Source of the DNA: a virus
Strand: one strand, 5' to 3'
Virus record (IMG/VR): IMGVR_UViG_3300009175_000943
Coordinates: 1-64,000 of that record
Length of the DNA stretch: 64,000 nt
Shown: piece after piece, positions 1 through 64,000 of the stretch
How the letters are laid out: each line of letters begins with the position of its first letter
Numbering within the stretch: the first letter of the stretch is position 1
Program-made: the position numbers and the translations under genes
The notes under the pieces: generated by a model
Told to the model about the DNA's origin: nothing
Databases searched by the model: none
What the model saw: the letters and a program-made list of their open reading frames with translations, nothing else

Positions 1-1
1 A

Positions 2-673
2 TTAGAAGTGGCGGCTGGTAAAATCATGGCTCAATTAGCTCGTCGAAACATCTTGGTGGTAGATGTAGAGATCTATGAGTTTACCAAGAAGAAGTTGAGC
101 TACAAGGAAACAGACGACGGCATCTTGATCAAACATAAGAAATTTAGTTTTGATGATGGAGCTAATCTTCAAGTACAGGACGTACCTGAGGAGCAACCCC
201 AGCCACAAGATCCGCAGAGTGTGTTGGCTGCATTGTTGCAAGCCAATCCAGGGTTGGCCGCAGCATTAAAAGGAGGAGGTAACACAGTCCCGGAAAAACA
301 TCCTCCAAAACAGTTTTTGCCAGGAGTCGGAAGACCTTTGCGGGAGGAGGTCTACGATCCAGAACCTTGGCTTCTGGCAGAGGCTAAAAAACGCAATCTT
401 GCGTTTACTCCTAAGAAGAAATACCCCATCTATCAAGAAAGACCAGCCCCAAATTTCGCAGCCGGAATGCTTTACACAACAGTAAATGATAATGGTGAAA
501 AACAAGCAATTAGCGACAAGCATTTTGTGCCTGCTCCTAATTTAGACGCCGAGTTTATGGATGCTCGGCATGATGTGGGGGCTCCTAAACTCATGTGGGA
601 TGGCGTGGTGGAGCAGCCTATGCAAGAGGCCATGATGGTCGCAGATTCAAAAATGGTAAATTTAAGAGGATAA
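2..673 (+). CDS. hypothetical protein, 5'-partial
   Basis: The reading frame is open from the first full codon of the window, so the gene very probably starts upstream. A GTG at 8 is the first possible start inside the window but has no ribosome binding site in view. The visible part has a mixed alpha/beta N-terminus (ILVVDVEIYEF), a proline/glutamine-rich linker around residues 60-75 and a second proline-rich stretch around 95-120, then a more hydrophilic C-terminus. I recognise no family. It is followed after 8 nt by the next gene behind a good Shine-Dalgarno, so both probably share a transcript. Function unknown; a structural or accessory phage protein is a guess only. Confidence 0.7.
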   Translation, partial: LEVAAGKIMAQLARRNILVVDVEIYEFTKKKLSYKETDDGILIKHKKFSFDDGANLQVQDVPEEQPQPQDPQSVLAALLQANPGLAAALKGGGNTVPEKHPPKQFLPGVGRPLREEVYDPEPWLLAEAKKRNLAFTPKKKYPIYQERPAPNFAAGMLYTTVNDNGEKQAISDKHFVPAPNLDAEFMDARHDVGAPKLMWDGVVEQPMQEAMMVADSKMVNLRG

Positions 674-681
674 GGAGACAT

Positions 682-1452
682 ATGAACAGTTATGATGAAG
701 AAGATATGGGAAAATTAGATCCAAAAATGCAGGAGCCTAAAAAAAGGTCGTTTAAGAAAAGAGACCAAGCTAAAGCAGTAATAGAATTTTCTAACAAGGT
801 CAATGACGTAGTAGTCAGTAAAGAACTTGTTGAGAAGTGGAAGGGCTGTACAAAGGGATTGCCCAATCTCCATAGAACAGCGGAGATTACCGATGGCCGT
901 TGCCATACAGAAGAAGAAATTCATCCTAAGGGATGTAATTGTTCGTATTGTGACAAAGCTCCAGAAGTAGAGACGCAGACTAAAGAAGTGGGGTATCAAG
1001 GATATTGGGATCGACCAATTCCACCAATGAAAGGGCCGGAAACCTACACATTAAAGAAGAGAACTGAGGAAGAAGAGTTGGCTGAGTTAGCCAGAATCCA
1101 GGAGGAAGATGCAAATTCAGCAGAGTTAGGTCATCCACAGTTAGCAGAAGGTGCTGATCAAGCAAATGATAAATGGGATGATTTTTTGAAAAGTTGTATG
1201 GAGGGCTATGTTTCTTCTATTGGCAATCGACGACATAATGGTTATTATGAAGAGAATACAAAACTCAAAGGCATCTTGATTTTTTATATAAATGTTGGTC
1301 AACTGTCTCTTGGTGATGCTGAGTCTATGATAGATCGTATGAAAGATAAACTCAGTAAGATGACCGAGCGATTGCCGGAAGATTGGGAATCTGTATGGAT
1401 GCCAGTTAGACAAGGTGACACAAGAATTGAAAAGGTAACATTCAATGGCTAG
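682..1452 (+). CDS. hypothetical protein with Cys/His-rich segment
   Basis: A 256-residue hydrophilic protein. The start at 682 is chosen because TAAGGAG lies 6-7 nt upstream; the frame is open further upstream but only over the preceding gene. Residues about 52-84 contain C, H, C, and a compact CNCSYC cluster that could bind a metal. A Glu-rich helical stretch (about 115-150) follows, and the C-terminal 90 residues look like a small globular domain (WDDFLKSC...YYEENTKLKGILIFY). No family recognised. Its last 8 nt overlap the start of the next gene, which suggests translational coupling. Confidence 0.75.
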   Translation: MNSYDEEDMGKLDPKMQEPKKRSFKKRDQAKAVIEFSNKVNDVVVSKELVEKWKGCTKGLPNLHRTAEITDGRCHTEEEIHPKGCNCSYCDKAPEVETQTKEVGYQGYWDRPIPPMKGPETYTLKKRTEEEELAELARIQEEDANSAELGHPQLAEGADQANDKWDDFLKSCMEGYVSSIGNRRHNGYYEENTKLKGILIFYINVGQLSLGDAESMIDRMKDKLSKMTERLPEDWESVWMPVRQGDTRIEKVTFNG

Positions 1453-1900
1453 TAAAAAACTGGAAGAAAAGAAAAAGAAGCAAAGAGAAGCTAAATCCAA
1501 GGAATCCGTATTGAGGAAGCGTACCAAAATACGAGAACAAAGTAAAAAGGATCGGGAAATAGCAAAGGCTGAGCGAAACACAAGGCAGCGAATTCCACCT
1601 TTTGTACGTACTGAAAAACAGATCGAATTTGATCAGCATAAGGAGGAAAGTGCTTTGGAACAACTAGAAAATAATTTGAAGATACTAGAAGCTCTTGAAG
1701 AAGAATATCTCAAGGAACAGGCTGCAAGAGAGCAGACTAACGCTGAGCTTGAAGCTGATGGACATATGACATTGAAAGAGAAAATGGATGCTCTTGAAAT
1801 TAAAACAAAGAAGTGGGTAGAGAAGCACCCGGAAATTCGACAACCGGGGACCGAACCAGAAGAAGGTGAGGTTGAGGAGGCACACGATAATCCCCTTTAG
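1445..1900 (+). CDS. hypothetical coiled-coil, highly charged protein
   Basis: A 151-residue protein almost entirely of Lys/Arg/Glu-rich helix. Residues 1-50 are strongly basic (KKLEEKKKKQREAK) and residues 55-120 are a predicted coiled coil ending in an acidic tail (EPEEGEVEEA). The ATG overlaps the previous stop by 8 nt. It closes a three-gene unit that ends at a strong hairpin terminator 25 nt downstream. The basic head and acidic tail could suit nucleic-acid or scaffold binding, but no family is recognised. Confidence 0.7.
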   Translation: MASKKLEEKKKKQREAKSKESVLRKRTKIREQSKKDREIAKAERNTRQRIPPFVRTEKQIEFDQHKEESALEQLENNLKILEALEEEYLKEQAAREQTNAELEADGHMTLKEKMDALEIKTKKWVEKHPEIRQPGTEPEEGEVEEAHDNPL

Positions 1901-1925
1901 TAGCGATACCTCCAGTTGAAACGAA

Positions 1926-1960
1926 GGCCGTCAAGAAGATTTCTTGACGGCCTTTTGTTT
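1926..1960 (+). terminator. rho-independent terminator
   Basis: A 10-bp GC-rich stem (GGCCGTCAAG with CTTGACGGCC, extendable by A-T pairs) is followed by TTTTGTTTTT. It closes the 1-1.9 kb unit. Confidence 0.9.
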
Positions 1961-1975
1961 TTCTGAAAACAGCCC

Positions 1976-2004
1976 TTGCAATTATTTTACAATTCGGATA
2001 AGCT
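1976..2004 (+). promoter_or_regulatory. sigma70-like promoter for the 2037 gene
   Basis: TTGCAA at 1976-1981 and TAAGCT at 1999-2004 with a 17-bp spacer that contains TTATTTTACAATT. Nearly the same spacer occurs in the promoter at 20715-20743, so the spacer itself may be a conserved phage promoter element. It lies directly after a terminator and upstream of the next gene. Confidence 0.6.
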
Positions 2005-2036
2005 CTAAGAATGTAAGGCATGTATGCAAGATTTAT

Positions 2037-2234
2037 ATGGAAGAACGAATAACACGTGCGAATGTACCAGCAGTAGAAATGACCATCCGGGAATTTCTGA
2101 TTGCTCAATTAATGGCTTCTTATGTAAGTCGTACAAATAGCGATTATGGACAGGACTATACCAGGATTAAGATGGTAAAAATTGCGGAAGATATCATTGC
2201 GGAATATGATAGAGTTTTTGAAAGTGAAGAATAA
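2037..2234 (+). CDS. hypothetical protein (65 aa)
   Basis: A small protein starting MEERITRANVP. The frame extends upstream to 1944, but that part overlaps the terminator and promoter, so the internal ATG at 2037 is preferred; it lacks a clear Shine-Dalgarno. The fold is probably all-helical with an acidic C-terminus (VFESEE). No family recognised. It sits alone between a promoter and the ssDNA-binding protein gene, and 70 nt separate the two. Confidence 0.55.
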   Translation: MEERITRANVPAVEMTIREFLIAQLMASYVSRTNSDYGQDYTRIKMVKIAEDIIAEYDRVFESEE

Positions 2235-2307
2235 TTTTGGAATTTTCGGTCTGTTGCCGATTAATCCTACATCACGATTGTAACTTTATTTACTAGGAGA
2301 ACGATTT

Positions 2308-3294
2308 ATGAGTTTAGACTTGAATGAATTGATGGAAGAAAATCAACGGCTGAATACGCAAGGTAACAGCTATTTGGACAATTACGTCCTGATTCCCGAT
2401 GGGAATTGCCATTTTGCAATGCGGTTGCTTCCACCCGCTGCTAAAGAGATGTTTGGACGGCCCAAGAACCCGTTCTATGCACCTTCCCGTGTCCACAGAC
2501 TGAATAACCGATACTACCACTGTCTCAAGGTCTTGGTCGATAAGAAGTGGCAGGGCGATTGTCCGGTTTGCCGATATTACAATTGGCTGTGGAAAGAGTC
2601 GGAAAGACAGTCCCCCGACGTTGCCACCCAGACCCAAAACAAGGCGAGAGCGATTAAGCCTATTGATCGCTATTACTACAACGTAATTGTTCGCCAACAG
2701 GTCAACAGTAAGACTCAAGAAGTCGAAACGAATGTTGGTCCGAAGATTTGGGCGGTTGGAAAGACCCTTCATGGTATTATCCTCAAATTTATTTTGGGCG
2801 ATAAGACTATGGACATCGCATCGTTGGGTGATGTGACCGATCCTAAGACCGGTCGTGACTTTAAGTTGATTAAGGTCATGAAGCAGTCCGGTAAGGATTC
2901 CTTCCCGACTTACAACGATTCCAAATTCCTGGCCCAGTCGCCTTTGGGTGAGCCGGATCAGGTTAAGGAATGGCTGACGAATTTGCATGATCTTGTTGCA
3001 ATTCGTGAGCGTGGTATTCTTGAGTATGAGGCTCTTGATCACCAGTTGAAGGTCCATCTTGGTATTGAAAAAGACGAGACGGGTGATTTTGATCCCACTC
3101 AATATCAGGCTGGCGGGAATCATTCCAGTGGTTCTAAGGCTACGGTAGTTTCGGACGAAGCCGACATTGACAGTATTGTTGGTGCAGGTGCGTCTACAAC
3201 TACTGCCAAAGCTCCGGTCGTTGAATCTGAACCCAGTAAGTCGTTGGATGAAGATGACTTTATGAATCAGATTAAGAATATTGAACTCGAATAA
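2308..3294 (+). CDS. gp32-like single-stranded DNA-binding protein
   Basis: A 328-residue protein with the layout of T4 gp32. It has a short basic/helical N-terminus for cooperative binding, a core with a Cys/His zinc site (H71-C72 followed by C85 and C88 in DCPVC), aromatic-rich strands typical of an OB fold, and an acidic C-terminal tail (SLDEDDF...NIELE) that in gp32 recruits partner proteins. A low-complexity Ser/Thr/Ala linker (about 270-300) joins core and tail. Family role: coats ssDNA in replication and recombination. The adjacent UvsX-like gene supports this. The start follows TAGGAGAACG. Codon choice is more GC-rich and regular than in neighbours, consistent with high expression. 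Confidence 0.85.
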   Translation: MSLDLNELMEENQRLNTQGNSYLDNYVLIPDGNCHFAMRLLPPAAKEMFGRPKNPFYAPSRVHRLNNRYYHCLKVLVDKKWQGDCPVCRYYNWLWKESERQSPDVATQTQNKARAIKPIDRYYYNVIVRQQVNSKTQEVETNVGPKIWAVGKTLHGIILKFILGDKTMDIASLGDVTDPKTGRDFKLIKVMKQSGKDSFPTYNDSKFLAQSPLGEPDQVKEWLTNLHDLVAIRERGILEYEALDHQLKVHLGIEKDETGDFDPTQYQAGGNHSSGSKATVVSDEADIDSIVGAGASTTTAKAPVVESEPSKSLDEDDFMNQIKNIELE

Positions 3295-3313
3295 CATCTA
3301 GGTTCAATTTTAC

Positions 3314-3345
3314 GACCCTCCACGGCCGTTCGGCCGTGGAGGGTC
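3314..3345 (+). terminator. perfect 15-bp inverted repeat between ssb and uvsX-like genes
   Basis: GACCCTCCACGGCCG pairs perfectly with CGGCCGTGGAGGGTC. Unlike the other hairpins in the window it is followed by ATTTCATAAAT, not a T-run. It may be an attenuator, an mRNA-stabilising hairpin or a weak terminator. Confidence 0.65.
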
Positions 3346-3400
3346 ATTTCATAAATCAATAAAAGAAAGTAATCATATGAAACCATAAGGACAATTTAAT

Positions 3401-4660
3401 ATGGCCAAGAAAAACAAAGAGGATGAATTCTTTTCAGAGTTGGCAAGTAGTACCGGTGGGGAGACGCTAAGTGAAGCCAGTAAAAGTGACTATCATTTAG
3501 ATACCGGAAATTTAGGTCTCAACTTCGCTTCGAGTGGCAAGTTTATAACTGGTGGTCTTCCCGGTGGGAAGATTATTGAAGTTTATGGGCCACCGGCTTC
3601 AGCGAAATCTTTGCTGGGGTATACCGTTTTAGGCAGTGTGCAGCGTATGGGCGGCATTGCCATTCTTTTGGACTGCGAGCGTGCAGCCAATCCGATGTTT
3701 GCGGAATCGGCGGGTCATGTCAATACCAAGAAATTGGTGACTTATGAACCCATTAGTATACAAGAGGTGGAGCGAAAGATTGTTGCTGCCACTAAAAAGA
3801 TCCGTCAATACAAAGGTAAAGATATTCCCATTTTGTTTGTATGGGACTCTATTGGTGTAACGCCGACCGAACGTGAATTTAGAGAAACAAATTTACCTGA
3901 GAAATTCTCTAAAGAGGAATTTAAGCGGATCGTGGGTGGAAACACGCAGCCGGGCGAGCGTGCTAAGGCTTGTGGTGATTTTCTACGAAAGATTAATCCG
4001 TTTTTGAGTGAAAACAATGCAACGTTGTTTGTGATTAATCAAACTCGTCAAGCCATTGGCGTATTGTATGGATCGCCGGAAGTTACGGCCGGTGGCGGAA
4101 ATGCATTGCCATTCTATGCCAGTTGTCGTATTCGTACATCGGCTCATGCCCTTATTTACGGGAAGTCCGATAAGGATAAGGACAAGGAAGACGATGGCAA
4201 GAAAAAGAAGAAGAAAAATTCTGAAATGCCTTTGGGCGTTAATTTAACGTTCCAAAACAAAAAGAATCGTAGCTTCACTCCATTCGTAGCTGTCAACGAA
4301 GTGCAGCTATATTTCAAGCATGGAATTTCGCCATTGGGCGGATTGCTTGGCGCACTATTGGCGGCTGGTCGTATCGAAAAGAGTGGCAAGGGTTATTACA
4401 AGATTTTGGAGCCGTGGGCTGGTGGCGAGGAAATTAAATTCCAAAGCACAGAAGCTCGCAATGATGTGCCAGCAGATGCAATTCTAAAGTGCCCTGCTGT
4501 CATTGATGCTGACTCCGAACAACAAGTTCGTGATTATCTTGAAATTTACGGTGCTGCTCTTAACTTGTCCGTCAGTGATACCACTGAGGAAAAAGAGATT
4601 ACCAATGAAGACATGGATGTGGATTTGGAAGCTCTTGGAAAGGGTGATGAGGACGAATGA
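3401..4660 (+). CDS. uvsX: UvsX/RecA-like recombinase
   Basis: A 419-residue RecA-fold ATPase that would pair homologous DNA in recombination-dependent replication. The Walker A is GPPASAKS at residues 63-70; the usual Gly before Lys is Ala, a departure also seen in T4 UvsX, which has a non-Gly residue there. Walker B-like ILFVWDSIG (near 145) and the RecA-type VINQTRQ and TAGGGNALPFYAS segments follow. A Lys/Asp-rich insert lies around residues 255-270. The C-terminus is very acidic (DMDVDLEALGKGDEDE), as in phage recombinases that contact gp32/UvsY. It sits directly after the ssDNA-binding gene and has its own terminator 10 nt downstream. Confidence 0.88.
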   Translation: MAKKNKEDEFFSELASSTGGETLSEASKSDYHLDTGNLGLNFASSGKFITGGLPGGKIIEVYGPPASAKSLLGYTVLGSVQRMGGIAILLDCERAANPMFAESAGHVNTKKLVTYEPISIQEVERKIVAATKKIRQYKGKDIPILFVWDSIGVTPTEREFRETNLPEKFSKEEFKRIVGGNTQPGERAKACGDFLRKINPFLSENNATLFVINQTRQAIGVLYGSPEVTAGGGNALPFYASCRIRTSAHALIYGKSDKDKDKEDDGKKKKKKNSEMPLGVNLTFQNKKNRSFTPFVAVNEVQLYFKHGISPLGGLLGALLAAGRIEKSGKGYYKILEPWAGGEEIKFQSTEARNDVPADAILKCPAVIDADSEQQVRDYLEIYGAALNLSVSDTTEEKEITNEDMDVDLEALGKGDEDE

Positions 4661-4669
4661 ACGAATCGA

Positions 4670-4699
4670 GCCCACCCGGCTTTGCCGGGTGGGCTTTTT
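4670..4699 (+). terminator. rho-independent terminator
   Basis: GCCCACCCGGC pairs with GCCGGGTGGGC around a TTT loop, followed by TTTTT. It ends the recombinase transcript. Confidence 0.93.
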
Positions 4700-4703
4700 C
4701 ATT

Positions 4704-5303
4704 ATGCAAAATACAAAAGGATTATTACATACGATTTGCAGCCAATTGATCGGCACACGATTTAAGGTAGATCAATTTGCCATGCAGAGGTCAGTAGCAG
4801 ATTCCATTGAAGGGATGATGACGCAGTATGTTATTGACAATATTGAGTCTTTTGATTACACCGCAAAAAAGGCCAAATCTAAACGTTCCATTGAGGATGT
4901 GTTGGTAGCTAAAGATGGCATGAAATTTTTTGTGGATGTCAAATCTAAGCATATAGGGGCGGCGTTTTCTATGCCAAACTTAATCTCGATTGGCAGGCTT
5001 ACTAAGCTTTATGCAGATGCAAACAAATACTTATTATATGTATTTGTGTATTATCAGCATAAAGAAACGACAGTTGACATTCAACAGGTCGAGGTGGTGC
5101 CAATCGAGTTTATGGATTGGAAAGATTTATGTATAGCGAACTTAGGTACGGGTCAATTGCAGATAAAAAATGCCAATAATCCTATTGGTAAGTACGAAGG
5201 GGATCGCCAGTCATGGATAGACAATCTCAATAAAAACTATATGATCTTTTGTGAACAGCTTATTCAGAAAATAACGAAAAGAATTAGTTGTATTAAAACA
5301 TAG
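4704..5303 (+). CDS. putative PD-(D/E)XK-type nuclease
   Basis: A 199-residue protein. The centre reads SIEDVLVAKDGMKFFVDVKSK, in which the D...DVK spacing matches the active-site strand pair of restriction-like PD-(D/E)XK nucleases. A hydrophobic strand (YLLYVFVYY) follows. The start is uncertain: ATG 4704 lies only 5 nt beyond the terminator's T-run and has no Shine-Dalgarno, so it may be leaderless or start at the later ATG 4782. A recombination or DNA-processing role fits its neighbours but is inferred. It converges with the minus-strand gene downstream. Confidence 0.55.
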   Translation: MQNTKGLLHTICSQLIGTRFKVDQFAMQRSVADSIEGMMTQYVIDNIESFDYTAKKAKSKRSIEDVLVAKDGMKFFVDVKSKHIGAAFSMPNLISIGRLTKLYADANKYLLYVFVYYQHKETTVDIQQVEVVPIEFMDWKDLCIANLGTGQLQIKNANNPIGKYEGDRQSWIDNLNKNYMIFCEQLIQKITKRISCIKT

Positions 5304-5307
5304 AAGA

Positions 5308-5790
5308 TTATTGTGTGTTCATCTGATATTTTCCGCCACCCACCTTTATGATTTTCATACCTTCTTTTTCTAGTTTTTCTCGGACTACTTTTATGTGGTT
5401 ACAAAGGCAGGCCGAGGTGATTCGCAATCTTTTGTAGCGATTCATTAGGATCTTTAGAGAAACGGTGGTTCCATTACGGAACTGGGATTCGATATAATTT
5501 CGGATCTTTTGTGAGTTCTTTAGAAGTTTAGAACGGCATCGTTTCTTGATGGGTATCTTTGTTTCTAGAATTTCAAATTCTGGTTTGGCGGTATAGTCCG
5601 AATTACAAATGGCGGGAGCCAGTTGAATTAGGTCTAGGACTTCACCTTCTTTGATTTTCACAACTGAGATTTCTGCTCCGAAAGTCTTAGAAAATTCAGT
5701 AAGTTGTGGATAATACTTGCTGTGGGTGAAAAAACTACGATTGTCTTTAGTTTTTACCATTAAGCATTTATGTGGTTTGTATGTGGGCAT
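5308..5790 (-). CDS. hypothetical protein with winged-helix-like C-terminus
   Basis: A 160-residue protein. The start at 5790 follows TTAGGAGAATTGTT. The N-terminal half begins MPTYKPHKCLMVKTKDNR and looks like a small alpha/beta domain. The basic C-terminal half (about 95-160: RNYIESQFRNGTTVSLK...SACLCNHIKVVREKLEKEG) has the helix-turn-helix and beta-wing pattern of a DNA-binding domain, ending in a Gly-rich wing (VGGGKYQM). It has a near-consensus promoter of its own and is transcribed against its neighbours, which suits an early regulator. Function is inferred, not recognised. Confidence 0.65.
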   Translation of the reverse strand: MPTYKPHKCLMVKTKDNRSFFTHSKYYPQLTEFSKTFGAEISVVKIKEGEVLDLIQLAPAICNSDYTAKPEFEILETKIPIKKRCRSKLLKNSQKIRNYIESQFRNGTTVSLKILMNRYKRLRITSACLCNHIKVVREKLEKEGMKIIKVGGGKYQMNTQ

Positions 5791-5808
5791 AACAATTCTC
5801 CTAATACT

Positions 5809-5837
5809 TTTATAGTATGTAAAAACGTCCAAGTCAA
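5809..5837 (-). promoter_or_regulatory. sigma70-like promoter for the 5308-5790 gene
   Basis: Read on the minus strand: TTGACT, 17 bp, TATAAA, then about 10 nt and an AGGAG ribosome binding site. This is one of the best promoters in the window. Confidence 0.8.
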
Positions 5838-5893
5838 TACACTGCGATTGAATTGGTTTGTTTTTTGGGTTTTTTATTGATAGGATAACATAT

Positions 5894-6943
5894 ATGGACT
5901 CGCTGAATCTCATAACATTTAATTCACATCGACGTTTCGGCGTAGAAATAGAGTTAAATGCATTCGATGACAGAGATTTTAGGGCTGCTCCTCTGGACAG
6001 AGGAGAGCTTCCTGAAGGGATACATTATATAGCAGCATTGCTTTCAGAAATTTTTAGAGAAAAAGTTGAGGTGCGAAAATGGGGCCATACGGATAACAAT
6101 AATTGTTGGGTTTTGAAGCCAGACGCTAGTTGTGGTATAGAAATTTGTTCGCCGGTAAGTCGTGGCTGTCATGCTTTGTCTCAAATCTGTAAAGCGGTAG
6201 ATGTATTAAATGAAGACTCGAACATAAAAGCGGATGGCAGATGTGCAGCACATGTACATGTAGAGGTAAGGGATTGTGATGATTATCAATTGGCATCTAT
6301 ATTATCGTACTGGATTAAATGTGAAGCGGTGTTTATGGATTCGGTTCAAGCTCATAGAAAGGTTAACAGGTTTTGTCAATGCATAGGAGCGTGTCAGGAG
6401 TTTCAACACAATGATTTAATCGTGCCTGACAAGCTTATAGAGAAGTTGAGCGAACACAAATATTACACCATAAACACATATCAGAAGGTACAGAAGAGGA
6501 ATCGAGAAACTGTAGAATTTCGCATTGTGGGCAATGATGGATGTGTGGATTCATATTTGTTAAAAAATTGGATTAGATTATTATTGCATTTTGTAGAGGT
6601 GGTGAAAAACAAGCCAATTCTTAGGCCATATGCTGAGGGTGATCGTTGGTCTTCTTTGTTATGGTTGGAGCCAAAAGACGTACTGGGATTGCTGGAGTTT
6701 CTTGAAGAGTGTAAACTATCACAAGGTATGAAGCAGGTTAGAAATTGGTTTATAGCTAGAATATGGAAAAACTTAATAATGACAGATGGTAATGGAATTT
6801 GGTCGCATATAGCGAGACGATTAGCGATAAGACAAGTGGAGGAAATTATTTCTCAATTGCATTTGGATTGCAACAAATTACAGGAATATCTTAACCCCAT
6901 CGATCACGCCAATGCAGTATATGGTAGTGAATACGAATTTTAG
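5894..6943 (+). CDS. amidoligase-family enzyme (Amidoligase_2-like)
   Basis: A 349-residue protein with the signature blocks of the COOH-NH2 amidoligases related to glutamine synthetase: RRFGVEIEL near the N-terminus, KPDASCGIEICSPV, then AAHVHVEV, and late TVEFRIVG. In this family paired Glu and His residues bind Mg-ATP and activate a carboxylate for peptide/amide bond formation. Family members in phages have been proposed to modify cell wall or proteins; the substrate here is unknown. The start is set at 5894 (AGGA 9 nt upstream), since earlier frame overlaps the divergent promoter. It is transcribed away from the putative regulator. Confidence 0.75.
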   Translation: MDSLNLITFNSHRRFGVEIELNAFDDRDFRAAPLDRGELPEGIHYIAALLSEIFREKVEVRKWGHTDNNNCWVLKPDASCGIEICSPVSRGCHALSQICKAVDVLNEDSNIKADGRCAAHVHVEVRDCDDYQLASILSYWIKCEAVFMDSVQAHRKVNRFCQCIGACQEFQHNDLIVPDKLIEKLSEHKYYTINTYQKVQKRNRETVEFRIVGNDGCVDSYLLKNWIRLLLHFVEVVKNKPILRPYAEGDRWSSLLWLEPKDVLGLLEFLEECKLSQGMKQVRNWFIARIWKNLIMTDGNGIWSHIARRLAIRQVEEIISQLHLDCNKLQEYLNPIDHANAVYGSEYEF

Positions 6944-6979
6944 CCATTTGCGTGAATATATATGGTGGGGAATAACTCT

Positions 6980-7435
6980 ATGCAACACAAAACTTTAGAT
7001 GACATCATTGAGCAGATAAAAAACGTTGGGGATGCATTAGTTCCTTATAATTATCCTCTTAATGACCCACGTTTAGAGGACGATATCCATTTATTAAAAA
7101 TAGTAGAAACTGTAGTGGATGGGTATGATGTGGTGTTGTATTTCAGTCGTGCAGATTATAAAACACATTTCTTAGAAACCGTACAGATATTTGGTAAAAC
7201 TATTCCTTTTTTGCCATTTTCTTTAGTAACAAAGATTGCGAAGAAGTTTTTAGGTGGGCATAATCTATCTTTAGTGGAACTTCCTGGCATGAATCGTAAA
7301 ATCTATTGTTGGACGGTTTGTTTAGATACGAGGGGTCGGCCGATTAACTCTCCTTATGATGGCAAGGTGGAAATGTGTGATTATGAGGGATTCAAATATA
7401 GCCACATGCAACCGGATCAAGTCAATCTAATTTAA
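6980..7435 (+). CDS. hypothetical protein
   Basis: A 151-residue alpha/beta protein with no recognised family. The ATG at 6980 is preferred over 6962 because GGTGGGG stands 8-10 nt before it, whereas 6962 is inside a TATATAT box that may be the promoter. Hydrophobic strands (YDVVLYF; IPFLPFSLVTKIAKKFL) suggest a compact fold. It follows the amidoligase by 36 nt; a functional link is possible but untested. Confidence 0.65.
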   Translation: MQHKTLDDIIEQIKNVGDALVPYNYPLNDPRLEDDIHLLKIVETVVDGYDVVLYFSRADYKTHFLETVQIFGKTIPFLPFSLVTKIAKKFLGGHNLSLVELPGMNRKIYCWTVCLDTRGRPINSPYDGKVEMCDYEGFKYSHMQPDQVNLI

Positions 7436-7535
7436 TAGAATTTTGTGGGGAAATGATTGCTTTAATATTTTAGACCTTGGCAATCTAGGGCTTATTACGA
7501 GTAGATATGGTAGTATTTTTTGGAGGATACCTATC

Positions 7536-7823
7536 ATGACTAAAAAAGATAAACTTCAACATCTCATCATCACTTCGCTCTTGAAGGACGGCCAAATTGA
7601 GGTACAATTACCGGATGGGATTACACTTCAGGTAGGAATAACAAAAGAAGGCAAGGATGGTCAAAAGGTTAAAGATCCAGGATATTGCTGGGTTAACACC
7701 TGTCAAGATGACCGTACAGCATTTATAGACACTTATAATTTATCGCTAAGGTATCCAGATCATGACAACATAATTTTTGTGGATCATGACGAAGAAGAAA
7801 GGAGCCGATTGGCCGTTGTTTAG
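7536..7823 (+). CDS. hypothetical protein (95 aa)
   Basis: The start is set at 7536 by a strong TTGGAGGATA site; the frame is open earlier but would have no binding site. It begins MTKKDKLQHLIITSLL, continues with a Gly-containing beta region and ends acidic (DHDEEERSR). No family recognised. It converges with the next minus-strand gene, overlapping by 4 nt. Confidence 0.7.
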   Translation: MTKKDKLQHLIITSLLKDGQIEVQLPDGITLQVGITKEGKDGQKVKDPGYCWVNTCQDDRTAFIDTYNLSLRYPDHDNIIFVDHDEEERSRLAVV

Positions 7824-8116
7824 TCCGTAGTGCTGGTAATGTAAACTAATTCACTATCGGATAAGAAAGCTTCAATAGTCGCCTTGACCTTTTTGTCCAT
7901 ATTCTGTATATTGACTTCTATCCAAAGGATGAATCCTACGGATTTGAATTCAAATCGGGAGATGGTGAGTTGTTGAATTGTACAAGTGGCTTCGATATAG
8001 TGGTGTTCAACCACTGCATTCTTGGCAAACGCCATTAGTTTGCGCATATCGAGGAAATGAGTCCAATTCGTAATCATGGTATGTTCGAGTGTTTTAATAT
8101 CAAGAAGTCCATGCAT
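7820..8116 (-). CDS. hypothetical conserved-looking protein (98 aa)
   Basis: Starts MHGLLDIKTLEHTM. Coding is supported by the protein-like composition, with an amphipathic helix (FLDMRKLMAFAKNAVVEHHY) followed by beta strands (FKSVGFILWIEVNI), and by the lack of any plus-strand gene here. The frame stays open to 8248 but that part overlaps the divergent 8133 gene. No Shine-Dalgarno; TAATAC lies 8 nt upstream of the ATG, so the message may be nearly leaderless. No family assigned. Confidence 0.55.
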   Translation of the reverse strand: MHGLLDIKTLEHTMITNWTHFLDMRKLMAFAKNAVVEHHYIEATCTIQQLTISRFEFKSVGFILWIEVNIQNMDKKVKATIEAFLSDSELVYITSTTD

Positions 8117-8132
8117 AATGTGAGGTATTACA

Positions 8133-8402
8133 ATGAAAAAGAGTAATGTAATTTTAAGTGAGTATGTGAGAAAGCTTTCCGATGAGGATTTGTATTTCTT
8201 GGGGTCGAGATTCAAACAGAATTTAAGCGGCGATGTAGCCGCAATCACGCTCTTGATACAGCGTGATCAAAGTGTAGATAAGCTCCTTTCAGGAGCGTCT
8301 GGTGCCGCCGAATGGTTTGAAATGTTTGATGAGGTCGGCCGATATGTAAAAGAGGAATACGGTCATAGAGCCGGTATGGATACCGAAGCCGAAGTAGCGT
8401 AA
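8133..8402 (+). CDS. hypothetical protein (89 aa)
   Basis: A small helical protein (MKKSNVILSEYVRKL...) with GAGG 8 nt before the ATG. It contains LSDEDLYFLGSRF and an acidic C-terminus (MDTEAEVA). No family recognised. It is divergent from the 7820-8116 gene with only 16 bp between the two starts, and is followed by a 13-bp hairpin before the helicase gene. Confidence 0.65.
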   Translation: MKKSNVILSEYVRKLSDEDLYFLGSRFKQNLSGDVAAITLLIQRDQSVDKLLSGASGAAEWFEMFDEVGRYVKEEYGHRAGMDTEAEVA

Positions 8403-8417
8403 CTGTCAACATTATTG

Positions 8418-8459
8418 AAGCAGCGTGTGGATCATTATTTATATTTCCGCACGCTGTTT
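8418..8459 (+). promoter_or_regulatory. 13-bp hairpin upstream of the helicase gene
   Basis: AAGCAGCGTGTGG pairs with CCGCACGCTGTTT (two wobble pairs) around a 16-nt AT loop. Only TTTC follows, so it is either a weak terminator for the 8133 gene or a 5'-leader structure 20 nt before the helicase start. Confidence 0.5.
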
Positions 8460-8480
8460 CGCTTTATGGGAGAGCGTTTT

Positions 8481-10541
8481 ATGCCACCTGTCATTAAAAT
8501 TGATGATCAAAACAACTGTATTGCGTGCAAAGATTTTCCAAAGTATGCAAAGTTCCCATTTGCCACTTTTAATCCGGTACAAAGCCGAGTGGTGGAAATT
8601 CATGATAAGGATGCCAACCTTGTAATTGCGGCTGCTACAAGTGCTGGAAAAACCGTTTGTGCAGAGATGTTAATGGCTCATGAAGCAAGGGTTCGTGGCG
8701 GTAAAGCTATGTATCTGGCTCCTCTTAAAGCCCTAGCAAAAGAAAAGATTGATGATTGGACTACAGCCGAAGGTGAGAAGAAACATCATTTCTCAGATCT
8801 AAAGTTGAGCATCTGTACTGGCGACTATCAATTGACAGCTTCTCGCAAGAAAGAATTGGCAGAGTCCAATCTTATCTTGATGACCAGTGAAATGCTTAAT
8901 TCCCGCTGTCGCAATTTCAAGGCCGAACATAATGAATGGTTAAAAGAAGTGGGTACTTTAGTGGTTGATGAAAGCCATTTGCTTACAGTCCCCGGACGTG
9001 GTGACCATTTAGAAGTGGGATTGATGAAATTTTCCCAACTCGCACCCAATGCTCGTATTGTATTGTTGTCGGCCACTATGCCGAATGTAGATGAGATTGC
9101 CAAGTGGGTCAGTTATGATTTAACAGGCAAAGATACTTACTTGCTTGCTTCTCAATATCGTCCATGTCCTTTGGCAATTCATTACGAAAGCTATTATGAT
9201 GTTGGTCGTTATGATGAAAAGGAAGAGAGTAAAGTTAATGCTGCTTTGTCTATTTTAGAAGATCATCCCAATGATAAATTTTTAGTATTTGTTCATACTA
9301 AGCGAACTGGGGAGTTAATGAAGTCATCGCTAAAGAAGCTAGGTATCAATTGTGATTTTCACAATGCTGATTTAGAGAAAGACAAAAGACATGCTTTGGA
9401 AAAATCATTCAGAACCGATCCCGATTTTAGAATCGTTATTGCCACTAGTACCTTAGCGTGGGGATTAAATATGCCCGCTCGCAGGGTGATTATTACGGGT
9501 GTACATCGTGGATTAGATGAAGTGGAAAGTTATAATATTCAACAGATGGCGGGTAGAGCAGGACGAGTTGGTCTTGATCCACGGGGCGATGTTTATGTGC
9601 TGCTTCCTCGGTCAGAAGAAAAACGTCATAAAGTGCGATTGAGTAAGCCAGAAAATATAGTATCCAAACTTTTGGATTATGTTGGCACTGAAGAAGAGCC
9701 GCATTATAAGACGCTGGCGTTTCATTTAGTGAGTGAGATTCATCACAATAATATCAAGACCAAGGAAGATGTGTATGCATGGTACGAGAAAAGTTTTGCT
9801 CATTTTCAAGCACAGGACTTGGATGATCAAATTGTGGAAAAGACGCTAGAATTGCTTATCAAGTGTGGAGCCATTTTCAAGGAAGATGATGTATACAAAG
9901 CAACAATGACTGGTGTTATATCCAGCATGTTTTATTATTCGCCATTTGATGTTGCGGATCTCAAGAGAAATTTTGATATTTTATTCAAGAACGGTTATCA
10001 AAATAATGACATCATTGTGTCGGTTGCGTTGGGAAATGTAGATACCCTGCGACAGGGAATTGTGAGCAGGGCTGAGCGTGATGATATGGCAACCTTTGCT
10101 GCTAAAATCAGTGAAATGTTCGGAGCCAATTCTCCAAAGGAGCCCTCTGTAAAAGGGGCGTATGCTTACTTTACTTTGTTGCGTGGGATGGACCCTGGTG
10201 CAGTGTCGGGGCTGGCTAGAAATCTACAGTTTGATTTTCCTAGAGCGAATGCGGTATTGAAAGCGTTGGATGGTATGGCTTGTAAGTGGGGAGAACAAGA
10301 TTGGTTAAAACGATTAGGACTTCGCATGACTTATGGAGTACGTGAAGAATTAGTAGATCTATGTACGATTCCCAATATTGGTAAAGTGCGGGCAGAGAAG
10401 CTCTTTAAGGCTGGCATCAAGAGTTTGGACGAGGTAGGAGCTAGTGATGTTGGTTATTTGAAGGGTTTACTGAAAATGAAACAGGAAACTATCGAGGAGA
10501 TGGTAGCTTATGCAAAAATGACCTCTATGGTAGATCAATAA
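8481..10541 (+). CDS. Hel308/Ski2-like superfamily 2 DNA helicase
   Basis: A 686-residue helicase. Walker A AATSAGKT (residues 51-58), PLKALAKEK (motif Ia), DESH box at 163-166, LSATMPN (motif III), TSTLAWGLNMPA (motif V) and QQMAGRAGRVG at 354-364 (motif VI) are all intact. A helical ratchet-like region follows, and the C-terminus carries a helix-hairpin-helix (TIPNIGKVRAEKLFKAGI, near 625-645). This order matches Hel308/Ski2 helicases, which unwind forked DNA 3'-5'. The start at 8481 is preferred because GGGAGAG precedes it; a TTG at 8415 and an ATG at 8466 are alternatives. A role in replication fork repair is inferred from family and from nearby recombinase genes. Confidence 0.88.
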   Translation: MPPVIKIDDQNNCIACKDFPKYAKFPFATFNPVQSRVVEIHDKDANLVIAAATSAGKTVCAEMLMAHEARVRGGKAMYLAPLKALAKEKIDDWTTAEGEKKHHFSDLKLSICTGDYQLTASRKKELAESNLILMTSEMLNSRCRNFKAEHNEWLKEVGTLVVDESHLLTVPGRGDHLEVGLMKFSQLAPNARIVLLSATMPNVDEIAKWVSYDLTGKDTYLLASQYRPCPLAIHYESYYDVGRYDEKEESKVNAALSILEDHPNDKFLVFVHTKRTGELMKSSLKKLGINCDFHNADLEKDKRHALEKSFRTDPDFRIVIATSTLAWGLNMPARRVIITGVHRGLDEVESYNIQQMAGRAGRVGLDPRGDVYVLLPRSEEKRHKVRLSKPENIVSKLLDYVGTEEEPHYKTLAFHLVSEIHHNNIKTKEDVYAWYEKSFAHFQAQDLDDQIVEKTLELLIKCGAIFKEDDVYKATMTGVISSMFYYSPFDVADLKRNFDILFKNGYQNNDIIVSVALGNVDTLRQGIVSRAERDDMATFAAKISEMFGANSPKEPSVKGAYAYFTLLRGMDPGAVSGLARNLQFDFPRANAVLKALDGMACKWGEQDWLKRLGLRMTYGVREELVDLCTIPNIGKVRAEKLFKAGIKSLDEVGASDVGYLKGLLKMKQETIEEMVAYAKMTSMVDQ

Positions 10542-10836
10542 TCTGTTTTTCGTCTCCAAAGAATCCAACGGGATATTCAATGCGAACTTTGCCCGGTTTA
10601 TCCGTCTTTTCGCCGGTTATCGGATCTTCAACCCAGAACTTCACTTCTTGGATGTTTGGTTTGAAGGTTTCAATTTGGTTTTCTTCATTCAACGCTAGGA
10701 ATTCATTTTCGTAAAAACATGAATCATTGGCTTCAACTGGTAAGTTGTACTTTTCGCCTTCGTAGATGACAATGACTGCGCAGCGTTTTTGCTTGGCGTC
10801 GAATAGTTTACAATTTTTACAAATTGGTTGTTTCAT
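10525..10836 (-). CDS. hypothetical protein with N-terminal Cys cluster
   Basis: A 103-residue protein starting MKQPICKNCKLFDAKQKRC. Four cysteines (two in CKNC, one in KRC and one in SCFY around residue 40) form a plausible zinc or metal site. The C-terminal half is beta-rich (FWVEDPITGEKTDKPGKVRIEYP). No family recognised. It lies tail-to-tail with the helicase, overlapping its end by 17 nt, and is divergent from the MazG/cupin gene. Confidence 0.7.
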   Translation of the reverse strand: MKQPICKNCKLFDAKQKRCAVIVIYEGEKYNLPVEANDSCFYENEFLALNEENQIETFKPNIQEVKFWVEDPITGEKTDKPGKVRIEYPVGFFGDEKQIIDLP

Positions 10837-10918
10837 GTTAGTCTTGACCTTTCTTCTATCATAGCATACAATTAACGATTATCCATTCCGAATATACATT
10901 TTTATGTAGGTGAGACTT

Positions 10919-11698
10919 ATGCAACAATTTAATAAAGTTGTAGACTCTGGTAAGCGACAGGAATTTGGCACCGGTGCTGTTCGAGATACCCAGGAGGGGA
11001 AAGGTCGCTTTGATTTGCTGCCATACTATGCTATTACTCGTTTAGCACAGCATTTTGAAAACGGCAGCCAAAAGTATGGAGATGACAATTGGCGTAAAGG
11101 CATTCCATTGCGTCGATACTTAGATTCCATGATGCGACATGCATTCAAATTTATGGCCGGAATGAAAGATGAAGATCATTTGAGTGCAATTATGTGGAAC
11201 TCTGCCTGCCTTTTGGAAACACAGGAGATGATACGGATCGGGTTGTTGCCGAAGGAATTAGATAATTTGCCTGCGTCGGTTGTAAATGAGGATGCAAGTA
11301 CCGAGTTGCCAGAAAGTGATGTGCTAATTACAGATGAAGATAGTCTGTCGAGAGGAATGACATATGTTCCCAAAGGATGGGGATCAGAAACATGGATGAC
11401 AAACAACCATTTATACTGTGGTAAAATACTAAAATTCAATAAGCACAAGCAATGTTCTTGGCATTATCATGTAAGAAAAGATGAGACGTTTTTCTTACAG
11501 TCGGGAAGGTTGCGATTGACTTACGGTAATGTGGATGATATTACCCAAGCTGCAACAATTATTTTGGTGCCAGAGACGACATTCCATGTTCCGCCAGGAA
11601 TGCGACATCAGATGTTTGCTGAGGAAGATTCTATACTTTTAGAAACTTCTACTCAGCATTTGGATAGTGATTCAATTAGGGTAACGAAAGGTGATTAA
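10919..11698 (+). CDS. MazG-like (DUF5664) / cupin fusion protein
   Basis: A 259-residue two-domain protein. Residues about 15-105 match the dATP/dGTP diphosphohydrolase-like DUF5664 domain (GKGRFDLLPYYAI, QKYGDDNWRKG, RHAFKF, E/D-rich helix DEDHLSAIMWN), a MazG-type all-helical nucleotide pyrophosphatase fold. Residues about 150-245 form a cupin with the metal motif HYHVRKDE and later VPPGMRHQM, like sugar-phosphate isomerases. The fusion is unusual: one half suggests nucleotide-pool cleaning, the other small-molecule or sugar binding. The start is ATG 10919, with AGGTGAG upstream. The next gene begins immediately after its stop. Confidence 0.75.
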   Translation: MQQFNKVVDSGKRQEFGTGAVRDTQEGKGRFDLLPYYAITRLAQHFENGSQKYGDDNWRKGIPLRRYLDSMMRHAFKFMAGMKDEDHLSAIMWNSACLLETQEMIRIGLLPKELDNLPASVVNEDASTELPESDVLITDEDSLSRGMTYVPKGWGSETWMTNNHLYCGKILKFNKHKQCSWHYHVRKDETFFLQSGRLRLTYGNVDDITQAATIILVPETTFHVPPGMRHQMFAEEDSILLETSTQHLDSDSIRVTKGD

Positions 11699-12091
11699 AT
11701 GAACGAACTTAAAAAATTGATGTACAAATTTTTGTCTGAAGAGGGCGATGGATTTACTGTAGAACAAGAATCTGGCATATTGGCATTTGTCAATTTTGCC
11801 ACCAAGGAGCTAAAAAGCAAAGTAGCTCCGATTGTGCCTTTATATGTGAATGAAGGGAAATCATTTTTGGGATGTGCTAGCGGAGACGCAATCATTCACA
11901 AGGATGGGAAGTATCATGTATATGTGAATATACAGGATGGAACAGAAAGTTGTGGGAGTTATGACCGATTGGATGTGGCTCAAAAAGAGTGGATAGAAGC
12001 ACAAAAGGCATTGAACAACAATGACTTTACCGTTAAAGATACGCCAAAACCAGTGTATGTTGAACCAATGTACCAAGTAATAAGTCGATAG
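11699..12091 (+). CDS. hypothetical protein (130 aa)
   Basis: Begins directly after the previous stop codon (TAA ATG), so it is probably co-translated with the MazG/cupin gene. It is a mixed alpha/beta protein with a basic start (MNELKKLMYKFL) and a beta-rich middle (KDGKYHVYVNIQDG). No motif recognised. A metabolic partner of its neighbour is possible from the coupling only. Confidence 0.65.
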   Translation: MNELKKLMYKFLSEEGDGFTVEQESGILAFVNFATKELKSKVAPIVPLYVNEGKSFLGCASGDAIIHKDGKYHVYVNIQDGTESCGSYDRLDVAQKEWIEAQKALNNNDFTVKDTPKPVYVEPMYQVISR

Positions 12092-12099
12092 GAGAAATC

Positions 12100-12564
12100 A
12101 TGCCTTATATAAAGAAAAAATACCGCAAACAACTTAAAGATTCTATCAGAGAAATTGTTAATGATTTAGAGAGTTTTTCTGAAGACGAAATTGAGGGTGT
12201 GCTAAATTATGTGCTAACCACAATTACTAATAGGGTAATGAAACCAGAAGGCGGTTGGAGATATTATGCCATCAATAGGACTCTCGGTGTGCTTACGGCG
12301 GTTAAAGCAGAATACGAACGCCGTGTGGCTGGACCATATGAAACTGATGCTATTGATGTTAATGGCGACATTGATGTGTATCAGAAGTTCGATATGGAAA
12401 GATCCGAAACGTTAATGCGACGTTTCGGAGAACGTCGTAAGGAGTCGGAAAAGGCTATTCGTCACCTTCATGATCGAGCGGCGGAGACTGAAGAAGTTAA
12501 TAAAGTGGTCCAAAAGTGCGGTAGCGGGTGTCAATGTAAGGGAAATGTTAGTAGAGACACATAA
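12100..12564 (+). CDS. phage protein of the DUF6899-like type
   Basis: A 154-residue protein whose first 95 residues show the pattern seen in a widespread phage family of unknown function. These are a start MPYIKKKYR, a middle LNYVLTTIT, a segment around YYAINRTLGVLTAVKAE, and the hallmark YERRVAGPYE...DVNGDI. The remaining 50 residues are a charged helix and a Cys-rich tail (CGSGCQCKG) that could bind metal. AGGAGAAATC precedes the ATG. Family assignment is from memory of the pattern; biochemical role is unknown. Confidence 0.65.
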   Translation: MPYIKKKYRKQLKDSIREIVNDLESFSEDEIEGVLNYVLTTITNRVMKPEGGWRYYAINRTLGVLTAVKAEYERRVAGPYETDAIDVNGDIDVYQKFDMERSETLMRRFGERRKESEKAIRHLHDRAAETEEVNKVVQKCGSGCQCKGNVSRDT

Positions 12565-12628
12565 TTTTCGAAACTTTATTACATATCCGGGGTTTAATAC
12601 TAATATCAACCTTTTTTAGGAGAAACGT

Positions 12629-12961
12629 ATGAAATACGTATTAGCATTGATTTTGTTTGCATGTATGTCTGTTGTTGGATTTGGTGCTCCGCATCAACCC
12701 ACCAAGGCCGATCCCAAATCTAAGCCCGTTGTGGCAAAGCATAAGGATGGTCACAAGGACGTAGCCAAGAAGGACGTAGCCAAGAAGGACGTAGCCAAGA
12801 AGGACGTAGCCAAGAAGGACGTAGCCAAGAAGGATGTAGTGAAGAAGGCTGGAAAGCATCATCGCCATCATGGTTGTCAAGGCAAGGCCCATAAAGGCCA
12901 CAAGCATCACGGACACCATAGACATCACCACAAACATCATCGCAAGCATTGCATGCGTTAA
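12629..12961 (+). CDS. secreted Lys/His-rich repeat protein
   Basis: A 110-residue protein with a cleavable signal peptide (LALILFACMSVVGFGA, cleavage near residue 20). The mature part has a short linker, six tandem KDVAK-type pentapeptides (residues 44-73) and a tail dominated by His and Lys (HHRHHGC, KGHKHHGHHRHHH). The charge suggests binding to polyanions or metals outside the cytoplasm. No homologue is recognised. TTAGGAGAAACGT precedes the ATG, and a terminator lies 10 nt after the stop, so it is expressed alone or at the end of a unit. Confidence 0.75.
   Translation: MKYVLALILFACMSVVGFGAPHQPTKADPKSKPVVAKHKDGHKDVAKKDVAKKDVAKKDVAKKDVAKKDVVKKAGKHHRHHGCQGKAHKGHKHHGHHRHHHKHHRKHCMR
12758..12847 (+). 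repeat. tandem 15-bp repeat, six units
   Basis: Five perfect copies of GACGTAGCCAAGAAG and one degenerate copy (GATGTAGTGAAGAAG) in frame inside the secreted Lys/His-rich gene. They encode DVAKK units. Near-perfect DNA identity suggests recent expansion by slippage. Confidence 0.95.
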
Positions 12962-12968
12962 TGCAAGA

Positions 12969-12996
12969 AAACGCCCGGCCTATGGCCGGGCGTTTT
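12969..12996 (+). terminator. rho-independent terminator
   Basis: AACGCCCGGCC, TAT loop, GGCCGGGCGTT, then TTCGTTT. Closes the secreted repeat-protein gene. Confidence 0.92.
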
Positions 12997-13076
12997 CGTT
13001 TACATTGCGATATATTACTGACAAACGACATCATACTTATTGTAGCAGGATGTTGCTATTACGTTATGGTGGAGCG

Positions 13077-13622
13077 ATGAGATTATTACAGTTCTATTTA
13101 GAAAACACAAGTCTTTTCCCAACAACCGATAAAGAAACCCGTCACTGTTACATTTCTATGGTTTATGATAAGATTTTATCCCAATACGATAAAATCGATT
13201 TGTTAGAAATTGGAGTCGGTAAAGGGCATAGTGTTCTACTTTGGTCTAAGTTTTTTCCAAATGGAAGAATTACAGGAATAGATTCTAATGCTAGTGATTT
13301 ATTGATTCCGCAAGTGGGTAGTAACTATTCCATTGTAATAGGGGACGCTTACCAGATAGCGACTGTGGAACAATTTGGTAAATTTGATATTATCATAGAT
13401 GATGGGCCTCATTCTTTTGAAACCCAAAAATTTACATTGAATCATTACCATAAATTATTAAAATCAAACGGTAAAATTATCATAGAAGATGTTGCTTCTA
13501 TTGATGAAGCTTTGTTGCTTAAAAGCTCCTTTGCGAATTGTGATTTATACGATTTACGAAATGTAAAATCAAGGCATGACGACTTGGTAATTATTCGTCG
13601 TAAAGGAGTGCCTATGTTGTAA
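13077..13622 (+). CDS. class I SAM-dependent methyltransferase (Methyltransf_24-like)
   Basis: A 181-residue Rossmann-fold protein. The SAM-binding loop is LLEIGVGKGHS (near residue 43), followed by the acidic residue in ITGIDSNASD, FDIIIDDGPHSFETQ (motif IV with an added His), and GKIIIEDVA. This set resembles the small-molecule/sugar methyltransferases often found in glycan clusters. The start at 13077 follows GGTGGAGCG; an upstream open frame overlaps the terminator and is ignored. It lies 1.9 kb before the glycosyltransferase cluster, so glycan methylation is a reasonable but unproven role. Confidence 0.8.
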   Translation: MRLLQFYLENTSLFPTTDKETRHCYISMVYDKILSQYDKIDLLEIGVGKGHSVLLWSKFFPNGRITGIDSNASDLLIPQVGSNYSIVIGDAYQIATVEQFGKFDIIIDDGPHSFETQKFTLNHYHKLLKSNGKIIIEDVASIDEALLLKSSFANCDLYDLRNVKSRHDDLVIIRRKGVPML

Positions 13623-13636
13623 GATTGGCCAGACTA

Positions 13637-14305
13637 TCACATCTCTACATGTTGTTCATTTACTTGTTTTTTGAGCTTTTGTATTTCTTGCTCGGTAATA
13701 ACTTTGAAGTTCCATCCACGTAGTTTACAAGCCACTTCTGCTGCGGCCCATTTAGCCTTATTGACTGGAAGATTAGTTTGGTTGGCTGGTTTAATCTCCC
13801 AGACTTCTTTATTGCCATTAGTAAATGAGACTAATATGTCTGGCGTATAGTGATGTGTCTCTCCATTGAATATATAGGGGATTTTGAACGGCTCGGCGGC
13901 AAAGGCGTGGACTTCTGTTAGAATGTCCAGACAATTATACACCTGTTCTTCGTAGCCGGATCGATAATGGAACATCATGTTCATTTTAACTGAAGCGTAA
14001 TCTCCTTCTCTGTAGTTGGGCTTCTTGGTTTTACCTTTACCTTTTGAGGAGAAATCCTTCCAAATCATGGCTTTCATCATACAGCCTTTGGGCAATGATT
14101 CTTTAGGGTGGGCTACCTTAAAATGCAGTTTAACATCTCGCACTGGGGCTTTACACCTGTCTAGTGGGCAAAGAACATATTCCCGGCCCTCTTCGTGTTT
14201 TTCGGGAATGTGGGTTTTGTATTCGAAAAAATCATCGAATTGAACGCCACAAACAAAACACTGGTATTTGCGTTTGTTTTTTTCTGGCTCGAATGGGAGG
14301 CTCAT
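13637..14305 (-). CDS. TnsA-like/T4 gp4-like endonuclease with N-terminal zinc fingers
   Basis: A 222-residue protein. Residues 15-75 hold two C2H2-type fingers (YQCFVCGVQF...H..H and VLCPLDRCK...H..H). Residues about 110-210 show the TnsA/head-completion nuclease pattern: YRSGYEEQVYNCLD, PYIFNGETHHYTPDILV, then EVWEIKPANQ, where E, D and ExK are the expected metal-binding residues, and a closing WNFKVITEQEI. In T4 the related gp4 acts in head completion. The finger fusion suggests sequence- or structure-specific DNA binding. It is coupled by a 4-nt overlap to the upstream minus-strand gene with a capsid-targeting-like start. Confidence 0.7.
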   Translation of the reverse strand: MSLPFEPEKNKRKYQCFVCGVQFDDFFEYKTHIPEKHEEGREYVLCPLDRCKAPVRDVKLHFKVAHPKESLPKGCMMKAMIWKDFSSKGKGKTKKPNYREGDYASVKMNMMFHYRSGYEEQVYNCLDILTEVHAFAAEPFKIPYIFNGETHHYTPDILVSFTNGNKEVWEIKPANQTNLPVNKAKWAAAEVACKLRGWNFKVITEQEIQKLKKQVNEQHVEM

Positions 14306-14745
14306 CTTTCTCCTAGCTTGTCCATATTGGCTGCTTTGGCGGGCGACTCATCGGAATCTTTTGGTTCTTTGAGATCTTTTTTGATCTGTTTCTTGTCATC
14401 GGGAAGTTTGTCGGCCTTTGCGCAGAGGGCCTTGCAAGCTTCATCTTTATCGAGTATTTCGATGGATTTCAAATCTTTATGGGTGAAGATGTTGCGAACC
14501 TTTTCTCCTTTGAGTGCCTTGTCGAAGTTGACGGCTACAAAATTGGCTTCTTTTACCCAGCCGGATGGTAGGTCATTATCAGGATTCTTCATCCTAGCGA
14601 AGACTAATCGGCTTTCTTCTGGAGCACCGTAAATCTCTCCTGCTTTACGAAAGAAAAGAACGAAGTTGTTACCTTCGATCATATCTTTGATGCGGTCCTT
14701 TTCTACAGCCTCTTTCATGAAGAGTTTGAATGACAATGTATCCAT
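14302..14745 (-). CDS. hypothetical protein with capsid-targeting-like N-terminus
   Basis: A 147-residue protein starting MDTLSFKLFMKEAVEKD, which matches the recurring F-x-x-F/W-L/M motif described in the findings and resembles T4 internal-protein targeting peptides. The remainder is alpha/beta with a long Lys/Asp-rich C-terminal helix (ADKLPDDKKQIKKDLKEPKD). No enzyme motif is visible. It overlaps the TnsA-like gene by 4 nt and is divergent from another protein with the same kind of N-terminus 32 bp away. Confidence 0.65.
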   Translation of the reverse strand: MDTLSFKLFMKEAVEKDRIKDMIEGNNFVLFFRKAGEIYGAPEESRLVFARMKNPDNDLPSGWVKEANFVAVNFDKALKGEKVRNIFTHKDLKSIEILDKDEACKALCAKADKLPDDKKQIKKDLKEPKDSDESPAKAANMDKLGER

Positions 14746-14780
14746 GTTATTATCTAGCTTTCAGTGATATATATTTCATG

Positions 14781-15242
14781 ATGAACAATCTGTCGTTTAA
14801 GAATTTCATGGAATTGCAGGCCCCAAAACCTGCGGACTATTTCTCTCAAATACAGGACGAATTGGGTATTGATCCAGACCTATTGAAGAAAAGTCCGCAA
14901 GTTTTAAGCAATTTCACTTTGGGCGGAAACACGTATAATTTGAGTGGTTATACAGTGGTAGATATTATGCGGGATGGTGATAACAAGATTACAGCCGTAA
15001 AGGTCCAGCTAAACAATGATCCGGCAATCAAGACCAGGAAAGTGTACAAGAAGTTCGGAGATCAGTACGCCAAAATTCCAGACGATAAATCAGATACAAG
15101 GGTATACACGATACCTATTCAACAATTCAACCAAATGGTCACCCAGGGTTTGTCGGGTGCTGGTGGAGGAGGATTGCCCGGTGGTGGCCCAATGGGTGGT
15201 GCTGCGGCAGGGCCTCCGGGTGCATTGGGTGGAATGATGTAA
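14781..15242 (+). CDS. hypothetical protein with capsid-targeting-like N-terminus and Gly/Pro-rich tail
   Basis: A 153-residue protein starting MNNLSFKNFMELQAP (an ATG at 14778 would add one Met). The centre is a beta-rich domain (NFTLGGNTYNLSGYTVVDI, VKVQLNNDP). The last 35 residues are almost only Gly, Pro, Ala and Met, a disordered tail. No Shine-Dalgarno; TATATAT ends 3-6 nt before the start. Probably a virion or assembly protein, based only on the N-terminal motif. Confidence 0.7.
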   Translation: MNNLSFKNFMELQAPKPADYFSQIQDELGIDPDLLKKSPQVLSNFTLGGNTYNLSGYTVVDIMRDGDNKITAVKVQLNNDPAIKTRKVYKKFGDQYAKIPDDKSDTRVYTIPIQQFNQMVTQGLSGAGGGGLPGGGPMGGAAAGPPGALGGMM

Positions 15243-15252
15243 GGAAATAAAA

Positions 15253-15411
15253 ATGAAACACACTACATTTCAAGAGTGGCTTAAATTAAGGGAAGAGGGA
15301 ACAGGCACGAATTGCGTAGCCGTGTTTGCCAGACCCGTGTTTGGTGAACCAGTGAGACGGGAGTGGCCGCATGAACGGAAAGAGAAACGGAAAGATAAAC
15401 GCAAATCATAG
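15253..15411 (+). CDS. small basic protein with capsid-targeting-like N-terminus (52 aa)
   Basis: Starts MKHTTFQEWLKLREEG and ends in a very basic tail (HERKEKRKDKRKS). AAGGAAATAA lies just before the ATG, 10 nt after the previous stop. It resembles the 63610-63840 protein in layout: targeting-like helix, short spacer, Lys/Arg tail. A DNA-condensing internal head protein would fit this composition; that is inference. Confidence 0.6.
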   Translation: MKHTTFQEWLKLREEGTGTNCVAVFARPVFGEPVRREWPHERKEKRKDKRKS

Positions 15412-15499
15412 ACAGCCAACGATATTCCCAAAGTACGCACATAGAACGCCACACAACATTTCACATTTAGCTTTTACAAACGTTGAAAGGTACAGAGTA

Positions 15500-16468
15500 A
15501 TGAGGGTATTCATTCTAAATGCAGATTCCTATAATAGGATGGAGTCGGTAGTAATTTCACATCTATACAGTCATCTTAATGTGGTTTCTAATATAAATGA
15601 AGCCGATATTGTAATTGTGGGAGTGTCTTATTTTCATGATTATAGATTTAATGAGGCGTTGAGAGGGATTAACAAACCTTGGGTATTGGTGGATTTTGTC
15701 GAATACTGTTGGGATTGGCAGCCAGTGGATACGCATGTTTTTGGCAAAAATACAAGTGAGTTCCGAAAGAGGTGGGAAAGTAATTTTGATCAATGGATGC
15801 TGTTTGACGAATTTATTAGAAACCGTCCTCCCATTATGTATTTTAAGAGAGAGTTATTATCCAAAGATGCAAATAATCGATTGAAGCCAATAGAGTATCT
15901 TTGCCATATGGACGCTCAGCCAATTCAGAATAGGGACGAATTCGATGCTAGGTCAATAGATGTGTTTTACAATTGGGGAGAGTCAAATCCGCTTCGTCCG
16001 AGATTGCATGGTGAAATTTTTACCAAAAAGAATTACGGGATTATTTCACAATGGGATCATCTAGACACATATTTCCATCACAACGCATCTGAAAGAAAGG
16101 TGTGGGTTAGCATATTCACACCCCATTTCTCACGTGTGCATTACGGTGAAATTATCAGGGCACAAAGTAGATCTAAAATTAGTGTGAGTTTGCCGGGATG
16201 TGGTATGAAATGCTTTAGGCATAGTGAAGCCAATGTGGGGGCTATTATGGCTTTAACAGATGATAAATTGGCGTGGTCTTATCCTTTTGAGCACGGAGTA
16301 AACTGTATAGTCATTCGTAGGGATTGCATGCATGACGATTTACTAGAGGCAACACGAAGAAGTGATTTATATGAAATATATTTAAGGTCTCAAGAAACAG
16401 CAGATAAGTATCGCCCAAGAAGATATGTGGACGAATATTTTATTCCATCCATTAGGAGTGTATTATAA
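15500..16468 (+). CDS. putative glycosyltransferase-like protein, cluster gene 1
   Basis: A 322-residue protein beginning MRVFILNADSYN. It shows a Rossmann-like N-terminus (ADIVIVGVSYF) and a C-terminal half with SLPGCGMKCFRHSEANVG, the kind of segment that binds nucleotide sugars in GT-B-like enzymes, ending with a long helix before VDEYF. It resembles the minus-strand gene at 19478-20419 in overall plan. The start at 15500 follows GAAAGGTAC; the 43 codons upstream overlap the preceding small gene. Sugar donor and acceptor are unknown. Its stop overlaps the next start by 1 nt. Confidence 0.55.
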   Translation: MRVFILNADSYNRMESVVISHLYSHLNVVSNINEADIVIVGVSYFHDYRFNEALRGINKPWVLVDFVEYCWDWQPVDTHVFGKNTSEFRKRWESNFDQWMLFDEFIRNRPPIMYFKRELLSKDANNRLKPIEYLCHMDAQPIQNRDEFDARSIDVFYNWGESNPLRPRLHGEIFTKKNYGIISQWDHLDTYFHHNASERKVWVSIFTPHFSRVHYGEIIRAQSRSKISVSLPGCGMKCFRHSEANVGAIMALTDDKLAWSYPFEHGVNCIVIRRDCMHDDLLEATRRSDLYEIYLRSQETADKYRPRRYVDEYFIPSIRSVL

Positions 16469-17190
16469 TGATAAAAATAATTACTGTGTCTAATAGAAAG
16501 CCGGTAGAGCCATATTATTGCTATGATGATTTTTTTAAGTCGTGTAAGAAGTATGGAAACAATCCAATTGTATTGGGGGAACATGGAGGATTTAATGGAT
16601 TGATCTCTAAACCCAAGCTTCTTTTGGAATACTTATTAGCCGGAAATGTAAAAGATAAATACATGGTGTTTTCGGATTGTTGGGACGTGGTGATCACTAG
16701 AAATCCAGAAGAACTTCTGAATAGATATCTACCATTTAATACATCTATTGTTTTTAATGCAGAAAGAAATTTATTCCCCAGAACGGATCTGGCGGATAGG
16801 TATCCAGACGTTGGCACTCCTTTCAAACATTTGAATTCTGGATTTTTTATAGGAGAGACGGAGGCGATTATAGCGTTGTTGAAACACTTGAGACTTGAAT
16901 TACAACCGGACGATTATAGAAAACCAGATGGGTCAATGTTCCATTCCAATGATCAAGATAATTTTTTGGAGGCGTTCACACAGCAGCCGGTGCCAATGAA
17001 ATTAGACGTTAGGTGTGAAATAGCACAAACCTTGCACGATGAGTTGCTCGAAAATTACGAGGTAAGCAATACCGGCATTAAGAACAAAATAACAGGAACG
17101 GAACCTATGGTCGTGCATGCTAACGGCGGTGGTAAGACGGGACAAGTGATGCCGGTGTTTATTAGACTTTGGAGAGAGGCAAACCCATGA
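16468..17190 (+). CDS. PLOD/procollagen-type glycosyltransferase
   Basis: A 240-residue glycosyltransferase matching the lysyl-hydroxylase-associated GT fold. It has an N-terminal strand (KIITVSNRKP), LLLEYL, then YMVFSDCWDVVITRNPEELL with a DxxD metal site, IVFNAERNLFP, and the family hallmark FKHLNSGFFIGETEAI followed by SNDQDNFLEAF. The family transfers hexoses onto hydroxylated or other acceptors using UDP-sugars; a Mn-binding His (VVHANGGG) lies near the C-terminus. It is translationally coupled on both sides. What it decorates (virion protein, DNA or host glycan) cannot be read from sequence. Confidence 0.8.
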   Translation: MIKIITVSNRKPVEPYYCYDDFFKSCKKYGNNPIVLGEHGGFNGLISKPKLLLEYLLAGNVKDKYMVFSDCWDVVITRNPEELLNRYLPFNTSIVFNAERNLFPRTDLADRYPDVGTPFKHLNSGFFIGETEAIIALLKHLRLELQPDDYRKPDGSMFHSNDQDNFLEAFTQQPVPMKLDVRCEIAQTLHDELLENYEVSNTGIKNKITGTEPMVVHANGGGKTGQVMPVFIRLWREANP

Positions 17191-17951
17191 TAATGGATGA
17201 AGTGTTGGAAAGATATAGATTATCGCACGAAGCTTTGAATAAAAACGTGGCCTTAGATGAATTTTATTTAAGAGACGGAATAAAGTTCAAGATATGTGCA
17301 GAATCAAGATTTCCATTTGAATTTTTTTGCTTCCGTTCACCACCAATGGTTGAAGAGATGGACGGGTTCTTGTCTATGACAAGAGATCGACATGCTTTAT
17401 TAGATGTTGGGGCGTATCATGGGGTGTTTTCGCTTGCGTTTGCAGCTAGTGGACAGAACAAACAAGCTGTAGCTGTTGAGCCCTCACCAGAGGCACATCC
17501 GAAATTAGCTATTAATATACAAGCTAATTGTCATTTGAAGATTCGTGCAGAGAATGTAGCTTTATCAAATGCTTTTGGTACTTTAGACATGGGTTTTGAG
17601 TGGGATCATGCTGTTGTGAAACAGGCTTTGAACACGGCTGATACCAGAGCGATTGTGGTGCAAAAAACAACTGGTGATTCTCTGTGCGGTCGAGAGAGTT
17701 TTATGCCAGATGTTATAAAGATAGACGTTGAAGGGCACGAACTAAAAGTTCTTCAAGGTCTTGCGAGTGTAATTGAACAAAACCATCCCATTATTTTTTT
17801 GGAATTGCATCCATTGCATTTGGAGAAAGAAGGAGATAGTTTAGCAGATATAGAAAAATTTATTGTTGAGCATGATTATATCATTACGTCGTCTAGTGGA
17901 GTTATGGCGAATGTATATAATTTTGAAAGAGTGGTTCTGAAAAGGAAATAG
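17187..17951 (+). CDS. FkbM-family methyltransferase
   Basis: A 254-residue SAM enzyme. ALLDVGAYHGVFSLAFA is motif I, AVAVEPSPEAHPKL is the FkbM-type acidic loop, and PDVIKIDVEGHELKVLQGL is the strongly diagnostic FkbM segment, followed by PIIFLELHP. The family O-methylates sugars and polyketides. The ATG overlaps the previous stop (ATGA); ATG 17193 is an alternative. It sits inside a run of glycosyltransferases, so capping of a phage-made glycan is the likely job. Confidence 0.85.
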   Translation: MIMDEVLERYRLSHEALNKNVALDEFYLRDGIKFKICAESRFPFEFFCFRSPPMVEEMDGFLSMTRDRHALLDVGAYHGVFSLAFAASGQNKQAVAVEPSPEAHPKLAINIQANCHLKIRAENVALSNAFGTLDMGFEWDHAVVKQALNTADTRAIVVQKTTGDSLCGRESFMPDVIKIDVEGHELKVLQGLASVIEQNHPIIFLELHPLHLEKEGDSLADIEKFIVEHDYIITSSSGVMANVYNFERVVLKRK

Positions 17952-17954
17952 TAT

Positions 17955-18764
17955 ATGAAGATATCATGTATTATAAACTGCGATACCAGAAGTGGATTTG
18001 AGCAACAAGAGACCGCATTTACAAAAATGAATGAAGGGTGTCGATCTGTAGATTTCTTAACAGATGGAGTTAAGAACAAGAAAATTTTTTTAGATGGGTT
18101 CGATATAGAAGTAATTGTTTTTGTGGATGAGCACAATAACGTGCCACCAGATGTTTTGGCAACATTACGAGAGGTGGCAGATGTAGTAGTGTTGAGAAAG
18201 CATACAAAATATTATCACGGAGGAATTTTCGATAAATTCAATGATATTAATTATCTTCATGCGTTTATGATGGCGAGAGGTGATTATATTTTTCATTTTG
18301 ATGCTGACTGTGCTGCATTTACCAGCGGTCCACAGCATATTCAATGGCTTATTTCTTTATTAGACAATTATAAATTTGTATCGTATCCTAGTGCGTGGAG
18401 TCCTCATGCTGTCAATGATCCGCAATTTGATCACATGTGGGCCTCTACTAGATTTTTTGCATGCCATCATTCAACTTTAGATTTTACGGAAATTGAAAAA
18501 TGTTTAGTAAATCCAGATTATATGTGGTCTAAGTATGGCGACAAAAGGCGAAGATTATCATGGATGGAACATGTATTGGGAATTACTTGTGGATCTAATG
18601 TATTTTATCCTCCAATAGAAATAGAAAAATATATGATTTTCTGTTGGGACACATATAGGGTCGGAGTGTTGGGCCATTTGAATGTATTGCCATACGAGGC
18701 AATATTGAATTTTGTAAAATTAGCTGGAGGAATACACTACCCAGCAGACGTAAAAGGAACATGA
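17955..18764 (+). CDS. glycosyltransferase family 2-like (GT-A)
   Basis: A 269-residue protein with a GT-A layout. It has an N-terminal strand (KISCIINCDTRSG), an acidic loop (VIVFVDEHNNVP), NYLHAFMMARGDYIFHFDADCAAF containing the DxD metal motif, and a later acceptor-side domain with Trp/Cys-rich segments (MWSKYGDKRRR, ITCGSNVFYPP). Donor and acceptor are unknown. It begins 3 nt after the FkbM gene and overlaps the next methyltransferase, so it is part of one operon. Confidence 0.75.
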   Translation: MKISCIINCDTRSGFEQQETAFTKMNEGCRSVDFLTDGVKNKKIFLDGFDIEVIVFVDEHNNVPPDVLATLREVADVVVLRKHTKYYHGGIFDKFNDINYLHAFMMARGDYIFHFDADCAAFTSGPQHIQWLISLLDNYKFVSYPSAWSPHAVNDPQFDHMWASTRFFACHHSTLDFTEIEKCLVNPDYMWSKYGDKRRRLSWMEHVLGITCGSNVFYPPIEIEKYMIFCWDTYRVGVLGHLNVLPYEAILNFVKLAGGIHYPADVKGT

Positions 18765-19471
18765 TGAATTTACCAAAAATAGACATTATTGAATTATTCA
18801 AAGCCACGCCAGGAGCTATTTCTGTTTGTGAAATGGTAGCAATTTATAACATTGCCTCACAGGCTCCGCAAGGCTCAACATTTGAAACCGGAAGTCATGC
18901 TGGCAAGTCTTCTATTGCGGCAAGTTGTGGTTTTAATGGGCGAAGAACTCATCATTTAATTGATCCTTGTTACGATTTGAGTAATCGAGAGGCGTGGAAA
19001 CATGCGTGCCAAGAATCGCCGGAAAATATGCCGTGGGCTTATGTGAACGATGTGGATTTCTGCGACAAAGTATGTAATAGAGTTTTGCAGGCAAGTAACG
19101 GAAATGTAAGTCCGCATCTTATGGGAGATTATTCATTGCACGCCATCCCTTTAATACAAGATAACATAGCATATGCTTTTTTAGATAGCGACCAACATCA
19201 ATATGAATTAGTAAAAGCAGAATGTGAATTAATTAGAAATAGAATGGCGGTAGGTGGTATCATTGCTTTTCATGATTTTAGAAATCAGTATGTTGGACCT
19301 CAACAAGTGTACAATGAATTATTAGCAACCGGTGAGTGGCAGGAGGTGGCGGTGCCAGCTAGTGAAATTCGTGCATTTGTGAGTTCTATAGGTGGGGAAA
19401 ATGGCAATAATACTTGGCACGCTGTAGGTGTGGATTTGCCTTTATTTGTGGGAGCAATTAGGAAGATATAG
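18764..19471 (+). CDS. class I SAM-dependent methyltransferase
   Basis: A 235-residue protein with FETGSHAGKSSIAAS as SAM-binding loop, HLIDPCYDLSN, then AYAFLDSDQHQYELVKAE and GGIIAFHDFRNQYVGP, the pattern of Methyltransf_24-type sugar O-methyltransferases with a D/H metal triad. ATG 18764 is used because AAGGA stands 5 nt before it; ATG 18761 is also possible. It closes the plus-strand glycan operon, converging with the minus-strand glycosyltransferase-like gene. Confidence 0.78.
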   Translation: MNLPKIDIIELFKATPGAISVCEMVAIYNIASQAPQGSTFETGSHAGKSSIAASCGFNGRRTHHLIDPCYDLSNREAWKHACQESPENMPWAYVNDVDFCDKVCNRVLQASNGNVSPHLMGDYSLHAIPLIQDNIAYAFLDSDQHQYELVKAECELIRNRMAVGGIIAFHDFRNQYVGPQQVYNELLATGEWQEVAVPASEIRAFVSSIGGENGNNTWHAVGVDLPLFVGAIRKI

Positions 19472-19477
19472 ATGATT

Positions 19478-20419
19478 CTACAATATCGTATTGGCTTTCA
19501 TTGTATTTAAGATGTACGTGGTGCGGGCTGTTTTTGAATAATTAGCATTCATGTGTTGGATGCCATTCATGTAAATTTCGTAAAGGCGATCTGAATCACT
19601 GATAATCGATATGATGTTTTCAATTTCCGATGTAGTGACTTCTCCCCAAACGTCACCTACTTCAACACAATTAACATTTCCAGTCCAGGGGTAGGCCATC
19701 TTTTCGTCATTGCGTTGTCGCAACATGGGAGCGATAGTGATGAGTTGGTATGGTCGTTCACTACCAAATCCTCCACCATCTGCTTCGATAAACATTTTGG
19801 CTTGGCGATGGCGATTGAGCCATTCATCATGCGAGATTCTTACGAATGGCCAAAAACAGTCTACTTTTAATCTTTTGTCTTGGAGTAAACTGCATACAAG
19901 ATTGGCACGCCAAGGACTAGATGCTCCTATGAAACAAATATCATTGGATCTAGAGAATAGCTGCTCTTTTGTAATAGGTTGAAACATGTGGTCTTGAAAT
20001 TGACAATATTCGAGAGGATGCACAAAATCAGGATATTGTTGGCTGGCTTGCATTTTACGCATGAAGTACAATTTCAAAGTACCGGCATTTAATGTGCGAC
20101 CAAGGAATACAGCCCATTCTTGATGTTGTGCTATTTTTTCCGCTAGTGACTTCCAGTTATTGAAACCAATCCATGAAGATTGCATGTCTTTGCAGCCCCA
20201 ATAATCGAAGGCATCAAAGTAGACTACGGGAATCTTTCTTGTTAGCACAACATTGAGAATATTCCAATCATATGGCGCAAATCCACTGTGGCTATCAAAA
20301 AACACTACGTCTGCATGATTAGGATCTGTGACAACGTGATGTCCAAATGCTTCAAAATGCATCCATTCGAACAATCCTGGAGAAGAAAATCCAGTAGGAC
20401 TGATGAACAATATATTCAT
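19478..20419 (-). CDS. putative glycosyltransferase-like protein
   Basis: A 313-residue protein starting MNILFISPTGFSSPG after a good AAGGGG site. It has two Rossmann-like halves: an N-terminal half with HADVVFFDSHSG and VVYFDAFDYWG, and a C-terminal half with DICFIGASSPWRANLV and AKMFIEADGGGFGSERPYQ, the position where GT-B enzymes bind nucleotide sugar. It resembles the 15500-16468 protein in layout and probably shares a function at the opposite end of the cluster. Confidence 0.55.
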   Translation of the reverse strand: MNILFISPTGFSSPGLFEWMHFEAFGHHVVTDPNHADVVFFDSHSGFAPYDWNILNVVLTRKIPVVYFDAFDYWGCKDMQSSWIGFNNWKSLAEKIAQHQEWAVFLGRTLNAGTLKLYFMRKMQASQQYPDFVHPLEYCQFQDHMFQPITKEQLFSRSNDICFIGASSPWRANLVCSLLQDKRLKVDCFWPFVRISHDEWLNRHRQAKMFIEADGGGFGSERPYQLITIAPMLRQRNDEKMAYPWTGNVNCVEVGDVWGEVTTSEIENIISIISDSDRLYEIYMNGIQHMNANYSKTARTTYILNTMKANTIL

Positions 20420-20474
20420 AATTTTACCCCTTGTCACTTCTATATAGACGTGATAAGATGTAAGTGACCGATAG

Positions 20475-20585
20475 ATGGTCAAAATAATTTTTTATGTAAG
20501 GTTCACTCGACGTAATAGTCGGTGGTACGGTAGAGCCAATGAGTGGGCGGTCGATATTTATGATTTTATAGAAAAAATGATTTAA
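20475..20585 (+). CDS. possible small protein (36 aa)
   Basis: An ORF of 36 codons (MVKIIFYVRFTRR...) with a protein-like composition rich in Trp, Tyr and Arg in an otherwise empty 370-nt gap (20420-20789). It has no clear ribosome binding site. A second open stretch in another frame just downstream (20600-20670) also has protein-like composition without a start codon. The pair may be the remains of a decayed gene. The gap also holds a terminator and a promoter, listed separately. Confidence 0.25.
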   Translation: MVKIIFYVRFTRRNSRWYGRANEWAVDIYDFIEKMI

Positions 20586-20679
20586 TGTCGAAAATGAAAA
20601 GACGACGTAAACAATCGATCATGGCACACTGATGAATTTACCAAATATGTGCAGCTAGGATTGGCTGAATAAATGAGGA

Positions 20680-20706
20680 AAACGCCCGGCGACGGCCGGG
20701 CGTTTT
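20680..20706 (+). terminator. rho-independent terminator
   Basis: AAACGCCCGGC, GACG loop, GCCGGGCGTTTT. No gene is clearly recognised directly upstream, so it closes either the possible 36-aa gene or a lost gene. Confidence 0.88.
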
Positions 20707-20714
20707 CGTTTCTA

Positions 20715-20743
20715 TTGACATTATTTTACAATTTCGCTATGCT
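20715..20743 (+). promoter_or_regulatory. sigma70-like promoter for the deoxyribosyltransferase operon
   Basis: TTGACA, 17-bp spacer TTATTTTACAATTTCGC, TATGCT. The -35 box is a perfect consensus. The spacer is almost the same as in the promoter at 1976-2004. It lies immediately after a terminator and 47 nt before the next gene. Confidence 0.85.
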
Positions 20744-20789
20744 GGTGGAATTGAAGTTCTATGTACGTTTTCTCGATAAGGAACCAATC

Positions 20790-21239
20790 ATGCGAGTATA
20801 TTGCGCTCGACCTATTTCTGGATGTAGTTTTGATGAAGTAACGACCTATTACAGGGAGACCGTGGACATTCTCAAGGGAATGGGCTATGAAGTCTTATTC
20901 CCCATGTGTGGGAAGGGCTATCTTCGTAATGAGATTGAGTTTAAGGCACATGGGTATAACAACCCTCTTTCTACAAATCACGCTATTGTAGAGCGTGATC
21001 GCTGGATGACTCAATCCTGCGACATTCTGTTTGTGTATCTTGTGGGTGCTAAATTGGTATCCATAGGCAGTGTTGCTGAGATGGCTTGGGCACATCATAT
21101 GGGCAAACACACGATTGTTATCATGGAAGAGGGCAACATTCATCAACATGCTTTTATTTTAGACATGGCTGACGTAATCTTCCCCACCTATCAAGAGGGG
21201 TTGGACTATCTTGAGAAGTTTGCAAAAGGTGAGATATGA
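20790..21239 (+). CDS. nucleoside 2-deoxyribosyltransferase-like protein
   Basis: A 149-residue protein starting MRVYCARPISGCSFDEV. It has the family's small Rossmann-like layout: RPISG loop, YYRETVDILKGMGYEV, IVERDRWMTQSCDILFVYL (central acidic/hydrophobic strand), IGSVAEMAWAHHMGK (Glu nucleophile region), then TIVIMEEGN and AFILDMADVIF. The family moves or cleaves deoxyribose-base bonds in nucleotide salvage. AAGGAACCAATC precedes the ATG. With thyA, dhfr and the MazG-like gene it forms the phage's nucleotide-pool set. Confidence 0.72.
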   Translation: MRVYCARPISGCSFDEVTTYYRETVDILKGMGYEVLFPMCGKGYLRNEIEFKAHGYNNPLSTNHAIVERDRWMTQSCDILFVYLVGAKLVSIGSVAEMAWAHHMGKHTIVIMEEGNIHQHAFILDMADVIFPTYQEGLDYLEKFAKGEI

Positions 21240-21490
21240 TTTTAATGGAAAATTTGGATGTGACCATTCCCATAGATCTTTTACAGACGGTGCAGAACGT
21301 AGGTGTTGAATTTACAGTCATTCCTAGTTATTGCCGCACAGAAATAGATGATCAAGCTCTTTCTGGTTATGACATTAAAGTCTATGGGGCTAGAAATCAA
21401 GAGAAGGCTAAGACAATAGCCAAGGCTATGACGGAGCTTATTAAGTTGCTCAAACAGGTTAAAACATCCCCGGCTGATTTCCAAATTTAG
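21236..21490 (+). CDS. hypothetical protein (84 aa)
   Basis: Overlaps the preceding stop (ATGA) with AAGGTGAGAT upstream, so it is coupled to the deoxyribosyltransferase gene. It has a short beta region (VEFTVIPSYC, GYDIKVYG) and a C-terminal Lys-rich helix (EKAKTIAKAMTELIKLLKQ). It resembles no family I know; the size suggests a regulatory or binding partner. Confidence 0.65.
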   Translation: MILMENLDVTIPIDLLQTVQNVGVEFTVIPSYCRTEIDDQALSGYDIKVYGARNQEKAKTIAKAMTELIKLLKQVKTSPADFQI

Positions 21491-21524
21491 GCATATATAA
21501 CGCTAGATCATGAAAAGAGGTTAT

Positions 21525-21716
21525 ATGATAAACATTAATAAGCTAATTGGAATGCCCGTTAAAGAAGCAAGAACGCTTTGTGAAGAGGTTGGGGTCAGAC
21601 TCCGAATCACTAAACAGGACCAGCAAGCTTTCGTGGGCACGTGTGAATACGATACGGATCGTGTGAATGTGCGTGTTGAAAACGGGAAAGTTGCGAAAGT
21701 TGAAGGAATGGGTTAA
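21525..21716 (+). CDS. small I78-inhibitor-like fold protein (63 aa)
   Basis: Residues read IGMPVKEARTLCEE, a basic strand RLRITKQDQQ, then DRVNVRVENGKVAKVEG. This is the layout of small phage proteins related to I78-type protease inhibitors (a helix packed on a beta sheet ending with the NVRVENG loop). Whether it inhibits anything is unknown. AAGAGG precedes the ATG, and a TATATAA box lies further upstream at about 21494. The stop overlaps the start of the RlmN-like gene (TAATG). Confidence 0.55.
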   Translation: MININKLIGMPVKEARTLCEEVGVRLRITKQDQQAFVGTCEYDTDRVNVRVENGKVAKVEGMG

Positions 21717-22660
21717 TGCGTCTGATTGATAAAATCAGTTCAAAAGTAGATAAGACAGTAAAATTCATTTTTCAACTCAAGGATGGCCTCATTACCGAGG
21801 CAGCCTACATCAATAAGGACGACGGCAAAGATATAATTTGCGTGTCGTGCCAGACTGCGTGCCCATTGGGTTGTGAATTTTGTCATACCACAGATGCGAT
21901 TGGCAAGATCCGGGCTAGAAATTTAGAAGCCACAGAAATGATAGATGTGGTTTCGGCATCACATGCGCTGCTCGAATTAGGGCAGAATAAACGGATGCTT
22001 CTCATATCTTACATGGGCTGTGGTGAACCCATGTGCAACACTTGGCATGTGCTTGGGAGTATGCATAAGCTCAGGGAGGAGTATTCTCTAATTAGATTTG
22101 CCATTGCCACGCTTCTTCCAAGTCACACTTGGACAAATTTTTTCCATTTAATCAAAATGGTACAAACGCATAAGTTCGATCTCAAGATGCATTTGTCTTT
22201 GCACTTTACGGATGATGACATTCGTAAAGAATGGATGCCAGCGGCGTTGCCATATCGCACGGCCATTGCTGCATTGGAGTTCTACGCTAACTTGACCGGC
22301 AATTCGGTTGAAGCACATTATGCGATGATTGATGGTGTGAATGACAGTGACGATAATGCTTATGCACTTGTAGATGCATTGCAGGGCAGGGGTATCCCAG
22401 TGAAGTTGCTGCAATATAATGAACGCAAGACCATCAATCATCACACCACTGAAAATAGTCGTGTCCAAAGATTTATGGATATTTTATGGGACGAAGCAAT
22501 TGATTGTGAATATTACGTACCACCGGGATTAGACGTAGGAGCTAGTTGTGGTCAATTTTTGTTAGATTACTATCTCAAGTATAATACCATAGGGGAAAAT
22601 CAAAATGCATTACAATCCACATTATGTGCAGTTGACGGAAAATTTGACCTTGGATATTAA
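21716..22660 (+). CDS. RlmN/Cfr-like radical SAM methyltransferase
   Basis: A 314-residue radical SAM protein. The iron-sulphur cluster motif is C49xxxC53xxC56 (ACPLGCEFC). The two methyl-transfer cysteines of RlmN/Cfr have equivalents: C42 in IICVSCQ and C278 in GASCGQF. MGCGEP corresponds to the GMGEP SAM loop. E. coli RlmN methylates A2503 of 23S rRNA and A37 of some tRNAs; Cfr acts on the same nucleotide. The protein lacks the usual N-terminal helical domain of about 90 residues, so substrate choice may differ. Its last 56 nt overlap the next gene. A role in modifying host ribosomes or tRNA during infection is inferred. Confidence 0.82.
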   Translation: MRLIDKISSKVDKTVKFIFQLKDGLITEAAYINKDDGKDIICVSCQTACPLGCEFCHTTDAIGKIRARNLEATEMIDVVSASHALLELGQNKRMLLISYMGCGEPMCNTWHVLGSMHKLREEYSLIRFAIATLLPSHTWTNFFHLIKMVQTHKFDLKMHLSLHFTDDDIRKEWMPAALPYRTAIAALEFYANLTGNSVEAHYAMIDGVNDSDDNAYALVDALQGRGIPVKLLQYNERKTINHHTTENSRVQRFMDILWDEAIDCEYYVPPGLDVGASCGQFLLDYYLKYNTIGENQNALQSTLCAVDGKFDLGY

Positions 22661-22832
22661 TCGTATAATTTTAGCGGAATTGTCCCCGCCAGATTATAGC
22701 CGCAAATATGAGCACTATAGGGTGTATTTAGATGGACATGAATCTTGTTTCACTTTCAACTCAGATGAAACGCAAGCTCTCAAGAAGTTAATGCCTATGC
22801 TTGCCGAACAATGTGCTCAACAAGAAGAGTGA
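22605..22832 (+). CDS. hypothetical protein (75 aa)
   Basis: Begins inside the end of the RlmN-like gene with GGGGAAAATC before the ATG. It has MHYNPHYVQL, an acidic/aromatic middle (YEHYRVYLDGHESCFTFN) and a helical C-terminus (LKKLMPMLAEQCAQQ). No family recognised. The large overlap suggests coupled translation. Confidence 0.6.
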   Translation: MHYNPHYVQLTENLTLDINRIILAELSPPDYSRKYEHYRVYLDGHESCFTFNSDETQALKKLMPMLAEQCAQQEE

Positions 22833-22845
22833 TGGAGAGTTTAAT

Positions 22846-23058
22846 ATGGAACGCAATCCGCCTGATGGTTGGCATCCCATCGAAGCTTATACCAATGGTC
22901 GTGAGATTGTAATATTGGGAACTCCGCCTATTACAAGAACTGGAGAAGAGCATAAACATAATTGTCAAGAAATGGGTTGCGATTTGGCGCACATTATTGC
23001 AGTAATGCCTTATCCGTTTCCTGGAACATTCGAAAAGAGTAAACAACAGAATGGATGA
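22846..23058 (+). CDS. hypothetical protein (70 aa)
   Basis: The start at 22846 follows GGAGAGTTTAAT. It contains WHPIEAYTNGREIVILGTPP, which resembles small phage DUF551-like proteins (W.PI..A..DG..VLV), with Cys/His residues further on (HNCQEMGCD, AHIIAV). Assignment is tentative. It overlaps the next gene by 8 nt. Confidence 0.55.
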   Translation: MERNPPDGWHPIEAYTNGREIVILGTPPITRTGEEHKHNCQEMGCDLAHIIAVMPYPFPGTFEKSKQQNG

Positions 23059-23269
23059 TAATGTAAATTTTCAAAAAATATTAGAGCATGTATGTATGGT
23101 TCATTCACACGCCTTGACAGAATGCACGTGTGGTGGTAAATTAAGTTTTCAAATGCAAGAGCTTTGCCAAGGCAAAGATGGTTATTACGATCAGATGTCA
23201 TATCAATGTGACACATGTAAAAAGATATTCAAGCGTAGATTCGATGTCCCTCATATGAAAGGAAAATAA
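23051..23269 (+). CDS. small zinc-ribbon-like protein (72 aa)
   Basis: Two cysteine pairs (CTCGG and CDTCKK, about 30 residues apart) form a plausible zinc ribbon. The N-terminus is a short helix with His residues (HVCMVHSHALTEC). It overlaps its neighbours on both sides and so belongs to the 20.8-24.3 kb operon. DNA or protein binding is possible; no partner is suggested. Confidence 0.6.
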   Translation: MDDNVNFQKILEHVCMVHSHALTECTCGGKLSFQMQELCQGKDGYYDQMSYQCDTCKKIFKRRFDVPHMKGK

Positions 23270-23490
23270 TGACGAAATCAGCAAAATCTCTGGCTAAACA
23301 CAAGGTTAGCAAGACGGTAGAACGTAAACCAAAAAAGGTTGTTTCTGACGAACAGCGAGAAGCAGATCGTCAAAGAAATATTGAAAGACTTTCTTTGGAT
23401 AGAAACCGCAATCGTGATTACAAACATCCGTTTTCTGCCGAAGAGCAGGGTAGACAAATAATGAGTGCTCAACGAGCATATCGAAAGTAA
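23269..23490 (+). CDS. hypothetical basic protein (73 aa)
   Basis: A Lys/Arg-rich, probably disordered or helical protein (MTKSAKSLAKHKVSKTVERK...). Its ATG overlaps the previous stop by 1 nt. There is no recognisable domain. It precedes thyA by 15 nt. Confidence 0.55.
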   Translation: MTKSAKSLAKHKVSKTVERKPKKVVSDEQREADRQRNIERLSLDRNRNRDYKHPFSAEEQGRQIMSAQRAYRK

Positions 23491-23505
23491 TGAAAGGTGA
23501 ATAGA

Positions 23506-24342
23506 ATGAAACAATATCTTGATGGTTTGAAATTGATTTTGGATCATGGGCAGTTGGTGCCCAACCGAACCGGTGTGAGTGCTTATACTTACCCACACGC
23601 TATGATTAGACACGATATGTCTGAAGGATTTCCTCTGTTGACAACTAAGAAGATGGCTTGGAAGTCCATAAAGGTAGAACTGGAGTTTTTTATCAAAGGT
23701 TTGACTGACAAGCGATGGTTGCAAGAGCGAGGGTGTAACATATGGAATGAATGGTGCAACCCATCGAAGATACCTGCCGGGTTATCTGGCGAAGAGAAGA
23801 AGAAATTTCAACTAGAAGAACCCGATTTAGGTTTTGTATATGGGTATCAGTGGAGGAATTTTAACTCACAAGGGGTTGATCAGTTAAAATTTGTGGTGGA
23901 TCAACTGAAAACCAATCCGAGTAATCGACAATTGGTGGTATCGGCTTGGAATCCATGCCAAACAGGAGAGATGGCCCTCCCTCCGTGTCATATCCTCCAT
24001 CATGTATTTGTGCTTGGAGATAAATTGAATTTGTGTTTCTTCATGCGGTCTATAGACAGTTTTTTGGGATTCCCATATAATATTTGTTCGTATGCTTTGT
24101 ATTTGCACTTGTTGTGTAAAGAGACTGGGTACAAAGAGGGAATTTTGACTGGCTATCTAAGTAATTGGCATCTATATGAAAATCACATAGATGCCGCAAA
24201 GACACAGATTCAAAGAGAGCCGTATCCGCTACCGACTGTGAGAACTGATAATTTTACCAGTATATTTGACTGGACGTATGAGGATACGGTGCTGGAAAAT
24301 TATCAGTGCCATCCATCGATTAAGGCAGATATTGCTGTTTAG
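23506..24342 (+). CDS. thyA: thymidylate synthase (ThyA family)
   Basis: A 278-residue ThyA-type enzyme that methylates dUMP to dTMP with methylene-tetrahydrofolate. Visible hallmarks are PNRTG near the start (phosphate-binding Arg), DLGFVYGYQWRNF, the active-site Cys in ALPPCH (C161), and DSFLGFPYNICSYALYLHL, whose Asn is the residue that selects a uracil base. The C-terminus ends in IKADIAV, the mobile flap. RSID replaces the common QRSxD, so a hydroxymethylase variant cannot be fully excluded. The start at 23506 follows AAGGTGAAT. The DHFR gene downstream would recycle its folate. Confidence 0.9.
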   Translation: MKQYLDGLKLILDHGQLVPNRTGVSAYTYPHAMIRHDMSEGFPLLTTKKMAWKSIKVELEFFIKGLTDKRWLQERGCNIWNEWCNPSKIPAGLSGEEKKKFQLEEPDLGFVYGYQWRNFNSQGVDQLKFVVDQLKTNPSNRQLVVSAWNPCQTGEMALPPCHILHHVFVLGDKLNLCFFMRSIDSFLGFPYNICSYALYLHLLCKETGYKEGILTGYLSNWHLYENHIDAAKTQIQREPYPLPTVRTDNFTSIFDWTYEDTVLENYQCHPSIKADIAV

Positions 24343-25070
24343 TCGATATATTGATAGTGGGCAAATTTTGGGTTCTTTGAGTGTAACCTATACCAGATCG
24401 TAGATCTTAATATGTTAAGTGATTTGGCAGCATCGACGGCACTGTTGAAAACAACGCCGTCGATGCTTATTTTTTTAATGTTAGGAATTGCTTTTTTCTT
24501 TTCTGCTGGCGTCATTTTGGAAAATCTATCTTTTTGGACGCTGCTTATTTTTTCTTTTGAGGTTATGGTGTGGTGTTTTCCGTAGAATGAATTTCCACTG
24601 CCTTTTCTTCTCTCTGCCTCTTTGTGTCTGTATTCATCATTCTGCCACATCTTTTTTGAAGCGGCACTTATTTTATTTTTGGTTTCAATGTCTGTCTTGC
24701 TTCCTTTTCGGCGGGCACTCATTTTGGCACGTTGGCTGGAGTCCCAGCGATTGCCATAATTTGGGTTTTTGCTGCCAGTAATGTTCATCTTGTATTTAAT
24801 CCATTTTTCTTCAGTCCATTCGGATTTGGCTTTTTTAGAGCCTTCGCTCATTTTGCGGATTATGTCTTCTCTGTTGGGGTGAGATGTTAGATTGTCTCCA
24901 CCCGTAGCTTGTTTGCCAATATTATAAAGATCGCAGTAAGTGTCCAAATAATATTGTTCTCTTTCCAACAATGTGTTTTCGGATGTGTGCTCTATTATTT
25001 CAAACATAAATGCTGACTCACCATATTTACAAAATGCTCGTTGTAGTTTTATCTCGGACGCCGTAAAACC
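24339..25070 (-). pseudogene. GIY-YIG homing endonuclease, N-terminus lost
   Basis: The frame encodes a GIY-YIG endonuclease lacking its catalytic N-terminal strands. What remains begins with KLQRAFCKYGESAFMFEIIEH (the helix and strand after GIY-YIG) and LLEREQYYLDTY with the catalytic Glu. NUMOD3-like DNA-binding repeats (PNYGNRWDSSQRAKMSA, GNSFYGKHH) and a helix-turn-helix C-terminus (DAAKSLNILRSTIWYRLHS) follow. The frame formally continues to 25145, but that part lies in the left end of the TnpB element. The insertion has removed or separated the GIY-YIG start. It overlaps the thyA stop by 4 nt. Confidence 0.75.
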
Positions 25071-25344
25071 CCTACAATCCAAAGGATTGTTTGCTCTGTG
25101 AGTGAGAAAGTGAGCCGTAGGCGAACGACCGAATGAACAGGGCAAACCTCTTTAGGGTAGCGGGATGTAAGGCGTCATAATGGAAATTAGTCAAAATCAC
25201 CACTGATTGACGCTGATTTAGTTTGGTCAATGTCCTCCCATCAAAATGGGCTGAAAATCAGTTGAAACGGCTTGGAAAAATTATTTTGGAAAAATTGTCG
25301 GATTTCTTTCAAAAATTGATACCAAGAACACTATGTATATTGGT

Positions 25345-25509
25345 ATGGAAAACATAGACAAAGAAAAAGCCACGAAGCACCTAACCATCTTGATACAACC
25401 TACACTGATGCACAAGTTTCAGTTGGCGTGCGTCAAGAACTACAAAACAATGTCGGAAGCATTGCGTGATTTCATTCGTGATTATATCAAACAATCAGGA
25501 GACAAGTGA
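25345..25509 (+). CDS. small ribbon-helix-helix protein ahead of tnpB (54 aa)
   Basis: Starts MENIDKEKATKHLTIL (an in-frame ATG at 25333 adds four residues). The strand KHLTILIQ, then helices LMHKFQLACVKNY and TMSEALRDFIRDYIKQ, match an RHH/CopG DNA-binding fold. Its TGA stop overlaps the GTG start of tnpB (GTGA), so the two are co-translated. A role as repressor of tnpB is the simplest idea. Confidence 0.7.
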   Translation: MENIDKEKATKHLTILIQPTLMHKFQLACVKNYKTMSEALRDFIRDYIKQSGDK

Positions 25510-26738
25510 GTTTAGTTTCTTACAAATACAGATTAGAACCAACATCTGAACAGGAAGTGCTACTAAATAAGCATTTCGGTTGTGTAAGGTTTCTGTATAA
25601 TCATTGGCTTGCTGGACGTATGACCGCCTATCAAAGTGAAGGTAAGACGCTCAACTATTATGACAATGCCACTTCGCTTCCCGAAATGAAGAAAGAACTA
25701 CCTTGGCTCAAAGAACCATCAAGCCAACCATTACAATACTCTGCCCGATGCTTACAAAACGCATACGATAATTTCTTCAACAACATCAAAAAACAAAAGA
25801 AAGGCAAAAAGGGATTTCCTCGTTTCAAGAAGAAACACGGCAAACAATCATTCCGTGTCCAACAAAACATCAAAGTGGAAGGCAACAAAGTAAGTTTTCC
25901 AAAGTTCAAGGAAGGCATCCGTATTCTGCTTCACCGACCATTAGAAGGCGAGATTGAGTTTGCTACGGTAAGTAAGAACAAAGCGGGACAATATTTCATC
26001 AGCATTACGACTAGCCGAGACATTCCTAAACTAAAACCAACAAATAAAACCATCGGTATTGACTTAAATGTTAGTGCTATTGTTGGTAGCGATGGAACAA
26101 AATACAAAAACCCATTGCCGAGAACCAAATATTCCAATCGGTTGAAGTTTTTGAAGAAAGCAAAGAATAGAACTGAAAAAGAAAGCAAAGGTAGGACAGA
26201 AGCGTATCTCAAACTAAACCAGTTAGAGCAACGCATCAGGAACATTCGTGAGGACTTCCAGCACAAAGTTAGCACTAAAATAGTGAACGAAAACCAAGTC
26301 ATTGTTTTAGAAACATTGTCGGTCAAGGATATGCTCAAGAACGCTGATCCTGAAATTAGGAAAATTGAACGATGGAGAGAACGAGCGTATCATAGGAAAC
26401 AAAATGATGCCTCATTTTCTTCGTTCATTCAAAAACTAAAATACAAATGTGAATGGTATGGTCGTGAGTTGCGACAGGTGGATAAATGGTTTCCATCTTC
26501 GCAATTATGCTCTGTATGTGGTTGGCAAAACAAGGACTTGACTCTTGAAGATAGAGAATGGACTTGTTGGAATTGTTGGACTAATCACGATAGGGATGAA
26601 AATGCTGCCACCAATATTCACAATGAAGGTATAACTCCTCGCTGGAATCGAGGATTAGCCGTTTGTCCTGACATAAGACCCGTCAAAGATGGGCTGTTAG
26701 TTGGAACGGAAGCCCCGCCCTCTTTAGGGGCGGGGTAA
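25506..26738 (+). CDS. tnpB: TnpB RNA-guided endonuclease
   Basis: A 410-residue OrfB/TnpB protein with GTG start. The RuvC-like catalytic residues are intact: D186 (TIGIDLNVS), E269 (VLETLSVKD) and D364 (HDRDENAATN). The zinc finger CSVCGW...CWNCW is complete. The N-terminal YRLEPTSEQEVLLNKHFGCVRFLYN and SLPEMKK segments are typical. TnpB cleaves DNA guided by an omega RNA made from the gene's 3' end and the right end, which promotes retention of the element. The last codons lie in the right-end hairpin. Unlike many genomic copies it is not decayed. Confidence 0.92.
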   Translation: MSLVSYKYRLEPTSEQEVLLNKHFGCVRFLYNHWLAGRMTAYQSEGKTLNYYDNATSLPEMKKELPWLKEPSSQPLQYSARCLQNAYDNFFNNIKKQKKGKKGFPRFKKKHGKQSFRVQQNIKVEGNKVSFPKFKEGIRILLHRPLEGEIEFATVSKNKAGQYFISITTSRDIPKLKPTNKTIGIDLNVSAIVGSDGTKYKNPLPRTKYSNRLKFLKKAKNRTEKESKGRTEAYLKLNQLEQRIRNIREDFQHKVSTKIVNENQVIVLETLSVKDMLKNADPEIRKIERWRERAYHRKQNDASFSSFIQKLKYKCEWYGRELRQVDKWFPSSQLCSVCGWQNKDLTLEDREWTCWNCWTNHDRDENAATNIHNEGITPRWNRGLAVCPDIRPVKDGLLVGTEAPPSLGAG

Positions 26739-26743
26739 TTCAC
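26640..26743 (+). ncRNA. predicted omega RNA scaffold (tnpB 3' end and right end)
   Basis: Inferred by position from the known biology of TnpB elements: the guide scaffold overlaps the last ~100 nt of the ORF and the right-end hairpin, and the guide is the host sequence immediately beyond the element (starting about 26740-26744). No separate promoter is visible. Boundaries are approximate. Confidence 0.5.
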
Positions 26744-26824
26744 CTTTAATTGTAATCATCTTGCACTTCCTTTCATTGCCTGCTATTATATAGTATCGTC
26801 GTTCACAATTTATTTGGAAAATTT

Positions 26825-27544
26825 ATGGATCTAAAATGCAAATCGTTTCAACAGAGGTTGTCCGCTGGTAACAAACAAGCAGATTTTATTAGACGTTATT
26901 TAATGAATAGATTTGGGGAGGATTTGCCCGATCTATGTGGGACACCAGGAGATATTCATGATGGAATTGACTTTGGTGTGTTTCAATGCAAGGTAAGATA
27001 TAGCAAGTATGGTAGTGATGTTATTTTTGAGGGAGTTAAGTTTATCTCGGAAAAGGTGGGTACGGTTGTACCGCCATATAAGATTGTTGAAGGTCGGGAT
27101 GCACATGGAAAATCAAAATATACTATTTGCATGCCGGTAAGCCAGGATAGATTGCTTCTTCCTAGAACCAAGGATGTTATTAAACAATACAAGAAGGCCC
27201 TAGAAGATTGGGGTGTAGCTACCAAGGTCATAGAAACTAAGAATGGAAGCAAATGTACAGTGGTGGACAAGGAAGATCAAGAAATATTCAATGAGTGGGT
27301 AACTCCCGCCTACAACAACGAAAGAAGCAAATCTTTTGTGGCCTTCAAGAAGGAGGGAGTACAAATATGGTTGAAAATAGACGAAGGATCGGATGGCAAA
27401 CCATATGCTAAGCTTTTGGCCTATATTTCAGTAGATGCATTCAAAAATTGCGGGTGTATTATGCTGAGATCAGGAGAACAAACGGATGATCCAAGCACGT
27501 GGAAAGGGAATGAGGGTGAGAAGTTAGAGGATTATCTTCTCTAA
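26825..27544 (+). CDS. hypothetical protein (239 aa)
   Basis: Begins MDLKCKSFQQRLSAGNKQADFIRRYLMNRFGEDL. Segment DLCGTPGDIHDGIDFGVFQCKVRYSKYGSD has an acidic residue followed by QCKVR, reminiscent of a D...(E/Q)xK nuclease strand, but with Gln at the catalytic position. The C-terminal half contains QIWLKIDEG and ISVDAFKNCG strands. No firm family. It follows the TnpB element by 82 nt and ends 7 nt before a terminator hairpin. Confidence 0.65.
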   Translation: MDLKCKSFQQRLSAGNKQADFIRRYLMNRFGEDLPDLCGTPGDIHDGIDFGVFQCKVRYSKYGSDVIFEGVKFISEKVGTVVPPYKIVEGRDAHGKSKYTICMPVSQDRLLLPRTKDVIKQYKKALEDWGVATKVIETKNGSKCTVVDKEDQEIFNEWVTPAYNNERSKSFVAFKKEGVQIWLKIDEGSDGKPYAKLLAYISVDAFKNCGCIMLRSGEQTDDPSTWKGNEGEKLEDYLL

Positions 27545-27550
27545 GAGGGT

Positions 27551-27581
27551 AAAAAACGCCCGGCTTCGGCCGGGCGTTTTT
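27551..27581 (+). terminator. rho-independent terminator with UUCG tetraloop
   Basis: AACGCCCGGC, TTCG, GCCGGGCGTT, then TTTG. It has a stable tetraloop. Confidence 0.94.
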
Positions 27582-27606
27582 GTTTGATGGATTAGTATAT
27601 AACTTC

Positions 27607-27894
27607 ATGGCTTGGACAAATATAGCATTAAACGAATGGGTAGATGGAACGGACATTGCTGAGTGGGGCGATATGCCTGTGGATATAGGTGGAGAGCCTA
27701 CTCCACCACCGTTTGTTCCATTACCCATACCCAAAAAGAAGACGACATTTACGGGTATGCCTTGTAAGCGGAAAGGGATATTAACAGGAAAGTCGATGGC
27801 GTTAGTGTACCCAGATTGTCCCAAGTATCCAATGTGTAAAAATAGACCAGCTTATGTTGCAGCCGTTACGGTTTGTAGGGGAGAGGTTAAATGA
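27607..27894 (+). CDS. hypothetical Pro-rich small protein (95 aa)
   Basis: Starts MAWTNIALNEWVDG with no Shine-Dalgarno; TATATAA ends 4 nt before the ATG. Residues 30-50 are a proline-rich linker (PTPPPFVPLPIPKKK). The C-terminus has four cysteines (MPCKRKG, YPDCPKYPMCKNR, VTVCRG), a possible metal or disulphide cluster. It overlaps the next gene by 4 nt. Possibly virion-associated; no family. Confidence 0.6.
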   Translation: MAWTNIALNEWVDGTDIAEWGDMPVDIGGEPTPPPFVPLPIPKKKTTFTGMPCKRKGILTGKSMALVYPDCPKYPMCKNRPAYVAAVTVCRGEVK

Positions 27895-28931
27895 AGTGCT
27901 TTCAAGAATGGATAGAAAAGAGGCAGTTTAATGAGATTTTAGAGTTAACGGCCAAGAATTATCCAGATGTCAAGTTAGTTGGTGGGGCCGGAAGTTTTAG
28001 GTGTAAATTTTTTTCCACTGACAATGACGGGCACTCAAATGAATACAGTTTGGCTATGTCTGATTTAGATCACACAATAGTTCAGCGAGATCCAGAAACC
28101 AACACAAGAAGTGGCGAGCTTACAGTAAATTCTTGGGACATATCGCTGTATGGTCCCCAGGGATGGAGTTTGACGCATAATGCAAATGCAACTGATGTGT
28201 ACGGCAAGATGCTTTATGGCATCAAGTTGTTTTTTAATAAAGTAGATCCAAATGCAATCTATTTTTCTCCATACGAACATTCAATGGCTTTAATATACAA
28301 GCGATTTTTTGATAAATTTTTAGAGGATAAGTTTGTGCAGGTTGACGAAGGTCTGTTTATGCGTAAAGAATATATCAAAACATTGCCAAAAGACAAGCAG
28401 GAATTTATTAACACAAGATCCGCAGTACAAAAGAAACATACGGAGGAACAGTTGCAGTCAATTCGAACGGATAAAGTTAGACTGCGAAAAGAGGCTATGG
28501 AGAGACGAGCTAATGTCGGTAAGATCATGAGAATATATCGAGGTAGCTCTGGAAATACAATTGGTTTAATAGTTGGTGTTGCTTCGGATAATAAATACAG
28601 AGTGATTGTCATCAATCTTGGTGAATCGTTAGAGATGATGAATATTTACAGTCATAGTATAGATCCAATTCCAATGGGTACACTACAGGATTATGCTGTA
28701 AAAATTAAGAAGTTGGTGGAGAAAATGCCTTTGCGATATCCAGAGTATAGGGCTCTTTTGGATACATCAAACGCCAAAGAAACTCTGAACAAAGTAATGG
28801 GTGATCCAAGCGATGCTCCCAGGCCCGGAATAACCATACCGCCAGGATTTAGAGATATCGGTCGATTACAGCCTTTGCGACCAAGACGTAGAAGAGGCCC
28901 GGCTCCAGGGCAACTTGCATTATTTCAATAA
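27891..28931 (+). CDS. hypothetical protein with capsid-targeting-like N-terminus (346 aa)
   Basis: Starts MKCFQEWIEKRQFNEIL, the recurring targeting-like helix. The body is alpha/beta (KLVGGAGSFRCKFFS, NEYSLAMSDLDHTI, NSWDISLYGPQGW), followed by a charged helical region (HTEEQLQSIRTDKVRLRKEAMERRANVG), a small beta domain (IVGVASDNKYRVIVINLG) and a basic Pro/Arg tail (LRPRRRRGPAPG). The size and tail suggest a DNA-facing virion protein, by inference. The DHFR promoter overlaps its 3' end. Confidence 0.65.
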   Translation: MKCFQEWIEKRQFNEILELTAKNYPDVKLVGGAGSFRCKFFSTDNDGHSNEYSLAMSDLDHTIVQRDPETNTRSGELTVNSWDISLYGPQGWSLTHNANATDVYGKMLYGIKLFFNKVDPNAIYFSPYEHSMALIYKRFFDKFLEDKFVQVDEGLFMRKEYIKTLPKDKQEFINTRSAVQKKHTEEQLQSIRTDKVRLRKEAMERRANVGKIMRIYRGSSGNTIGLIVGVASDNKYRVIVINLGESLEMMNIYSHSIDPIPMGTLQDYAVKIKKLVEKMPLRYPEYRALLDTSNAKETLNKVMGDPSDAPRPGITIPPGFRDIGRLQPLRPRRRRGPAPGQLALFQ

Positions 28932-28942
28932 CGTGCTATACT
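28915..28942 (+). promoter_or_regulatory. extended -10 promoter producing a probably leaderless dhfr mRNA
   Basis: TTGCAT (28915-28920), 16 bp, TGC-TATACT (TATACT 28937-28942). Normal spacing puts transcription start at or within 1-2 nt of the A of the DHFR ATG at 28949, and there is no Shine-Dalgarno. Confidence 0.65.
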
Positions 28943-28948
28943 AATGGC

Positions 28949-29449
28949 ATGATTTCAATAATTGTAGCATTTGACAAAAATCGTCTAATTGGTTCTAACA
29001 ATGCTCTTCCCTGGCATATCCCAGAGGATCTAAAGCTATTCAAAGCTAGGACGCTTGGGCATCCTGTAATTTTAGGTAGAAAAACTTGGGATAGTCTGCC
29101 AAAGCGTCCTTTGAAAGGAAGACTTAACGTTATTGTTAGCCAAACCAAGAAAAGTTTGGAATTGTTCATAGAGGATGATTTGTCGCAATTTGTCTATTTT
29201 CATCCAGATTTGAAATCAGCAATTAAATTTGCCACTTGGTATTGTCCCAATAGTAGTGAAACATTTATTGTGGGAGGAAGGCAGATTTATGAAACTGCAC
29301 TCAAGGATGGCGTGGTGGATAAAATATATGCTACAGAGGTACATGGTGATTATGAGGGGGATATCTTTTTCCCAGAATTAGGCCCAGAATGGAAGAAATC
29401 AGTGTTAGAACAACGACAGGAATTTGATGTGGTAGAATTCACAAAATGA
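28949..29449 (+). CDS. folA: dihydrofolate reductase
   Basis: A 166-residue DHFR that reduces dihydrofolate to tetrahydrofolate with NADPH, supporting ThyA. It starts MISIIVAFDKNRLIGSNNALPWHIPEDL (typical NxLPWxxxxDL substrate site), continues HPVILGRKTWDSLP (NADPH-binding), LKGRLNVIVSQ, and ETFIVGGRQIYETAL (GG turn), and ends with strands VDKIYATEV and DIFFPEL. The length is normal. The catalytic acidic residue is Glu in PEDLK. It stands alone between a promoter in the previous gene and a terminator. Confidence 0.95.
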   Translation: MISIIVAFDKNRLIGSNNALPWHIPEDLKLFKARTLGHPVILGRKTWDSLPKRPLKGRLNVIVSQTKKSLELFIEDDLSQFVYFHPDLKSAIKFATWYCPNSSETFIVGGRQIYETALKDGVVDKIYATEVHGDYEGDIFFPELGPEWKKSVLEQRQEFDVVEFTK

Positions 29450-29480
29450 TACTATTGTAAAGTGTCGTGTGTCCCCCTAA

Positions 29481-29517
29481 ACCTGCTCGGCCGATGGCCG
29501 AGCAGGTTTTCTTTTTT
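29481..29517 (+). terminator. rho-independent terminator
   Basis: ACCTGCTCGGCC, GAT loop, GGCCGAGCAGGT, then TTTCTTTTTT. Closes dhfr. Confidence 0.94.
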
Positions 29518-29534
29518 ATCACTCTAATATTTAC

Positions 29535-30953
29535 ATGGAAGCTATACATGAATTTCTAAGAAGATCAAAAGAACGCAAGCCAAAAATTGCCTTAGTGGGT
29601 GATATGCTAATTGATCAATATTATGAGGTGGATGCCAATCGAGTATCCCCAGAATTTCCAGTACCCATAATGAAATCGGCTAGTGATGTATGCAAGGTGG
29701 CAGTTCCAGGCGGCGTTGGTAATGTTGCGTGTCAATTTAGACATTTCGATATAGATGTGCAATTGTTTGCTATGATTGATAGTTATGCCAGATGGGTTTT
29801 GATGGAATCTAGGATTGGTACGGCAAATTGTCATACGATTCCTGATGGGCACGTACCCATCAAGAAGCGTTATTATCAGGGAGAATTTCCTTTGTGTCGT
29901 TGGGATGTGGAAGAATCAGATTATGGCATGTCAAGTATTGTTGCATCTCAAGAAGCGTTGGAAGAAAAATTTAGTGCGGCCCCCAAACCAGAAGTGGTTA
30001 TTTTTTCAGATTATCAAAAGGGTGTATTTAATGGATATCCTTGGGGCAAACAGAGATGGTTGAAAAGCATGCGTGATGAAGATATCATTACCATTGTAGA
30101 TTCTAAAAATTTGAACATAGGGGAGTGGGAAGGGTGTACTGTTTTTAAGCCAAATTCTAAAGAAGCCGAATTAATGACAGGGATTAAGGACTGGGAGAGA
30201 CAGTGTGATTTAATTCAAGATAGTGCAAAATGTATGGCAGTAGTCATTACCCAAGGAGGCAATGGAGTCGTAGGCAAGGTGGCAGGCAGATATTTTGAAT
30301 ATCGGCCAAGAAAAAGCGTTGTTGCCAATAGCGTGATTGGAGCCGGTGATTGTTTTATGGCTTTCTTAGCTATGGGTTTAGCACATGGGATGGATGTGGT
30401 GGACGTAGCTCAAGTGGCATTCGAGGCTGGGGCTGTTTATGTGCAGAATATGCATAATAAGCCGGTGACACCTTATGAATTGATGCGGCATGTGGACCCT
30501 GTGCGGGCTAAGTTGTGTATGCCACCCAAGGAACGGGATTACAAGTTAGTTTTTACAAATGGATGTTTTGATTGTGGTTTAACTAAAGGGCACGTAAGAT
30601 ATTTAGATAAAGCTAAACAGCTTGGAGACAGGTTGATTGTGGCAATTAATGGCGATGAAAGCGTAAGGCGATTAAAGGGGCATGATAGACCGGTTATGAC
30701 ATTAGAAGACAGAATGGATGTGGTGGCTGGTTTAGAGAGTGTAGATTTTGTGGTTTCTTTTAATGAAGATACACCTTATAATTTGATTAAAGAAATTATG
30801 CCTGATCTGCTTGTCAAGGGTGGAGACTGGAAGGTTGAGGATATAGCTGGACATGACATTGTGCCCGTGCAGATTATTGGCACCATTATTTGCGATTCCA
30901 CAACACAAAAAATAGAAAAACTTAGAAAAACTTGTAATGAAGACGATATATAA
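29535..30953 (+). CDS. hldE: HldE-like bifunctional heptose-7-P kinase / heptose-1-P adenylyltransferase
   Basis: A 472-residue two-domain enzyme matching host HldE, which makes ADP-heptose for LPS core. Residues 1-325 form a PfkB/ribokinase-type kinase: VGDMLIDQYYEV, VPGGVGNVACQ, IVDSKN, and the GAGD catalytic loop at 269-272. Residues 335-472 form a nucleotidyltransferase: FTNGCFDC..., AINGDESVRRLKG, LEDRMDVVAGLESVDFVV, DLLVKGGDW. The nucleotide-binding HxGH is replaced by a stretch ending TKGH with a one-residue insertion, so adenylyltransfer may be altered. No Shine-Dalgarno is visible; TAATATTTAC directly precedes the ATG. Role: supply of a heptose nucleotide to phage glycosyltransferases, inferred. 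Confidence 0.85.
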   Translation: MEAIHEFLRRSKERKPKIALVGDMLIDQYYEVDANRVSPEFPVPIMKSASDVCKVAVPGGVGNVACQFRHFDIDVQLFAMIDSYARWVLMESRIGTANCHTIPDGHVPIKKRYYQGEFPLCRWDVEESDYGMSSIVASQEALEEKFSAAPKPEVVIFSDYQKGVFNGYPWGKQRWLKSMRDEDIITIVDSKNLNIGEWEGCTVFKPNSKEAELMTGIKDWERQCDLIQDSAKCMAVVITQGGNGVVGKVAGRYFEYRPRKSVVANSVIGAGDCFMAFLAMGLAHGMDVVDVAQVAFEAGAVYVQNMHNKPVTPYELMRHVDPVRAKLCMPPKERDYKLVFTNGCFDCGLTKGHVRYLDKAKQLGDRLIVAINGDESVRRLKGHDRPVMTLEDRMDVVAGLESVDFVVSFNEDTPYNLIKEIMPDLLVKGGDWKVEDIAGHDIVPVQIIGTIICDSTTQKIEKLRKTCNEDDI

Positions 30954-30956
30954 GAT

Positions 30957-31154
30957 ATGCAAAGATTAATAACCATTAAGCGAGCAGCAGAGTTGTTGGG
31001 TGTAACAACAAAGACATTGAGAAATTGGGATGCTGCTGGAAAGTTATGCCCAATTAGAACGCTTGGTGGTCATAGACGATATAGTCTTTTAGATATCGAG
31101 AAGATAACACATGAACAAGATTCAAGGTATATACGGGATAAAAAACAAGATTGA
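30957..31154 (+). CDS. MerR/IS607-type helix-turn-helix protein
   Basis: A 65-residue protein beginning with ITIKRAAELLGVTTKTLRNWDAAGKL and GGHRRYSLLDIEK, the winged-helix DNA-binding head found in MerR proteins, excisionases and in front of IS607-type serine recombinases. Here no recombinase domain follows. Instead the GIY-YIG gene starts inside its last 44 nt. It could be an intact small regulator or the remnant of an IS607 TnpA cut short by the homing gene. Confidence 0.7.
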   Translation: MQRLITIKRAAELLGVTTKTLRNWDAAGKLCPIRTLGGHRRYSLLDIEKITHEQDSRYIRDKKQD

Positions 31155-31974
31155 CGGTAAAATATATGTCGGGCAGGCGTGTTTGAGAAAAGGAATACAT
31201 CGCAGATTTTGTGAACATAAATCATTACTTAAATCGAATAAACATTATAACAATCATTTGCAGAATGCTTGGAATAAGTATGGAGGATGTAATTTTGAAT
31301 TTTATATATTGGAAGAGGTGGGTAATGAAAATAATTTGGATGGTAAAGAACAGTATTGGATAGATTGTGTGTGGGGGTGGTGTTATAATATACAACCAAC
31401 ATCTGGTGGAAGTCCAAGAGGTAGAAAACATAAGGAAGAAACCAAAAGGAAAATAGGAGCGGCTAACAGCAGAAGGGTGTGGTCTGCGGAATCTAGAGCT
31501 AAATTAAGTGAATCGCAATGTAAACGAATGGTTACTAATCAAACAAAACAACAAATGAGTGCATCACACATGGGTATGAAACATACAGATGAGATAAAAA
31601 GAAAGATAGGGTTGGGAAATGTTGGAAAACATATGACAGAAGATTCTAAGGCAAAATTGTCGTTAGCCAAGATGGGCCATAAGCAAAGTGATTTAGCTAT
31701 TGAAAAACAAAAAGCAGCCATGAGATTGAAGCCAACAAAAGCCATGTATAAGGGTGTAAGAAAACGTGGGAACACATGGCAGGCACGGATCGCAATTGAT
31801 GGCAAGGAGTTATACTTGGGGTCTTTTGATAATCCTATTGACGCAGCAAAGAATTTTGACTATCATTCACTGAGGTTGTTTGGTGATTGTCACCTTAATT
31901 TTCCGCATTACGATTATTTAACATTTGAACCAAAATACAGGAAAATACATAATGAGTTTACCGAATCCGCTTAG
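31111..31974 (+). CDS. GIY-YIG homing endonuclease with NUMOD and AP2 domains
   Basis: A 287-residue free-standing endonuclease. GIYGIKNKIDGKIYVGQA contains the GIY and YVG strands; R (HRRFCEHKSLL) and Glu in GKEQYWIDCV complete the catalytic set. The centre has several NUMOD3-type repeats (HKEETKRKIGAA, HTDEIKRKIGLGN). Residues about 205-265 are an AP2-type DNA-binding domain (YKGVRKRGNTWQARIAIDG, GSFDNPIDAAKNFD). It cleaves a specific phage site to copy itself into related genomes. It overlaps the HTH gene and the YhaM-like gene at its two ends. Confidence 0.9.
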   Translation: MNKIQGIYGIKNKIDGKIYVGQACLRKGIHRRFCEHKSLLKSNKHYNNHLQNAWNKYGGCNFEFYILEEVGNENNLDGKEQYWIDCVWGWCYNIQPTSGGSPRGRKHKEETKRKIGAANSRRVWSAESRAKLSESQCKRMVTNQTKQQMSASHMGMKHTDEIKRKIGLGNVGKHMTEDSKAKLSLAKMGHKQSDLAIEKQKAAMRLKPTKAMYKGVRKRGNTWQARIAIDGKELYLGSFDNPIDAAKNFDYHSLRLFGDCHLNFPHYDYLTFEPKYRKIHNEFTESA

Positions 31975-32965
31975 AGCGGTTGTGATCGACCAAGAATTAC
32001 GCACGACAAAGCAAAACAAGCTATATTGGCAAGTGATGCTACGAACAAAGGTTGGGGTTGTCAAATCCTTTATGTGGGGAGTGCCCAATGACGTACAAAC
32101 CAATCCTAATTATCCTCACGTTGGAGACATAATCCAGTTAGATGCTTTCAAGGATCAGATGGCGGAGTACCAGAATATCGTTATTGATGCTTGGCATAAT
32201 ATTACTAAAGAATCAGTTCCAAAAGAAGATAGTGCAATTTTTAAGGTTTATAAGGCTTCAGACGATGAAATGCGAGAAGCTTTTGCCTTGTTGAAGGATA
32301 GTTCTTTTTGGGAAAACTCAGAGCATCATCGTTTTGTTATGGCTTGTTTGGGCAAATTGGATTTAGAAAAGCTTAAAATGAGTCCAGCAGCCGTATTAAT
32401 TCATCATGCTTACAATGGTGGATTGTTAGTGCATTCAGCAGAGGTGTTAGCTCTTTGTAGGGCATATGTTGATGTATCTTTTTCAAGATATGGTTTCATC
32501 AATAAAGATGTTTTGTACGCCGCAGCTATTTTGCATGATATTGGGAAGGTGAAAACATATTCATTCAATGCAATCGGTACTACGCATCAATTGATTACCG
32601 AGAAGATTATTGGTCACATTCCTTATGGAATGTTCTTGGTTCAAACGATAGCTGAAGAAGGTAAGATTCAAGTGGAACCAGAATTTGTAATTGAATTAAT
32701 GCATTGCATAGCTGCTCATCACGGGACTGTTGCATGGGGAAGTATCAAGGAGCCCCAGTCGTTAGAAGCAGGAATTATTAGTCGGTTAGACTACATTTCC
32801 AGCAGAAACGGTATGATGGAAAAGGTACTGCAAGAGAATGTGCAGTCTGGACAGCCGCTACAGGCAGATTTCAAAATTTATGGAGATCAGTATTTTGCAT
32901 CTTCAGGAATTAAGCGGTATGTGGAAGAAAAAGGTATCGATGCAGCCGTTAATTTTAAGGATTGA
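31952..32965 (+). CDS. YhaM-like 3'-5' exoribonuclease (OB + HD domains)
   Basis: A 337-residue protein. The N-terminal ~100 residues read as an OB-fold nucleic-acid-binding domain (LYWQVMLRTKVGVVKSFMW, VGDIIQLDAFKDQ). The C-terminal part is an HD hydrolase with the YhaM-type order: IHHAYNGGLLVHSAEV, AAILHDIGKVKTYS (HD dyad), IGHIPYG, HCIAAHHGTVAWGS and EAGIISRLDYIS. YhaM degrades single-stranded nucleic acids. AGGAAAAT precedes the ATG. A role in degrading host RNA or trimming phage transcripts is inferred. Confidence 0.82.
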   Translation: MSLPNPLRAVVIDQELRTTKQNKLYWQVMLRTKVGVVKSFMWGVPNDVQTNPNYPHVGDIIQLDAFKDQMAEYQNIVIDAWHNITKESVPKEDSAIFKVYKASDDEMREAFALLKDSSFWENSEHHRFVMACLGKLDLEKLKMSPAAVLIHHAYNGGLLVHSAEVLALCRAYVDVSFSRYGFINKDVLYAAAILHDIGKVKTYSFNAIGTTHQLITEKIIGHIPYGMFLVQTIAEEGKIQVEPEFVIELMHCIAAHHGTVAWGSIKEPQSLEAGIISRLDYISSRNGMMEKVLQENVQSGQPLQADFKIYGDQYFASSGIKRYVEEKGIDAAVNFKD

Positions 32966-32968
32966 CGC

Positions 32969-33058
32969 ATGTGGAGCTTTGTAATAATAGTGTCTTTGTC
33001 GTTAATCATAACCATTTGGACACTGATTTGGGATTATAGAGTAAGACATCGAAAATGA
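32969..33058 (+). CDS. small membrane protein (29 aa)
   Basis: A short ORF starting 3 nt after the YhaM-like gene, with AAGGA 8 nt upstream. It encodes a single transmembrane helix (VIIVSLSLIITIWTLIW) and a basic end (RVRHRK), which predicts the C-terminus on the cytoplasmic side. A terminator follows 12 nt after the stop. Too short for family recognition; holin-related or membrane-effector roles are possible. Confidence 0.5.
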   Translation: MWSFVIIVSLSLIITIWTLIWDYRVRHRK

Positions 33059-33070
33059 AGACTGTTTCAA

Positions 33071-33102
33071 AAGCCCACCCGGCACGCCGGGTGGGCTTTT
33101 TT
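33071..33102 (+). terminator. rho-independent terminator
   Basis: AAGCCCACCCGG, CACG loop, CCGGGTGGGCTT, then TTTTC. Confidence 0.94.
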
Positions 33103-33125
33103 CGTTTATATAGCTATATATTTTC

Positions 33126-33368
33126 ATGGGAACATTAACATTCAAAACATGGTTAGAAGAAGACGCTGCTAAACTCTTAAATCAGCAGGTGGTGGCGGCT
33201 GGCAAAAAGGCTATTCAAAACAAGAATAACAAAACTCCTAAGGTGGATATGGAAAAAGCAGTAGATGCGGCAGCAGGTAAAATTGCTCCCAATGCTGATC
33301 CTAAGGTAGTTGCACAGATAGCTACAGCCAGTCAGAAACTTAGATCGGATTTAGGAGAAGATCAGTGA
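33126..33368 (+). CDS. hypothetical protein with capsid-targeting-like N-terminus (80 aa)
   Basis: Starts MGTLTFKTWLEEDAAKLL. The rest is Ala/Lys-rich helix (AAGKKAIQNKNNKTPKVDMEKAVDAAAGKI). It has no Shine-Dalgarno, and TATATATT lies 3 nt before the ATG. Acidic residues after the motif (WLEE, GEDQ at the end) resemble prohead-protease cleavage contexts. It is coupled to the next gene by GTGA. Confidence 0.65.
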   Translation: MGTLTFKTWLEEDAAKLLNQQVVAAGKKAIQNKNNKTPKVDMEKAVDAAAGKIAPNADPKVVAQIATASQKLRSDLGEDQ

Positions 33369-33760
33369 CGTTTAGGGAATTCTTTTATGCAACCGAAGTA
33401 AAGCTTGGTGGGTCGCAAGGTGGTCCGCAGGCTTCGGGAATGGCTGGAATGAATCCTGTAGGGCATGTTAATCCTCAAAAGAAAGCAGCATCACCTAATC
33501 CACCACCGCCAAGCACAATGACTCCTGGTGTGAAGGGTCTTCCTAATCCGCCCGCTGGTCCCATGTCATCAGCAGAGAAAAATCCACATCCTATAACAGC
33601 TAGTCCATATTCTCCTGGTATAAAACCAGTGTACAATCCACCGCCTAGTCCTCTTTCTAATCCCATACCTGGGAAATACAATCCATCTGGTTTTGCTGAC
33701 AACCCTACTAAACTACAGCAGGGCAAAAAGTCTCCTACGCAGAAACCACAGGGTAAGTGA
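33365..33760 (+). CDS. Pro/Gly/Ser-rich protein with capsid-targeting-like N-terminus (131 aa)
   Basis: GTG start overlapping the previous stop, with GGAGAAG upstream. It begins MTFREFFYATEVKLGG; the rest is low-complexity Pro, Gly, Ser and Asn (SPNPPPPSTMTPGVKGLPNP) with repeated NP, PG and SP dipeptides and a basic end. It is probably disordered. Such proteins can serve as internal head or linker proteins; that is inferred from the N-terminus only. Confidence 0.65.
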   Translation: MTFREFFYATEVKLGGSQGGPQASGMAGMNPVGHVNPQKKAASPNPPPPSTMTPGVKGLPNPPAGPMSSAEKNPHPITASPYSPGIKPVYNPPPSPLSNPIPGKYNPSGFADNPTKLQQGKKSPTQKPQGK

Positions 33761-33960
33761 TTGTGTATACGCTTTTTAACAAACGCATCAATAAAAGATT
33801 GATTCATCCTCATTATGGCCTATGGTGTGCGCCAACGATAGAAGAGGCAGCGGATATGTTAAGAGCTTGTAAAAAATGTGCAGAGATTTACGGACCAATA
33901 GCTGGGGATTTTGTTATTATTGATGTGGAAACGGGAGAAGAGGTAGATAGTGGAAATTAA
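33757..33960 (+). CDS. hypothetical protein (67 aa)
   Basis: GTG start overlapping the previous stop (GTGA). It contains a beta-strand start (VIVYTLFNKRINKRLIHPHYGLW), CKKCAEIYG with a CxxC pair, and a strand ending DFVIIDVETGEEVDSG. No family recognised. It overlaps the next gene by 11 nt. Confidence 0.55.
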   Translation: MIVYTLFNKRINKRLIHPHYGLWCAPTIEEAADMLRACKKCAEIYGPIAGDFVIIDVETGEEVDSGN

Positions 33961-34486
33961 TGAAACCGGAGATGGATTAGGAATAATTATTAATTGTTAT
34001 CCGCACACTTCGGATAATTGGTCAGCATTTGCGTGTTGGTATTCTTTTCATAAAAATTTACCTGATGCCAAATTAGTTTTAGCATACAATCGCATGCATG
34101 CGGAATGGGATATGTTTAAGTGGGCACATCCGTGTGGGGTAGACATTATTACATATTCTAGTAAAGATCCTAATGCTGTGTTTTCAAACACTAAAGTGTT
34201 TGATTCCAAGAAAGTGGATTTGGTAAAAATAATTTCACCACAGACGATGGCGTTAAGGACATATCACCCAGATATTCCTGGACCGGTAGATGTGCAGTCG
34301 AATGAACCGGCAACATTGGTCACTTATGAGCATAGATGTGGCGGGTTTATCTTATCTGAGTGGATAAATAGAGTAGAACATCCTTTTCACAATGCGATAG
34401 GGAGGTTTGGAAATGTTGATCCAACACTGAACGAAATGAAAGTTTTAGAACTTTGGGAAAAGGCGGGTCAGTTATTCACATTTTAA
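33950..34486 (+). CDS. hypothetical protein, possible short glycosyltransferase-like fold (178 aa)
   Basis: Likely GTG start within the previous gene's end. The N-terminus shows GIIINCYPHTSDNWSAFACWYSFHKNLPDAKLVLAYNR, the opening of many GT-A-like nucleotide-sugar enzymes, but no DxD motif follows and the protein is short. The C-terminal part has RCGGFILSEWINRVEHPFHNAIGRFG. It may be a degenerate or minimal family member. Not placed with confidence. Confidence 0.5.
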   Translation: MEINETGDGLGIIINCYPHTSDNWSAFACWYSFHKNLPDAKLVLAYNRMHAEWDMFKWAHPCGVDIITYSSKDPNAVFSNTKVFDSKKVDLVKIISPQTMALRTYHPDIPGPVDVQSNEPATLVTYEHRCGGFILSEWINRVEHPFHNAIGRFGNVDPTLNEMKVLELWEKAGQLFTF

Positions 34487-34495
34487 GGGGGAGCA

Positions 34496-34795
34496 ATGGC
34501 TAGAAGATTTAATTACGGCGGAGATGAAGAACGTGAAGAGCCGAACTTCTACGGTCAAGATGACGAAGAAATGGAAGGCAGTGTAGATCCCGCTTTTGTG
34601 GCAATGATGCAGACAGATTTAATGTCTGAATCGTTAGATCAAAATCTGATGAACATGGCCATAGAGGTAGCAAAAGACTCTCCTGCATGGAGTGCCATGC
34701 AATTAAAGAAAAAATTACAAATGATTTCTCAGGCATATACTACTTTAAGTCAGCTAATGCATCCAAAAGATGATGCTCAGGAAGATGACGAGTAG
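34496..34795 (+). CDS. hypothetical acidic helical protein (99 aa)
   Basis: GGGGGAG directly precedes the ATG. The protein is acidic with Met-rich helices (MMQTDLMSESLDQNLMNMAIEVA) and an acidic C-terminus (DDAQEDDE). No family recognised. It lies 5 nt upstream of the FmdB-like gene and probably shares its transcript. Confidence 0.6.
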   Translation: MARRFNYGGDEEREEPNFYGQDDEEMEGSVDPAFVAMMQTDLMSESLDQNLMNMAIEVAKDSPAWSAMQLKKKLQMISQAYTTLSQLMHPKDDAQEDDE

Positions 34796-34800
34796 TTAAT

Positions 34801-35106
34801 ATGGCCTTATATGATTTTCAATGTGAAGAGTGCAATACCGAATTTGTTGAATTGACAAAGTTTGATGAAACGGGTGCATATCCAGGCGTTATTTGCCCTA
34901 AGTGCGGTTCAGACAAAAAACAGAAGTTAATGAGTTTAACCGCAGTTCTAGTGCCACATGATTCTCATGATTGGCAATATAATAATAAACTTCCTCAAGC
35001 CATGAAGGAACGTGAAATGGCCGAAAGAGCTTCTAAGATGGGGACTCAACCATACAATCCGATTGATGATATTAGTTCTGGAAAACATTTTGGAGCCGTT
35101 GAATAA
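34801..35106 (+). CDS. FmdB-type zinc-ribbon protein
   Basis: A 101-residue protein starting MALYDFQCEECNTEFVEL, with a second pair in ICPKCGSDKKQKLMSL. This is the four-cysteine FmdB zinc ribbon (CxxC...CxxC) followed by a hydrophilic tail. FmdB-type proteins are putative transcriptional regulators. It immediately precedes the prkA promoter region. Confidence 0.8.
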   Translation: MALYDFQCEECNTEFVELTKFDETGAYPGVICPKCGSDKKQKLMSLTAVLVPHDSHDWQYNNKLPQAMKEREMAERASKMGTQPYNPIDDISSGKHFGAVE

Positions 35107-35112
35107 TTTCAT

Positions 35113-35141
35113 TTGGATACTAAGTTTTGATTGGATATACT
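35113..35141 (+). promoter_or_regulatory. sigma70-like promoter for prkA
   Basis: TTGGAT (35113-35118), 17 bp, TATACT (35136-35141), 37 nt before the prkA start codon. Confidence 0.7.
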
Positions 35142-35177
35142 TAACTTAAACCCATAAACCCATTGAGGATTAATGAT

Positions 35178-37271
35178 ATGGAAAATGCAGTTGGACCTGA
35201 TAGACTAAAGAAACTGTCAGCATGTTTCAATAAAGAAGAGTTTCAAACACTTCATGAGGAAATGTCATTTGCTGAATATTTAGACCGAGTGTATCAAAAT
35301 CCTCGGCTTATTCGCACCGCTTATCAGCGAGCTTACGACATGATTATGTCAAAGGGTTGCAATAAATTTAAGCGGTACAGAAAGACTTATACGCATTATT
35401 CATTTTTTGATGATCTCGAAGTTCCTATTTTTGGACTTGAGGATACATTGGAAAATCTTGTGAAATTCATGAGAGGTGCAGCGGGTGGATATGGCACGGA
35501 AAAGCGGGTATTATTGCTGCACGGCCCTGTAGGATCAGCTAAATCTACCATTTGTCGTTTGTTAAAGAAGGGATTAGAAAGATACTCTCGCACTCCAGAG
35601 GGATCGTGGTATACATTCAAGTGGGTAGATTTGCCTACTGGACAAACTGGCATTTTTACTCACAGTGAAAATCTTTCCCCCATGCATGAAGACCCGATTA
35701 AATTAATCGCAGGAAGTGTGCGACAAAAGATTGTTGCTGAGTTGAATGATGTTCTTCAAGAACAGACCCCAGAGAAGGATCGCATTAGTCTTTATACTCT
35801 AAAGTGCGATGGAGACTTAGATCCTCGTAGCAAGAAGTTCATGGAAGAATTAATGTTGATCAATAATGGCGATTGGTTAACTGTAGTGAACAAGCACATT
35901 CGTGTTGTTCGTAAAGTTTATTCTGAAGCAGATAGAATGGGAATCGCTACATTCCAACCTAAAGATGAAAAGAATCAAGACAGTACGGAATTGACAGGCG
36001 ATATTAACTTTGCACAGTTGCCGCACTTTGGTTCGGATAGTGATCCAAGAGCGTTCAATTTCGATGGCGAGTTTTGTGTTGGAAATCGTGGTCTTGTTGA
36101 GTTTATTGAAATGCTCAAATTAGCTCAGGAGTTCTTGTATGATCTGTTGGGTGCAAGTCAGGAACAGCAGATAAAGCCGAAGAAGTTCTCGCAGATTAGT
36201 GTAGACACGATGCTTATTGGTCACACGAATAATCCAGAATACGAAAAATTAAAGAACAACCAGTCGATGGAAGCTCTTCGTGATCGTACCGTTAAAATCG
36301 ATGTGCCGTATTTATTGCGGTGGGGCGATGAAAAGAAGGTGCTGGAGCATTATTACGGAAATGGAAAGGTCCGTCAGCATGTGGCCCCACACACATTGGA
36401 AATTGCCGGGTTGTGGGCTATTCTTACCAGATTGCAAGATGATAAGGATGGTGAATTAACATTGGTAGACAAGGCTAAGCTATATGACGGAAAGAGTCTG
36501 CCCGGAAAAACTGAAGATTCAGTTAAGGAATTGAGGGATAAATATCCAATGGAAGGCATGTTCGGTGGAGTAAGCTGCCGATACGTGCAGGACAAGATAT
36601 CGAATTGCCTCAGTTCACACCAGGATTATATCAATCCTTTCATGGTTCTTAATGAACTACGTGAGGGTTTGGACCAAAGCAGTTTGATTACTAACAAGGA
36701 TGAGATTAGCAAGTATTCTACTTGCATTGATCTTGCCATGAAGGAATTGGACGAAATCCTCAAGAAAGAAGTTCAGGAGGCTTTGGTGGGCGACGAAGGT
36801 GCAGTTATTAGGCTGTGTTCGAATTATATTGACAACATGATGGCTTATATCAATAAGGCTAAGGTTCGTAATCCATATACCGAAAAGGATCAACAGCCGG
36901 ATGAACGCCTTATGCGGTCAATTGAAGAAAAGATTGACATTCCAGAAACGGGTGTGGACGATTTCCGTAGAAGTTTGGCAGCCTTTATTGGTAGTTTGGC
37001 CACCAAGGGGAAGACGTTCCAGTGGGATTCAAATCCTGAGTTAAAGCGGGCTTTGGAAGCCAAGTTATTCGAAGATACCAAAGATCATATTAAATTGTCT
37101 GCTTTGCACGTTAGTGGTGCGGCCGTAGTTGATCCTGATATCCAAGAGAAGATCGATGCAATTAAACAACGCTTAATCAAGCATAAAGGTTATAATGATC
37201 AAAGTGCTACGGATATTCTTGATTACGTAGGGTCAATATTTGCCCGAGGCGATATTGCAGATAATAAGTAA
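35178..37271 (+). CDS. prkA: PrkA/YeaG-family serine protein kinase
   Basis: A 697-residue AAA+-type protein kinase of full family length. The P-loop is GPVGSAKS at 116-123 (Ala in place of the Gly before Lys). Diagnostic PrkA segments follow in order: SPMHEDPIKLI, DPRSKKFMEEL, FQPKDEKNQDSTELTGDIN, SDSDPRAFNFDGEFCVGNRGLVEF, LYDLLGASQEQQIKPKKF, and NNQSMEALRDRTVKIDVPY. The C-terminal kinase-like region ends with KGYNDQSATDILDYVGSIFARGD. In E. coli YeaG acts with YeaH and YcgB in nutrient stress and stationary phase; in Bacillus PrkA acts in sporulation. The start at 35178 follows GAGGATTAATGAT. It has its own promoter and terminator, and the two partner genes follow. Confidence 0.95.
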   Translation: MENAVGPDRLKKLSACFNKEEFQTLHEEMSFAEYLDRVYQNPRLIRTAYQRAYDMIMSKGCNKFKRYRKTYTHYSFFDDLEVPIFGLEDTLENLVKFMRGAAGGYGTEKRVLLLHGPVGSAKSTICRLLKKGLERYSRTPEGSWYTFKWVDLPTGQTGIFTHSENLSPMHEDPIKLIAGSVRQKIVAELNDVLQEQTPEKDRISLYTLKCDGDLDPRSKKFMEELMLINNGDWLTVVNKHIRVVRKVYSEADRMGIATFQPKDEKNQDSTELTGDINFAQLPHFGSDSDPRAFNFDGEFCVGNRGLVEFIEMLKLAQEFLYDLLGASQEQQIKPKKFSQISVDTMLIGHTNNPEYEKLKNNQSMEALRDRTVKIDVPYLLRWGDEKKVLEHYYGNGKVRQHVAPHTLEIAGLWAILTRLQDDKDGELTLVDKAKLYDGKSLPGKTEDSVKELRDKYPMEGMFGGVSCRYVQDKISNCLSSHQDYINPFMVLNELREGLDQSSLITNKDEISKYSTCIDLAMKELDEILKKEVQEALVGDEGAVIRLCSNYIDNMMAYINKAKVRNPYTEKDQQPDERLMRSIEEKIDIPETGVDDFRRSLAAFIGSLATKGKTFQWDSNPELKRALEAKLFEDTKDHIKLSALHVSGAAVVDPDIQEKIDAIKQRLIKHKGYNDQSATDILDYVGSIFARGDIADNK

Positions 37272-37303
37272 TAGATAGTTGTTGTTGGGATGGGTTGGGT
37301 TGT

Positions 37304-37336
37304 GGCTCGCCGGTACAAGTACCGGCGAGCCTTTTT
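37304..37336 (+). terminator. rho-independent terminator after prkA
   Basis: GGCTCGCCGGTAC pairs with GTACCGGCGAGCC, then TTTTTC. It separates prkA from the yeaH-spoVR unit. Confidence 0.93.
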
Positions 37337-37347
37337 CATTAATGGGT

Positions 37348-37376
37348 TTGGTAAATCTGAACATTGCAGCTATAAT
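37348..37376 (+). promoter_or_regulatory. sigma70-like promoter for yeaH-spoVR
   Basis: TTGGTA (37348-37353), 17 bp, TATAAT (37371-37376, perfect -10). It lies 25 nt before the yeaH start with AAAGGAG between. Confidence 0.8.
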
Positions 37377-37400
37377 AAAATATACAAAAGGAGAAACAAC

Positions 37401-38636
37401 ATGCCTCGAAGGGTCGAAGAAGATTATCAAGATTTCATGGACATTTACGCTGGTAGACGGCGTAAGGCGTTAAAAAAGTTCATTGAAGATGGATCGATAT
37501 TTAGAACTAGGGGTAAGGGCGACAAAGTTAGAATCACCATCCCTCGAATAAACATACCACATTTCGTATTTGGCAAGGAAGGGCAGGGTATTGGTCGTGG
37601 TCCTGGAAAGAAGGGTGACGTTGTTGGTAAAGATCCTGATAAAGGACAGGGCAGAGGAGCGGGGCAGGAAGAAGGTGATGGAATTGATATTGATGTGGAT
37701 TTGGAAGAAGTTCTCAAGTTCTTGCAAGAAGAACTTAAACTTCCCGATCTTAAACCGAAGCCTAATCAAACCTATGAAGAGATTAAGATTAAGTACAATG
37801 ACATTTCTATGCAGGGACCGGAATCATTACGACATAATAGACGGACTATGTTGCAGGCTCTTAAACGAATGTGTGCCAGTGGAGAGATTATGAATCTTCA
37901 CAAGATTCCAGGGTTCGCAGATCCTATTAGATTGATCACGCCGATCAACAGTGATCGTAGATACCGTCAGTATCGTGAAATAAAGATACCAGCTTCTAAT
38001 GCAGTGGTGTTCTTTGCTAGAGACGGCTCGGGAAGTATGGACCAATATAAATGTGACATTGTAAGTGATATGGCATGGTGGATTGACATTTGGCTTAGAA
38101 AATTTTATAAGCGTGTGGAAGAAATGTATGTTTGGCATGACACTATCGCTTCTGAAGTGGATCAGAATAAATTCTATCGTCATCGGTATGGAGGCGGAAC
38201 AACTTGTTCTTCGGCATTACAGCTAATTGCTAAACAATTAGAAAATAGATTTCCTCCAGAAAAGTGGAATGTATATGTATTTTACTTTACAGATGGAGAA
38301 AACTACGATGGAGATAATGCTAAGTTTTGTGATATAATCAAGAAACAGTTCCCGCCAGAAATTGCAAATTTCGTTGGCATTACGCAGGTGTTGTCATATT
38401 CATATGATGGAAGTCTACAACATTATGTAGATGAAAACATTGGGCATTTGCCCAATGTGAGAACTACTGGCATTGCCGAGCCAGATCGTAAAGATCCTGA
38501 TAGTGGTGGTTGGGGTTGGTATACACCTCAATTAGGGGAAGAAGAAAGAAACAAGCAGATTAAGCGAGCGATTGTAGATTTGCTAGGCGTGGCAGAAAAC
38601 ACTAAAAAGAAAAGCAAGACAGGAGCTAAAAGATAA
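37401..38636 (+). CDS. yeaH: YeaH/DUF444 family protein (VWA domain)
   Basis: A 411-residue DUF444 protein. The N-terminus contains RVEEDYQDFMDIYAGRRR and IPRINIPHFVFG followed by a Gly-rich stretch (GIGRGPGKKGD), as in YeaH. DIDVDLEEVLKFLQEELKLPDL is a strong family signature. A von Willebrand A fold follows, with MIDAS loop DGSGSM at 208-213, then YGGGTTCSSAL and FYFTDGENYDGDNA. DUF444 proteins work with PrkA and SpoVR; molecular function is unsettled. It starts after AAAGGAGAAACAAC and overlaps spoVR by 1 nt. Confidence 0.95.
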   Translation: MPRRVEEDYQDFMDIYAGRRRKALKKFIEDGSIFRTRGKGDKVRITIPRINIPHFVFGKEGQGIGRGPGKKGDVVGKDPDKGQGRGAGQEEGDGIDIDVDLEEVLKFLQEELKLPDLKPKPNQTYEEIKIKYNDISMQGPESLRHNRRTMLQALKRMCASGEIMNLHKIPGFADPIRLITPINSDRRYRQYREIKIPASNAVVFFARDGSGSMDQYKCDIVSDMAWWIDIWLRKFYKRVEEMYVWHDTIASEVDQNKFYRHRYGGGTTCSSALQLIAKQLENRFPPEKWNVYVFYFTDGENYDGDNAKFCDIIKKQFPPEIANFVGITQVLSYSYDGSLQHYVDENIGHLPNVRTTGIAEPDRKDPDSGGWGWYTPQLGEEERNKQIKRAIVDLLGVAENTKKKSKTGAKR

Positions 38637-40243
38637 TGGCGACGAATAAGTTCATGCGAGGTACGCCTCTTTTGATTGGAGATAATACGGTTCCTGGGTT
38701 AAAGCTACCAGAGGATTTATCAGTATTAATACCAAAGATTATTCAAGAGTGTCATGATTTTAATTTAGATTTTTATCCTATTGTTGTTCAAAAGTTGACA
38801 TATGATGAAATTAGTGAAGTAGCGTCTTATGGAGGATTTCCTGTAAGATTTCCGCACTGGAAATGGGGAATGGAATATGGAGAATTACAGAAGGGATACG
38901 AACATGGAAAGCATAGAATATACGAAATGGTTATCAATACTAATCCTTGTTATATTTATTGCTTGGATTCTAATACGCTAGTAGATGACGTGACGGTTAT
39001 CAGTCACGCTATTGGGCATAATGATTTCTTTAAGAGCAATGTATTTTTTAGTCCGACTAGCGAAAATATGATGAACCAATTGGCTAATCATGGAACTAGG
39101 ATTCGTCGCTATATTGCTCGTTGGGGCAAAGAAAAAGTCACAGAGTTTATTGATCATGTATTAAGAATAGAAACGTTGATTGATCCTACGAAGGCATGGG
39201 ATATTAGAAAGATCAAAGATCCAATAGTGAGAGACACTAGAACCTATCATCAGCCCAATAGGTTGCCTGTAAAGGATGATCATGAGTACATGGATGCTTA
39301 TCTAAATCCGAAGGAGTGGAAGGAGAGACAAAATCAAATAGTGCGAGAGGAAGAAGTGGCCGAAGAGATGGATGTCTTTCGTGATCCTACGAAAGACGTT
39401 ATGGGGTTCTTACGAGACAACGCTCCTTTTAAGCCGTGGCAAGCTGATATTATTTCTATGTTGTATGCTGAGGCGGTATATTTTGCTCCTCAGCGAATGA
39501 CCCATATGTTGAATGAGGGTTGGGCTAGTTTTGTAGATTATAACATCATTGCCAAAAGGGGATTGGTAGGTCTGGGACAAAAGACTGGAGATTGTGGAAT
39601 TATAGAATATTGCAAGCATAAGATGGGGGTGTTGGGTGGCAAGTATTCACTCAATCCTTACAAGTTAGGCTTTTGTTTGTTCTTGGATATTGAAGAGCGA
39701 TGGGACAAAGGTCAGTTTGGGCCGGAATGGGAAGCTTGTGAAGATATTAAGCAGCGTGAGGACTGGGATCAGAAGTTGGGTTTGGGTCACCAAAAGGTTT
39801 TGGATGTAAGACGTTACTATAGTGACATGCTTGCACTGGGCGAGTTCTTTACGCCGGAATTTTGTAATAAATACGAATTCTTTGATTGGAAAAGATATCC
39901 TAATGGTGAGTATCGTATCGAAGACAGAGATCCAAAACGGATTAAGCAGAAGTTGTTAAAGATGTATACTAATGGTGGATTGCCCAACATCAGATTGACC
40001 GATCCGAATCATAAGGGCAAGGGATATTTGTTCTTACAACATGAGTTCGACGGCCGCATGTTGTATCCATCATACACTACAGCTACTCTGCAATCGTTGT
40101 ATGTTTTGTGGGGTAGAGACGTATGTTTGGCTACTCAAAAGGCTGATGGGGAGGAAATAGTATTCCATTGTCATGGGCCGGATGAGGATGACATTGACGT
40201 AATTCCTCGTAAAAAATACGAAGATGGGTATGGTCCAGAGTAA
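38636..40243 (+). CDS. spoVR: SpoVR/YcgB family protein
   Basis: A 535-residue SpoVR-like protein of normal length. Family blocks: LDFYPIVVQKLTYDEISEVASYGGFPVRFPHWKWGMEY, YEMVINTNPCYIYCL, SHAIGHNDFFKSN (124-130 HxxxHND), HVLRIETLIDP, FLRDNAPFKPWQADIISML, MTHMLNEGWASFVD and YSLNPYKLGF. The YcgB/SpoVR role is unknown but linked to stationary phase or spore cortex, in the same regulon as PrkA/YeaG. The ATG overlaps the yeaH stop (TAATG), so the two are translated together. Carriage of all three by a phage suggests manipulation of a host stress switch. Confidence 0.95.
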   Translation: MATNKFMRGTPLLIGDNTVPGLKLPEDLSVLIPKIIQECHDFNLDFYPIVVQKLTYDEISEVASYGGFPVRFPHWKWGMEYGELQKGYEHGKHRIYEMVINTNPCYIYCLDSNTLVDDVTVISHAIGHNDFFKSNVFFSPTSENMMNQLANHGTRIRRYIARWGKEKVTEFIDHVLRIETLIDPTKAWDIRKIKDPIVRDTRTYHQPNRLPVKDDHEYMDAYLNPKEWKERQNQIVREEEVAEEMDVFRDPTKDVMGFLRDNAPFKPWQADIISMLYAEAVYFAPQRMTHMLNEGWASFVDYNIIAKRGLVGLGQKTGDCGIIEYCKHKMGVLGGKYSLNPYKLGFCLFLDIEERWDKGQFGPEWEACEDIKQREDWDQKLGLGHQKVLDVRRYYSDMLALGEFFTPEFCNKYEFFDWKRYPNGEYRIEDRDPKRIKQKLLKMYTNGGLPNIRLTDPNHKGKGYLFLQHEFDGRMLYPSYTTATLQSLYVLWGRDVCLATQKADGEEIVFHCHGPDEDDIDVIPRKKYEDGYGPE

Positions 40244-40367
40244 TTATTAATTGTCGCCAAGTCTTGACTGGGTAACGAGTTGTGTTTTTGAGTCGTGATT
40301 GTGCAAATTAAACAGAGGTGTCAATCTCTAACTATTTACACAGTAATCATTTACGACGGAGATCAAC

Positions 40368-41072
40368 ATGGCCCCTTCATTGCGTAAGAAGTCAGAATTG
40401 GAACAGTTGATTAGTGATATTCACACTTATGGTATCAATTACCACTCCAGAGAATTGTATTTGCATGGTGCGGCTCCAATGGATGATGTTGGAACAGAGC
40501 CAGGAGTTGAATTTAGAATGGCTTCAGGGTTTGTCAAGAACATGCATGTTCTTGATAGTCAACGAGATACAAATATTTTAGTGCATAGCCATACCATCGG
40601 TGGTGAATGGAATGATGGTATGGCTATTTTTAATTCTATTCGGTTTGCTAGATCTACTGTCACGATGTTGATTCACACTGTTGCATCTTCAATGAGTGGA
40701 GTGGTACTTCAAGCCGCTGACAATCGGGTTCTGATGCCGGATACTGATTTCATGATCCATCATGGGTCTATCAGTTTTGATGCTAATTCAATTGCCGCTA
40801 AACAAATGATTGATGTCAACGAACGCCTTTGCAAACGCATGTTGCAAATTTTCGCCAGACGAGCTATAATCGGTCCATACTTCAAAGAACGAAAGTGGAA
40901 GGAAGGGCAGATTTCCAGATTCTTGGATAGAAAAATTCGAGATAAAAGTGACTGGTATCTACCTCCTGATGAAGCAATTTACTACGGGTTTGCCGATGGT
41001 ATATTAGGTGAAAAAGGCTTTGAAAATCTAGACAAGATACGGATTTGTCGGAAACACAAAGCGAACATATAG
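40368..41072 (+). CDS. ClpP-like serine protease
   Basis: A 234-residue ClpP/crotonase-fold protease. VASSMSG places the nucleophile at S108, FMIHHGS gives the catalytic H131, and the Asp would follow in the next helix. SHTIGGEWNDGMAIFNSI is the ClpP substrate-binding strand with GG, and LPPDEAIYYGFADGIL is the usual C-terminal block. Phage ClpP-like enzymes may be prohead proteases or partner host Clp ATPases. The motif-bearing targeting proteins elsewhere in the window would be natural substrates if this is the prohead protease; that is speculation. GGAG precedes the ATG. Confidence 0.8.
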   Translation: MAPSLRKKSELEQLISDIHTYGINYHSRELYLHGAAPMDDVGTEPGVEFRMASGFVKNMHVLDSQRDTNILVHSHTIGGEWNDGMAIFNSIRFARSTVTMLIHTVASSMSGVVLQAADNRVLMPDTDFMIHHGSISFDANSIAAKQMIDVNERLCKRMLQIFARRAIIGPYFKERKWKEGQISRFLDRKIRDKSDWYLPPDEAIYYGFADGILGEKGFENLDKIRICRKHKANI

Positions 41073-41082
41073 GAGAAAGAAA

Positions 41083-41307
41083 ATGTTAGGCGAAATCGAA
41101 CTATTGTTGACTGATGAGTTTGCAGGGTTTGCTGATGAGATTAGAAAGATCCATGATATCAAAAAGGCGAAGGCTGCTGAGATCAAGGAAATTTATACAA
41201 AATTTCAGCAAGAGGTAGCTGCCCTAGACGCAGAAGCCAAAAAACTTTATGATGATTGGCAGGCAAATCTTGGCAAGAAGGCTAAGAAAGACAAGCCAGT
41301 ATCATAA
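41083..41307 (+). CDS. small coiled-coil protein (74 aa)
   Basis: Almost entirely helical (FADEIRKIHDIKKAKAAEI, FQQEVAALDAEAKKLYDDW) with a Lys-rich end. AGGAGAAAG precedes the ATG. It lies between the ClpP-like protease and the polymerase N-terminal gene, 9 nt from each, so all three may be co-transcribed. Scaffold or adaptor roles are possible; no family recognised. Confidence 0.65.
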   Translation: MLGEIELLLTDEFAGFADEIRKIHDIKKAKAAEIKEIYTKFQQEVAALDAEAKKLYDDWQANLGKKAKKDKPVS

Positions 41308-41316
41308 GGTGAAATA

Positions 41317-42741
41317 ATGCAGCATGAAATTACGGGGTTTGAGCACCTTCATAGACATACTGATTTCAGTGTCCTTGATGGATATGCTATGGTCGAAGAG
41401 TATGCAGAGTATTCTAAGGCCGCTAATCAGCAATATCTTTGCATAACTGATCATGGCATGATGGGAGCCATCCCACGCCAAATTCAAGCTTGTGAAGATA
41501 ATGGGCTATTTCCATTGTTTGGATGTGAATTATATCTCAATTCCCAGCAACCAGATGTACCTATCGGTCAATCGACTGGTGAGTTCATTAAAGGTATGGG
41601 CGAAGATGATAAAAAACGCTTCCGAAAGTCGTGCCACCTTCTTGCTATAGCTCATAATGAGGTCGGGTACAAGAATTTGGTGCAGCTTACTTCTTGGGGA
41701 TGGCTACATGGATTTTATTATAAACCTAGAGTAAATTACGAACAACTCACGAAGTATAAGGAAGGAATCACTTTTTGCAGTGGTTGCTACAACTGTGAAA
41801 TTGGATATACTTTTGACACCAAGGAAAAAGACGAAGCAATGGACGTGGTACGCAAGTACCATGAAATGTTTGGCGAGCATTTTTACTTGGAGATGATGCT
41901 GCTGGACTTTGATAAACAAAAGCCCTATAATGCATTTCTTGTCGAAGCCCATAAGAAGTTTGGCATTCCTCTCGTTCTTACAAACGATTGCCATTACTGT
42001 AAAGAAGAAGATAGCTTTATGCAACGGGTCATGCTCATGATCCAGACCGGCAAAACTTTGGCGGAAATTCAGGAACAGATTTCAGAGGGCCGAGCAGGAG
42101 AGCTTTTCGAGTTGCAGGATCAGAACCTCTTTATGAAAACAGAGGACGAGATCAATAAAAAGTGGGAAGAGAAGTATAGCGATGTCATTGATTACGAACT
42201 GTTCAAAGAGGCTAAACGAAATACAGTACGAATTTGTGAAAAAGCAAAAGGCGTACAATTGGATCGTTCCTTGAAATTGCCAGTGATTGATTGTGCTAAT
42301 GATAAATTGCGGCAGTATGTGATGGAAGGATTCAAAAAGCGTGGTTTGCCCACAAATCAATTGTATTTGGACCGTATCCGTGAAGAGCTAGGTCTGATTT
42401 GTAGTAAAGAATTTGCCAGCTACTTCTTGATCGAAAAGATGATGACTGATGAAGCTCGGAGATATTGTGCCGAAAAGTACGGTACAGATGGGACCGAAGC
42501 TGTTGGTCCTGGTCGTGGTTCAGGAGTGGGCGCACTAACCAATTACCTTTTGGGAATTACTGATGTGAATCCAATCCTGCATGATTTGTTGTTTTCACGG
42601 TTTATGAGTCCTGCCCGTGGTGGTAAATCAATTCGACTAAGATTTAGTGGAAATTATGATCCTCCAAAACCTAAAGAGCCAGAGTTTGAACCAGCCGCAC
42701 AAATAGTTGATAACAGTATTGCCCCTTGGGAAGAACAATAA
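41317..42741 (+). CDS. dnaE: DNA polymerase III alpha subunit, N-terminal piece (PHP and first part of palm)
   Basis: A 474-residue protein matching the N-terminal third of DnaE. The PHP domain shows HLHRHTDFSVLDG, CITDHGMMGAI, LLAIAHNEVGYKNLVQLTS and LVLTNDCHYCKEED. The polymerase part begins with EELGLICSKEFASYFLI, then GPGRGSGVGALTNYLLGITDVNP and LLFSRFMSPARGG. At exactly this point bacterial DnaE continues into the PD-x-D-x-DF catalytic strand. Here the protein instead has an unrelated tail of about 40 residues (IRLRFSGNYDPPKPKEPE...) and stops. The rest is encoded at 53321-56008. No intein motif is present. Confidence 0.92.
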   Translation: MQHEITGFEHLHRHTDFSVLDGYAMVEEYAEYSKAANQQYLCITDHGMMGAIPRQIQACEDNGLFPLFGCELYLNSQQPDVPIGQSTGEFIKGMGEDDKKRFRKSCHLLAIAHNEVGYKNLVQLTSWGWLHGFYYKPRVNYEQLTKYKEGITFCSGCYNCEIGYTFDTKEKDEAMDVVRKYHEMFGEHFYLEMMLLDFDKQKPYNAFLVEAHKKFGIPLVLTNDCHYCKEEDSFMQRVMLMIQTGKTLAEIQEQISEGRAGELFELQDQNLFMKTEDEINKKWEEKYSDVIDYELFKEAKRNTVRICEKAKGVQLDRSLKLPVIDCANDKLRQYVMEGFKKRGLPTNQLYLDRIREELGLICSKEFASYFLIEKMMTDEARRYCAEKYGTDGTEAVGPGRGSGVGALTNYLLGITDVNPILHDLLFSRFMSPARGGKSIRLRFSGNYDPPKPKEPEFEPAAQIVDNSIAPWEEQ

Positions 42742-42748
42742 GAACATT

Positions 42749-43318
42749 ATGCCAACAGAAAATGAGTTAAAATTCGTTCTAGATCTTAGTTTTGCGCAAG
42801 ATCTAAAAGATAAAAAGGTTCAGATCACAGAGTTGGAACGACTGCTGGCTGAACCAGATCCTATTAAACAAGCATACCTTTACGGAGATACCAGTTTAAG
42901 CGTGCGCATCCGTGGGGTTTATCATGCCGTTGAACATTTCTCGTTGACGCTTAAACAAAAGCTTAATGATCGAACGGTGGAAGTAGAGGCAGAAATCCCA
43001 GAAAGAGATTTTAAGGATTTATGGGATACTTCCACCGAACATTTGATTAAGGACCGCCATTTTCTATATGTCACTAGAGATGGGACTGATTATATGTGGG
43101 AGATAGATTTATTTCGTGATGAAAATGGTCGTTGCTATTTTGTACAGGCCGAACACGAAATGCCAGAAGGACAAGCGGAACCTCTATTTATTCCAGATTT
43201 AATCCAGAGATATTTGTTGCATGCTGTGCCCAGAAAATACACAGGAGACTTTAGTAGTCGTAAACTGTCCGATGTGGGCTATGCCGAACACATGTATGAC
43301 AGATTGAAGACACAGTAA
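42749..43318 (+). CDS. CYTH/triphosphate tunnel metalloenzyme-like protein
   Basis: A 189-residue protein starting MPTENELKFVLDL, where ENELK is the ExExK signature of the CYTH fold. Further basic and acidic strand residues follow (TSLSVRIRG with RxR, FSLTLKQKL, VEVEAEIPE, MWEIDLFRDENG, FVQAEHEMPEG), as expected for a beta-tunnel that binds triphosphate or nucleotide with metal ions. Enzymes of this type cleave inorganic or thiamine triphosphate or make cAMP. It follows the polymerase piece by 7 nt and ends at a bidirectional terminator. Confidence 0.8.
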   Translation: MPTENELKFVLDLSFAQDLKDKKVQITELERLLAEPDPIKQAYLYGDTSLSVRIRGVYHAVEHFSLTLKQKLNDRTVEVEAEIPERDFKDLWDTSTEHLIKDRHFLYVTRDGTDYMWEIDLFRDENGRCYFVQAEHEMPEGQAEPLFIPDLIQRYLLHAVPRKYTGDFSSRKLSDVGYAEHMYDRLKTQ

Positions 43319-43320
43319 AT

Positions 43321-43353
43321 AAAAAACGCCCGGCCAATGGCCGGGCGTTTTTG
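43321..43353. terminator. bidirectional terminator
   Basis: AAAAAACGCCCGGCC, AAT loop, GGCCGGGCGTTTTT. The A-run on the left and T-run on the right allow it to serve both the plus-strand CYTH gene and the minus-strand gene ending at 43364. Confidence 0.93.
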
Positions 43354-43363
43354 TTCTCCGTTA

Positions 43364-44479
43364 TTAGTATGCTCTCATTGCATCTCTCATATGTTCAAAG
43401 TTAGATAGAGCATCTAACATGTTATGATGTGCAAATTTCTTCTTTAGTTTTCTTGGCTTTTCTTGCGGAGGAGGTTGTTGCTGATCATCTGGTTGGCCCT
43501 CTTGGTCTTCTTCGCCACCTTGATCATCTGGCTGGCCCTCTTGATCTTCTTCGCCACCTTGATCATCTGGCTGGCCCTCTTGGTTTTCATCACCTTCTTG
43601 GCCTTCGTCGCCGCCGTCTTCTTCGCCTTCGCCGGGCTGATCATCTAATTCTCCAGCTTCTCCTTCACCATCTTCTGGTGAATTTTCATCTTCATCATCA
43701 TCGCCAAATGGTGGAGCTACTGATTCATACATGCCCTTTTGTTTATCAAGGAAATCAGCATGTTGCTTGTGCATAGATCTAGCTAAAGAACGGCTTAATC
43801 TTGGACCATGCTGTTCATCGCCTAACAATCCAGTTAGTGCGTCAGCGGCTTCAGGGTGTTCCATTACGGTTTTAATAAGCTTATCAAGCACACCTTCTTT
43901 TTTCATGACATGAATGAGTTGCTCTAGTATACGATCATTCTTGGCAGCTAATGCTACAATATACTGTATGGCTTCTACTGGATGCGGATGAAAATTTCCA
44001 GGAGCATAGGCAGTAACCATTGGAATGTCGCTTACGTCTTCATCTAAACGATTTAGTTTTTTTATGTAAGCTGTAAATTCTTGAAAAGACATGTTCTTGG
44101 TCTTGTCAATGAATTGTTCGGTTTTGGTTTTCTTGTCCCAACCATGTACTTCTTTTCCGCCATTGATGTTTTTAGATGTACCGCCTTTCAGACTTGGATT
44201 GTATACCAATCGTTTATCACCTTGAGAAAGCAATCCACCTTCATTATCTTTACCCATACTCTGCTGCGCAGTCATGTCTTTGCCAGGAGCTTTGTAAGGT
44301 TTTTGGCTATCTTTAAGAGGTGCTGCATATTCAGCATCCCATTTTTTGCCCTTAGTTACAGGATTAGGAGGAGAGGCGTCAGTCGCTCCGTGGTAATCCG
44401 GCACATCCTCTTCTTTCGGCTTCTCTACCAGCTTTCCTTTCTGGTCTAGGTATTCATAGAATTTAGGGAACTTTTTCAT
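43364..44479 (-). CDS. acidic repeat protein with capsid-targeting-like N-terminus (371 aa)
   Basis: Starts MKKFPKFYEYLDQKGKL after GAGGATATAAC. Residues 1-120 are Lys/Gly/Pro-rich and probably disordered. Residues 130-250 are helical (FQEFTAYIKKLNRLDED again resembles the targeting motif; HPHPVEAIQYIVALAAK). Then comes a long acidic region with 13-residue repeats (EEDQEGQPDDQGG), and finally a basic end (QEKPRKLKKKFAHHN). The acidic middle and basic ends suggest DNA mimicry or scaffold function. It is co-transcribed with the PspC-like gene 3 nt upstream. Confidence 0.7.
   Translation of the reverse strand: MKKFPKFYEYLDQKGKLVEKPKEEDVPDYHGATDASPPNPVTKGKKWDAEYAAPLKDSQKPYKAPGKDMTAQQSMGKDNEGGLLSQGDKRLVYNPSLKGGTSKNINGGKEVHGWDKKTKTEQFIDKTKNMSFQEFTAYIKKLNRLDEDVSDIPMVTAYAPGNFHPHPVEAIQYIVALAAKNDRILEQLIHVMKKEGVLDKLIKTVMEHPEAADALTGLLGDEQHGPRLSRSLARSMHKQHADFLDKQKGMYESVAPPFGDDDEDENSPEDGEGEAGELDDQPGEGEEDGGDEGQEGDENQEGQPDDQGGEEDQEGQPDDQGGEEDQEGQPDDQQQPPPQEKPRKLKKKFAHHNMLDALSNFEHMRDAMRAY
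43490..43615 (-). repeat. imperfect tandem 39-bp repeat
   Basis: On the minus strand about three copies of a 39-bp unit encode EEDQEGQPDDQGG. They differ by few bases and stay in frame. Confidence 0.85.
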
Positions 44480-44482
44480 ATG

Positions 44483-44671
44483 TTATATCCTCGTTTCGGT
44501 ATCAGGGGGCATTAATAACCACATTATAAGATAAACTAGCGGTCCAACGCCCGCCCATAAAAAAGCAAAAAGAAAAGCCAATCTGACCCACGTTGAATCA
44601 ACGCCTATTTCTTTTGCCAATCCAGAGCAAACACCACCGATAATTTTATCTGACATATTACGTTTGATCAT
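44483..44671 (-). CDS. PspC-domain membrane protein
   Basis: A 62-residue protein consisting of one PspC domain: [29 protein letters not shown], a transmembrane helix with [17 protein letters not shown], and a short hydrophilic end. The start at 44671 follows GGAGATTAAT; the upstream frame adds 12 residues without a binding site. Host PspC senses membrane stress and can act as part of the phage-shock response or an antitoxin. A phage copy next to a disordered acidic protein could modulate envelope stress, by inference. Confidence 0.88.
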
Positions 44672-44740
44672 ATTAATCTCCACAGTATTTATGGAATCTG
44701 TCTGCATTTATGTATCCGCAATCCCTAGATATTTAAGATC

Positions 44741-44756
44741 CCTCTACGATCAGAGG
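44741..44756 (+). promoter_or_regulatory. hairpin sequestering the Shine-Dalgarno of the secreted protease gene
   Basis: CCTCT pairs with AGAGG around ACGATC; AGAGG is also the ribosome binding site, 5 nt before the ATG at 44762. It is a small 5-bp stem, so regulation by melting is possible but unproven. Confidence 0.4.
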
Positions 44757-44761
44757 CATAA

Positions 44762-45640
44762 ATGCAAACATTTCTAAAATCGCTTATTATTGGTATAGCT
44801 CTGCTATTTTCCTTTTCTTCTTTAACAATTGCTCAAGAAGTAAAACCTGTAATAGAATTGCCTTATGGTTATAGGCAATCAGCGGGTGCAGGATGGGAGG
44901 AACGAGGGCCGTCTGTAGCTAAGTGGTTAATCCCTACTGTGCTTGTATCAAATGTACGTAGCGGATCAGGCACAATTGTATATTACGATAGTCAGAACAA
45001 TTATGCATATGTTATATCTTGCGGGCATTTGTTCTCCAGAGGTCGGGGGAGTATTGAATATTATCGCAAAAATCCACAGCAAGTTTATGTAGAGGTATTT
45101 TATAAAGGGCAATATAAATTAGAATCTGGCAAGCGATACGTGGGAGAGGTGATGTGTCACGTGTGGGGAGATGACAGTTCTTCGATATATGATTGTAGTT
45201 TAATTAGATTTAAGCCGGATTGGAAGGGTGTAGTGTGCGCACCCATTGCACCATTAGATTTTCAATATACCTCTGGCACTTGGTATCATAGCACTGGTTG
45301 TGATAACAAGAGCGATACCGCACATTATTTGGTAGCGTGCGTGCATGAACAGATGAATGGAGGGGTGACCGAGATTCTTACTCAAAACAATGCCCCACGG
45401 GGAGGTAGATCAGGAGGAGGTTTGTTTGCAGAAAACGGGGAATTAATTGGAGTTTGTTCGAGAGGTGGAGGACAAATGGGTTATTGGACTTCTTTGAAAC
45501 AAATCTATCGTTTCTTGAAAGAAGAGGATTGTACTTTTGTTTTAACCGGTCAATTAGCCAGAAAGATACCCGTGGTAGACAGAAATAATCCACAAGGACG
45601 CTATGCTAAAGATTATGTGCTTTTACCAGGAAGAGGATAA
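44762..45640 (+). CDS. secreted trypsin-like (HtrA/V8-type) serine protease
   Basis: A 292-residue protein with a signal peptide (FLKSLIIGIALLFSFSSLTIA, cleavage after AQ). The protease core has GSGTIVYYD...AYVISCGHLF (catalytic His), SIYDCSLIRF (catalytic Asp) and APRGGRSGGGLF (nucleophile Ser in the GxSGG context), and continues ELIGVCSRG. This is a chymotrypsin-fold enzyme without PDZ domains. An exported phage protease could process envelope or virion proteins or defend the cell surface. It has a hairpin at its ribosome binding site and is followed by a ferredoxin gene after 2 nt. Confidence 0.82.
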   Translation: MQTFLKSLIIGIALLFSFSSLTIAQEVKPVIELPYGYRQSAGAGWEERGPSVAKWLIPTVLVSNVRSGSGTIVYYDSQNNYAYVISCGHLFSRGRGSIEYYRKNPQQVYVEVFYKGQYKLESGKRYVGEVMCHVWGDDSSSIYDCSLIRFKPDWKGVVCAPIAPLDFQYTSGTWYHSTGCDNKSDTAHYLVACVHEQMNGGVTEILTQNNAPRGGRSGGGLFAENGELIGVCSRGGGQMGYWTSLKQIYRFLKEEDCTFVLTGQLARKIPVVDRNNPQGRYAKDYVLLPGRG

Positions 45641-45642
45641 GG

Positions 45643-45855
45643 ATGATAACAATCGATTATGATAAATGCTGTTGGAAGAATGGGGCATGCACTTCATGTT
45701 CTTGTGGCGGCGGAAAATGTTGCAAGGGATGTGTTGAGGCTTGTCCAACGGGAGCATTGAAACGAGAATTGCTTGTGGTGTTCAATGCCGATCATTGTAC
45801 AGATTGTGGTGCATGTGTAGAGGCATGTTCTAAAGGTGCCATCTCAATGAATTAG
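45643..45855 (+). CDS. 2[4Fe-4S] ferredoxin-like protein
   Basis: A 70-residue protein with two clusters of cysteines. The C-terminal one, CTDCGACVEAC, is a perfect CxxCxxCxxxC site. The first half (CTSCSCGGGKCCKGCVEACPTG) has extra cysteines around a similar core and ends with the CP that completes a cluster. It would carry electrons between redox proteins; the RlmN-like radical SAM enzyme needs reduced [4Fe-4S] donors and is a possible client. It starts 2 nt after the protease stop with AGGATAAGG. Confidence 0.85.
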   Translation: MITIDYDKCCWKNGACTSCSCGGGKCCKGCVEACPTGALKRELLVVFNADHCTDCGACVEACSKGAISMN

Positions 45856-46106
45856 CCCCACTTATCTTCGCCATCCTCTAAGTAGTGCAAAACATACACC
45901 CCAGCGGTGGAATAATGTCGTCCAAGAACCTCGATCTTCCCCATGTGTAATTTACGATGATGCGTGGGGCAAACCGTTAAGACATTGTGCCTTTTGTATT
46001 TGCCACCTTCGGCCCCAGGTAGAATTCGATGGGCATCAAGAGCTTCTGTTTCAGGGCAAAAATAACATTTTCCGTCTAGTTTTTTGAATAGTTGTTTCTT
46101 CTTCAC
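45852..46106 (-). CDS. HNH endonuclease (84 aa)
   Basis: A small HNH protein with GTG start (AGGATT upstream on its strand). It shows CYFCPETEALDAHRILPG with two zinc cysteines and the first catalytic His, HNVLTVCPTHHRKLH with the N and second H, and a second CxxxH. It is a free-standing homing-type nuclease, overlapping the ferredoxin stop by 4 nt and lying 195 bp from the tmRNA. Confidence 0.85.
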   Translation of the reverse strand: MKKKQLFKKLDGKCYFCPETEALDAHRILPGAEGGKYKRHNVLTVCPTHHRKLHMGKIEVLGRHYSTAGVYVLHYLEDGEDKWG

Positions 46107-46161
46107 AATCCTATTTTAGTGTGCGCAAGTGCGTTCTCCAAAACAACTTCTGGAAAAGGGG

Positions 46162-46190
46162 TTGATATTTGGGTTAGTGGAGCGTATAAT
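46162..46190 (+). promoter_or_regulatory. sigma70-like promoter upstream of tmRNA (distal)
   Basis: TTGATA, 17-bp spacer, TATAAT, a near-perfect promoter. Transcription would begin about 46197, about 105 nt before the tmRNA 5' end, so the leader would have to be removed by processing. Confidence 0.78.
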
Positions 46191-46249
46191 ACCTCAGTAG
46201 TGTTTAGCCGCAATCCGGTCGTAAATTGCCCATCTTAACTTGGCTGGGG

Positions 46250-46278
46250 TTTACAAGGGTTACGGCCTGTACTACAAT
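46250..46278 (+). promoter_or_regulatory. sigma70-like promoter upstream of tmRNA (proximal)
   Basis: TTTACA (46250-46255), 17 bp, TACAAT (46273-46278). The start would be near 46285, about 17 nt before mature tmRNA, compatible with RNase P processing. Confidence 0.65.
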
Positions 46279-46301
46279 GTTGAAGTTCTTTGACAACTTG
46301 A

Positions 46302-46654
46302 GGGGGCGACAAGGTTTCGACAGGGTAAGTCGAACTCAGATGGCGTGTCGTGGTTGGTCAGCAGGCCACGTTAAAAGCAGACCAAAACCTAATTGCAAAC
46401 ACTTTTGCAGTTGCGGCCTAAGAGATTGGGCAGCCGAGACAAGGAATTCCAACCGATGAAGTCCGAAGTCTCGCCGTAATAGTCGGTATGTTTTGGTACG
46501 GGCGACAAGAATCAAAACAAGAAAAAAGTCGCTGGTCAATTTGAGCTTTTGTTAGCTGTAGTTCAATGCGATGAGATAAATACAACAAACTACACACGTA
46601 GAGGTCGGAGCAAGAGTACCTCTGGACGGCGTTTCGATTACGCCCGCCTCCACT
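46302..46654 (+). ncRNA. ssrA: tmRNA (transfer-messenger RNA)
   Basis: A one-piece tmRNA of about 353 nt that would rescue stalled ribosomes. The 5' end GGGGGCGACAAGGTTTCGAC pairs with CGCCTCC at 46645-46651 as a 7-bp acceptor stem. The T arm is GGCGT-TTCGATT-ACGCC (46628-46644). CCA is not encoded in full (ACTA follows). The tag frame starts at 46395, in the conserved context ...TTGCAAAC, and encodes ANTFAVAA before TAA (46395-46421). With the added alanine the tag is AANTFAVAA, two residues shorter than the E. coli tag but ending in a similar hydrophobic-AA degron. No protein-coding ORF in this region is believable. Confidence 0.93.
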
Positions 46655-46665
46655 AAAATTTCTGG

Positions 46666-46700
46666 ACGCCTCCATACTACTATACGGTATGGAGGCGTTT
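46666..46700 (+). terminator. rho-independent terminator of tmRNA
   Basis: ACGCCTCCATAC pairs perfectly with GTATGGAGGCGT (12 bp) followed by TT. The ATG of the following HNH gene (46701) directly follows it. Confidence 0.85.
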
Positions 46701-47225
46701 ATGAAAATTGAATTACAATGTGAGATTTGTGGAAATAAGTTTGAGAGGAATGCAGGGGAGGTTAATAGGAACAAGAAACTTAACAGACGAGTATTTTGTT
46801 CTCTTGAATGCACTGGAAAAGGAACGCTGGATAATCTCCCAAAGGACAGGCGATATCATCCTGAAAATTTAATACCCGATAATCGGTTTGATGAGTTGTC
46901 ACCGTTCAGATGGCACCTGAGAAATATGAGACGACGGCACAAACAATGCACGGTAACATTAGAAGACTTGCAGTTACAATGGGATTCTCAACAAGGGATA
47001 TGCCCATATACGGGTTGGCAATTAAAGCAAATGAGTTGTGGTAGTCGAAAGTTTCAATTGCCAAAGACCCCTGATCGAGCAAGTGTAGACAGAATTGATT
47101 CTTCTAAAGGTTACGAAAAAGGAAATATTGAATTTGTGGCGATGATAGTACAGTTTGCCAAGAACGGTTGGAATAGAGAAGACGTAATAGATTTTTGTAA
47201 AGCGGTTGTTGAACATACTGCTTGA
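46701..47225 (+). CDS. HNH-like homing endonuclease with zinc finger
   Basis: A 174-residue protein starting MKIELQCEICGNKFERN. Two CxxC pairs (CEIC, FCSLEC) form a zinc ribbon. The C-terminal half shows the motif GICPYTGWQL...RASVDRIDSSKGYEKGNIEFV typical of phage HNH-type endonucleases, in which a conserved D-R-I-D takes the place of the first catalytic block. An ATG at 46689 lies inside the tmRNA terminator stem and is rejected as start. Its position flush against tmRNA suggests the RNA gene or its junction is the homing site. Confidence 0.75.
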   Translation: MKIELQCEICGNKFERNAGEVNRNKKLNRRVFCSLECTGKGTLDNLPKDRRYHPENLIPDNRFDELSPFRWHLRNMRRRHKQCTVTLEDLQLQWDSQQGICPYTGWQLKQMSCGSRKFQLPKTPDRASVDRIDSSKGYEKGNIEFVAMIVQFAKNGWNREDVIDFCKAVVEHTA

Positions 47226-47230
47226 GATTA

Positions 47231-47287
47231 AAAACGAGTGCGAAGCTGAGAGATTCGTAATCCCCCAACCTAACACTCGTTTTTTGT
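47231..47287 (+). terminator. branched terminator
   Basis: AAACGAGTG pairs with CACTCGTTT across a 33-nt loop that has its own short stem (CGAA/TTCG), followed by TTTTG. Confidence 0.75.
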
Positions 47288-47345
47288 TTGTTTAGGCTTG
47301 CATGAGCAGGCCCATTTTTTAACCCCCTTCAAAGGAGGAAGTGTT

Positions 47346-47846
47346 ATGAAGAGTTTGATCATCTCGGTGTGTGCGATTGCGTTGGTTTGTGTAGCCAGCA
47401 TGTCTTTCGCAGTCGAACCCATCCCGGCTCCATGTGCGGCTAGCACTGGGGCAACCTGTCCGTGCGTGCAGCATCCGGTTTTGCATGCAATCGTGGCAGT
47501 GCCGAAGGCAGTAGTAAATAAGGTTGGGTGCATTGTCGAGAAGGCAAGGCACAACCGTGAGTGCCGTTGCTCTACTTGCTGTAAGGCATGTACCCCAGCG
47601 GCCTGCGTTCCGGCATGTGCTCCAGTTGCACCCAAGGCTTGCGAGCCTGCTAAATGCGACAAGTGCTGCAAGGTGAAGATTCGTTGCCGTTGTAAGGTTC
47701 GCTGTGAGGCTCCCAAGTGCTGCGATGCACCCAAGGCTTGTGCAGCGGTGGTGGTAACACCTGTACCTCAGGCTTGTGCGCCAGCCGATTGTGGTTGCGC
47801 AGAAAAGAAGCACGGTAGACTTCATCGCTGCCGTTGCCAGTCGTAA
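47346..47846 (+). CDS. secreted cysteine-rich protein (166 aa)
   Basis: Signal peptide MKSLIISVCAIALVCVASMSFA, then a Cys/Ala/Pro-rich mature region. Cysteines occur as repeated CC, CxC and CxxC groups (CRCSTCCKAC, CDKCCKVKIRCRCK, KCCDAPKAC, DCGCAEKK). About one in six residues is Cys, so the protein must be disulphide-bonded or metal-loaded outside the cytoplasm. AAAGGAGGAAGTGTT is the strongest ribosome binding site in the window. A terminator follows 25 nt after the stop. No family recognised. Confidence 0.75.
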   Translation: MKSLIISVCAIALVCVASMSFAVEPIPAPCAASTGATCPCVQHPVLHAIVAVPKAVVNKVGCIVEKARHNRECRCSTCCKACTPAACVPACAPVAPKACEPAKCDKCCKVKIRCRCKVRCEAPKCCDAPKACAAVVVTPVPQACAPADCGCAEKKHGRLHRCRCQS

Positions 47847-47871
47847 CTTGCACTTCTTGTGCATTGTGATA

Positions 47872-47906
47872 AACCCACCCGGCCTTTCGGCCGGGTGGGT
47901 TTTTTC
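47872..47906 (+). terminator. rho-independent terminator
   Basis: AACCCACCCGGCC, TTTC loop, GGCCGGGTGGGTT, then TTTTC. Confidence 0.94.
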
Positions 47907-47928
47907 GTGCGCTGATCGTATATAATAC

Positions 47929-48240
47929 ATGCAATTATTTGAAGAATATCTTGCCGAACATAATATGTTAGAGGCTGCTGGTGCTGCTCAAAAGCTACGA
48001 TTATCTGGGCTATTAAAACTTGCACAACAGGGCATGTTAGACACCACTCGAATAGGTGACATGTATCAATTGTTTCGGCAGATTATGGGTGTAATTCCAA
48101 CACGTGCAGCCAATCCTTCTGATCCGAAATTTTTTGATAAATTACGAAAGATGTGTTGTGATAATATTTTTGATTATAAAGCACCGGAAGATCCCGATGG
48201 TGTTATTGCGGCATGGTTAAAAAGGAATCCTCAAGAGTAA
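47929..48240 (+). CDS. hypothetical protein with capsid-targeting-like N-terminus (103 aa)
   Basis: Starts MQLFEEYLAEHNMLEAAG; of all such proteins here this is closest to the T4 internal-protein leader in spacing (F-x-x-Y-L-A-E). The remainder is helical (AQKLRLSGLLKLAQQGM, FRQIMGVIPT). The first LAE could be a prohead-protease cut site. No Shine-Dalgarno; TATATAATAC directly precedes the ATG. Confidence 0.65.
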   Translation: MQLFEEYLAEHNMLEAAGAAQKLRLSGLLKLAQQGMLDTTRIGDMYQLFRQIMGVIPTRAANPSDPKFFDKLRKMCCDNIFDYKAPEDPDGVIAAWLKRNPQE

Positions 48241-48254
48241 TACTATATTAAAGC

Positions 48255-48512
48255 ATGTATAAATGCCAACTATGTGGAGAGATCGTTCCAAAAGGAACAG
48301 CGTGTCGAAAGGTTATCCTTGAGACTAGAAACAAAGAATATCCTGCCAGAAGAAAGGCTAATCAGGGATATGACCGTCGAGATGGCGGTAATTTTAGAAG
48401 TAATCGCAGTAGTGATAAAATGGACGATTATGGTGGTGTTGGGCATGAAACGGCCAAAGAAGTCAATGCTTGTGAAAAGTGTGCTCAGTTATACAAACCT
48501 GTGACCAATTAG
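48255..48512 (+). CDS. small zinc-ribbon-like basic protein (85 aa)
   Basis: Starts MYKCQLCGEIVPKGTACRKV with CxxC and ends ACEKCAQLYKP with a second CxxC, separated by an Arg/Asn/Gly-rich stretch (NQGYDRRDGGNFRSNRSSD). This is a zinc ribbon with a long disordered insert. TATATTAAAG precedes the ATG and no Shine-Dalgarno is seen. Nucleic-acid binding is plausible from charge. Confidence 0.65.
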   Translation: MYKCQLCGEIVPKGTACRKVILETRNKEYPARRKANQGYDRRDGGNFRSNRSSDKMDDYGGVGHETAKEVNACEKCAQLYKPVTN

Positions 48513-48574
48513 CCTTTTATTTACAATTCTTTTCTGCTATACTGCATGACATAAGATACTTCAGGGTGTAATTT

Positions 48575-49594
48575 ATGTCATCTGCTTCTGAACAAAGAAA
48601 ATTAAACAAGCTTCTAACTGGCACGCCAACTCGGCCACCCAAGCAGGGATACGTATCAGAATCGCCATCTTTTGCGGGCGATTGTGGAATAGGGCCAGAA
48701 AAAGAGTATGGCAAGATGTGCCAGTGGAACACATGTGATGGGGTTAGATTTTTCCCTACGGGCGTAACAGTTAAGGAATTGCCTCCAGGTGTCTATGAAC
48801 CAAAATACATTCCTACTCAGGGACATTATTTTGAAAAATTAGAGACCAAGACAGATGGCTTGATTCGTTTCCCTGAAACAAATTCTGAAAAGGTAATTAG
48901 TGAAATTCAGAATTTTTGGGAAAATGAGGAACTGTTCAGATTAAATCGGGTGATCTATAAGAGAGGCATCATTCTGTGGGGGCCACCGGGATCTGGTAAA
49001 TCATGCACAATCCAATTGGTCGTAGTGGATGTTATGAAGCGTGGTGGCGTTGTCTTTAAGTTTGATAATCATCCATCTACGTTTGTTGAATGTATGCGTC
49101 ATTTTCGTGTCATTCAACCAACAACTCGGTTGGTGGTGTTGATGGAGGATTTGGACTCAATTCTTGAAAAATATTGCGAGTCAGAAGTATTGAATATATT
49201 GGACGGCGTAGAGAAAATTGAAAATGTGGTTTTCTTGGCGACCACTAATTATCCAGAAAAACTTGGTGACAGAATCATTAATCGGCCTAGTCGATTTGAT
49301 AAACGATTCATGATGCCACATCCGAGAGCCAAGTCTAGGAAGATATTTTTTGATCATCTCTTTAGTTTTGGTGCTACCGATCCCAGCAAGTATGATTTAA
49401 GTTGTTGGGTTAAGGATACGGCTGGGATGTCCATTGCTCATCTAAAGGAGTTGTTTATTTCGGTATGTATTCAGGGTGATTCTTATGGAGATGCTATAGA
49501 GACTTTGCGAGCAATGGTAGAGAATCCGCCAGATTCTTCAGAAGCGGAGCCAGAAAAGGGCATTGGTTTTGGAAAGGTGCCGATCATTGATTGA
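48575..49594 (+). CDS. AAA+ ATPase (339 aa)
   Basis: A single AAA+ module. Walker A GPPGSGKSC near residue 135, Walker B VVLMEDLDS, sensor 1 FLATTNYPEKL, and the second-region NRPSRFDKRF with arginine fingers, then FDHLFSFG. The N-terminal ~110 residues are unrelated to any domain I know. The pattern is close to BCS1/proteasome-like unfoldases. The start follows AGGGTGTAATTT. It is followed by an overlapping carrier-protein gene. Substrate unknown; disassembly or remodelling in the phage cycle is inferred. Confidence 0.85.
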   Translation: MSSASEQRKLNKLLTGTPTRPPKQGYVSESPSFAGDCGIGPEKEYGKMCQWNTCDGVRFFPTGVTVKELPPGVYEPKYIPTQGHYFEKLETKTDGLIRFPETNSEKVISEIQNFWENEELFRLNRVIYKRGIILWGPPGSGKSCTIQLVVVDVMKRGGVVFKFDNHPSTFVECMRHFRVIQPTTRLVVLMEDLDSILEKYCESEVLNILDGVEKIENVVFLATTNYPEKLGDRIINRPSRFDKRFMMPHPRAKSRKIFFDHLFSFGATDPSKYDLSCWVKDTAGMSIAHLKELFISVCIQGDSYGDAIETLRAMVENPPDSSEAEPEKGIGFGKVPIID

Positions 49595-49841
49595 ACAAAA
49601 AATAATTGCAATTCTTGAAAAGGTATTAGGGAAGCAACATATAGTTCCTGAGTCTAGAGTTGTTGATGACCTTGGATGTTGCTCTATTGTAGACGGCATG
49701 GAAATAGTGCTATTGTTACAACATGAGTTTAGAATAAATTTACTGATACAAGATTGTCATGAAATTGTAACGGTTCATGATTTGATTAACAAAATTGAAT
49801 CGTTAATTAAAAAACCATATAGTATACATTTGTGGGAGTAA
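49587..49841 (+). CDS. acyl carrier protein-like
   Basis: An 84-residue protein with the helical bundle pattern of acyl/peptidyl carrier proteins. It has IIAILEKVLG, VVDDLGCCSIVDGMEIVLLLQHEF and LLIQDCHEIVTVHDLINKIESL. The phosphopantetheine-bearing Ser is in CCSIVDG (usual context DSL), so it may be modified. The TTG at 49587 is chosen because GGAAAGG lies 7 nt upstream. It overlaps the AAA+ gene by 8 nt and precedes an RmlB-like dehydratase by 2 nt, which suggests a carrier in sugar or lipid modification. Confidence 0.7.
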   Translation: MIEQKIIAILEKVLGKQHIVPESRVVDDLGCCSIVDGMEIVLLLQHEFRINLLIQDCHEIVTVHDLINKIESLIKKPYSIHLWE

Positions 49842-49843
49842 TA

Positions 49844-50959
49844 ATGAAAAGAGTTCTTTTAACAGGTGTGGGTGGTTTTATTGGGTCGCACTGTCTCCAA
49901 TACTGGTTAGAAAACACAGATTGGGAAATTATTGGTTTAGATTCTTTCCGTCACAAAGGAATCGTTAGTCGATGTAATGAGGTTTTCAAAAGATATGGAA
50001 ATTCAAAGCGGGTTAGAATCTATATGCATGATTTGACGGTTCCGATTGATTGGCCGTTAGAGAATCAAATCATGGGAAGGAGTCTTGATGATCGGGGGGT
50101 TCTTACAGAAAAGCCAATTGATTATATTATTAACATGGCTTCTGATTCTGCTGTAGAGCGATCTACCACTGATCCCACACATTGTTTAAGAAACAATTAT
50201 GAATTGATGGTTAACATGTTGGAGTTTGCCAGAAAGGCAAAGCCAAAGCTATTTGTTCATATTAGTACAGATGAGGTTTATGGAGAAGCACCACCGCTTC
50301 CTAGTCTAGGGCATCTTGAATGGTCGCCAATTGCCCCATCTAATCCATATGCGGCATCTAAAGCAGCCCAAGAAGCTTTAGCGATTGCTTATTGGCGTAC
50401 TTATGATCTGCCTGTGGTGATTACAAATTGCATGAATATAATCGGGGAATGGCAAGATCCAGAAAAATTCTTGCCTAAGATTATTCAATACGTTGCTACA
50501 GGTAAAGAAATGCCTGTGTATGCCGATAAGACCGATGGCCCTTCATTGACTAATCTTAGTGGTCACGGTGGAAATCATGCTGAAAATAACCAAGGTTGGT
50601 ATATTGGCTCTAGAATTTATTTGGATGCTAGAAATAAAGCTGATGCCATTAAATTTATTGCGTCCAACCTGCATCCTGCTCGTTATAGTCAAGGAGCAAA
50701 ACGACCAGATCGCTATAATATTTGTGGCGATACCGAATTGAATAATTTGGAATTGGCACGGGCAGTTGCTAAAATTATGGGAAAGGAACTTTTATATAAA
50801 TTAATACCCAGTGAATCTGCCCGTCCAGGTTATGATAGGCGTTATGCTTTAGATGGAAGTAAATTGAGAAGTCTTGGTTGGAGACAACCAATATCGTTTG
50901 ATGAAACTTTAGATCGCATTATTAAATGGACTATGCAAAACAAACACTGGATATCATGA
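49844..50959 (+). CDS. RmlB-like NAD-dependent sugar-nucleotide dehydratase
   Basis: A 371-residue extended SDR enzyme. Rossmann loop TGVGGFIGSH, then STDEVYGE with the catalytic Asp-Glu pair of dTDP-glucose 4,6-dehydratases, YAASKAAQE with Tyr/Lys (YxxxK), and C-terminal RPGYDRRYALDGSKLRSLGW, a diagnostic RmlB-type end. A basic insert (NNQGWYIGSRIY) lies before it. It would convert a nucleotide sugar to its 4-keto-6-deoxy form. GTG at 49832 is possible but ATG 49844 after GGGAGTAAT is preferred. Confidence 0.85.
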   Translation: MKRVLLTGVGGFIGSHCLQYWLENTDWEIIGLDSFRHKGIVSRCNEVFKRYGNSKRVRIYMHDLTVPIDWPLENQIMGRSLDDRGVLTEKPIDYIINMASDSAVERSTTDPTHCLRNNYELMVNMLEFARKAKPKLFVHISTDEVYGEAPPLPSLGHLEWSPIAPSNPYAASKAAQEALAIAYWRTYDLPVVITNCMNIIGEWQDPEKFLPKIIQYVATGKEMPVYADKTDGPSLTNLSGHGGNHAENNQGWYIGSRIYLDARNKADAIKFIASNLHPARYSQGAKRPDRYNICGDTELNNLELARAVAKIMGKELLYKLIPSESARPGYDRRYALDGSKLRSLGWRQPISFDETLDRIIKWTMQNKHWIS

Positions 50960-50978
50960 ATAAAATTAGGAGATATGT

Positions 50979-51233
50979 ATGTATGCATTTATTTTATGTG
51001 CCTTATTGGGGGCTTCGCCGCCTCCTTTGCACCCCACGCCTGCAATGAGGATAGAGTCGGTTTATCAAGATATGGAGAGGAATCGGGCTGTGCGAGTGAC
51101 TCCAGGCTCTTTGCCATATCCATATCCTGCTCTTCCTAGTTATCCTACGCCATTTTCAGATCGACAGTCACCGTTTATTCAATCGTATTACAGTCCTTAT
51201 TACAGCCCTTACTATTATCACTATTGGAGATGA
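50979..51233 (+). CDS. small secreted Pro/Tyr-rich protein (84 aa)
   Basis: Starts MYAFILCALLGASPPP, a short hydrophobic leader that could be a signal or lipid-like peptide, followed by Pro-, Tyr- and Ser-rich sequence (PYPYPALPSYPTPF, SPYYSPYYYHYWR). AGGAGATATGT precedes the ATG. It is low complexity and aromatic-rich. No homologue recognised. Confidence 0.6.
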   Translation: MYAFILCALLGASPPPLHPTPAMRIESVYQDMERNRAVRVTPGSLPYPYPALPSYPTPFSDRQSPFIQSYYSPYYSPYYYHYWR

Positions 51234-51292
51234 AATAATTTCCGGCTTACAAGCATACATATGTTTGATAACCAGAAATTATTGGGAGGCGT

Positions 51293-52228
51293 ATGGCAAA
51301 GTGGGAACGATTAAATACACAGAAGTTCATAGAGCGAGCTAAGACGGTGCATGGAAATACATATGATTATTCCGAAATCGTATATGTGAAATCTACGGTA
51401 AAGGTTAAAGTAAAATGTAATAAGTGTGGACATAAATGGAAAATTTTACCACATAATCATTTGAAGGGCAATGGTTGTAAAAAATGTCAATACAAGAAAT
51501 TGTCACAAAACCAATCTCAAGGGCATGAAAATTTTGTGGCAGCAGCCAAGAAGGTGCATGGAGATAAATATGAATATGTAGGAATGTACAAGAATGTACA
51601 CGCACCGGTTCGTATAAAGTGTAATATATGCGGGGACATATTCAAACAAAGGGCTAGTAGCCACTTATCTGGATGCGGTTGCAAAAAATGTCAGTATCGT
51701 TGTTTACCGCAAAATCTTCCGATGTTAGTGAGTGTGTTTGAGGACAGATGTAGAATATTACACGATGATCGGTATGAGTATTATGGAGATTACAGAGGCA
51801 ATCGTGTTAAAATAAAGATTAGATGTAAGAAACACGATTATGTGTTTATGCAGTTGGCAGGTGCGCATTTATATCACGAACAAGGCTGTCCTAAATGCGA
51901 TGCATCTAAAGGCGAGTTGAAGATAGAAAAGTTTTTGCAAGTTAATGGATTTCAGTATGAGGCGGAAAAGAAGTTCCAAGGTTGTATAAATAAATTAGAA
52001 TTATCGTTTGACTTCTATCTTAGTGAACGGAATTTATGCATAGAGTATGATGGAGAACAACACTATAGGCCGATAGCATGTTTTGGTGGCAGGGGATATT
52101 TACAGAAAGTCAAACATCATGATGAGATAAAGTCAAAATTTTGTGCAGATAATAAGATTAGGCTTCTGCGAATACCGTTTTTTGAGTATAATCACATCGA
52201 GGAAATTTTGAGGAAAGAGATATGTTAA
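51293..52228 (+). CDS. EDxHD-type homing endonuclease with zinc-ribbon repeats
   Basis: A 311-residue protein. Residues 1-215 hold three similar ~60-residue modules, each starting VHGNTYDYS-like and ending in zinc-binding cysteines (CNKCGHKW...CKKCQYKK, CNICGDIF...CKKCQYRC, then CPKCDASKG). This DUF723-type array probably reads DNA sequence. The C-terminal ~95 residues form a Vsr/EDxHD nuclease: IEYDGEQHYRPI, FGGRGYLQKVKHHDEIKSKFC, IRLLRIPFFEY. It ends inside the next gene by 7 nt. Confidence 0.85.
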   Translation: MAKWERLNTQKFIERAKTVHGNTYDYSEIVYVKSTVKVKVKCNKCGHKWKILPHNHLKGNGCKKCQYKKLSQNQSQGHENFVAAAKKVHGDKYEYVGMYKNVHAPVRIKCNICGDIFKQRASSHLSGCGCKKCQYRCLPQNLPMLVSVFEDRCRILHDDRYEYYGDYRGNRVKIKIRCKKHDYVFMQLAGAHLYHEQGCPKCDASKGELKIEKFLQVNGFQYEAEKKFQGCINKLELSFDFYLSERNLCIEYDGEQHYRPIACFGGRGYLQKVKHHDEIKSKFCADNKIRLLRIPFFEYNHIEEILRKEIC

Positions 52229-52728
52229 GTCGTGTAGTCAGTGGTGGGCAGAGTGGATCGGACATTGCTGGTTTGATTGCAGCCAAGAAGTATGGTGTCG
52301 AAACCGGTGGATGGATGCCGCTGGGGTGGATTACAGAGAATGGACCTAAGCCGGAATACGAGCAAGAGTACGGATTGAAAGAACACAAACCGGTTGCTGG
52401 AAAAGTCAATGACCATATAGCATATGTACTAAGGACTAAGGCTAACGCTAGAGACTCTGATGGTACTATACGATTTGCTTCAGATTGGCGGTCTCCAGGG
52501 GAAACATGTACGTTGAAAGCAGTGCGGGAATACGGGAAACCAATCATTGATGTGGATGTTAAAAATCCAATTCCTATTGAGGAGGTGATTTCCTGGATTA
52601 AGGATCAAAACATTCAGACATTAAATGTAGCGGGGAACCGTGAAACTAAAAGCTTGGGCATCGGCAAGTTTGTAACCGAATACATGTCCAAGTTGCTAGA
52701 GGCAATGGGGTTTCAACCAGTAACGTGA
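52222..52728 (+). CDS. YpsA/MoCo-carrier-like SLOG-fold protein
   Basis: A 168-residue Rossmann-like protein. SGGQSGSDIAGLIAAKKYGVETGGWMP is the glycine-rich opening of the putative molybdenum-cofactor carrier / SLOG family, and the later DGTIRFASDW, GKPIIDVD and LNVAGNRETKS blocks agree. The family binds nucleotides or their derivatives. Phages commonly carry such proteins and their function is unknown. It overlaps the homing endonuclease gene and ends 24 nt before a terminator. Confidence 0.85.
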   Translation: MLSRVVSGGQSGSDIAGLIAAKKYGVETGGWMPLGWITENGPKPEYEQEYGLKEHKPVAGKVNDHIAYVLRTKANARDSDGTIRFASDWRSPGETCTLKAVREYGKPIIDVDVKNPIPIEEVISWIKDQNIQTLNVAGNRETKSLGIGKFVTEYMSKLLEAMGFQPVT

Positions 52729-52752
52729 CCTAAGCCCATTGCCATAATCCTG

Positions 52753-52787
52753 GCCCCATCTCCGCCTTGCGGAGATGGGGCTTTTTT
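52753..52787 (+). terminator. rho-independent terminator (overlaps a promoter)
   Basis: GCCCCATCTCCGC, CTT loop, GCGGAGATGGGGC, then TTTTTT. The loop and right arm overlap the -35 box and spacer of the promoter at 52767-52795. Confidence 0.94.
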
Positions 52788-52795
52788 GCTATAGT
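52767..52795 (+). promoter_or_regulatory. promoter embedded in a terminator
   Basis: TTGCGG (52767-52772), 17 bp, TGC-TATAGT (52790-52795). The -35 box lies in the hairpin loop/right arm and the -10 follows the T-run. It would drive the metallopeptidase-polymerase operon. Confidence 0.6.
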
Positions 52796-52832
52796 CTTGT
52801 ATGGAAACAATCATTTACAGAAAGGTATAACA

Positions 52833-53324
52833 ATGGCAAAAGCTAAGTTTTGGAAAGCAGATTCAGTACAAGAAGTTGCGGAAGAGTTGATTCCCAAGTT
52901 TCATGCGGAAGTTACAGATTATAAGATTCGAGTCGATTATTGGTTTACGGATAAAGTGACCAAAAGAAACGGTAAGGAAGTTTGGGGCCTATGCCGCAAG
53001 GTATCGGGGTTCAATGCCGCTCAAGCATCGGATAATCCAGAGGGCGAAGAATTTTATGCAATTATTGTGCCCGAGATTATTTGGACGGCTCTTTCTCAGA
53101 AGGGAAAGATGGCTTTGGTGGATCACGAACTTTGTCATATTGGTGTAGAATATGATGCTGATGAAGAGGGTGATGCTAGTGAAGATGCTGTGAAGAAGCG
53201 TGTTGTGCCGCATGACATGGAAGAATTCCTTTGTATCAATCGTCGTTACGGCAATTGGCAGGATGATGAGATGGCTGCGGTTAAGGCTGTTGTGAAGGAT
53301 GAAGATACCGAAGAGGATGAATGA
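52833..53324 (+). CDS. putative phage metallopeptidase
   Basis: A 163-residue protein of the phage metallopeptidase type (KIRVDYWF early, FYAIIVPEIIW, then ALVDHELCHIG). DHELCHIG contains HExxH-like HELCH with two His and a Glu, so a zinc site is plausible. The C-terminus is acidic (KDEDTEEDE). AGAAAGGTATAACA precedes the ATG. Its stop overlaps the ATG of the polymerase C-terminal gene, so the two are translated together. Confidence 0.75.
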   Translation: MAKAKFWKADSVQEVAEELIPKFHAEVTDYKIRVDYWFTDKVTKRNGKEVWGLCRKVSGFNAAQASDNPEGEEFYAIIVPEIIWTALSQKGKMALVDHELCHIGVEYDADEEGDASEDAVKKRVVPHDMEEFLCINRRYGNWQDDEMAAVKAVVKDEDTEEDE

Positions 53325-56008
53325 TGGATTCAAAAGAACGATTGATCCAATTGTGCGAAACTACGATAGCACAATTGGCCGGATATGGTGAAGAACATGA
53401 AAAGCGAATGAAGTTGGAATTGAAGGCGGTTGACGACTTCAATGAGCACGATTATTTTCTGGACTTGCATGACCGTGGAGTGAAGATTGACAGGAATGAA
53501 AATAACTTGTTGATCGCATTGCTGTTGGGTATTTGTGAAGACTGGGATGAGAGTCAGCAGCCCGTCTACATTTACGGCGAATTTCCTGATATTGACGTAG
53601 ATTTTAAGAAGGACGTGCGGATGTATCTCAAGGATGAGTGGGCACCTAAGACATTTGGCCCAGAGAATGTGTGTAACATTGGAAGTTATAATACATTTGG
53701 AATCAAAAGTTCTTTGATTGATATGGCTAAGGTGTTTAGTGCAGATCGTGATGAAGTATTGAATGTGACGACCAAGTTGGGTTTGAAAGACGATGAAGGC
53801 AAGACGCTGACTTGGGAACGGGCATTAGAGTTAAACAAGGATCTTGCAGAGTATTGTAAAATACATCCCGATATTGCCAAGGCTGCCAAGCGGATGTTGA
53901 ATCGTATTAGGAGTCGTGGCAAGCATGCCGGGGGATTGATTATTTCTAGAATCCCCATTGCCGATCTTGTCCCTCTATGCACAGATTCGGATGGCAACCC
54001 AGTATCAGCTTGGACTGAAGGGTTACATGCACAAGACTTGCAGCCTGTGGGATTGGTTAAATATGACGTGCTTGGCCTAACGAACTTAGAACAGCTTGCG
54101 CAAGCGGCTAGAATCATTCTTGAACGAGCAGATAATACCACTAAGTCAATTGCGGAAGAAATTAAGCTTCGGCATGGTATTGAAAATATCTGTGCGTTGC
54201 CCGGCCGGGAAAGTTGGTCAGATATTTCATATCTTAACGATCCCAAGGCATTGGCTTTAGCCAATCAGGGTAAATTGCGATGCATATTCCAATTTGATTC
54301 GGCCGGAATGCGGGAATTGGTAAAACGTGGTGGCGTGTATAGTTTCGATGATCTTGCGGCCTATACTGCGTTGTATCGTCCTGGGCCGTTAGGTTCGGGT
54401 ATGGCCACGAACTACTGCGACCGAAAGAACGGATTGGAACATTACGAAATTCATCCGTTGTTGGAGCCGGTACTTGGCAAGACCTTTGGCGTTCTTGTTT
54501 ATCAAGAGCAGGTTATGAAGATTTTGAATATCGTAGGTGATATTCCATTAAAGGATTGTGAGCTTGTACGTAAGGCTATTAGCAAGAAGAAGGTTGATAA
54601 GTTTATTAAGTACAAGAATAAATTCTTGGAAGAAGGACAGAAGCGATTAGAATGGCCATTAGAGGACGTTGTTAAGCTTTGGGACTATATTGAAGCGTTT
54701 GCAGATTATGGATTTAACATGAGCCATGCGGTGGCTTATACCTATATCAGTTCACGTCTTCTTTGGTTAAAAGCTCATTATCCTTTGGAATTCTTTACGG
54801 CTATTTTGAGTTGTGAAGAGGATGAAGAAAAGGTTAAAGAATATAAACTGGAAGCCGAAAAGTTTGGCATTGCAGTCAATCGTGTGGATTTGAATAAGTC
54901 TAAGGTTAAATTTTCTATTGTAGGCGATTCAATTTATATTGGTTTTGCCAATATCAAAGGAATTGGAGAAGAAGTAGCCAAGCGGATCGTTGCTGGCCAA
55001 CCATATGCCAGTTTTGAAGATTTCTTGACAAGATTTGGTACGGACGCTGCTGTAATCAAGCCGCTGATTGGATTGCGAGTTTTCAAAGATACTGGTATGA
55101 GTGCTGTTACACTTTATGAATTTGCCGAATATTACAAAGAGCAGATGAAGAAGCGTGTGGACAGAGATAAGCGTAACGTCAAAAGCCGTAATGAAATAGT
55201 TGATGATCTTGTGTTTTTGGCGGTCGATGCTAGAGGTTTGAAGGGCATTATCACAGCAGAACAATCTGCCGAAATAAGAGAACAGGCGGCTGCCCATTTA
55301 GATAAATGTGTTGAGTTAGATGATGATGGTTGCAATATTGCATTAAATGAATGGATGGCGGATTGTTTAGATAAATTTGATGTCAAACAGTGGAAGAAGT
55401 ATGTCGGCAAATACAAGAAGAATGTAATCTCCATTCGGGAAAAACAGGCTGAGGATAAGCCTATTGTTTTAGAGGGGTTTGAACCTCCTGGCAAGATTGA
55501 TGAGGAATTGGCAAAGATCTTCCGTGCAGATCCTATTGAGGCAGAAGATAAATTTTATGGATTTGGTTGGGAACATATGCTGGAAAAGAGTCCAGATTAT
55601 GAGGGATATACCTTTGGAGAATTTCGTCGCCGGGTTGATTTAGAGGATATTGCCATTACGGTGGTGGAGGTTAGAGTTATAGAACGGCCTGTTGAAAAGA
55701 AATCCAAGACGGGAAATCCCTATTATGTTTTCAAGGTCGAGGATGCTGAATGGCAGACAGAAGGGGTGACAATGTGGGATGAGGATTACAAGCGGTTCGA
55801 ATCTGAATTGCAGTATTGGGAATCCGATTCACGAAAGGGACATTTATTAAAAGTCAGATTGGAACGGCCAAAGCCACCATTTAAGAATTACACCTTTGAA
55901 AGCCCGCCCAAAGCATATCGACATAAGGTGATTCCTAAAGAAAAGAAAGACGATGTGCGATTGACAATTATGGAAAGGCCGTCACCAACGATAGAAATTA
56001 TCAAATAA
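53321..56008 (+). CDS. dnaE: DNA polymerase III alpha subunit, C-terminal piece (palm catalytic core, fingers, OB)
   Basis: An 895-residue protein. After a novel ~85-residue N-terminal segment it joins DnaE exactly at EFPDIDVDF, with the catalytic aspartates at positions 90-94; the third carboxylate lies in KYDVLGLTNLEQ. Further blocks: RIRSRGKHAGGLIIS, QFDSAGMRELVKRGG, AAYTALYRPGPLGSGM, VLVYQEQVMKI, VRKAISKKK, FADYGFNMSHAVAYTYIS, and helix-hairpin-helix GIGEEVAKRIVAG. The C-terminus has an OB-like domain (ITVVEVRVIERPVEKKSK). Two insert regions (about 605-720) are unlike bacterial DnaE. The PHP domain and adjoining palm are encoded at 41317-42741. Confidence 0.93.
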   Translation: MMDSKERLIQLCETTIAQLAGYGEEHEKRMKLELKAVDDFNEHDYFLDLHDRGVKIDRNENNLLIALLLGICEDWDESQQPVYIYGEFPDIDVDFKKDVRMYLKDEWAPKTFGPENVCNIGSYNTFGIKSSLIDMAKVFSADRDEVLNVTTKLGLKDDEGKTLTWERALELNKDLAEYCKIHPDIAKAAKRMLNRIRSRGKHAGGLIISRIPIADLVPLCTDSDGNPVSAWTEGLHAQDLQPVGLVKYDVLGLTNLEQLAQAARIILERADNTTKSIAEEIKLRHGIENICALPGRESWSDISYLNDPKALALANQGKLRCIFQFDSAGMRELVKRGGVYSFDDLAAYTALYRPGPLGSGMATNYCDRKNGLEHYEIHPLLEPVLGKTFGVLVYQEQVMKILNIVGDIPLKDCELVRKAISKKKVDKFIKYKNKFLEEGQKRLEWPLEDVVKLWDYIEAFADYGFNMSHAVAYTYISSRLLWLKAHYPLEFFTAILSCEEDEEKVKEYKLEAEKFGIAVNRVDLNKSKVKFSIVGDSIYIGFANIKGIGEEVAKRIVAGQPYASFEDFLTRFGTDAAVIKPLIGLRVFKDTGMSAVTLYEFAEYYKEQMKKRVDRDKRNVKSRNEIVDDLVFLAVDARGLKGIITAEQSAEIREQAAAHLDKCVELDDDGCNIALNEWMADCLDKFDVKQWKKYVGKYKKNVISIREKQAEDKPIVLEGFEPPGKIDEELAKIFRADPIEAEDKFYGFGWEHMLEKSPDYEGYTFGEFRRRVDLEDIAITVVEVRVIERPVEKKSKTGNPYYVFKVEDAEWQTEGVTMWDEDYKRFESELQYWESDSRKGHLLKVRLERPKPPFKNYTFESPPKAYRHKVIPKEKKDDVRLTIMERPSPTIEIIK

Positions 56009-56022
56009 AACTATGATAGAAT

Positions 56023-56487
56023 ATGGAAACAGAAGAACTAATAATTGATGACAAAAATTTCGACCAGTATTTCAGGGATGTGCGGAGATACAAGCCCGAA
56101 AAGGGCGAGATCATGGTTTGTTATGCCAACGCAGCAGAATTTGTGACCGGAAATGAAAAACGGCACATGATTCATTTGTTAAAGCTGCCCAATAAAATGG
56201 AAGCTGCAACACAGGTCATGCGAAAGCTTTTATATGCATGCGAAAGAGATGCTTATACTGTGCCAAAGATGATGTTGAAAGATATGCTCGCTGGTATGAC
56301 AGATGAGGAAATTCTTGAAAAACCATATCCTTATACAGTGCATATTTATTATTACACTAAACCTGAATATTTCCCCAAAGACGATCCGCATTGGACTTCG
56401 ATTTCTATCTTAAATCTTGATATGTTTATCGAAAAAACACAGAAAATCAAAGAAGACGATGTTGTCTCTGAGAAAACCGTGGACTGA
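56023..56487 (+). CDS. hypothetical protein (154 aa)
   Basis: Starts METEELIIDDKNFDQYFRDVRRYKPEKGE, an acidic/aromatic alpha/beta protein with YTVHIYYYTKPEYFPKDDP in the C-terminal half and a charged end. No family recognised. It begins 14 nt after the polymerase stop without a clear ribosome binding site and probably shares its transcript. Confidence 0.6.
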   Translation: METEELIIDDKNFDQYFRDVRRYKPEKGEIMVCYANAAEFVTGNEKRHMIHLLKLPNKMEAATQVMRKLLYACERDAYTVPKMMLKDMLAGMTDEEILEKPYPYTVHIYYYTKPEYFPKDDPHWTSISILNLDMFIEKTQKIKEDDVVSEKTVD

Positions 56488-56572
56488 GCTATACCTATTA
56501 TAGGCCGATATTATTTTGTCGCTGGTCACTAAATAGATTAAAGAAGGCCAGTCAAGAATAGAGGATAATAGT

Positions 56573-57154
56573 ATGAGTATAGAAGCACAGAAAGATCAGT
56601 TTGATACATGGTGTGATAAGTGGGAAAAAGCAATGTCAAATGGAACATTTGATGATGCACCTAAACAAAGGACAACTCCATGCCAAACGGCAGATGTGAG
56701 TTATTTCGGTCCAGCCAATACCCACCCAACCGAAGACATTAAAGATGCCGATGTTCAATATTGGAATACAGTCTATGATATGTCTCGCAATGCTGGGGAC
56801 GCTCCAGATGTTGTATTGCATGAGAATAAAATAGACAGTGCAAAGCAAGCAGCGGCTACCGCTAAAGCAATGTCGCAATCACCAAACCCTATTCGGGCAG
56901 CTTCGGTGGGGCAAGATCAGGCTATGGAACCGGGTCCGTTGGGAGTTACATTCACTCCAGAACAAATTCAAGAATTGGCCGAGATGAAAATTAAATTGCA
57001 TGGACTGCAAGACAAAATAGCAGCGTTGGACGGAGAAGGTAAGGGCGACAAAAAAGTAGAGTCTACAATCAGTAGTTTGCGTAGTAAAATAGATGAGTTG
57101 AGTGATGCACTGGGTCGTGCTTTCCCAAATACGGTGCTACCACAAGGCGATTGA
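56573..57154 (+). CDS. hypothetical protein with C-terminal coiled coil (193 aa)
   Basis: GAGGATAATAGT precedes the ATG. Residues 1-60 are hydrophilic, 60-120 Ala/Asp-rich, and 130-180 a coiled coil (IQELAEMKIKLHGLQDKIAAL, VESTISSLRSKIDELSDALG). No catalytic motif. Possibly virion-associated or scaffold, but this is not supported beyond composition. It precedes the lipoprotein gene by 1 nt. Confidence 0.6.
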   Translation: MSIEAQKDQFDTWCDKWEKAMSNGTFDDAPKQRTTPCQTADVSYFGPANTHPTEDIKDADVQYWNTVYDMSRNAGDAPDVVLHENKIDSAKQAAATAKAMSQSPNPIRAASVGQDQAMEPGPLGVTFTPEQIQELAEMKIKLHGLQDKIAALDGEGKGDKKVESTISSLRSKIDELSDALGRAFPNTVLPQGD

Positions 57155-57155
57155 T

Positions 57156-57539
57156 ATGAAGCAAAGAATTTGTATATTTATTGTTTGTTTACTTCTTTTG
57201 GCGGGTTGCCATAAAGCTAGAGTTCTGCCACCTCTTGTCAGTACACATGATGCTGTTACAATTGGGGTATTGGAAGGAGCAGGAAGCGAATTTGATATTA
57301 TGTTGAAGGATGGTCGTCGTATTCGAGGGGAGTTGGCCGTCAAAACTCCTAAGGAATCACACGATGCAGTGGTTGTATTGATCAACCAATCTAAATTGCC
57401 ACAAGTGTTGCTTTATGAAAAAAAGAAAGACGGGGTGTGGCTAGTTGACATTCGACTTGTATTATGTGTCAATGATAAATCTTGTTCCCCCATTAGTTTA
57501 ACGCAATGGTTGCGAGACAAACGATTGGCTTGGGATTAG
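57156..57539 (+). CDS. lipoprotein (127 aa)
   Basis: A lipoprotein signal with lipobox LLLLAGC (Cys about residue 17) after MKQRICIFIVC. The mature part is a small beta-rich domain (ITIGVLEGAG-like, FDIMLKDGRRIRGELAV) ending in WLRDKRLAWD. It would be anchored in the periplasmic leaflet. The ATG follows the previous stop by 1 nt. Roles in superinfection exclusion or lysis are usual for phage lipoproteins; nothing here discriminates. Confidence 0.72.
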   Translation: MKQRICIFIVCLLLLAGCHKARVLPPLVSTHDAVTIGVLEGAGSEFDIMLKDGRRIRGELAVKTPKESHDAVVVLINQSKLPQVLLYEKKKDGVWLVDIRLVLCVNDKSCSPISLTQWLRDKRLAWD

Positions 57540-57549
57540 GAGAAAAATC

Positions 57550-58080
57550 TTGAACGAATTAGAGGGAGACGGGGGCGAACCCAGTCTTGAAGAGTGTGTT
57601 AGGGCTAAGGAAAAAGTGGACGCCCTCCTTCGCCACATATCTAATGTCCAAGAAGCCTGTCAGTTGCTTGGTAGACGACTCATTGATAAAGGTGAGATCG
57701 ATTTGGGCATTCATCTTATTGCCGCAGGACAAACTCACGATCATTCTAAATGGTCTGGCATTGAATGGGATTATCTAGTTGGCTCTCGTACTAATGGCAA
57801 TGGAGCCTTAGCATTGGCCGTATCTCATCATCAGAGAACGAATAAACACCACCCCGAATTTTGGGGAAGTGCAAGTAATATGCCCAGGTTGTATGTGGCT
57901 GAGATGTGTTGTGATTTTTATGCTAGAGCAACAGAATTCGGAACTAATGTTTGGGAATGGATCAAAGAAGATGCTATGCCTAAGTACGGAATTCCTCGTC
58001 AGGGTAAAATCTATAAATGGATGAAAGAGTTTTTGGGATTATTACTGGAAAAACCGTTTTCCGATCTTGGTGAAGATTAA
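57550..58080 (+). CDS. DUF5662-like HD-type protein
   Basis: A 176-residue protein with TTG start after AGGAGAAAAATC. HISNVQEACQLLGRRL, then GQTHDHSKWSGIEWDYL, ALAVSHHQRTNKHHPEFWG and EMCCDFYARA match the DUF5662 family, an all-helical set with His/Asp residues in HD-like order. Hydrolase activity is plausible; substrate is unknown. A terminator follows 6 nt after the stop. Confidence 0.7.
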   Translation: MNELEGDGGEPSLEECVRAKEKVDALLRHISNVQEACQLLGRRLIDKGEIDLGIHLIAAGQTHDHSKWSGIEWDYLVGSRTNGNGALALAVSHHQRTNKHHPEFWGSASNMPRLYVAEMCCDFYARATEFGTNVWEWIKEDAMPKYGIPRQGKIYKWMKEFLGLLLEKPFSDLGED

Positions 58081-58085
58081 ACACA

Positions 58086-58118
58086 AAGCCCACCCGGCAC
58101 AGCCGGGTGGGCTTTTTT
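58086..58118 (+). terminator. rho-independent terminator
   Basis: AAGCCCACCCGGC, ACA loop, GCCGGGTGGGCTT, then TTTTC. Confidence 0.94.
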
Positions 58119-58139
58119 CGTTGATTACTACATTATGGT

Positions 58140-58340
58140 ATGGATTTACCAAAGACGTTTATAATTCGCTGCCCTCGTTGTCGCTGGGGTAGAACAAGTG
58201 ACGGCACAGCCGATGATCTCAAGGGTCTTACCGAGGTGAGGAAATGTTCGCATTGTGGTAGGCCAAGGGAATTTAGGTGCTTAAAGTGTGGCGGCAATGC
58301 CAAAATGATGAAAATAAAATATAATGGGGAACAACAGTGA
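58140..58340 (+). CDS. small double zinc-ribbon protein (66 aa)
   Basis: Starts MDLPKTFIIRCPRCRWGR; further pairs CSHCGR and CLKCGG make three CxxC groups. The protein is basic at its C-terminus. There is no Shine-Dalgarno. Its stop overlaps the GTG start of the glycosyltransferase gene. It may bind nucleic acid or act as a structural partner. Confidence 0.65.
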   Translation: MDLPKTFIIRCPRCRWGRTSDGTADDLKGLTEVRKCSHCGRPREFRCLKCGGNAKMMKIKYNGEQQ

Positions 58341-59524
58341 TAATTAAGCCACGTTCTCTAATTAAGCCACAACCTATTAATCCAGGCACACAGACACGCA
58401 TGGAACATGAGCGCATAGAAGATGTGCAATTTAATATTCACAAGTTTAACAATCGTGCTAGGCCGAATCCTAAAAACACGTTAATTATTTCGTGTTTCTC
58501 TGAGTTCGGATGTGAGACCTTGGGGGTATTGTACAGCATATCAAGAATTGCGCAAAATTTTCCGGGGTATTACATAATCGTTATGGGTTGGTATGGAAGA
58601 GAATATTTCTATCGACATTTAGCGGATGAATTTTGGGAGTTAAAAGAGGAGCATCAATGGTTGCGGGAGTATTGCAGAGCCTTTCATCATGATTCTCGTA
58701 ATTTGAAAAAAGTAGAGGAGAAAGTTAAGGTATATGGGCACGTGTTGCAATCGGCAATGCTTGGACAATATACTGTAGGCAATGTTTGTAAGAAATGTCG
58801 TTCCGTGTGGGCAGAGGCGGATAAAGCGGAATGTCCAGCATGTCAAAGCAAGGATGTTATGAGGTCACTTTTTGACAATGTGCAAGAAAGTAAAAAAATG
58901 GTAGTGCGATTACCTGCGCCCTCTAGGGAGAAGCTAGAAAAGGCGGATAGTTATTTGAAATCGAATTCAGTTGGAATTTTCGCTAGAGGCAGAAAATGTT
59001 ATGGACGTAATTTACAGCCAGAATTTTATGTAAAGTTGATTGGGTTGCTGAAGGAAATGGGTTATAGTCCGGTATGGTTGGGAGAAAAACAAACAACACA
59101 ACCGTGTCCTGTAGAAGGCGTTATTGATTTTTCTAGAATGGAAGAGGCGAAGGATTTAGAGTTAACTTTGGCTATTGTTTCTAGATTAAGTTTTACAGTT
59201 CAGTTTTGGACGGCATCTACACGATTAGCGGGCATGTTGGGCGTACCTTATCTTTTATTTGAAAGTCCAGATCAGATTTATGGTAATGGACAAGAGGGGT
59301 ATAGAAGAAATCTATGTGATTTTGGTCCTAGAAAGCTTTGTTTGTCGCATTTTAAGAGCGTGCATGAAGATAATGATACTGCTATTAATTTGGTTAAAAA
59401 ATGTATAGAAGAAATGCAGCACGGTGATTATGCTGAGGTGCTTGGTATGTTAGAATCAGATATGGCAGTTCAATCAATGATTAATGATAACTCCATAAGA
59501 ATTGGAGCAAATAATGAGCGGTGA
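58337..59524 (+). CDS. GT-B-like glycosyltransferase with embedded zinc ribbon
   Basis: A 395-residue protein with GTG start. The N-terminal half has LIISCFSEFGCETLGVLYSI and YYIIVMGWYGREYF; the C-terminal half has a GT-B signature (VGIFARGRKCYGRN, VWLGEKQTT, FTVQFWTASTRLAGMLGVPYLLFESP), as in heptosyltransferase-like enzymes. Between them lies an inserted ribbon CKKCRSVWAEADKAECPAC. It is paired with the following GT-like gene, and the HldE product would be a natural donor. Specificity is inferred only. Confidence 0.65.
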   Translation: MIIKPRSLIKPQPINPGTQTRMEHERIEDVQFNIHKFNNRARPNPKNTLIISCFSEFGCETLGVLYSISRIAQNFPGYYIIVMGWYGREYFYRHLADEFWELKEEHQWLREYCRAFHHDSRNLKKVEEKVKVYGHVLQSAMLGQYTVGNVCKKCRSVWAEADKAECPACQSKDVMRSLFDNVQESKKMVVRLPAPSREKLEKADSYLKSNSVGIFARGRKCYGRNLQPEFYVKLIGLLKEMGYSPVWLGEKQTTQPCPVEGVIDFSRMEEAKDLELTLAIVSRLSFTVQFWTASTRLAGMLGVPYLLFESPDQIYGNGQEGYRRNLCDFGPRKLCLSHFKSVHEDNDTAINLVKKCIEEMQHGDYAEVLGMLESDMAVQSMINDNSIRIGANNER

Positions 59525-60662
59525 TATTGATGTAAATGCTATATTAAAGAGGGCTGCGGATAAATCTGGATTTGTTCGTAGTAGAGTGCCTACTCATGGT
59601 ATGCCCATATCAATGTCTGATGTATGTGTGATGTGGTTTTTTGGTGATGTGCGTTCTCTTTGCATTTTATCTTCTATGCTTTTAAGAAGATATAGAGAAC
59701 AGTTGAAGGGTTCCAAATACTTTATTTTGTGTACTTGGCCGGGATATGAATCTATGTTTCCAAATGTAGATGAATATTGGTCGGTCAAGGATGAATCATT
59801 ACTTGCATTACATCGTGAGGCGTTTGAATTTGCAAATGAATCCTCGCAGGCTGTATCTCACGTGCGTCAGTTGCATTATTTTTTTGAGGATGTTGTTGGA
59901 CCAACGGCATTAGAATCGTTTTATCAGAGAGGAATACAACAGGCGTTTTGGGATAAATTTAAGCATGTTAAGGTGTTCTTGCCATCTATTTCTTCAGTGT
60001 CTATAATGGGGCATGGATTTTTACAAGAATTGACATCTAAAACCCAACCAAAGATACTGCTTCATCCAACTCGTAATGTGCAGCAGTGGATACATGGACA
60101 CGTGGAATGGTTAGCGACAGATAGAAGATTTTGGATGGAATTGGTTAATAGGTTATTAAATGAAGGGTTTATGCCTGTAGTTTATCAAAATTTTTCCACT
60201 CACGATATTTCGCAAGATGTATTAGGCAGATGTCTTTGTGTGGCTGAAAAAGACATTAATAAAGTATTAGCTTTAATGCGAAGTGTAGATTGCGTATTAG
60301 ACGTATTTTCTGGCATATCACGATTAGCTATTGCGGCCAGATCTCCATTTGTTTATTGTGATGAAAGAGCTAGATACGTGGGTTTGAAAGAATATGAAGT
60401 GGACGGACTATGTTGTGAGAAATCGCTTCCTAGAGAATATATTTTCAATTTTGCTACTATAATAAAAGCTGGAAATGAATACTTGTGGAACGTGAATTTA
60501 TTTGATAATATAATAGCAAAGTGCCGTGCGTTGGTAAGGGACACAGATCGGGATCGCTTGCCGTCCACAGTAGAATTTAATAAAATAATGCCTTATGCCG
60601 ATGTTAAAAAAAGAAAAGTACAACGCATTGGCACAAAATTCATAAAAATAGAACGGGATTAG
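59514..60662 (+). CDS. GT-B-like glycosyltransferase
   Basis: A 382-residue protein overlapping the previous gene by 11 nt. It has an N-terminal Rossmann-like half (CVMWFFGDVRSLCILSSML, YFILCTWPGYESM) and a C-terminal half (KILLHPTRNVQQWIHG, FMPVVYQNFSTHDIS, DCVLDVFSGISRLAIAARSPFVYCDE) with a GT-B-type nucleotide-sugar pocket. It is distantly similar in plan to its neighbour. The C-terminus is basic (KKRKVQRIGTKFIKIERD). Donor and acceptor are unknown. Confidence 0.6.
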   Translation: MSGDIDVNAILKRAADKSGFVRSRVPTHGMPISMSDVCVMWFFGDVRSLCILSSMLLRRYREQLKGSKYFILCTWPGYESMFPNVDEYWSVKDESLLALHREAFEFANESSQAVSHVRQLHYFFEDVVGPTALESFYQRGIQQAFWDKFKHVKVFLPSISSVSIMGHGFLQELTSKTQPKILLHPTRNVQQWIHGHVEWLATDRRFWMELVNRLLNEGFMPVVYQNFSTHDISQDVLGRCLCVAEKDINKVLALMRSVDCVLDVFSGISRLAIAARSPFVYCDERARYVGLKEYEVDGLCCEKSLPREYIFNFATIIKAGNEYLWNVNLFDNIIAKCRALVRDTDRDRLPSTVEFNKIMPYADVKKRKVQRIGTKFIKIERD

Positions 60663-60673
60663 GAGAATATGTA

Positions 60674-60922
60674 ATGGCTCATAAAGTGCGTGCCAGAGTA
60701 GATGAAAAAGATCTTGGTGGAAAGTATTTTCGAACTGAGGATGATCGCTTCAAGGTGTTGAAGAGTATTTTCAAAAGAAAGGTAGACGATTACGGTATTT
60801 TAACGGAATACAAGGTTAAGTCTCGCCATGAGAGCAATAGTGAAAAGCGTCGTCGCAAGCAGAAAGAAGCCGGGATTAAAAAGCGGAAAGAGATGTACAG
60901 CAAACCCTATAACAAAGAGTAA
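60674..60922 (+). CDS. small basic protein (82 aa)
   Basis: AGGAGAATATGTA precedes the ATG. The protein is Lys/Arg-rich throughout (RARVDEKDLGGKYFRTEDDRF, then KSRHESNSEKRRRKQKEAGIKKRK) and likely a nucleic-acid-binding or disordered protein. It sits between glycosyltransferase and RHH genes. No family recognised. Confidence 0.6.
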   Translation: MAHKVRARVDEKDLGGKYFRTEDDRFKVLKSIFKRKVDDYGILTEYKVKSRHESNSEKRRRKQKEAGIKKRKEMYSKPYNKE

Positions 60923-60933
60923 GGATGAATCAT

Positions 60934-61215
60934 ATGTCAAATGTAAAATATAAAGTAATGAGCATTTCGGTCGAGCCAGAGATGAAGGATATGCTGGAAA
61001 ATGCCGCCAAGAAAATGGGCTGGTCGGTTTCAGAGTTGTTGCGTAGACTAATCACTAAGCATCTGACTTTATTAGTTAATGACGGGGACGACATTCCAGT
61101 AATTTTGAGGGTGCCCGGCAACTTGAAGGGTAATACGGATGGTCTTCAAGAATGGTTGTCGCACAAGGTTGACGGCATTACTAAAGCTTTATCTACCTGC
61201 CCAGAGAAGCAATGA
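60934..61215 (+). CDS. ribbon-helix-helix-like regulator (93 aa)
   Basis: The N-terminal half reads VMSISVEPEMKDMLENAAKKMGWSVSELLRRLITKHL, the strand-helix-helix of RHH/CopG/Arc proteins. The C-terminal half (DIPVILRVPGNLKGNTDGLQEWLSHKVDGI) is an added domain. ATG 60934 is preferred over 60925, which is too close to AAGGA. Its end overlaps the peptide deformylase gene by 4 nt. Transcriptional repression is the likely role. Confidence 0.75.
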   Translation: MSNVKYKVMSISVEPEMKDMLENAAKKMGWSVSELLRRLITKHLTLLVNDGDDIPVILRVPGNLKGNTDGLQEWLSHKVDGITKALSTCPEKQ

Positions 61216-61724
61216 AATCCATGTCAGAATATTCCATTGTCTTAGTGGATAAAATTTCAAAAAAAGAAGAGGTTGTCGCTCCGCCTAAAGACAATCTTGT
61301 AAAATTGTATAATTTGTGCGTGGAAATGTCTAAGCTATGCTGTGAAAATGATGGCGTTGGTTTAGCTGCCGTACAAATTGGTATTCCGTGGAAACTTTTC
61401 ATAATTTGTCGGATGCCTACGGATTTACACTTCATGATCGATTGCGAGTACGAACCAGTAGATGATGTGAAGCGGCAGTCGGTAGAAGGGTGTTTGTCAT
61501 TAAGAACTTCGATGGGTAAATTACGACACTTTAAGGTGGAAAGGCACGAAAAAATCAGAGTGGTTGGACAGGAATTATTGGCGGATGATAGGTTACATTT
61601 AGAACCTATTGATAAAATCATTGACGGCTATATGGCCGTCGTTTATCAGCATGAAATTGATCACGCAAAAGGCATTTTGATTTCAGATATAGGCGAAGAG
61701 ATTGTTGTTAGCAAGGGGATGTGA
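61212..61724 (+). CDS. def: peptide deformylase
   Basis: A 170-residue zinc/iron peptide deformylase that removes the formyl group from nascent N-termini. All three family motifs are intact: GVGLAAVQIG (48-57), EGCLSL (92-97, metal Cys94) and QHEIDHAKG (146-154, metal His147/His151 and catalytic Glu148). The second half is short compared with host PDFs, as in phage enzymes that keep the host's photosystem or ribosome output working. It starts inside the RHH gene (ATGA) and is followed after 1 nt by an unknown gene. Confidence 0.95.
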   Translation: MKSMSEYSIVLVDKISKKEEVVAPPKDNLVKLYNLCVEMSKLCCENDGVGLAAVQIGIPWKLFIICRMPTDLHFMIDCEYEPVDDVKRQSVEGCLSLRTSMGKLRHFKVERHEKIRVVGQELLADDRLHLEPIDKIIDGYMAVVYQHEIDHAKGILISDIGEEIVVSKGM

Positions 61725-61725
61725 T

Positions 61726-62010
61726 ATGTTATCAAACAAGCAGTTGCAAGATGTGTGTCTGTGTTACTCTGGGGGATCTGCTCAGTGCAGGTATTTAGCA
61801 CAAGATGAGGTGGATTGGAAGAAGTGGTATTGTCAGAAATTAATCCGGTCCAAGAAAGACAAAATTGATGTTACGGTGGAAAAGTATAGAGAAGAATGCA
61901 GAAAAGCAGGGACCGATCCGTTCTCTCAAGGTTCGCCAATTGGAGACAATTGTAGCGGATATCCCCTGCTGAGACACGTTGAGCAAGGGTACGACAAGGA
62001 TTCTCCATGA
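61726..62010 (+). CDS. hypothetical protein (94 aa)
   Basis: The start at 61726 follows AAGGGGATGTGAT. It contains several cysteines (CLCYSGGSAQCRYLAQDE, WYCQKLI, REECRKAG, NCSGYP), a possible metal site, and basic helices. No family recognised. It directly follows the peptide deformylase gene and precedes a strong promoter. Confidence 0.6.
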   Translation: MLSNKQLQDVCLCYSGGSAQCRYLAQDEVDWKKWYCQKLIRSKKDKIDVTVEKYREECRKAGTDPFSQGSPIGDNCSGYPLLRHVEQGYDKDSP

Positions 62011-62017
62011 GGTCACC

Positions 62018-62045
62018 TTGACACAACCGTTAGAAGTCGTATAAT
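62018..62045 (+). promoter_or_regulatory. strong sigma70-like promoter reading into an oppositely oriented gene
   Basis: TTGACA (perfect), 16 bp, TATAAT (perfect). Transcription would start near 62052, i.e. antisense to the whole lipoprotein gene at 62060-62590. No terminator is seen before the plus-strand genes at 62695, so it could also feed those genes with a long leader. Confidence 0.75.
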
Positions 62046-62059
62046 TTGAAAATTCAGAG

Positions 62060-62590
62060 TTAGAGACTTGTTAGGCCACGGTGTCGTATTACGCCCAACT
62101 GGGTTTGCTTTTGCACCATCAGATGATACAGATCAGGTTCTACGTCACTATGCATGCCTGCTAGAAAAACTTGGTCCTCCAGGTCAAGATTATTGGCTTG
62201 GACGATCTGGTGAGCGAGTATATCGTTTACCTTTTTAGCCTTTAATGCTTCCGTTCGATAGTAGTAGACCAATACCATGCCAAGAGTCGTTAAAACGATT
62301 AGGGCAATGAGGGCTCCATCGCCCTGGAGGATTTGTATGCCTGAATTCTCTTTGTTGAGCATGCCCTGTTGTTGCTGGAAACTATTAATTTTTTCCGCAG
62401 TAACTTGGGTTTCATTTCGCAACTTTCCAATTTCAGCAGCTACGCTGTTTTGGTTGTCTTTTAGTTCTTCGATTTTGCCATTTTGATTTTGAATTTTTTT
62501 CTTGGAATTTGGACTAAGTGGCGAAAGATTGCCACTGCAACCAGAAAGGAATAATAGAGCGATTAATAACGGAGCGATGAATTTTTTCAT
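62060..62590 (-). CDS. lipoprotein with coiled coil and transmembrane helix (u-spanin-like layout)
   Basis: A 176-residue protein with signal and lipobox FLSGC (Cys18). Residues 30-85 are a coiled coil (KKIQNQNGKIEELKDNQNSVAAEIGKLR). A hydrophobic helix near 92-110 (ALIALIVLTTLGMVLVYYY) could cross the inner membrane, followed by a 65-residue soluble end. An N-terminal lipid anchor and a distal transmembrane helix is the architecture of unimolecular spanins, which fuse membranes at lysis, although typical ones end soon after the helix. GGGAGGACTTTT precedes the start. A strong antisense promoter faces it. Confidence 0.6.
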   Translation of the reverse strand: MKKFIAPLLIALLFLSGCSGNLSPLSPNSKKKIQNQNGKIEELKDNQNSVAAEIGKLRNETQVTAEKINSFQQQQGMLNKENSGIQILQGDGALIALIVLTTLGMVLVYYYRTEALKAKKVNDILAHQIVQANNLDLEDQVFLAGMHSDVEPDLYHLMVQKQTQLGVIRHRGLTSL

Positions 62591-62625
62591 AAAAGTCCTC
62601 CCATATAGTGTGTCTGATATATGTA

Positions 62626-62654
62626 TTGACGTTGGTAATGAATTTGCTTAATAA
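62626..62654 (+). promoter_or_regulatory. sigma70-like promoter for the 62695 gene
   Basis: TTGACG (62626-62631), 17 bp, TAATAA (62649-62654), 40 nt before the start codon. Confidence 0.65.
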
Positions 62655-62694
62655 TTTATCGCAGGATGCCACAACTAAATCGTAGGAGATTTAC

Positions 62695-63210
62695 ATGCCT
62701 AGTGTTTTGAATGCGCAGGACGTGTCGTATCAGGAAGATTTCGACTTGGAAGATGAAGTTCAACCTGAAGTTTCAGAATTTGATTCTGAAGCCTTTTGTG
62801 AAACGGAGGAAACTGGCGAAAGCCATAAGAAAGAGGAATATTACAAGCAATGCATGTGGGATGCAAAATCTTATGTTCACATATGCATTGGCGTATTCTT
62901 TAAGGATAAGGCAATGTATTGTGGAGGGCCGGTGCCCAAGCGGCTTCTACAGTCCGAAGACTATATGACATTGGTACTCAATACTGATGTAGAGTATGGT
63001 GCCAAGACGGCCTACGCTGCGTTACAGCGGGCAGAACACCAAGTCACTTGGGAAACAGATGATGCGGTGACCGTGCCCCGTGAAGTGAAATTCGTAATTT
63101 CAATTTTGAATCATTGCAAGACTTTGGATATTCCCAAAGTGTTTGCACCGGGATTGATGTTGATGTATCTTGAGATTTGTGAGGGCGTGAATGTCATCGG
63201 TAGAACCTGA
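62695..63210 (+). CDS. hypothetical protein (171 aa)
   Basis: TAGGAGATTTAC precedes the ATG. The first 55 residues are very acidic (FDLEDEVQPEVSEFDSEAF); the rest is a compact helical domain with Cys (KQCMWDAKSYVHICIGVFFKDKAMYCGG, AKTAYAALQRAEHQV). No family recognised. It overlaps the next gene by 20 nt. Confidence 0.65.
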   Translation: MPSVLNAQDVSYQEDFDLEDEVQPEVSEFDSEAFCETEETGESHKKEEYYKQCMWDAKSYVHICIGVFFKDKAMYCGGPVPKRLLQSEDYMTLVLNTDVEYGAKTAYAALQRAEHQVTWETDDAVTVPREVKFVISILNHCKTLDIPKVFAPGLMLMYLEICEGVNVIGRT

Positions 63211-63520
63211 ATTGGACCCAGAACTGGAATTCATTTCGGGTCGAATATTTGATTTAGAATTGCCAAAAGATCAAGAATACCTCTGGAAGTATTTCCGAGG
63301 TATATTACAGCGGCAATTTATCAAGTATTACCTTACCTATCGAAGCTATTTACACTTTACGGATCATACTGGATACTATTGCAGTAACCGATGGATTAGG
63401 ACGCTGAAAGTAAAATTGCAGCGACTTGAAAAAGCCCATGAGGCAGCCCAGGAGGCAGCCTTACAAGGTGATTTTCAACCTTTGGCGATTATCAAGTCTG
63501 GCAAGTATAAAGTTCGGTAA
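63191..63520 (+). CDS. hypothetical protein (109 aa)
   Basis: Begins inside the previous gene with GAGGGCGTGA before the ATG. It starts acidic (MSSVEPELDPELEF) and continues as aromatic/basic helices (WKYFRGILQRQFIKYYLTYRSYLHF) with an Ala/Glu helix and a basic end. No family recognised. Followed by a terminator. Confidence 0.6.
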   Translation: MSSVEPELDPELEFISGRIFDLELPKDQEYLWKYFRGILQRQFIKYYLTYRSYLHFTDHTGYYCSNRWIRTLKVKLQRLEKAHEAAQEAALQGDFQPLAIIKSGKYKVR

Positions 63521-63542
63521 TGCGATTAGATTGTAGTTGGCA

Positions 63543-63583
63543 CCCAACATAGACTTTTTACAAAGTCCATGTTGGGTTTTTTA
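63543..63583 (+). terminator. rho-independent terminator
   Basis: CCCAACAT...ATGTTGGG (8 bp) extended by GACTTT/AAAGTC inside, then TTTTTT. The right arm TTGGGT may also serve as the -35 of a promoter (TTGGGT, 18 bp, TAATAT) for the 63610 gene. Confidence 0.88.
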
Positions 63584-63609
63584 TTTGATATATTGTAATA
63601 TATATTAAT

Positions 63610-63840
63610 ATGAGTCTATTAGGTTTTAGAGATTGGTTACAAACACAAGAATCTAGTCCATTTACTAGATTACGATGGAATGCAGCTTTGGGGTTAATGC
63701 CACCAATTCCGGCCGCTGGGGTTAATGCACATAGTACGGCAGTGTTTTGGCAAGTAGATAAACTAGCTGGTGATGACAAGCCCAAGAAGCACAAAAAGCA
63801 TAAAACACATCGAAAAAAGAAACACAAGAAGAGTGAGTAA
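63610..63840 (+). CDS. small protein with capsid-targeting-like N-terminus and basic tail (76 aa)
   Basis: Starts MSLLGFRDWLQTQESSP, then a Pro/Ala-rich middle (LGLMPPIPAAGVNAH) and a 22-residue Lys/His tail (KKHKKHKTHRKKKHKK). The layout matches the 15253-15411 protein. The tail would bind DNA tightly, as expected of an internal head protein. No Shine-Dalgarno; TATATATTAAT precedes the ATG. Confidence 0.65.
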   Translation: MSLLGFRDWLQTQESSPFTRLRWNAALGLMPPIPAAGVNAHSTAVFWQVDKLAGDDKPKKHKKHKTHRKKKHKKSE

Positions 63841-63845
63841 TTGAT

Positions 63846-64000
63846 TTGACGCCAAATACCGACGTAGCAGATATCAAACACCATCTTCAAGTACATGTTT
63901 TATCTGCTCGCACCTATGTGATAGCAATGGCCATAGATGCACAACATGTGGATCGCAATAAAGTCTTTCGGATTGCAGTTGGGAAAGGAATGCCAATAGG
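63846..64000 (+). CDS. hypothetical protein, 3'-partial
   Basis: Open frame from a TTG at 63846 to the end of the window (LTPNTDVADIKHHLQVHV...). It is mixed alpha/beta with no recognisable motif in the 51 visible residues. The start is uncertain, with only AGAGTGAG upstream. Confidence 0.45.
   Translation, partial: MTPNTDVADIKHHLQVHVLSARTYVIAMAIDAQHVDRNKVFRIAVGKGMPI

What the first reader, a model, noticed from the sequence alone, without database searches (positions are those of the whole stretch)
15500..20419. Glycosyltransferase/methyltransferase cluster with a PLOD-type enzyme
Six consecutive genes (two GT-like proteins, a PLOD/procollagen-type GT, a GT-A enzyme, an FkbM and a Methyltransf_24 methyltransferase) overlap or abut, and an isolated methyltransferase lies upstream at 13077. 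This is a compact phage glycan pathway: transfer followed by O-methyl capping. PLOD-type GTs are best known from collagen glycosylation and are rare in annotated phages. The target could be phage DNA, virion proteins or host surface.
Basis: partly seen in the sequence, partly recalled or inferred. Interest (0 to 1): 0.6.

Follow-up and report, generated by a model that had tools for sequence, protein, structure and literature searches.

The report
Phage sugar-transfer and methylation gene cluster
A huge environmental phage carries a tight block of sugar-transferring and methylating enzymes, one of them related to the animal enzyme that puts glucose on collagen; it most likely builds a methyl-capped sugar on one of the phage's own proteins rather than on collagen.

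Summary
Five co-directional, mostly overlapping genes (15500-19471, +) encode a GT-B-like enzyme, a stand-alone PLOD glycosyltransferase (GT_PLOD, E 1.8e-29), an FkbM methyltransferase, a GT2-like GT-A enzyme and a Methyltransf_24 enzyme. The sixth gene (19478-20419) is a distant paralog of the first but lies on the opposite strand, convergent. A 259-kb contig contains the same locus at near-100% identity. A different 79-kb phage contig carries a parallel cluster: GT-B 50% identical, PLOD 40%, plus other GT and methyltransferase genes. This is therefore a recurring two-GT core with varying partners. Collagen is an unlikely target: the 259-kb contig shows no collagen repeat and no 2OG hydroxylase, and this PLOD lacks the Trp and one of two Asp residues of collagen glucosyltransferases. 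The contig encodes S-adenosylmethionine synthetase, sugar-nucleotide enzymes and other GTs. It shows no flippase, GtrA or initiating lipid transferase, and its thymidylate synthase looks ordinary. Best reading: a cytosolic, O-methylated glycan assembled on a phage protein; the target is inferred. In passing: related marine phages fuse GT25, PLOD and hydroxylase domains beside collagen-like tail fibres.

The parts
15500..16468 (+). GTB1: GT-B-like glycosyltransferase (Glyco_trans_1_2-like), 322 aa
   Evidence: No direct Pfam hit. 50% identical to an ORF in phage contig L027. Profile A2 finds bacterial proteins that are PF13524 at 6e-16.
16468..17190 (+). Stand-alone PLOD-type glycosyltransferase, 240 aa
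   Evidence: PF25342 E 1.8e-29. Best PDB match is the LH3 GT domain, 1.1e-16; mimivirus R699 1.2e-13. DxxD 70-73, N123, D162, Q163 and H217 kept; Trp->F103 and first Asp->N161 changed.
17187..17951 (+). FkbM-family SAM-dependent methyltransferase, 254 aa
   Evidence: PF05050 1.1e-18; TIGR01444 9e-29, above cut-off; SAM motif DVGAYHG.
17955..18764 (+). GT2-like GT-A glycosyltransferase with FHFDADCA (DxD), 269 aa
   Evidence: PF00535 E 0.009, below cut-off; DAD at residue 116; no relatives in phage records.
18761..19471 (+). Methyltransf_24 SAM-dependent methyltransferase, 236 aa
   Evidence: PF13578 6.3e-8, above cut-off; motif ETGSHAG.
19478..20419 (-). GTB2: second GT-B-like protein, convergent, distant paralog of GTB1, 313 aa
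   Evidence: BLASTP to GTB1 1e-6, 23% identity; aligned in A2/A5.
13077..13622 (+). Isolated SAM-dependent methyltransferase, 181 aa; membership of the system uncertain
   Evidence: PF13847 3.2e-9, PF13578 1.2e-7; weakly similar to a methyltransferase inside the L027 cluster, 3e-5.
12967..12997 (+). Hairpin GAAAACGCCCGGCC...GGCCGGGCGTTTTC, terminator-like
   Evidence: scan
20678..20707 (.). Second copy of the GAAAACGCCCGGC hairpin, terminator-like on both strands, beyond the cluster
   Evidence: scan
29535..30953 (+). HldE-like bifunctional heptose-phosphate kinase/adenylyltransferase; possible donor supply
   Evidence: NF008454 6.6e-81 but below the equivalog cut-off; PfkB + CTP_transf_like.
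49832..50959 (+). dTDP-glucose 4,6-dehydratase-like SDR; possible donor supply
   Evidence: TIGR01181 3.5e-60, below the equivalog cut-off; PF01370 5e-39.

Best explanation
The locus is a cytosolic glycan-assembly and capping module of a large (at least 259 kb) tailed phage. Three or four glycosyltransferases (GTB1, PLOD, GT-A and probably GTB2) build a short glycan in sequence, and the FkbM and Methyltransf_24 enzymes put methyl groups on sugar hydroxyls or on the acceptor. The PLOD enzyme is a stand-alone UDP-sugar transferase whose donor pocket differs from that of collagen glucosyltransferases, so it probably uses another sugar or another acceptor. The most likely acceptor is a phage structural protein modified in the cytosol before assembly. 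Shown: gene identities, tight coupling of the five genes, conserved catalytic motifs, and recurrence of the GTB1+PLOD+methyltransferase set in a second phage. Inferred: catalysis, order of steps, sugar, O-methylation and target.
For: Family assignments; overlapping coding order. A second, different phage contig (79 kb) has GTB1 50% and PLOD 40% identical, together with a GT34-family GT and three methyltransferases in one run. Metal and sugar-binding residues DxxD, N123, Q163 and H217 are kept. Bacterial relatives of GTB1 lie between a GT41 gene and methyltransferases. The contig encodes SAM synthetase, HldE-like and 4,6-dehydratase-like enzymes, UDP-galactopyranose mutase and further GTs, so donor and methyl supply is partly phage-borne. 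None of the cluster proteins has a membrane-like hydrophobic segment, and no flippase, GtrA or lipid-initiating transferase was found. Precedents: in jumbo phage XacN1, which has an FkbM gene, glycoproteins were detected by proteomics (PMC5852040); mycobacteriophage capsids and tail tubes are glycosylated (cited in PMC12619734).
Against: No acceptor is identified. No recognised virion gene lies next to the cluster. The 259-kb contig may be a fragment, so missing genes (flippase, collagen, hydroxylase) are not proven absent. The GT-A assignment is below threshold, and both AlphaFold models were too poor to use (mean pLDDT 38 and 40). FkbM and Methyltransf_24 enzymes also methylate non-sugar substrates.
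Confidence: 0.5

Rival explanations
1. Host surface glycan modification: the enzymes alter or cap LPS or capsule sugars of the infected cell, for example to block superinfection.
For: Phage-borne GTs often act on O-antigen (established knowledge). HldE-like, GLF-like and GT11 genes resemble surface-polysaccharide enzymes. L027 carries a weak GT9-like gene.
Against: No GtrA, flippase or initiating phosphoglycosyltransferase in 259 kb. No cluster protein has a membrane-like segment.
Confidence: 0.2
2. DNA hypermodification: the glycans are placed on hydroxymethylated bases of phage DNA.
For: Virus-encoded GTs can decorate DNA with diverse glycans (Pyle et al. 2024, cited in PMC12619734). A thymidylate synthase and a nucleoside deoxyribosyltransferase-like gene lie within 5 kb.
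Against: The thymidylate synthase passes the canonical ThyA model (TIGR03284, 264.8 against 108) and the window also has a DHFR gene, as needed for true ThyA chemistry. No 2OG oxygenase of PF13640 type. PLOD and FkbM enzymes are not known to act on DNA (own knowledge).
Confidence: 0.1
3. Collagen-type glycosylation: the PLOD enzyme glucosylates galactosyl-hydroxylysine on a collagen-like phage fibre, as mimivirus R699 does in vitro and as marine phages with fused GT25-PLOD-hydroxylase appear to do.
For: Family membership. In 46 of 67 distinct loci with the large (mostly fused) enzyme a collagen-like repeat is in the fetched stretch.
Against: No collagen repeat or hydroxylase in the 259-kb contig. 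Trp->Phe and Asp->Asn at residues important in R699/LH3, whereas the large phage enzymes keep Trp/Tyr and Asp-Asp-Gln in 78 of 78.
Confidence: 0.05
4. The genes are a heterogeneous cargo island with several unrelated substrates (for example small molecules or nucleotides), not one pathway.
For: The GT-A, FkbM and MT24 genes are not conserved one-to-one in L027; only GTB1 and PLOD clearly are.
Against: Overlapping start/stop junctions, and recurrence of the same enzyme classes together in a second phage.
Confidence: 0.15

Closest known systems
LH3 (PLOD3) GT domain and mimivirus R699 collagen galactosylhydroxylysyl glucosyltransferase
   Same: Same Pfam domain (PF25342); DxxD metal motif, LNSG Asn, Gln and C-terminal His-x-Asn-Gly kept.
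   Different: No fused accessory or hydroxylase domain; Trp145(LH3)/W118(R699)->Phe and first Asp of the Asp pair->Asn; no collagen partner found.
GT25-PLOD-2OG fusion proteins of Synechococcus and Roseobacter phages (S-CAM9, S-8S55, CRP-6)
   Same: Phage-encoded PLOD GT domain, 26-29% identity.
   Different: Those are ~600-aa three-domain proteins downstream of collagen-like tail fibres; here a 240-aa single domain among GTs and methyltransferases.
GTB1-PLOD-methyltransferase cluster of phage contig IMGVR_UViG_3300047471_000466 (L027)
   Same: Same core pair (50% and 40% identity), several methyltransferases, a GT-A-type enzyme, one tight run.
   Different: Its GT-A enzyme is GT34 family; two MT24 and one MT23 instead of FkbM; gene order differs; next to a terminase-like gene.
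Phage virion glycosylation (mycobacteriophage capsid/tail-tube glycans; Xanthomonas phage XacN1 glycoproteins)
   Same: Phage-encoded GTs; XacN1 also has an FkbM gene.
   Different: No PLOD enzyme is mentioned there in the passages read; here no virion glycoprotein is demonstrated.

Membership tests
PLOD-type glycosyltransferase (PF25342) | Sequence match to the GT_PLOD model above its cut-off | tested here: met
   103.1 bits against 27; also 102 bits in G001
PLOD-type glycosyltransferase (PF25342) | Mn-binding DxxD plus C-terminal His | tested here: met
   D70, D73, H217 conserved with phage relatives
Collagen galactosylhydroxylysyl glucosyltransferase (LH3, R699) | Catalytic Trp (W145 LH3 / W118 R699) and the Asp-Asp pair (D190-D191 / D162-D163) | tested here: not met
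   F103 and N161-D162 in the window; F and F-E in L027; W/Y and D-D in 78/78 large phage enzymes; roles from PMC11838735 and PMC9546862
Collagen galactosylhydroxylysyl glucosyltransferase (LH3, R699) | Collagen-like substrate and lysyl hydroxylase in the same genome | tested here: inconclusive
   None in 259 kb, but the contig may be incomplete
Glyco_trans_1_2 (PF13524) GT-B enzymes, for GTB1/GTB2 | Direct Pfam match | tested here: not met
   0 families for both proteins
Glyco_trans_1_2 (PF13524) GT-B enzymes, for GTB1/GTB2 | Profile-level homology to PF13524 members | tested here: met
   Profile A2 finds L117 (1.6e-9) and L118 (2.6e-7), which are PF13524 at 6e-16
Glyco_trans_1_2 (PF13524) GT-B enzymes, for GTB1/GTB2 | GT-B fold | tested here: inconclusive
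   AlphaFold model mean pLDDT 40
GT2 (PF00535), for gene 17955-18764 | Match above cut-off and DxD motif | tested here: inconclusive
   16.4 bits against 23.3; DAD at residue 116
FkbM methyltransferase | Match above cut-off and SAM motif I | tested here: met
   PF05050 68.4/22.7; TIGR01444 100.8/37.7; DVGAYHG
Methyltransf_24 | Match above cut-off | tested here: met
   33.9/26.3 bits
Gtr-type O-antigen seroconversion system | GtrA flippase with membrane GT | tested here: not met
   No PF04138 in 259 kb; no membrane-like segment in cluster proteins
Phage DNA hypermodification by GTs | Base hydroxymethylase | tested here: not met
   The one TS gene passes the canonical ThyA model; no other ORF of G001 has the TS PCH motif in a motif scan. 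Other routes to base modification were not tested.
Virion glycosylation system | Glycan on a structural protein | not testable with these tools
   needs mass spectrometry

The most novel reading that the evidence does not exclude
A previously undescribed phage glycosylation module in which a PLOD-fold transferase, freed from collagen and with a remodelled donor pocket, works with a GT-B partner and SAM methyltransferases to put an O-methylated glycan, possibly built from phage-made heptose or deoxy-sugar donors, on virion protein.
Probability: 0.3. Interest if true: 0.55.

Novelty: new variant of a known kind. Interest (0 to 1): 0.42.

Why it matters
Phage-encoded glycan clusters are common, but the PLOD fold is known functionally (to my knowledge) only from collagen glucosylation in animals and giant viruses. 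A stand-alone version paired with a GT-B enzyme and methyltransferases in two different phages suggests that the fold was used more widely, and it provides small soluble enzymes to test. The comparison also exposed a separate group of marine phages whose PLOD enzyme is fused to GT25 and hydroxylase domains beside collagen-like tail fibres, which would make collagen-type lysine modification a bacterial-virus trait.

Tried and rejected
Nucleotide relatives: none in phage records at megablast or blastn sensitivity. GTB1, GTB2 and GT-A by tblastn against phages: none. AlphaFold models of GTB1 (pLDDT 40) and GT-A (38) were too poor, so no fold search was run. PDB profile search for GTB1: only a chance-level hit. 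Viral scans with the two-sequence GTB1 and PLOD alignments returned only the same two phages; these scans need exact short peptide matches, so they understate the family. GTB1 profile in 395 genomes of the phylum of Flavobacterium: nothing. Import judged by composition: GC 38.1% against 40.6% for the window, not decisive. DNA modification was considered and lowered because the TS gene passes the canonical ThyA model and a DHFR gene is present.
Full report
What is there. The window is the first 64 kb of a 102,185-base virus record. A second IMG/VR record of 259,024 bases, IMGVR_UViG_3300022555_003232 (G001), contains that record whole at 99.995-100% identity, so the locus belongs to a large phage genome, perhaps still incomplete. 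One of its proteins has a 57% identical relative in a 595-kb uncultured phage. The cluster reads, in order on the + strand: GTB1 15500-16468, PLOD 16468-17190, FkbM 17187-17951, GT-A 17955-18764, MT24 18761-19471. Junctions are TAATG, ATGA, a 3-nt gap and ATGA. The sixth gene, GTB2 (19478-20419), is on the minus strand and converges on MT24 with a 6-nt gap. GTB1 and GTB2 are distant paralogs (23%, 1e-6). A terminator-like hairpin, GAAAACGCCCGGC..., occurs at 12967-12997 and again at 20678-20707, one beyond each side of the region.

Identities. PLOD: PF25342 1.8e-29; nearest solved structures by sequence are the LH3 GT domain (1.1e-16) and mimivirus R699 (1.2e-13). FkbM and MT24 pass their cut-offs. 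The GT-A protein matches GT2 only at E 0.009, but carries FHFDADCA. GTB1 and GTB2 have no Pfam hit. A profile of GTB1, its L027 relative and GTB2 finds two proteins in bacterial genomes (1.6e-9, 2.6e-7) that are clear PF13524 Glyco_trans_1_2 members (6e-16) and lie next to a GT41 gene and methyltransferase genes. GTB1/GTB2 are therefore GT-B-like by transitive homology, not by fold; the structure models failed.

A recurring module. Among viral contigs, the closest relative of the PLOD enzyme is in a 79-kb phage contig (L027), 37-40% identical, and the two group with 0.99 support in a tree of PLOD domains. L027 carries MT24 - MT23 - GTB1 (50% identical) - GT34 - MT24 - PLOD in one run, followed by a weak GT9-like gene. 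Only GTB1 and PLOD correspond clearly between the two loci; the MT and GT-A genes are of the same classes but not obvious orthologs. So the core is a GTB1+PLOD pair with exchangeable partners. Scans with these alignments found no further members, but the scan relies on exact short peptides.

Not a collagen enzyme, as far as sequence tells. In R699 the donor glucose is held by K62, W118, D162, D163, Q164, N138 and H216, and substitutions there cost activity (PMC11838735); the poly-Asp and Trp145 residues are marked as key in LH3 (PMC9546862). In the window enzyme the Trp is F103 and the Asp pair is N161-D162; L027 has Phe and Phe-Glu. The larger phage enzymes keep Trp or Tyr and Asp-Asp-Gln in 78 of 78; six of seven stand-alone bacterial enzymes have Ser-Asn-Gln. 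DxxD, the LNSG Asn, the Gln and the His are kept in the window enzyme. The alignment of the Asp pair rests on the conserved 16-residue spacing to the next Leu-Asp among the phage sequences; the pairwise HMMER alignment places it slightly differently, so this point is good but not absolute. The 259-kb contig shows no collagen repeats and no PF13640 oxygenase.

Supply and target. G001 encodes SAM synthetase, an HldE-like protein and a dTDP-glucose-dehydratase-like protein inside the window, UDP-galactopyranose mutase, GT2, GT11 and GT1-like enzymes, a TPP enzyme, and a TylF-like methyltransferase. The HldE-like, dehydratase-like and mutase proteins fall below the curated equivalog cut-offs, so their exact substrates are open. 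No cluster protein has a membrane-like segment. No flippase, GtrA or lipid-initiating transferase was found (these searches rang in 8 to 13 of 14 control genomes). The thymidylate synthase passes the canonical ThyA model and a DHFR gene is present. Together these favour a cytosolic protein acceptor over lipid-linked surface sugars and over modified DNA bases. Precedent exists: glycoproteins were detected in jumbo phage XacN1 (PMC5852040), and capsid and tail-tube glycans are known in mycobacteriophages (cited in PMC12619734). The acceptor itself is not identified here.

Side result. The isolate-phage relatives of the PLOD domain (Synechococcus phages S-8S55, S-CAM9, S-PRM1; Roseobacter phage CRP-6) are three-domain proteins, GT25 + GT_PLOD + 2OG-FeII oxygenase; for those scanned, Pfam gives the first two strongly and the third weakly and below cut-off. 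They lie a few genes downstream of tail-fibre genes with long Gly-X-Y domains. In 67 distinct IMG/VR loci with the large enzyme, 46 have at least 20 uninterrupted Gly-X-Y triplets in the fetched stretch, and 22 of 26 among loci of 9 kb or more. In these stretches lysine occurs 1082 times at Y and never at X (58 stretches, 4574 triplets), against 140 at Y and 47 at X in collagen-like proteins of Pseudomonadota used as background. X-Lys-Gly is the known lysyl hydroxylase site (own knowledge). Stretches from related phages are not independent, and the background includes sequences that may be phage-derived. Four searches of the held literature found no description of this system in phages, which is not proof of novelty.

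Verdict. The interpretation 'glycan transfer plus methyl capping' is the best available; 'collagen-like' applies to family, not to likely function. It is a new variant of a known kind.

Noticed in passing
L020:4296-6161, L021:4164-6008, L022:4164-6008, L024:4416-6185, and IMG/VR loci L028-L105: Marine phages encode a ~600-aa GT25 + PLOD + 2OG-oxygenase fusion beside tail fibres with long Gly-X-Lys collagen-like domains; Lys is at Y 1082 times and at X 0 times. This looks like a complete collagen-type hydroxylysine glycosylation pathway in bacteriophages.
   Followed up: partly
window 35163-40243: PrkA kinase, DUF444 (YeaH-like) and SpoVR genes in a row, as in a bacterial stress operon, carried by the phage; SpoVR relatives occur in other huge phages and a Thermus phage.
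   Followed up: partly
window 25041-26759; further copies in L014, L016 and a fragment in L006: TnpB/OrfB-like IS605 gene (Cas12f1-like TNB domain) with a conserved 5' flank, repeated across the 259-kb contig at 75-94% DNA identity.
   Followed up: no
window 46302-46655: Phage-encoded tmRNA with tag ANTFAVAA.
   Followed up: no
window 21716-22660: RlmN-like radical SAM protein (phrog_27142, 7.7e-25; weak Radical_SAM match) just past the cluster.
   Followed up: no
window 10910-11698: Fusion of a dATP/dGTP diphosphohydrolase-like N-terminal domain with a cupin domain.
   Followed up: no
L018:17501-18784: Phage-encoded S-adenosylmethionine synthetase near the end of the 259-kb contig.
   Followed up: no
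L108, L110: Stand-alone PLOD GTs in Bacteroidota lie near peptidase/ABC-exporter-like proteins and, in L110, a thiopeptide-dehydratase-like ORF, suggesting peptide natural-product glycosylation (recognised by eye only).
   Followed up: no
L006:6586-16528: Three large paralogous, Cys-rich, fibre-like ORFs (993-1176 aa) on the minus strand, with no Pfam hit for the two scanned.
   Followed up: no
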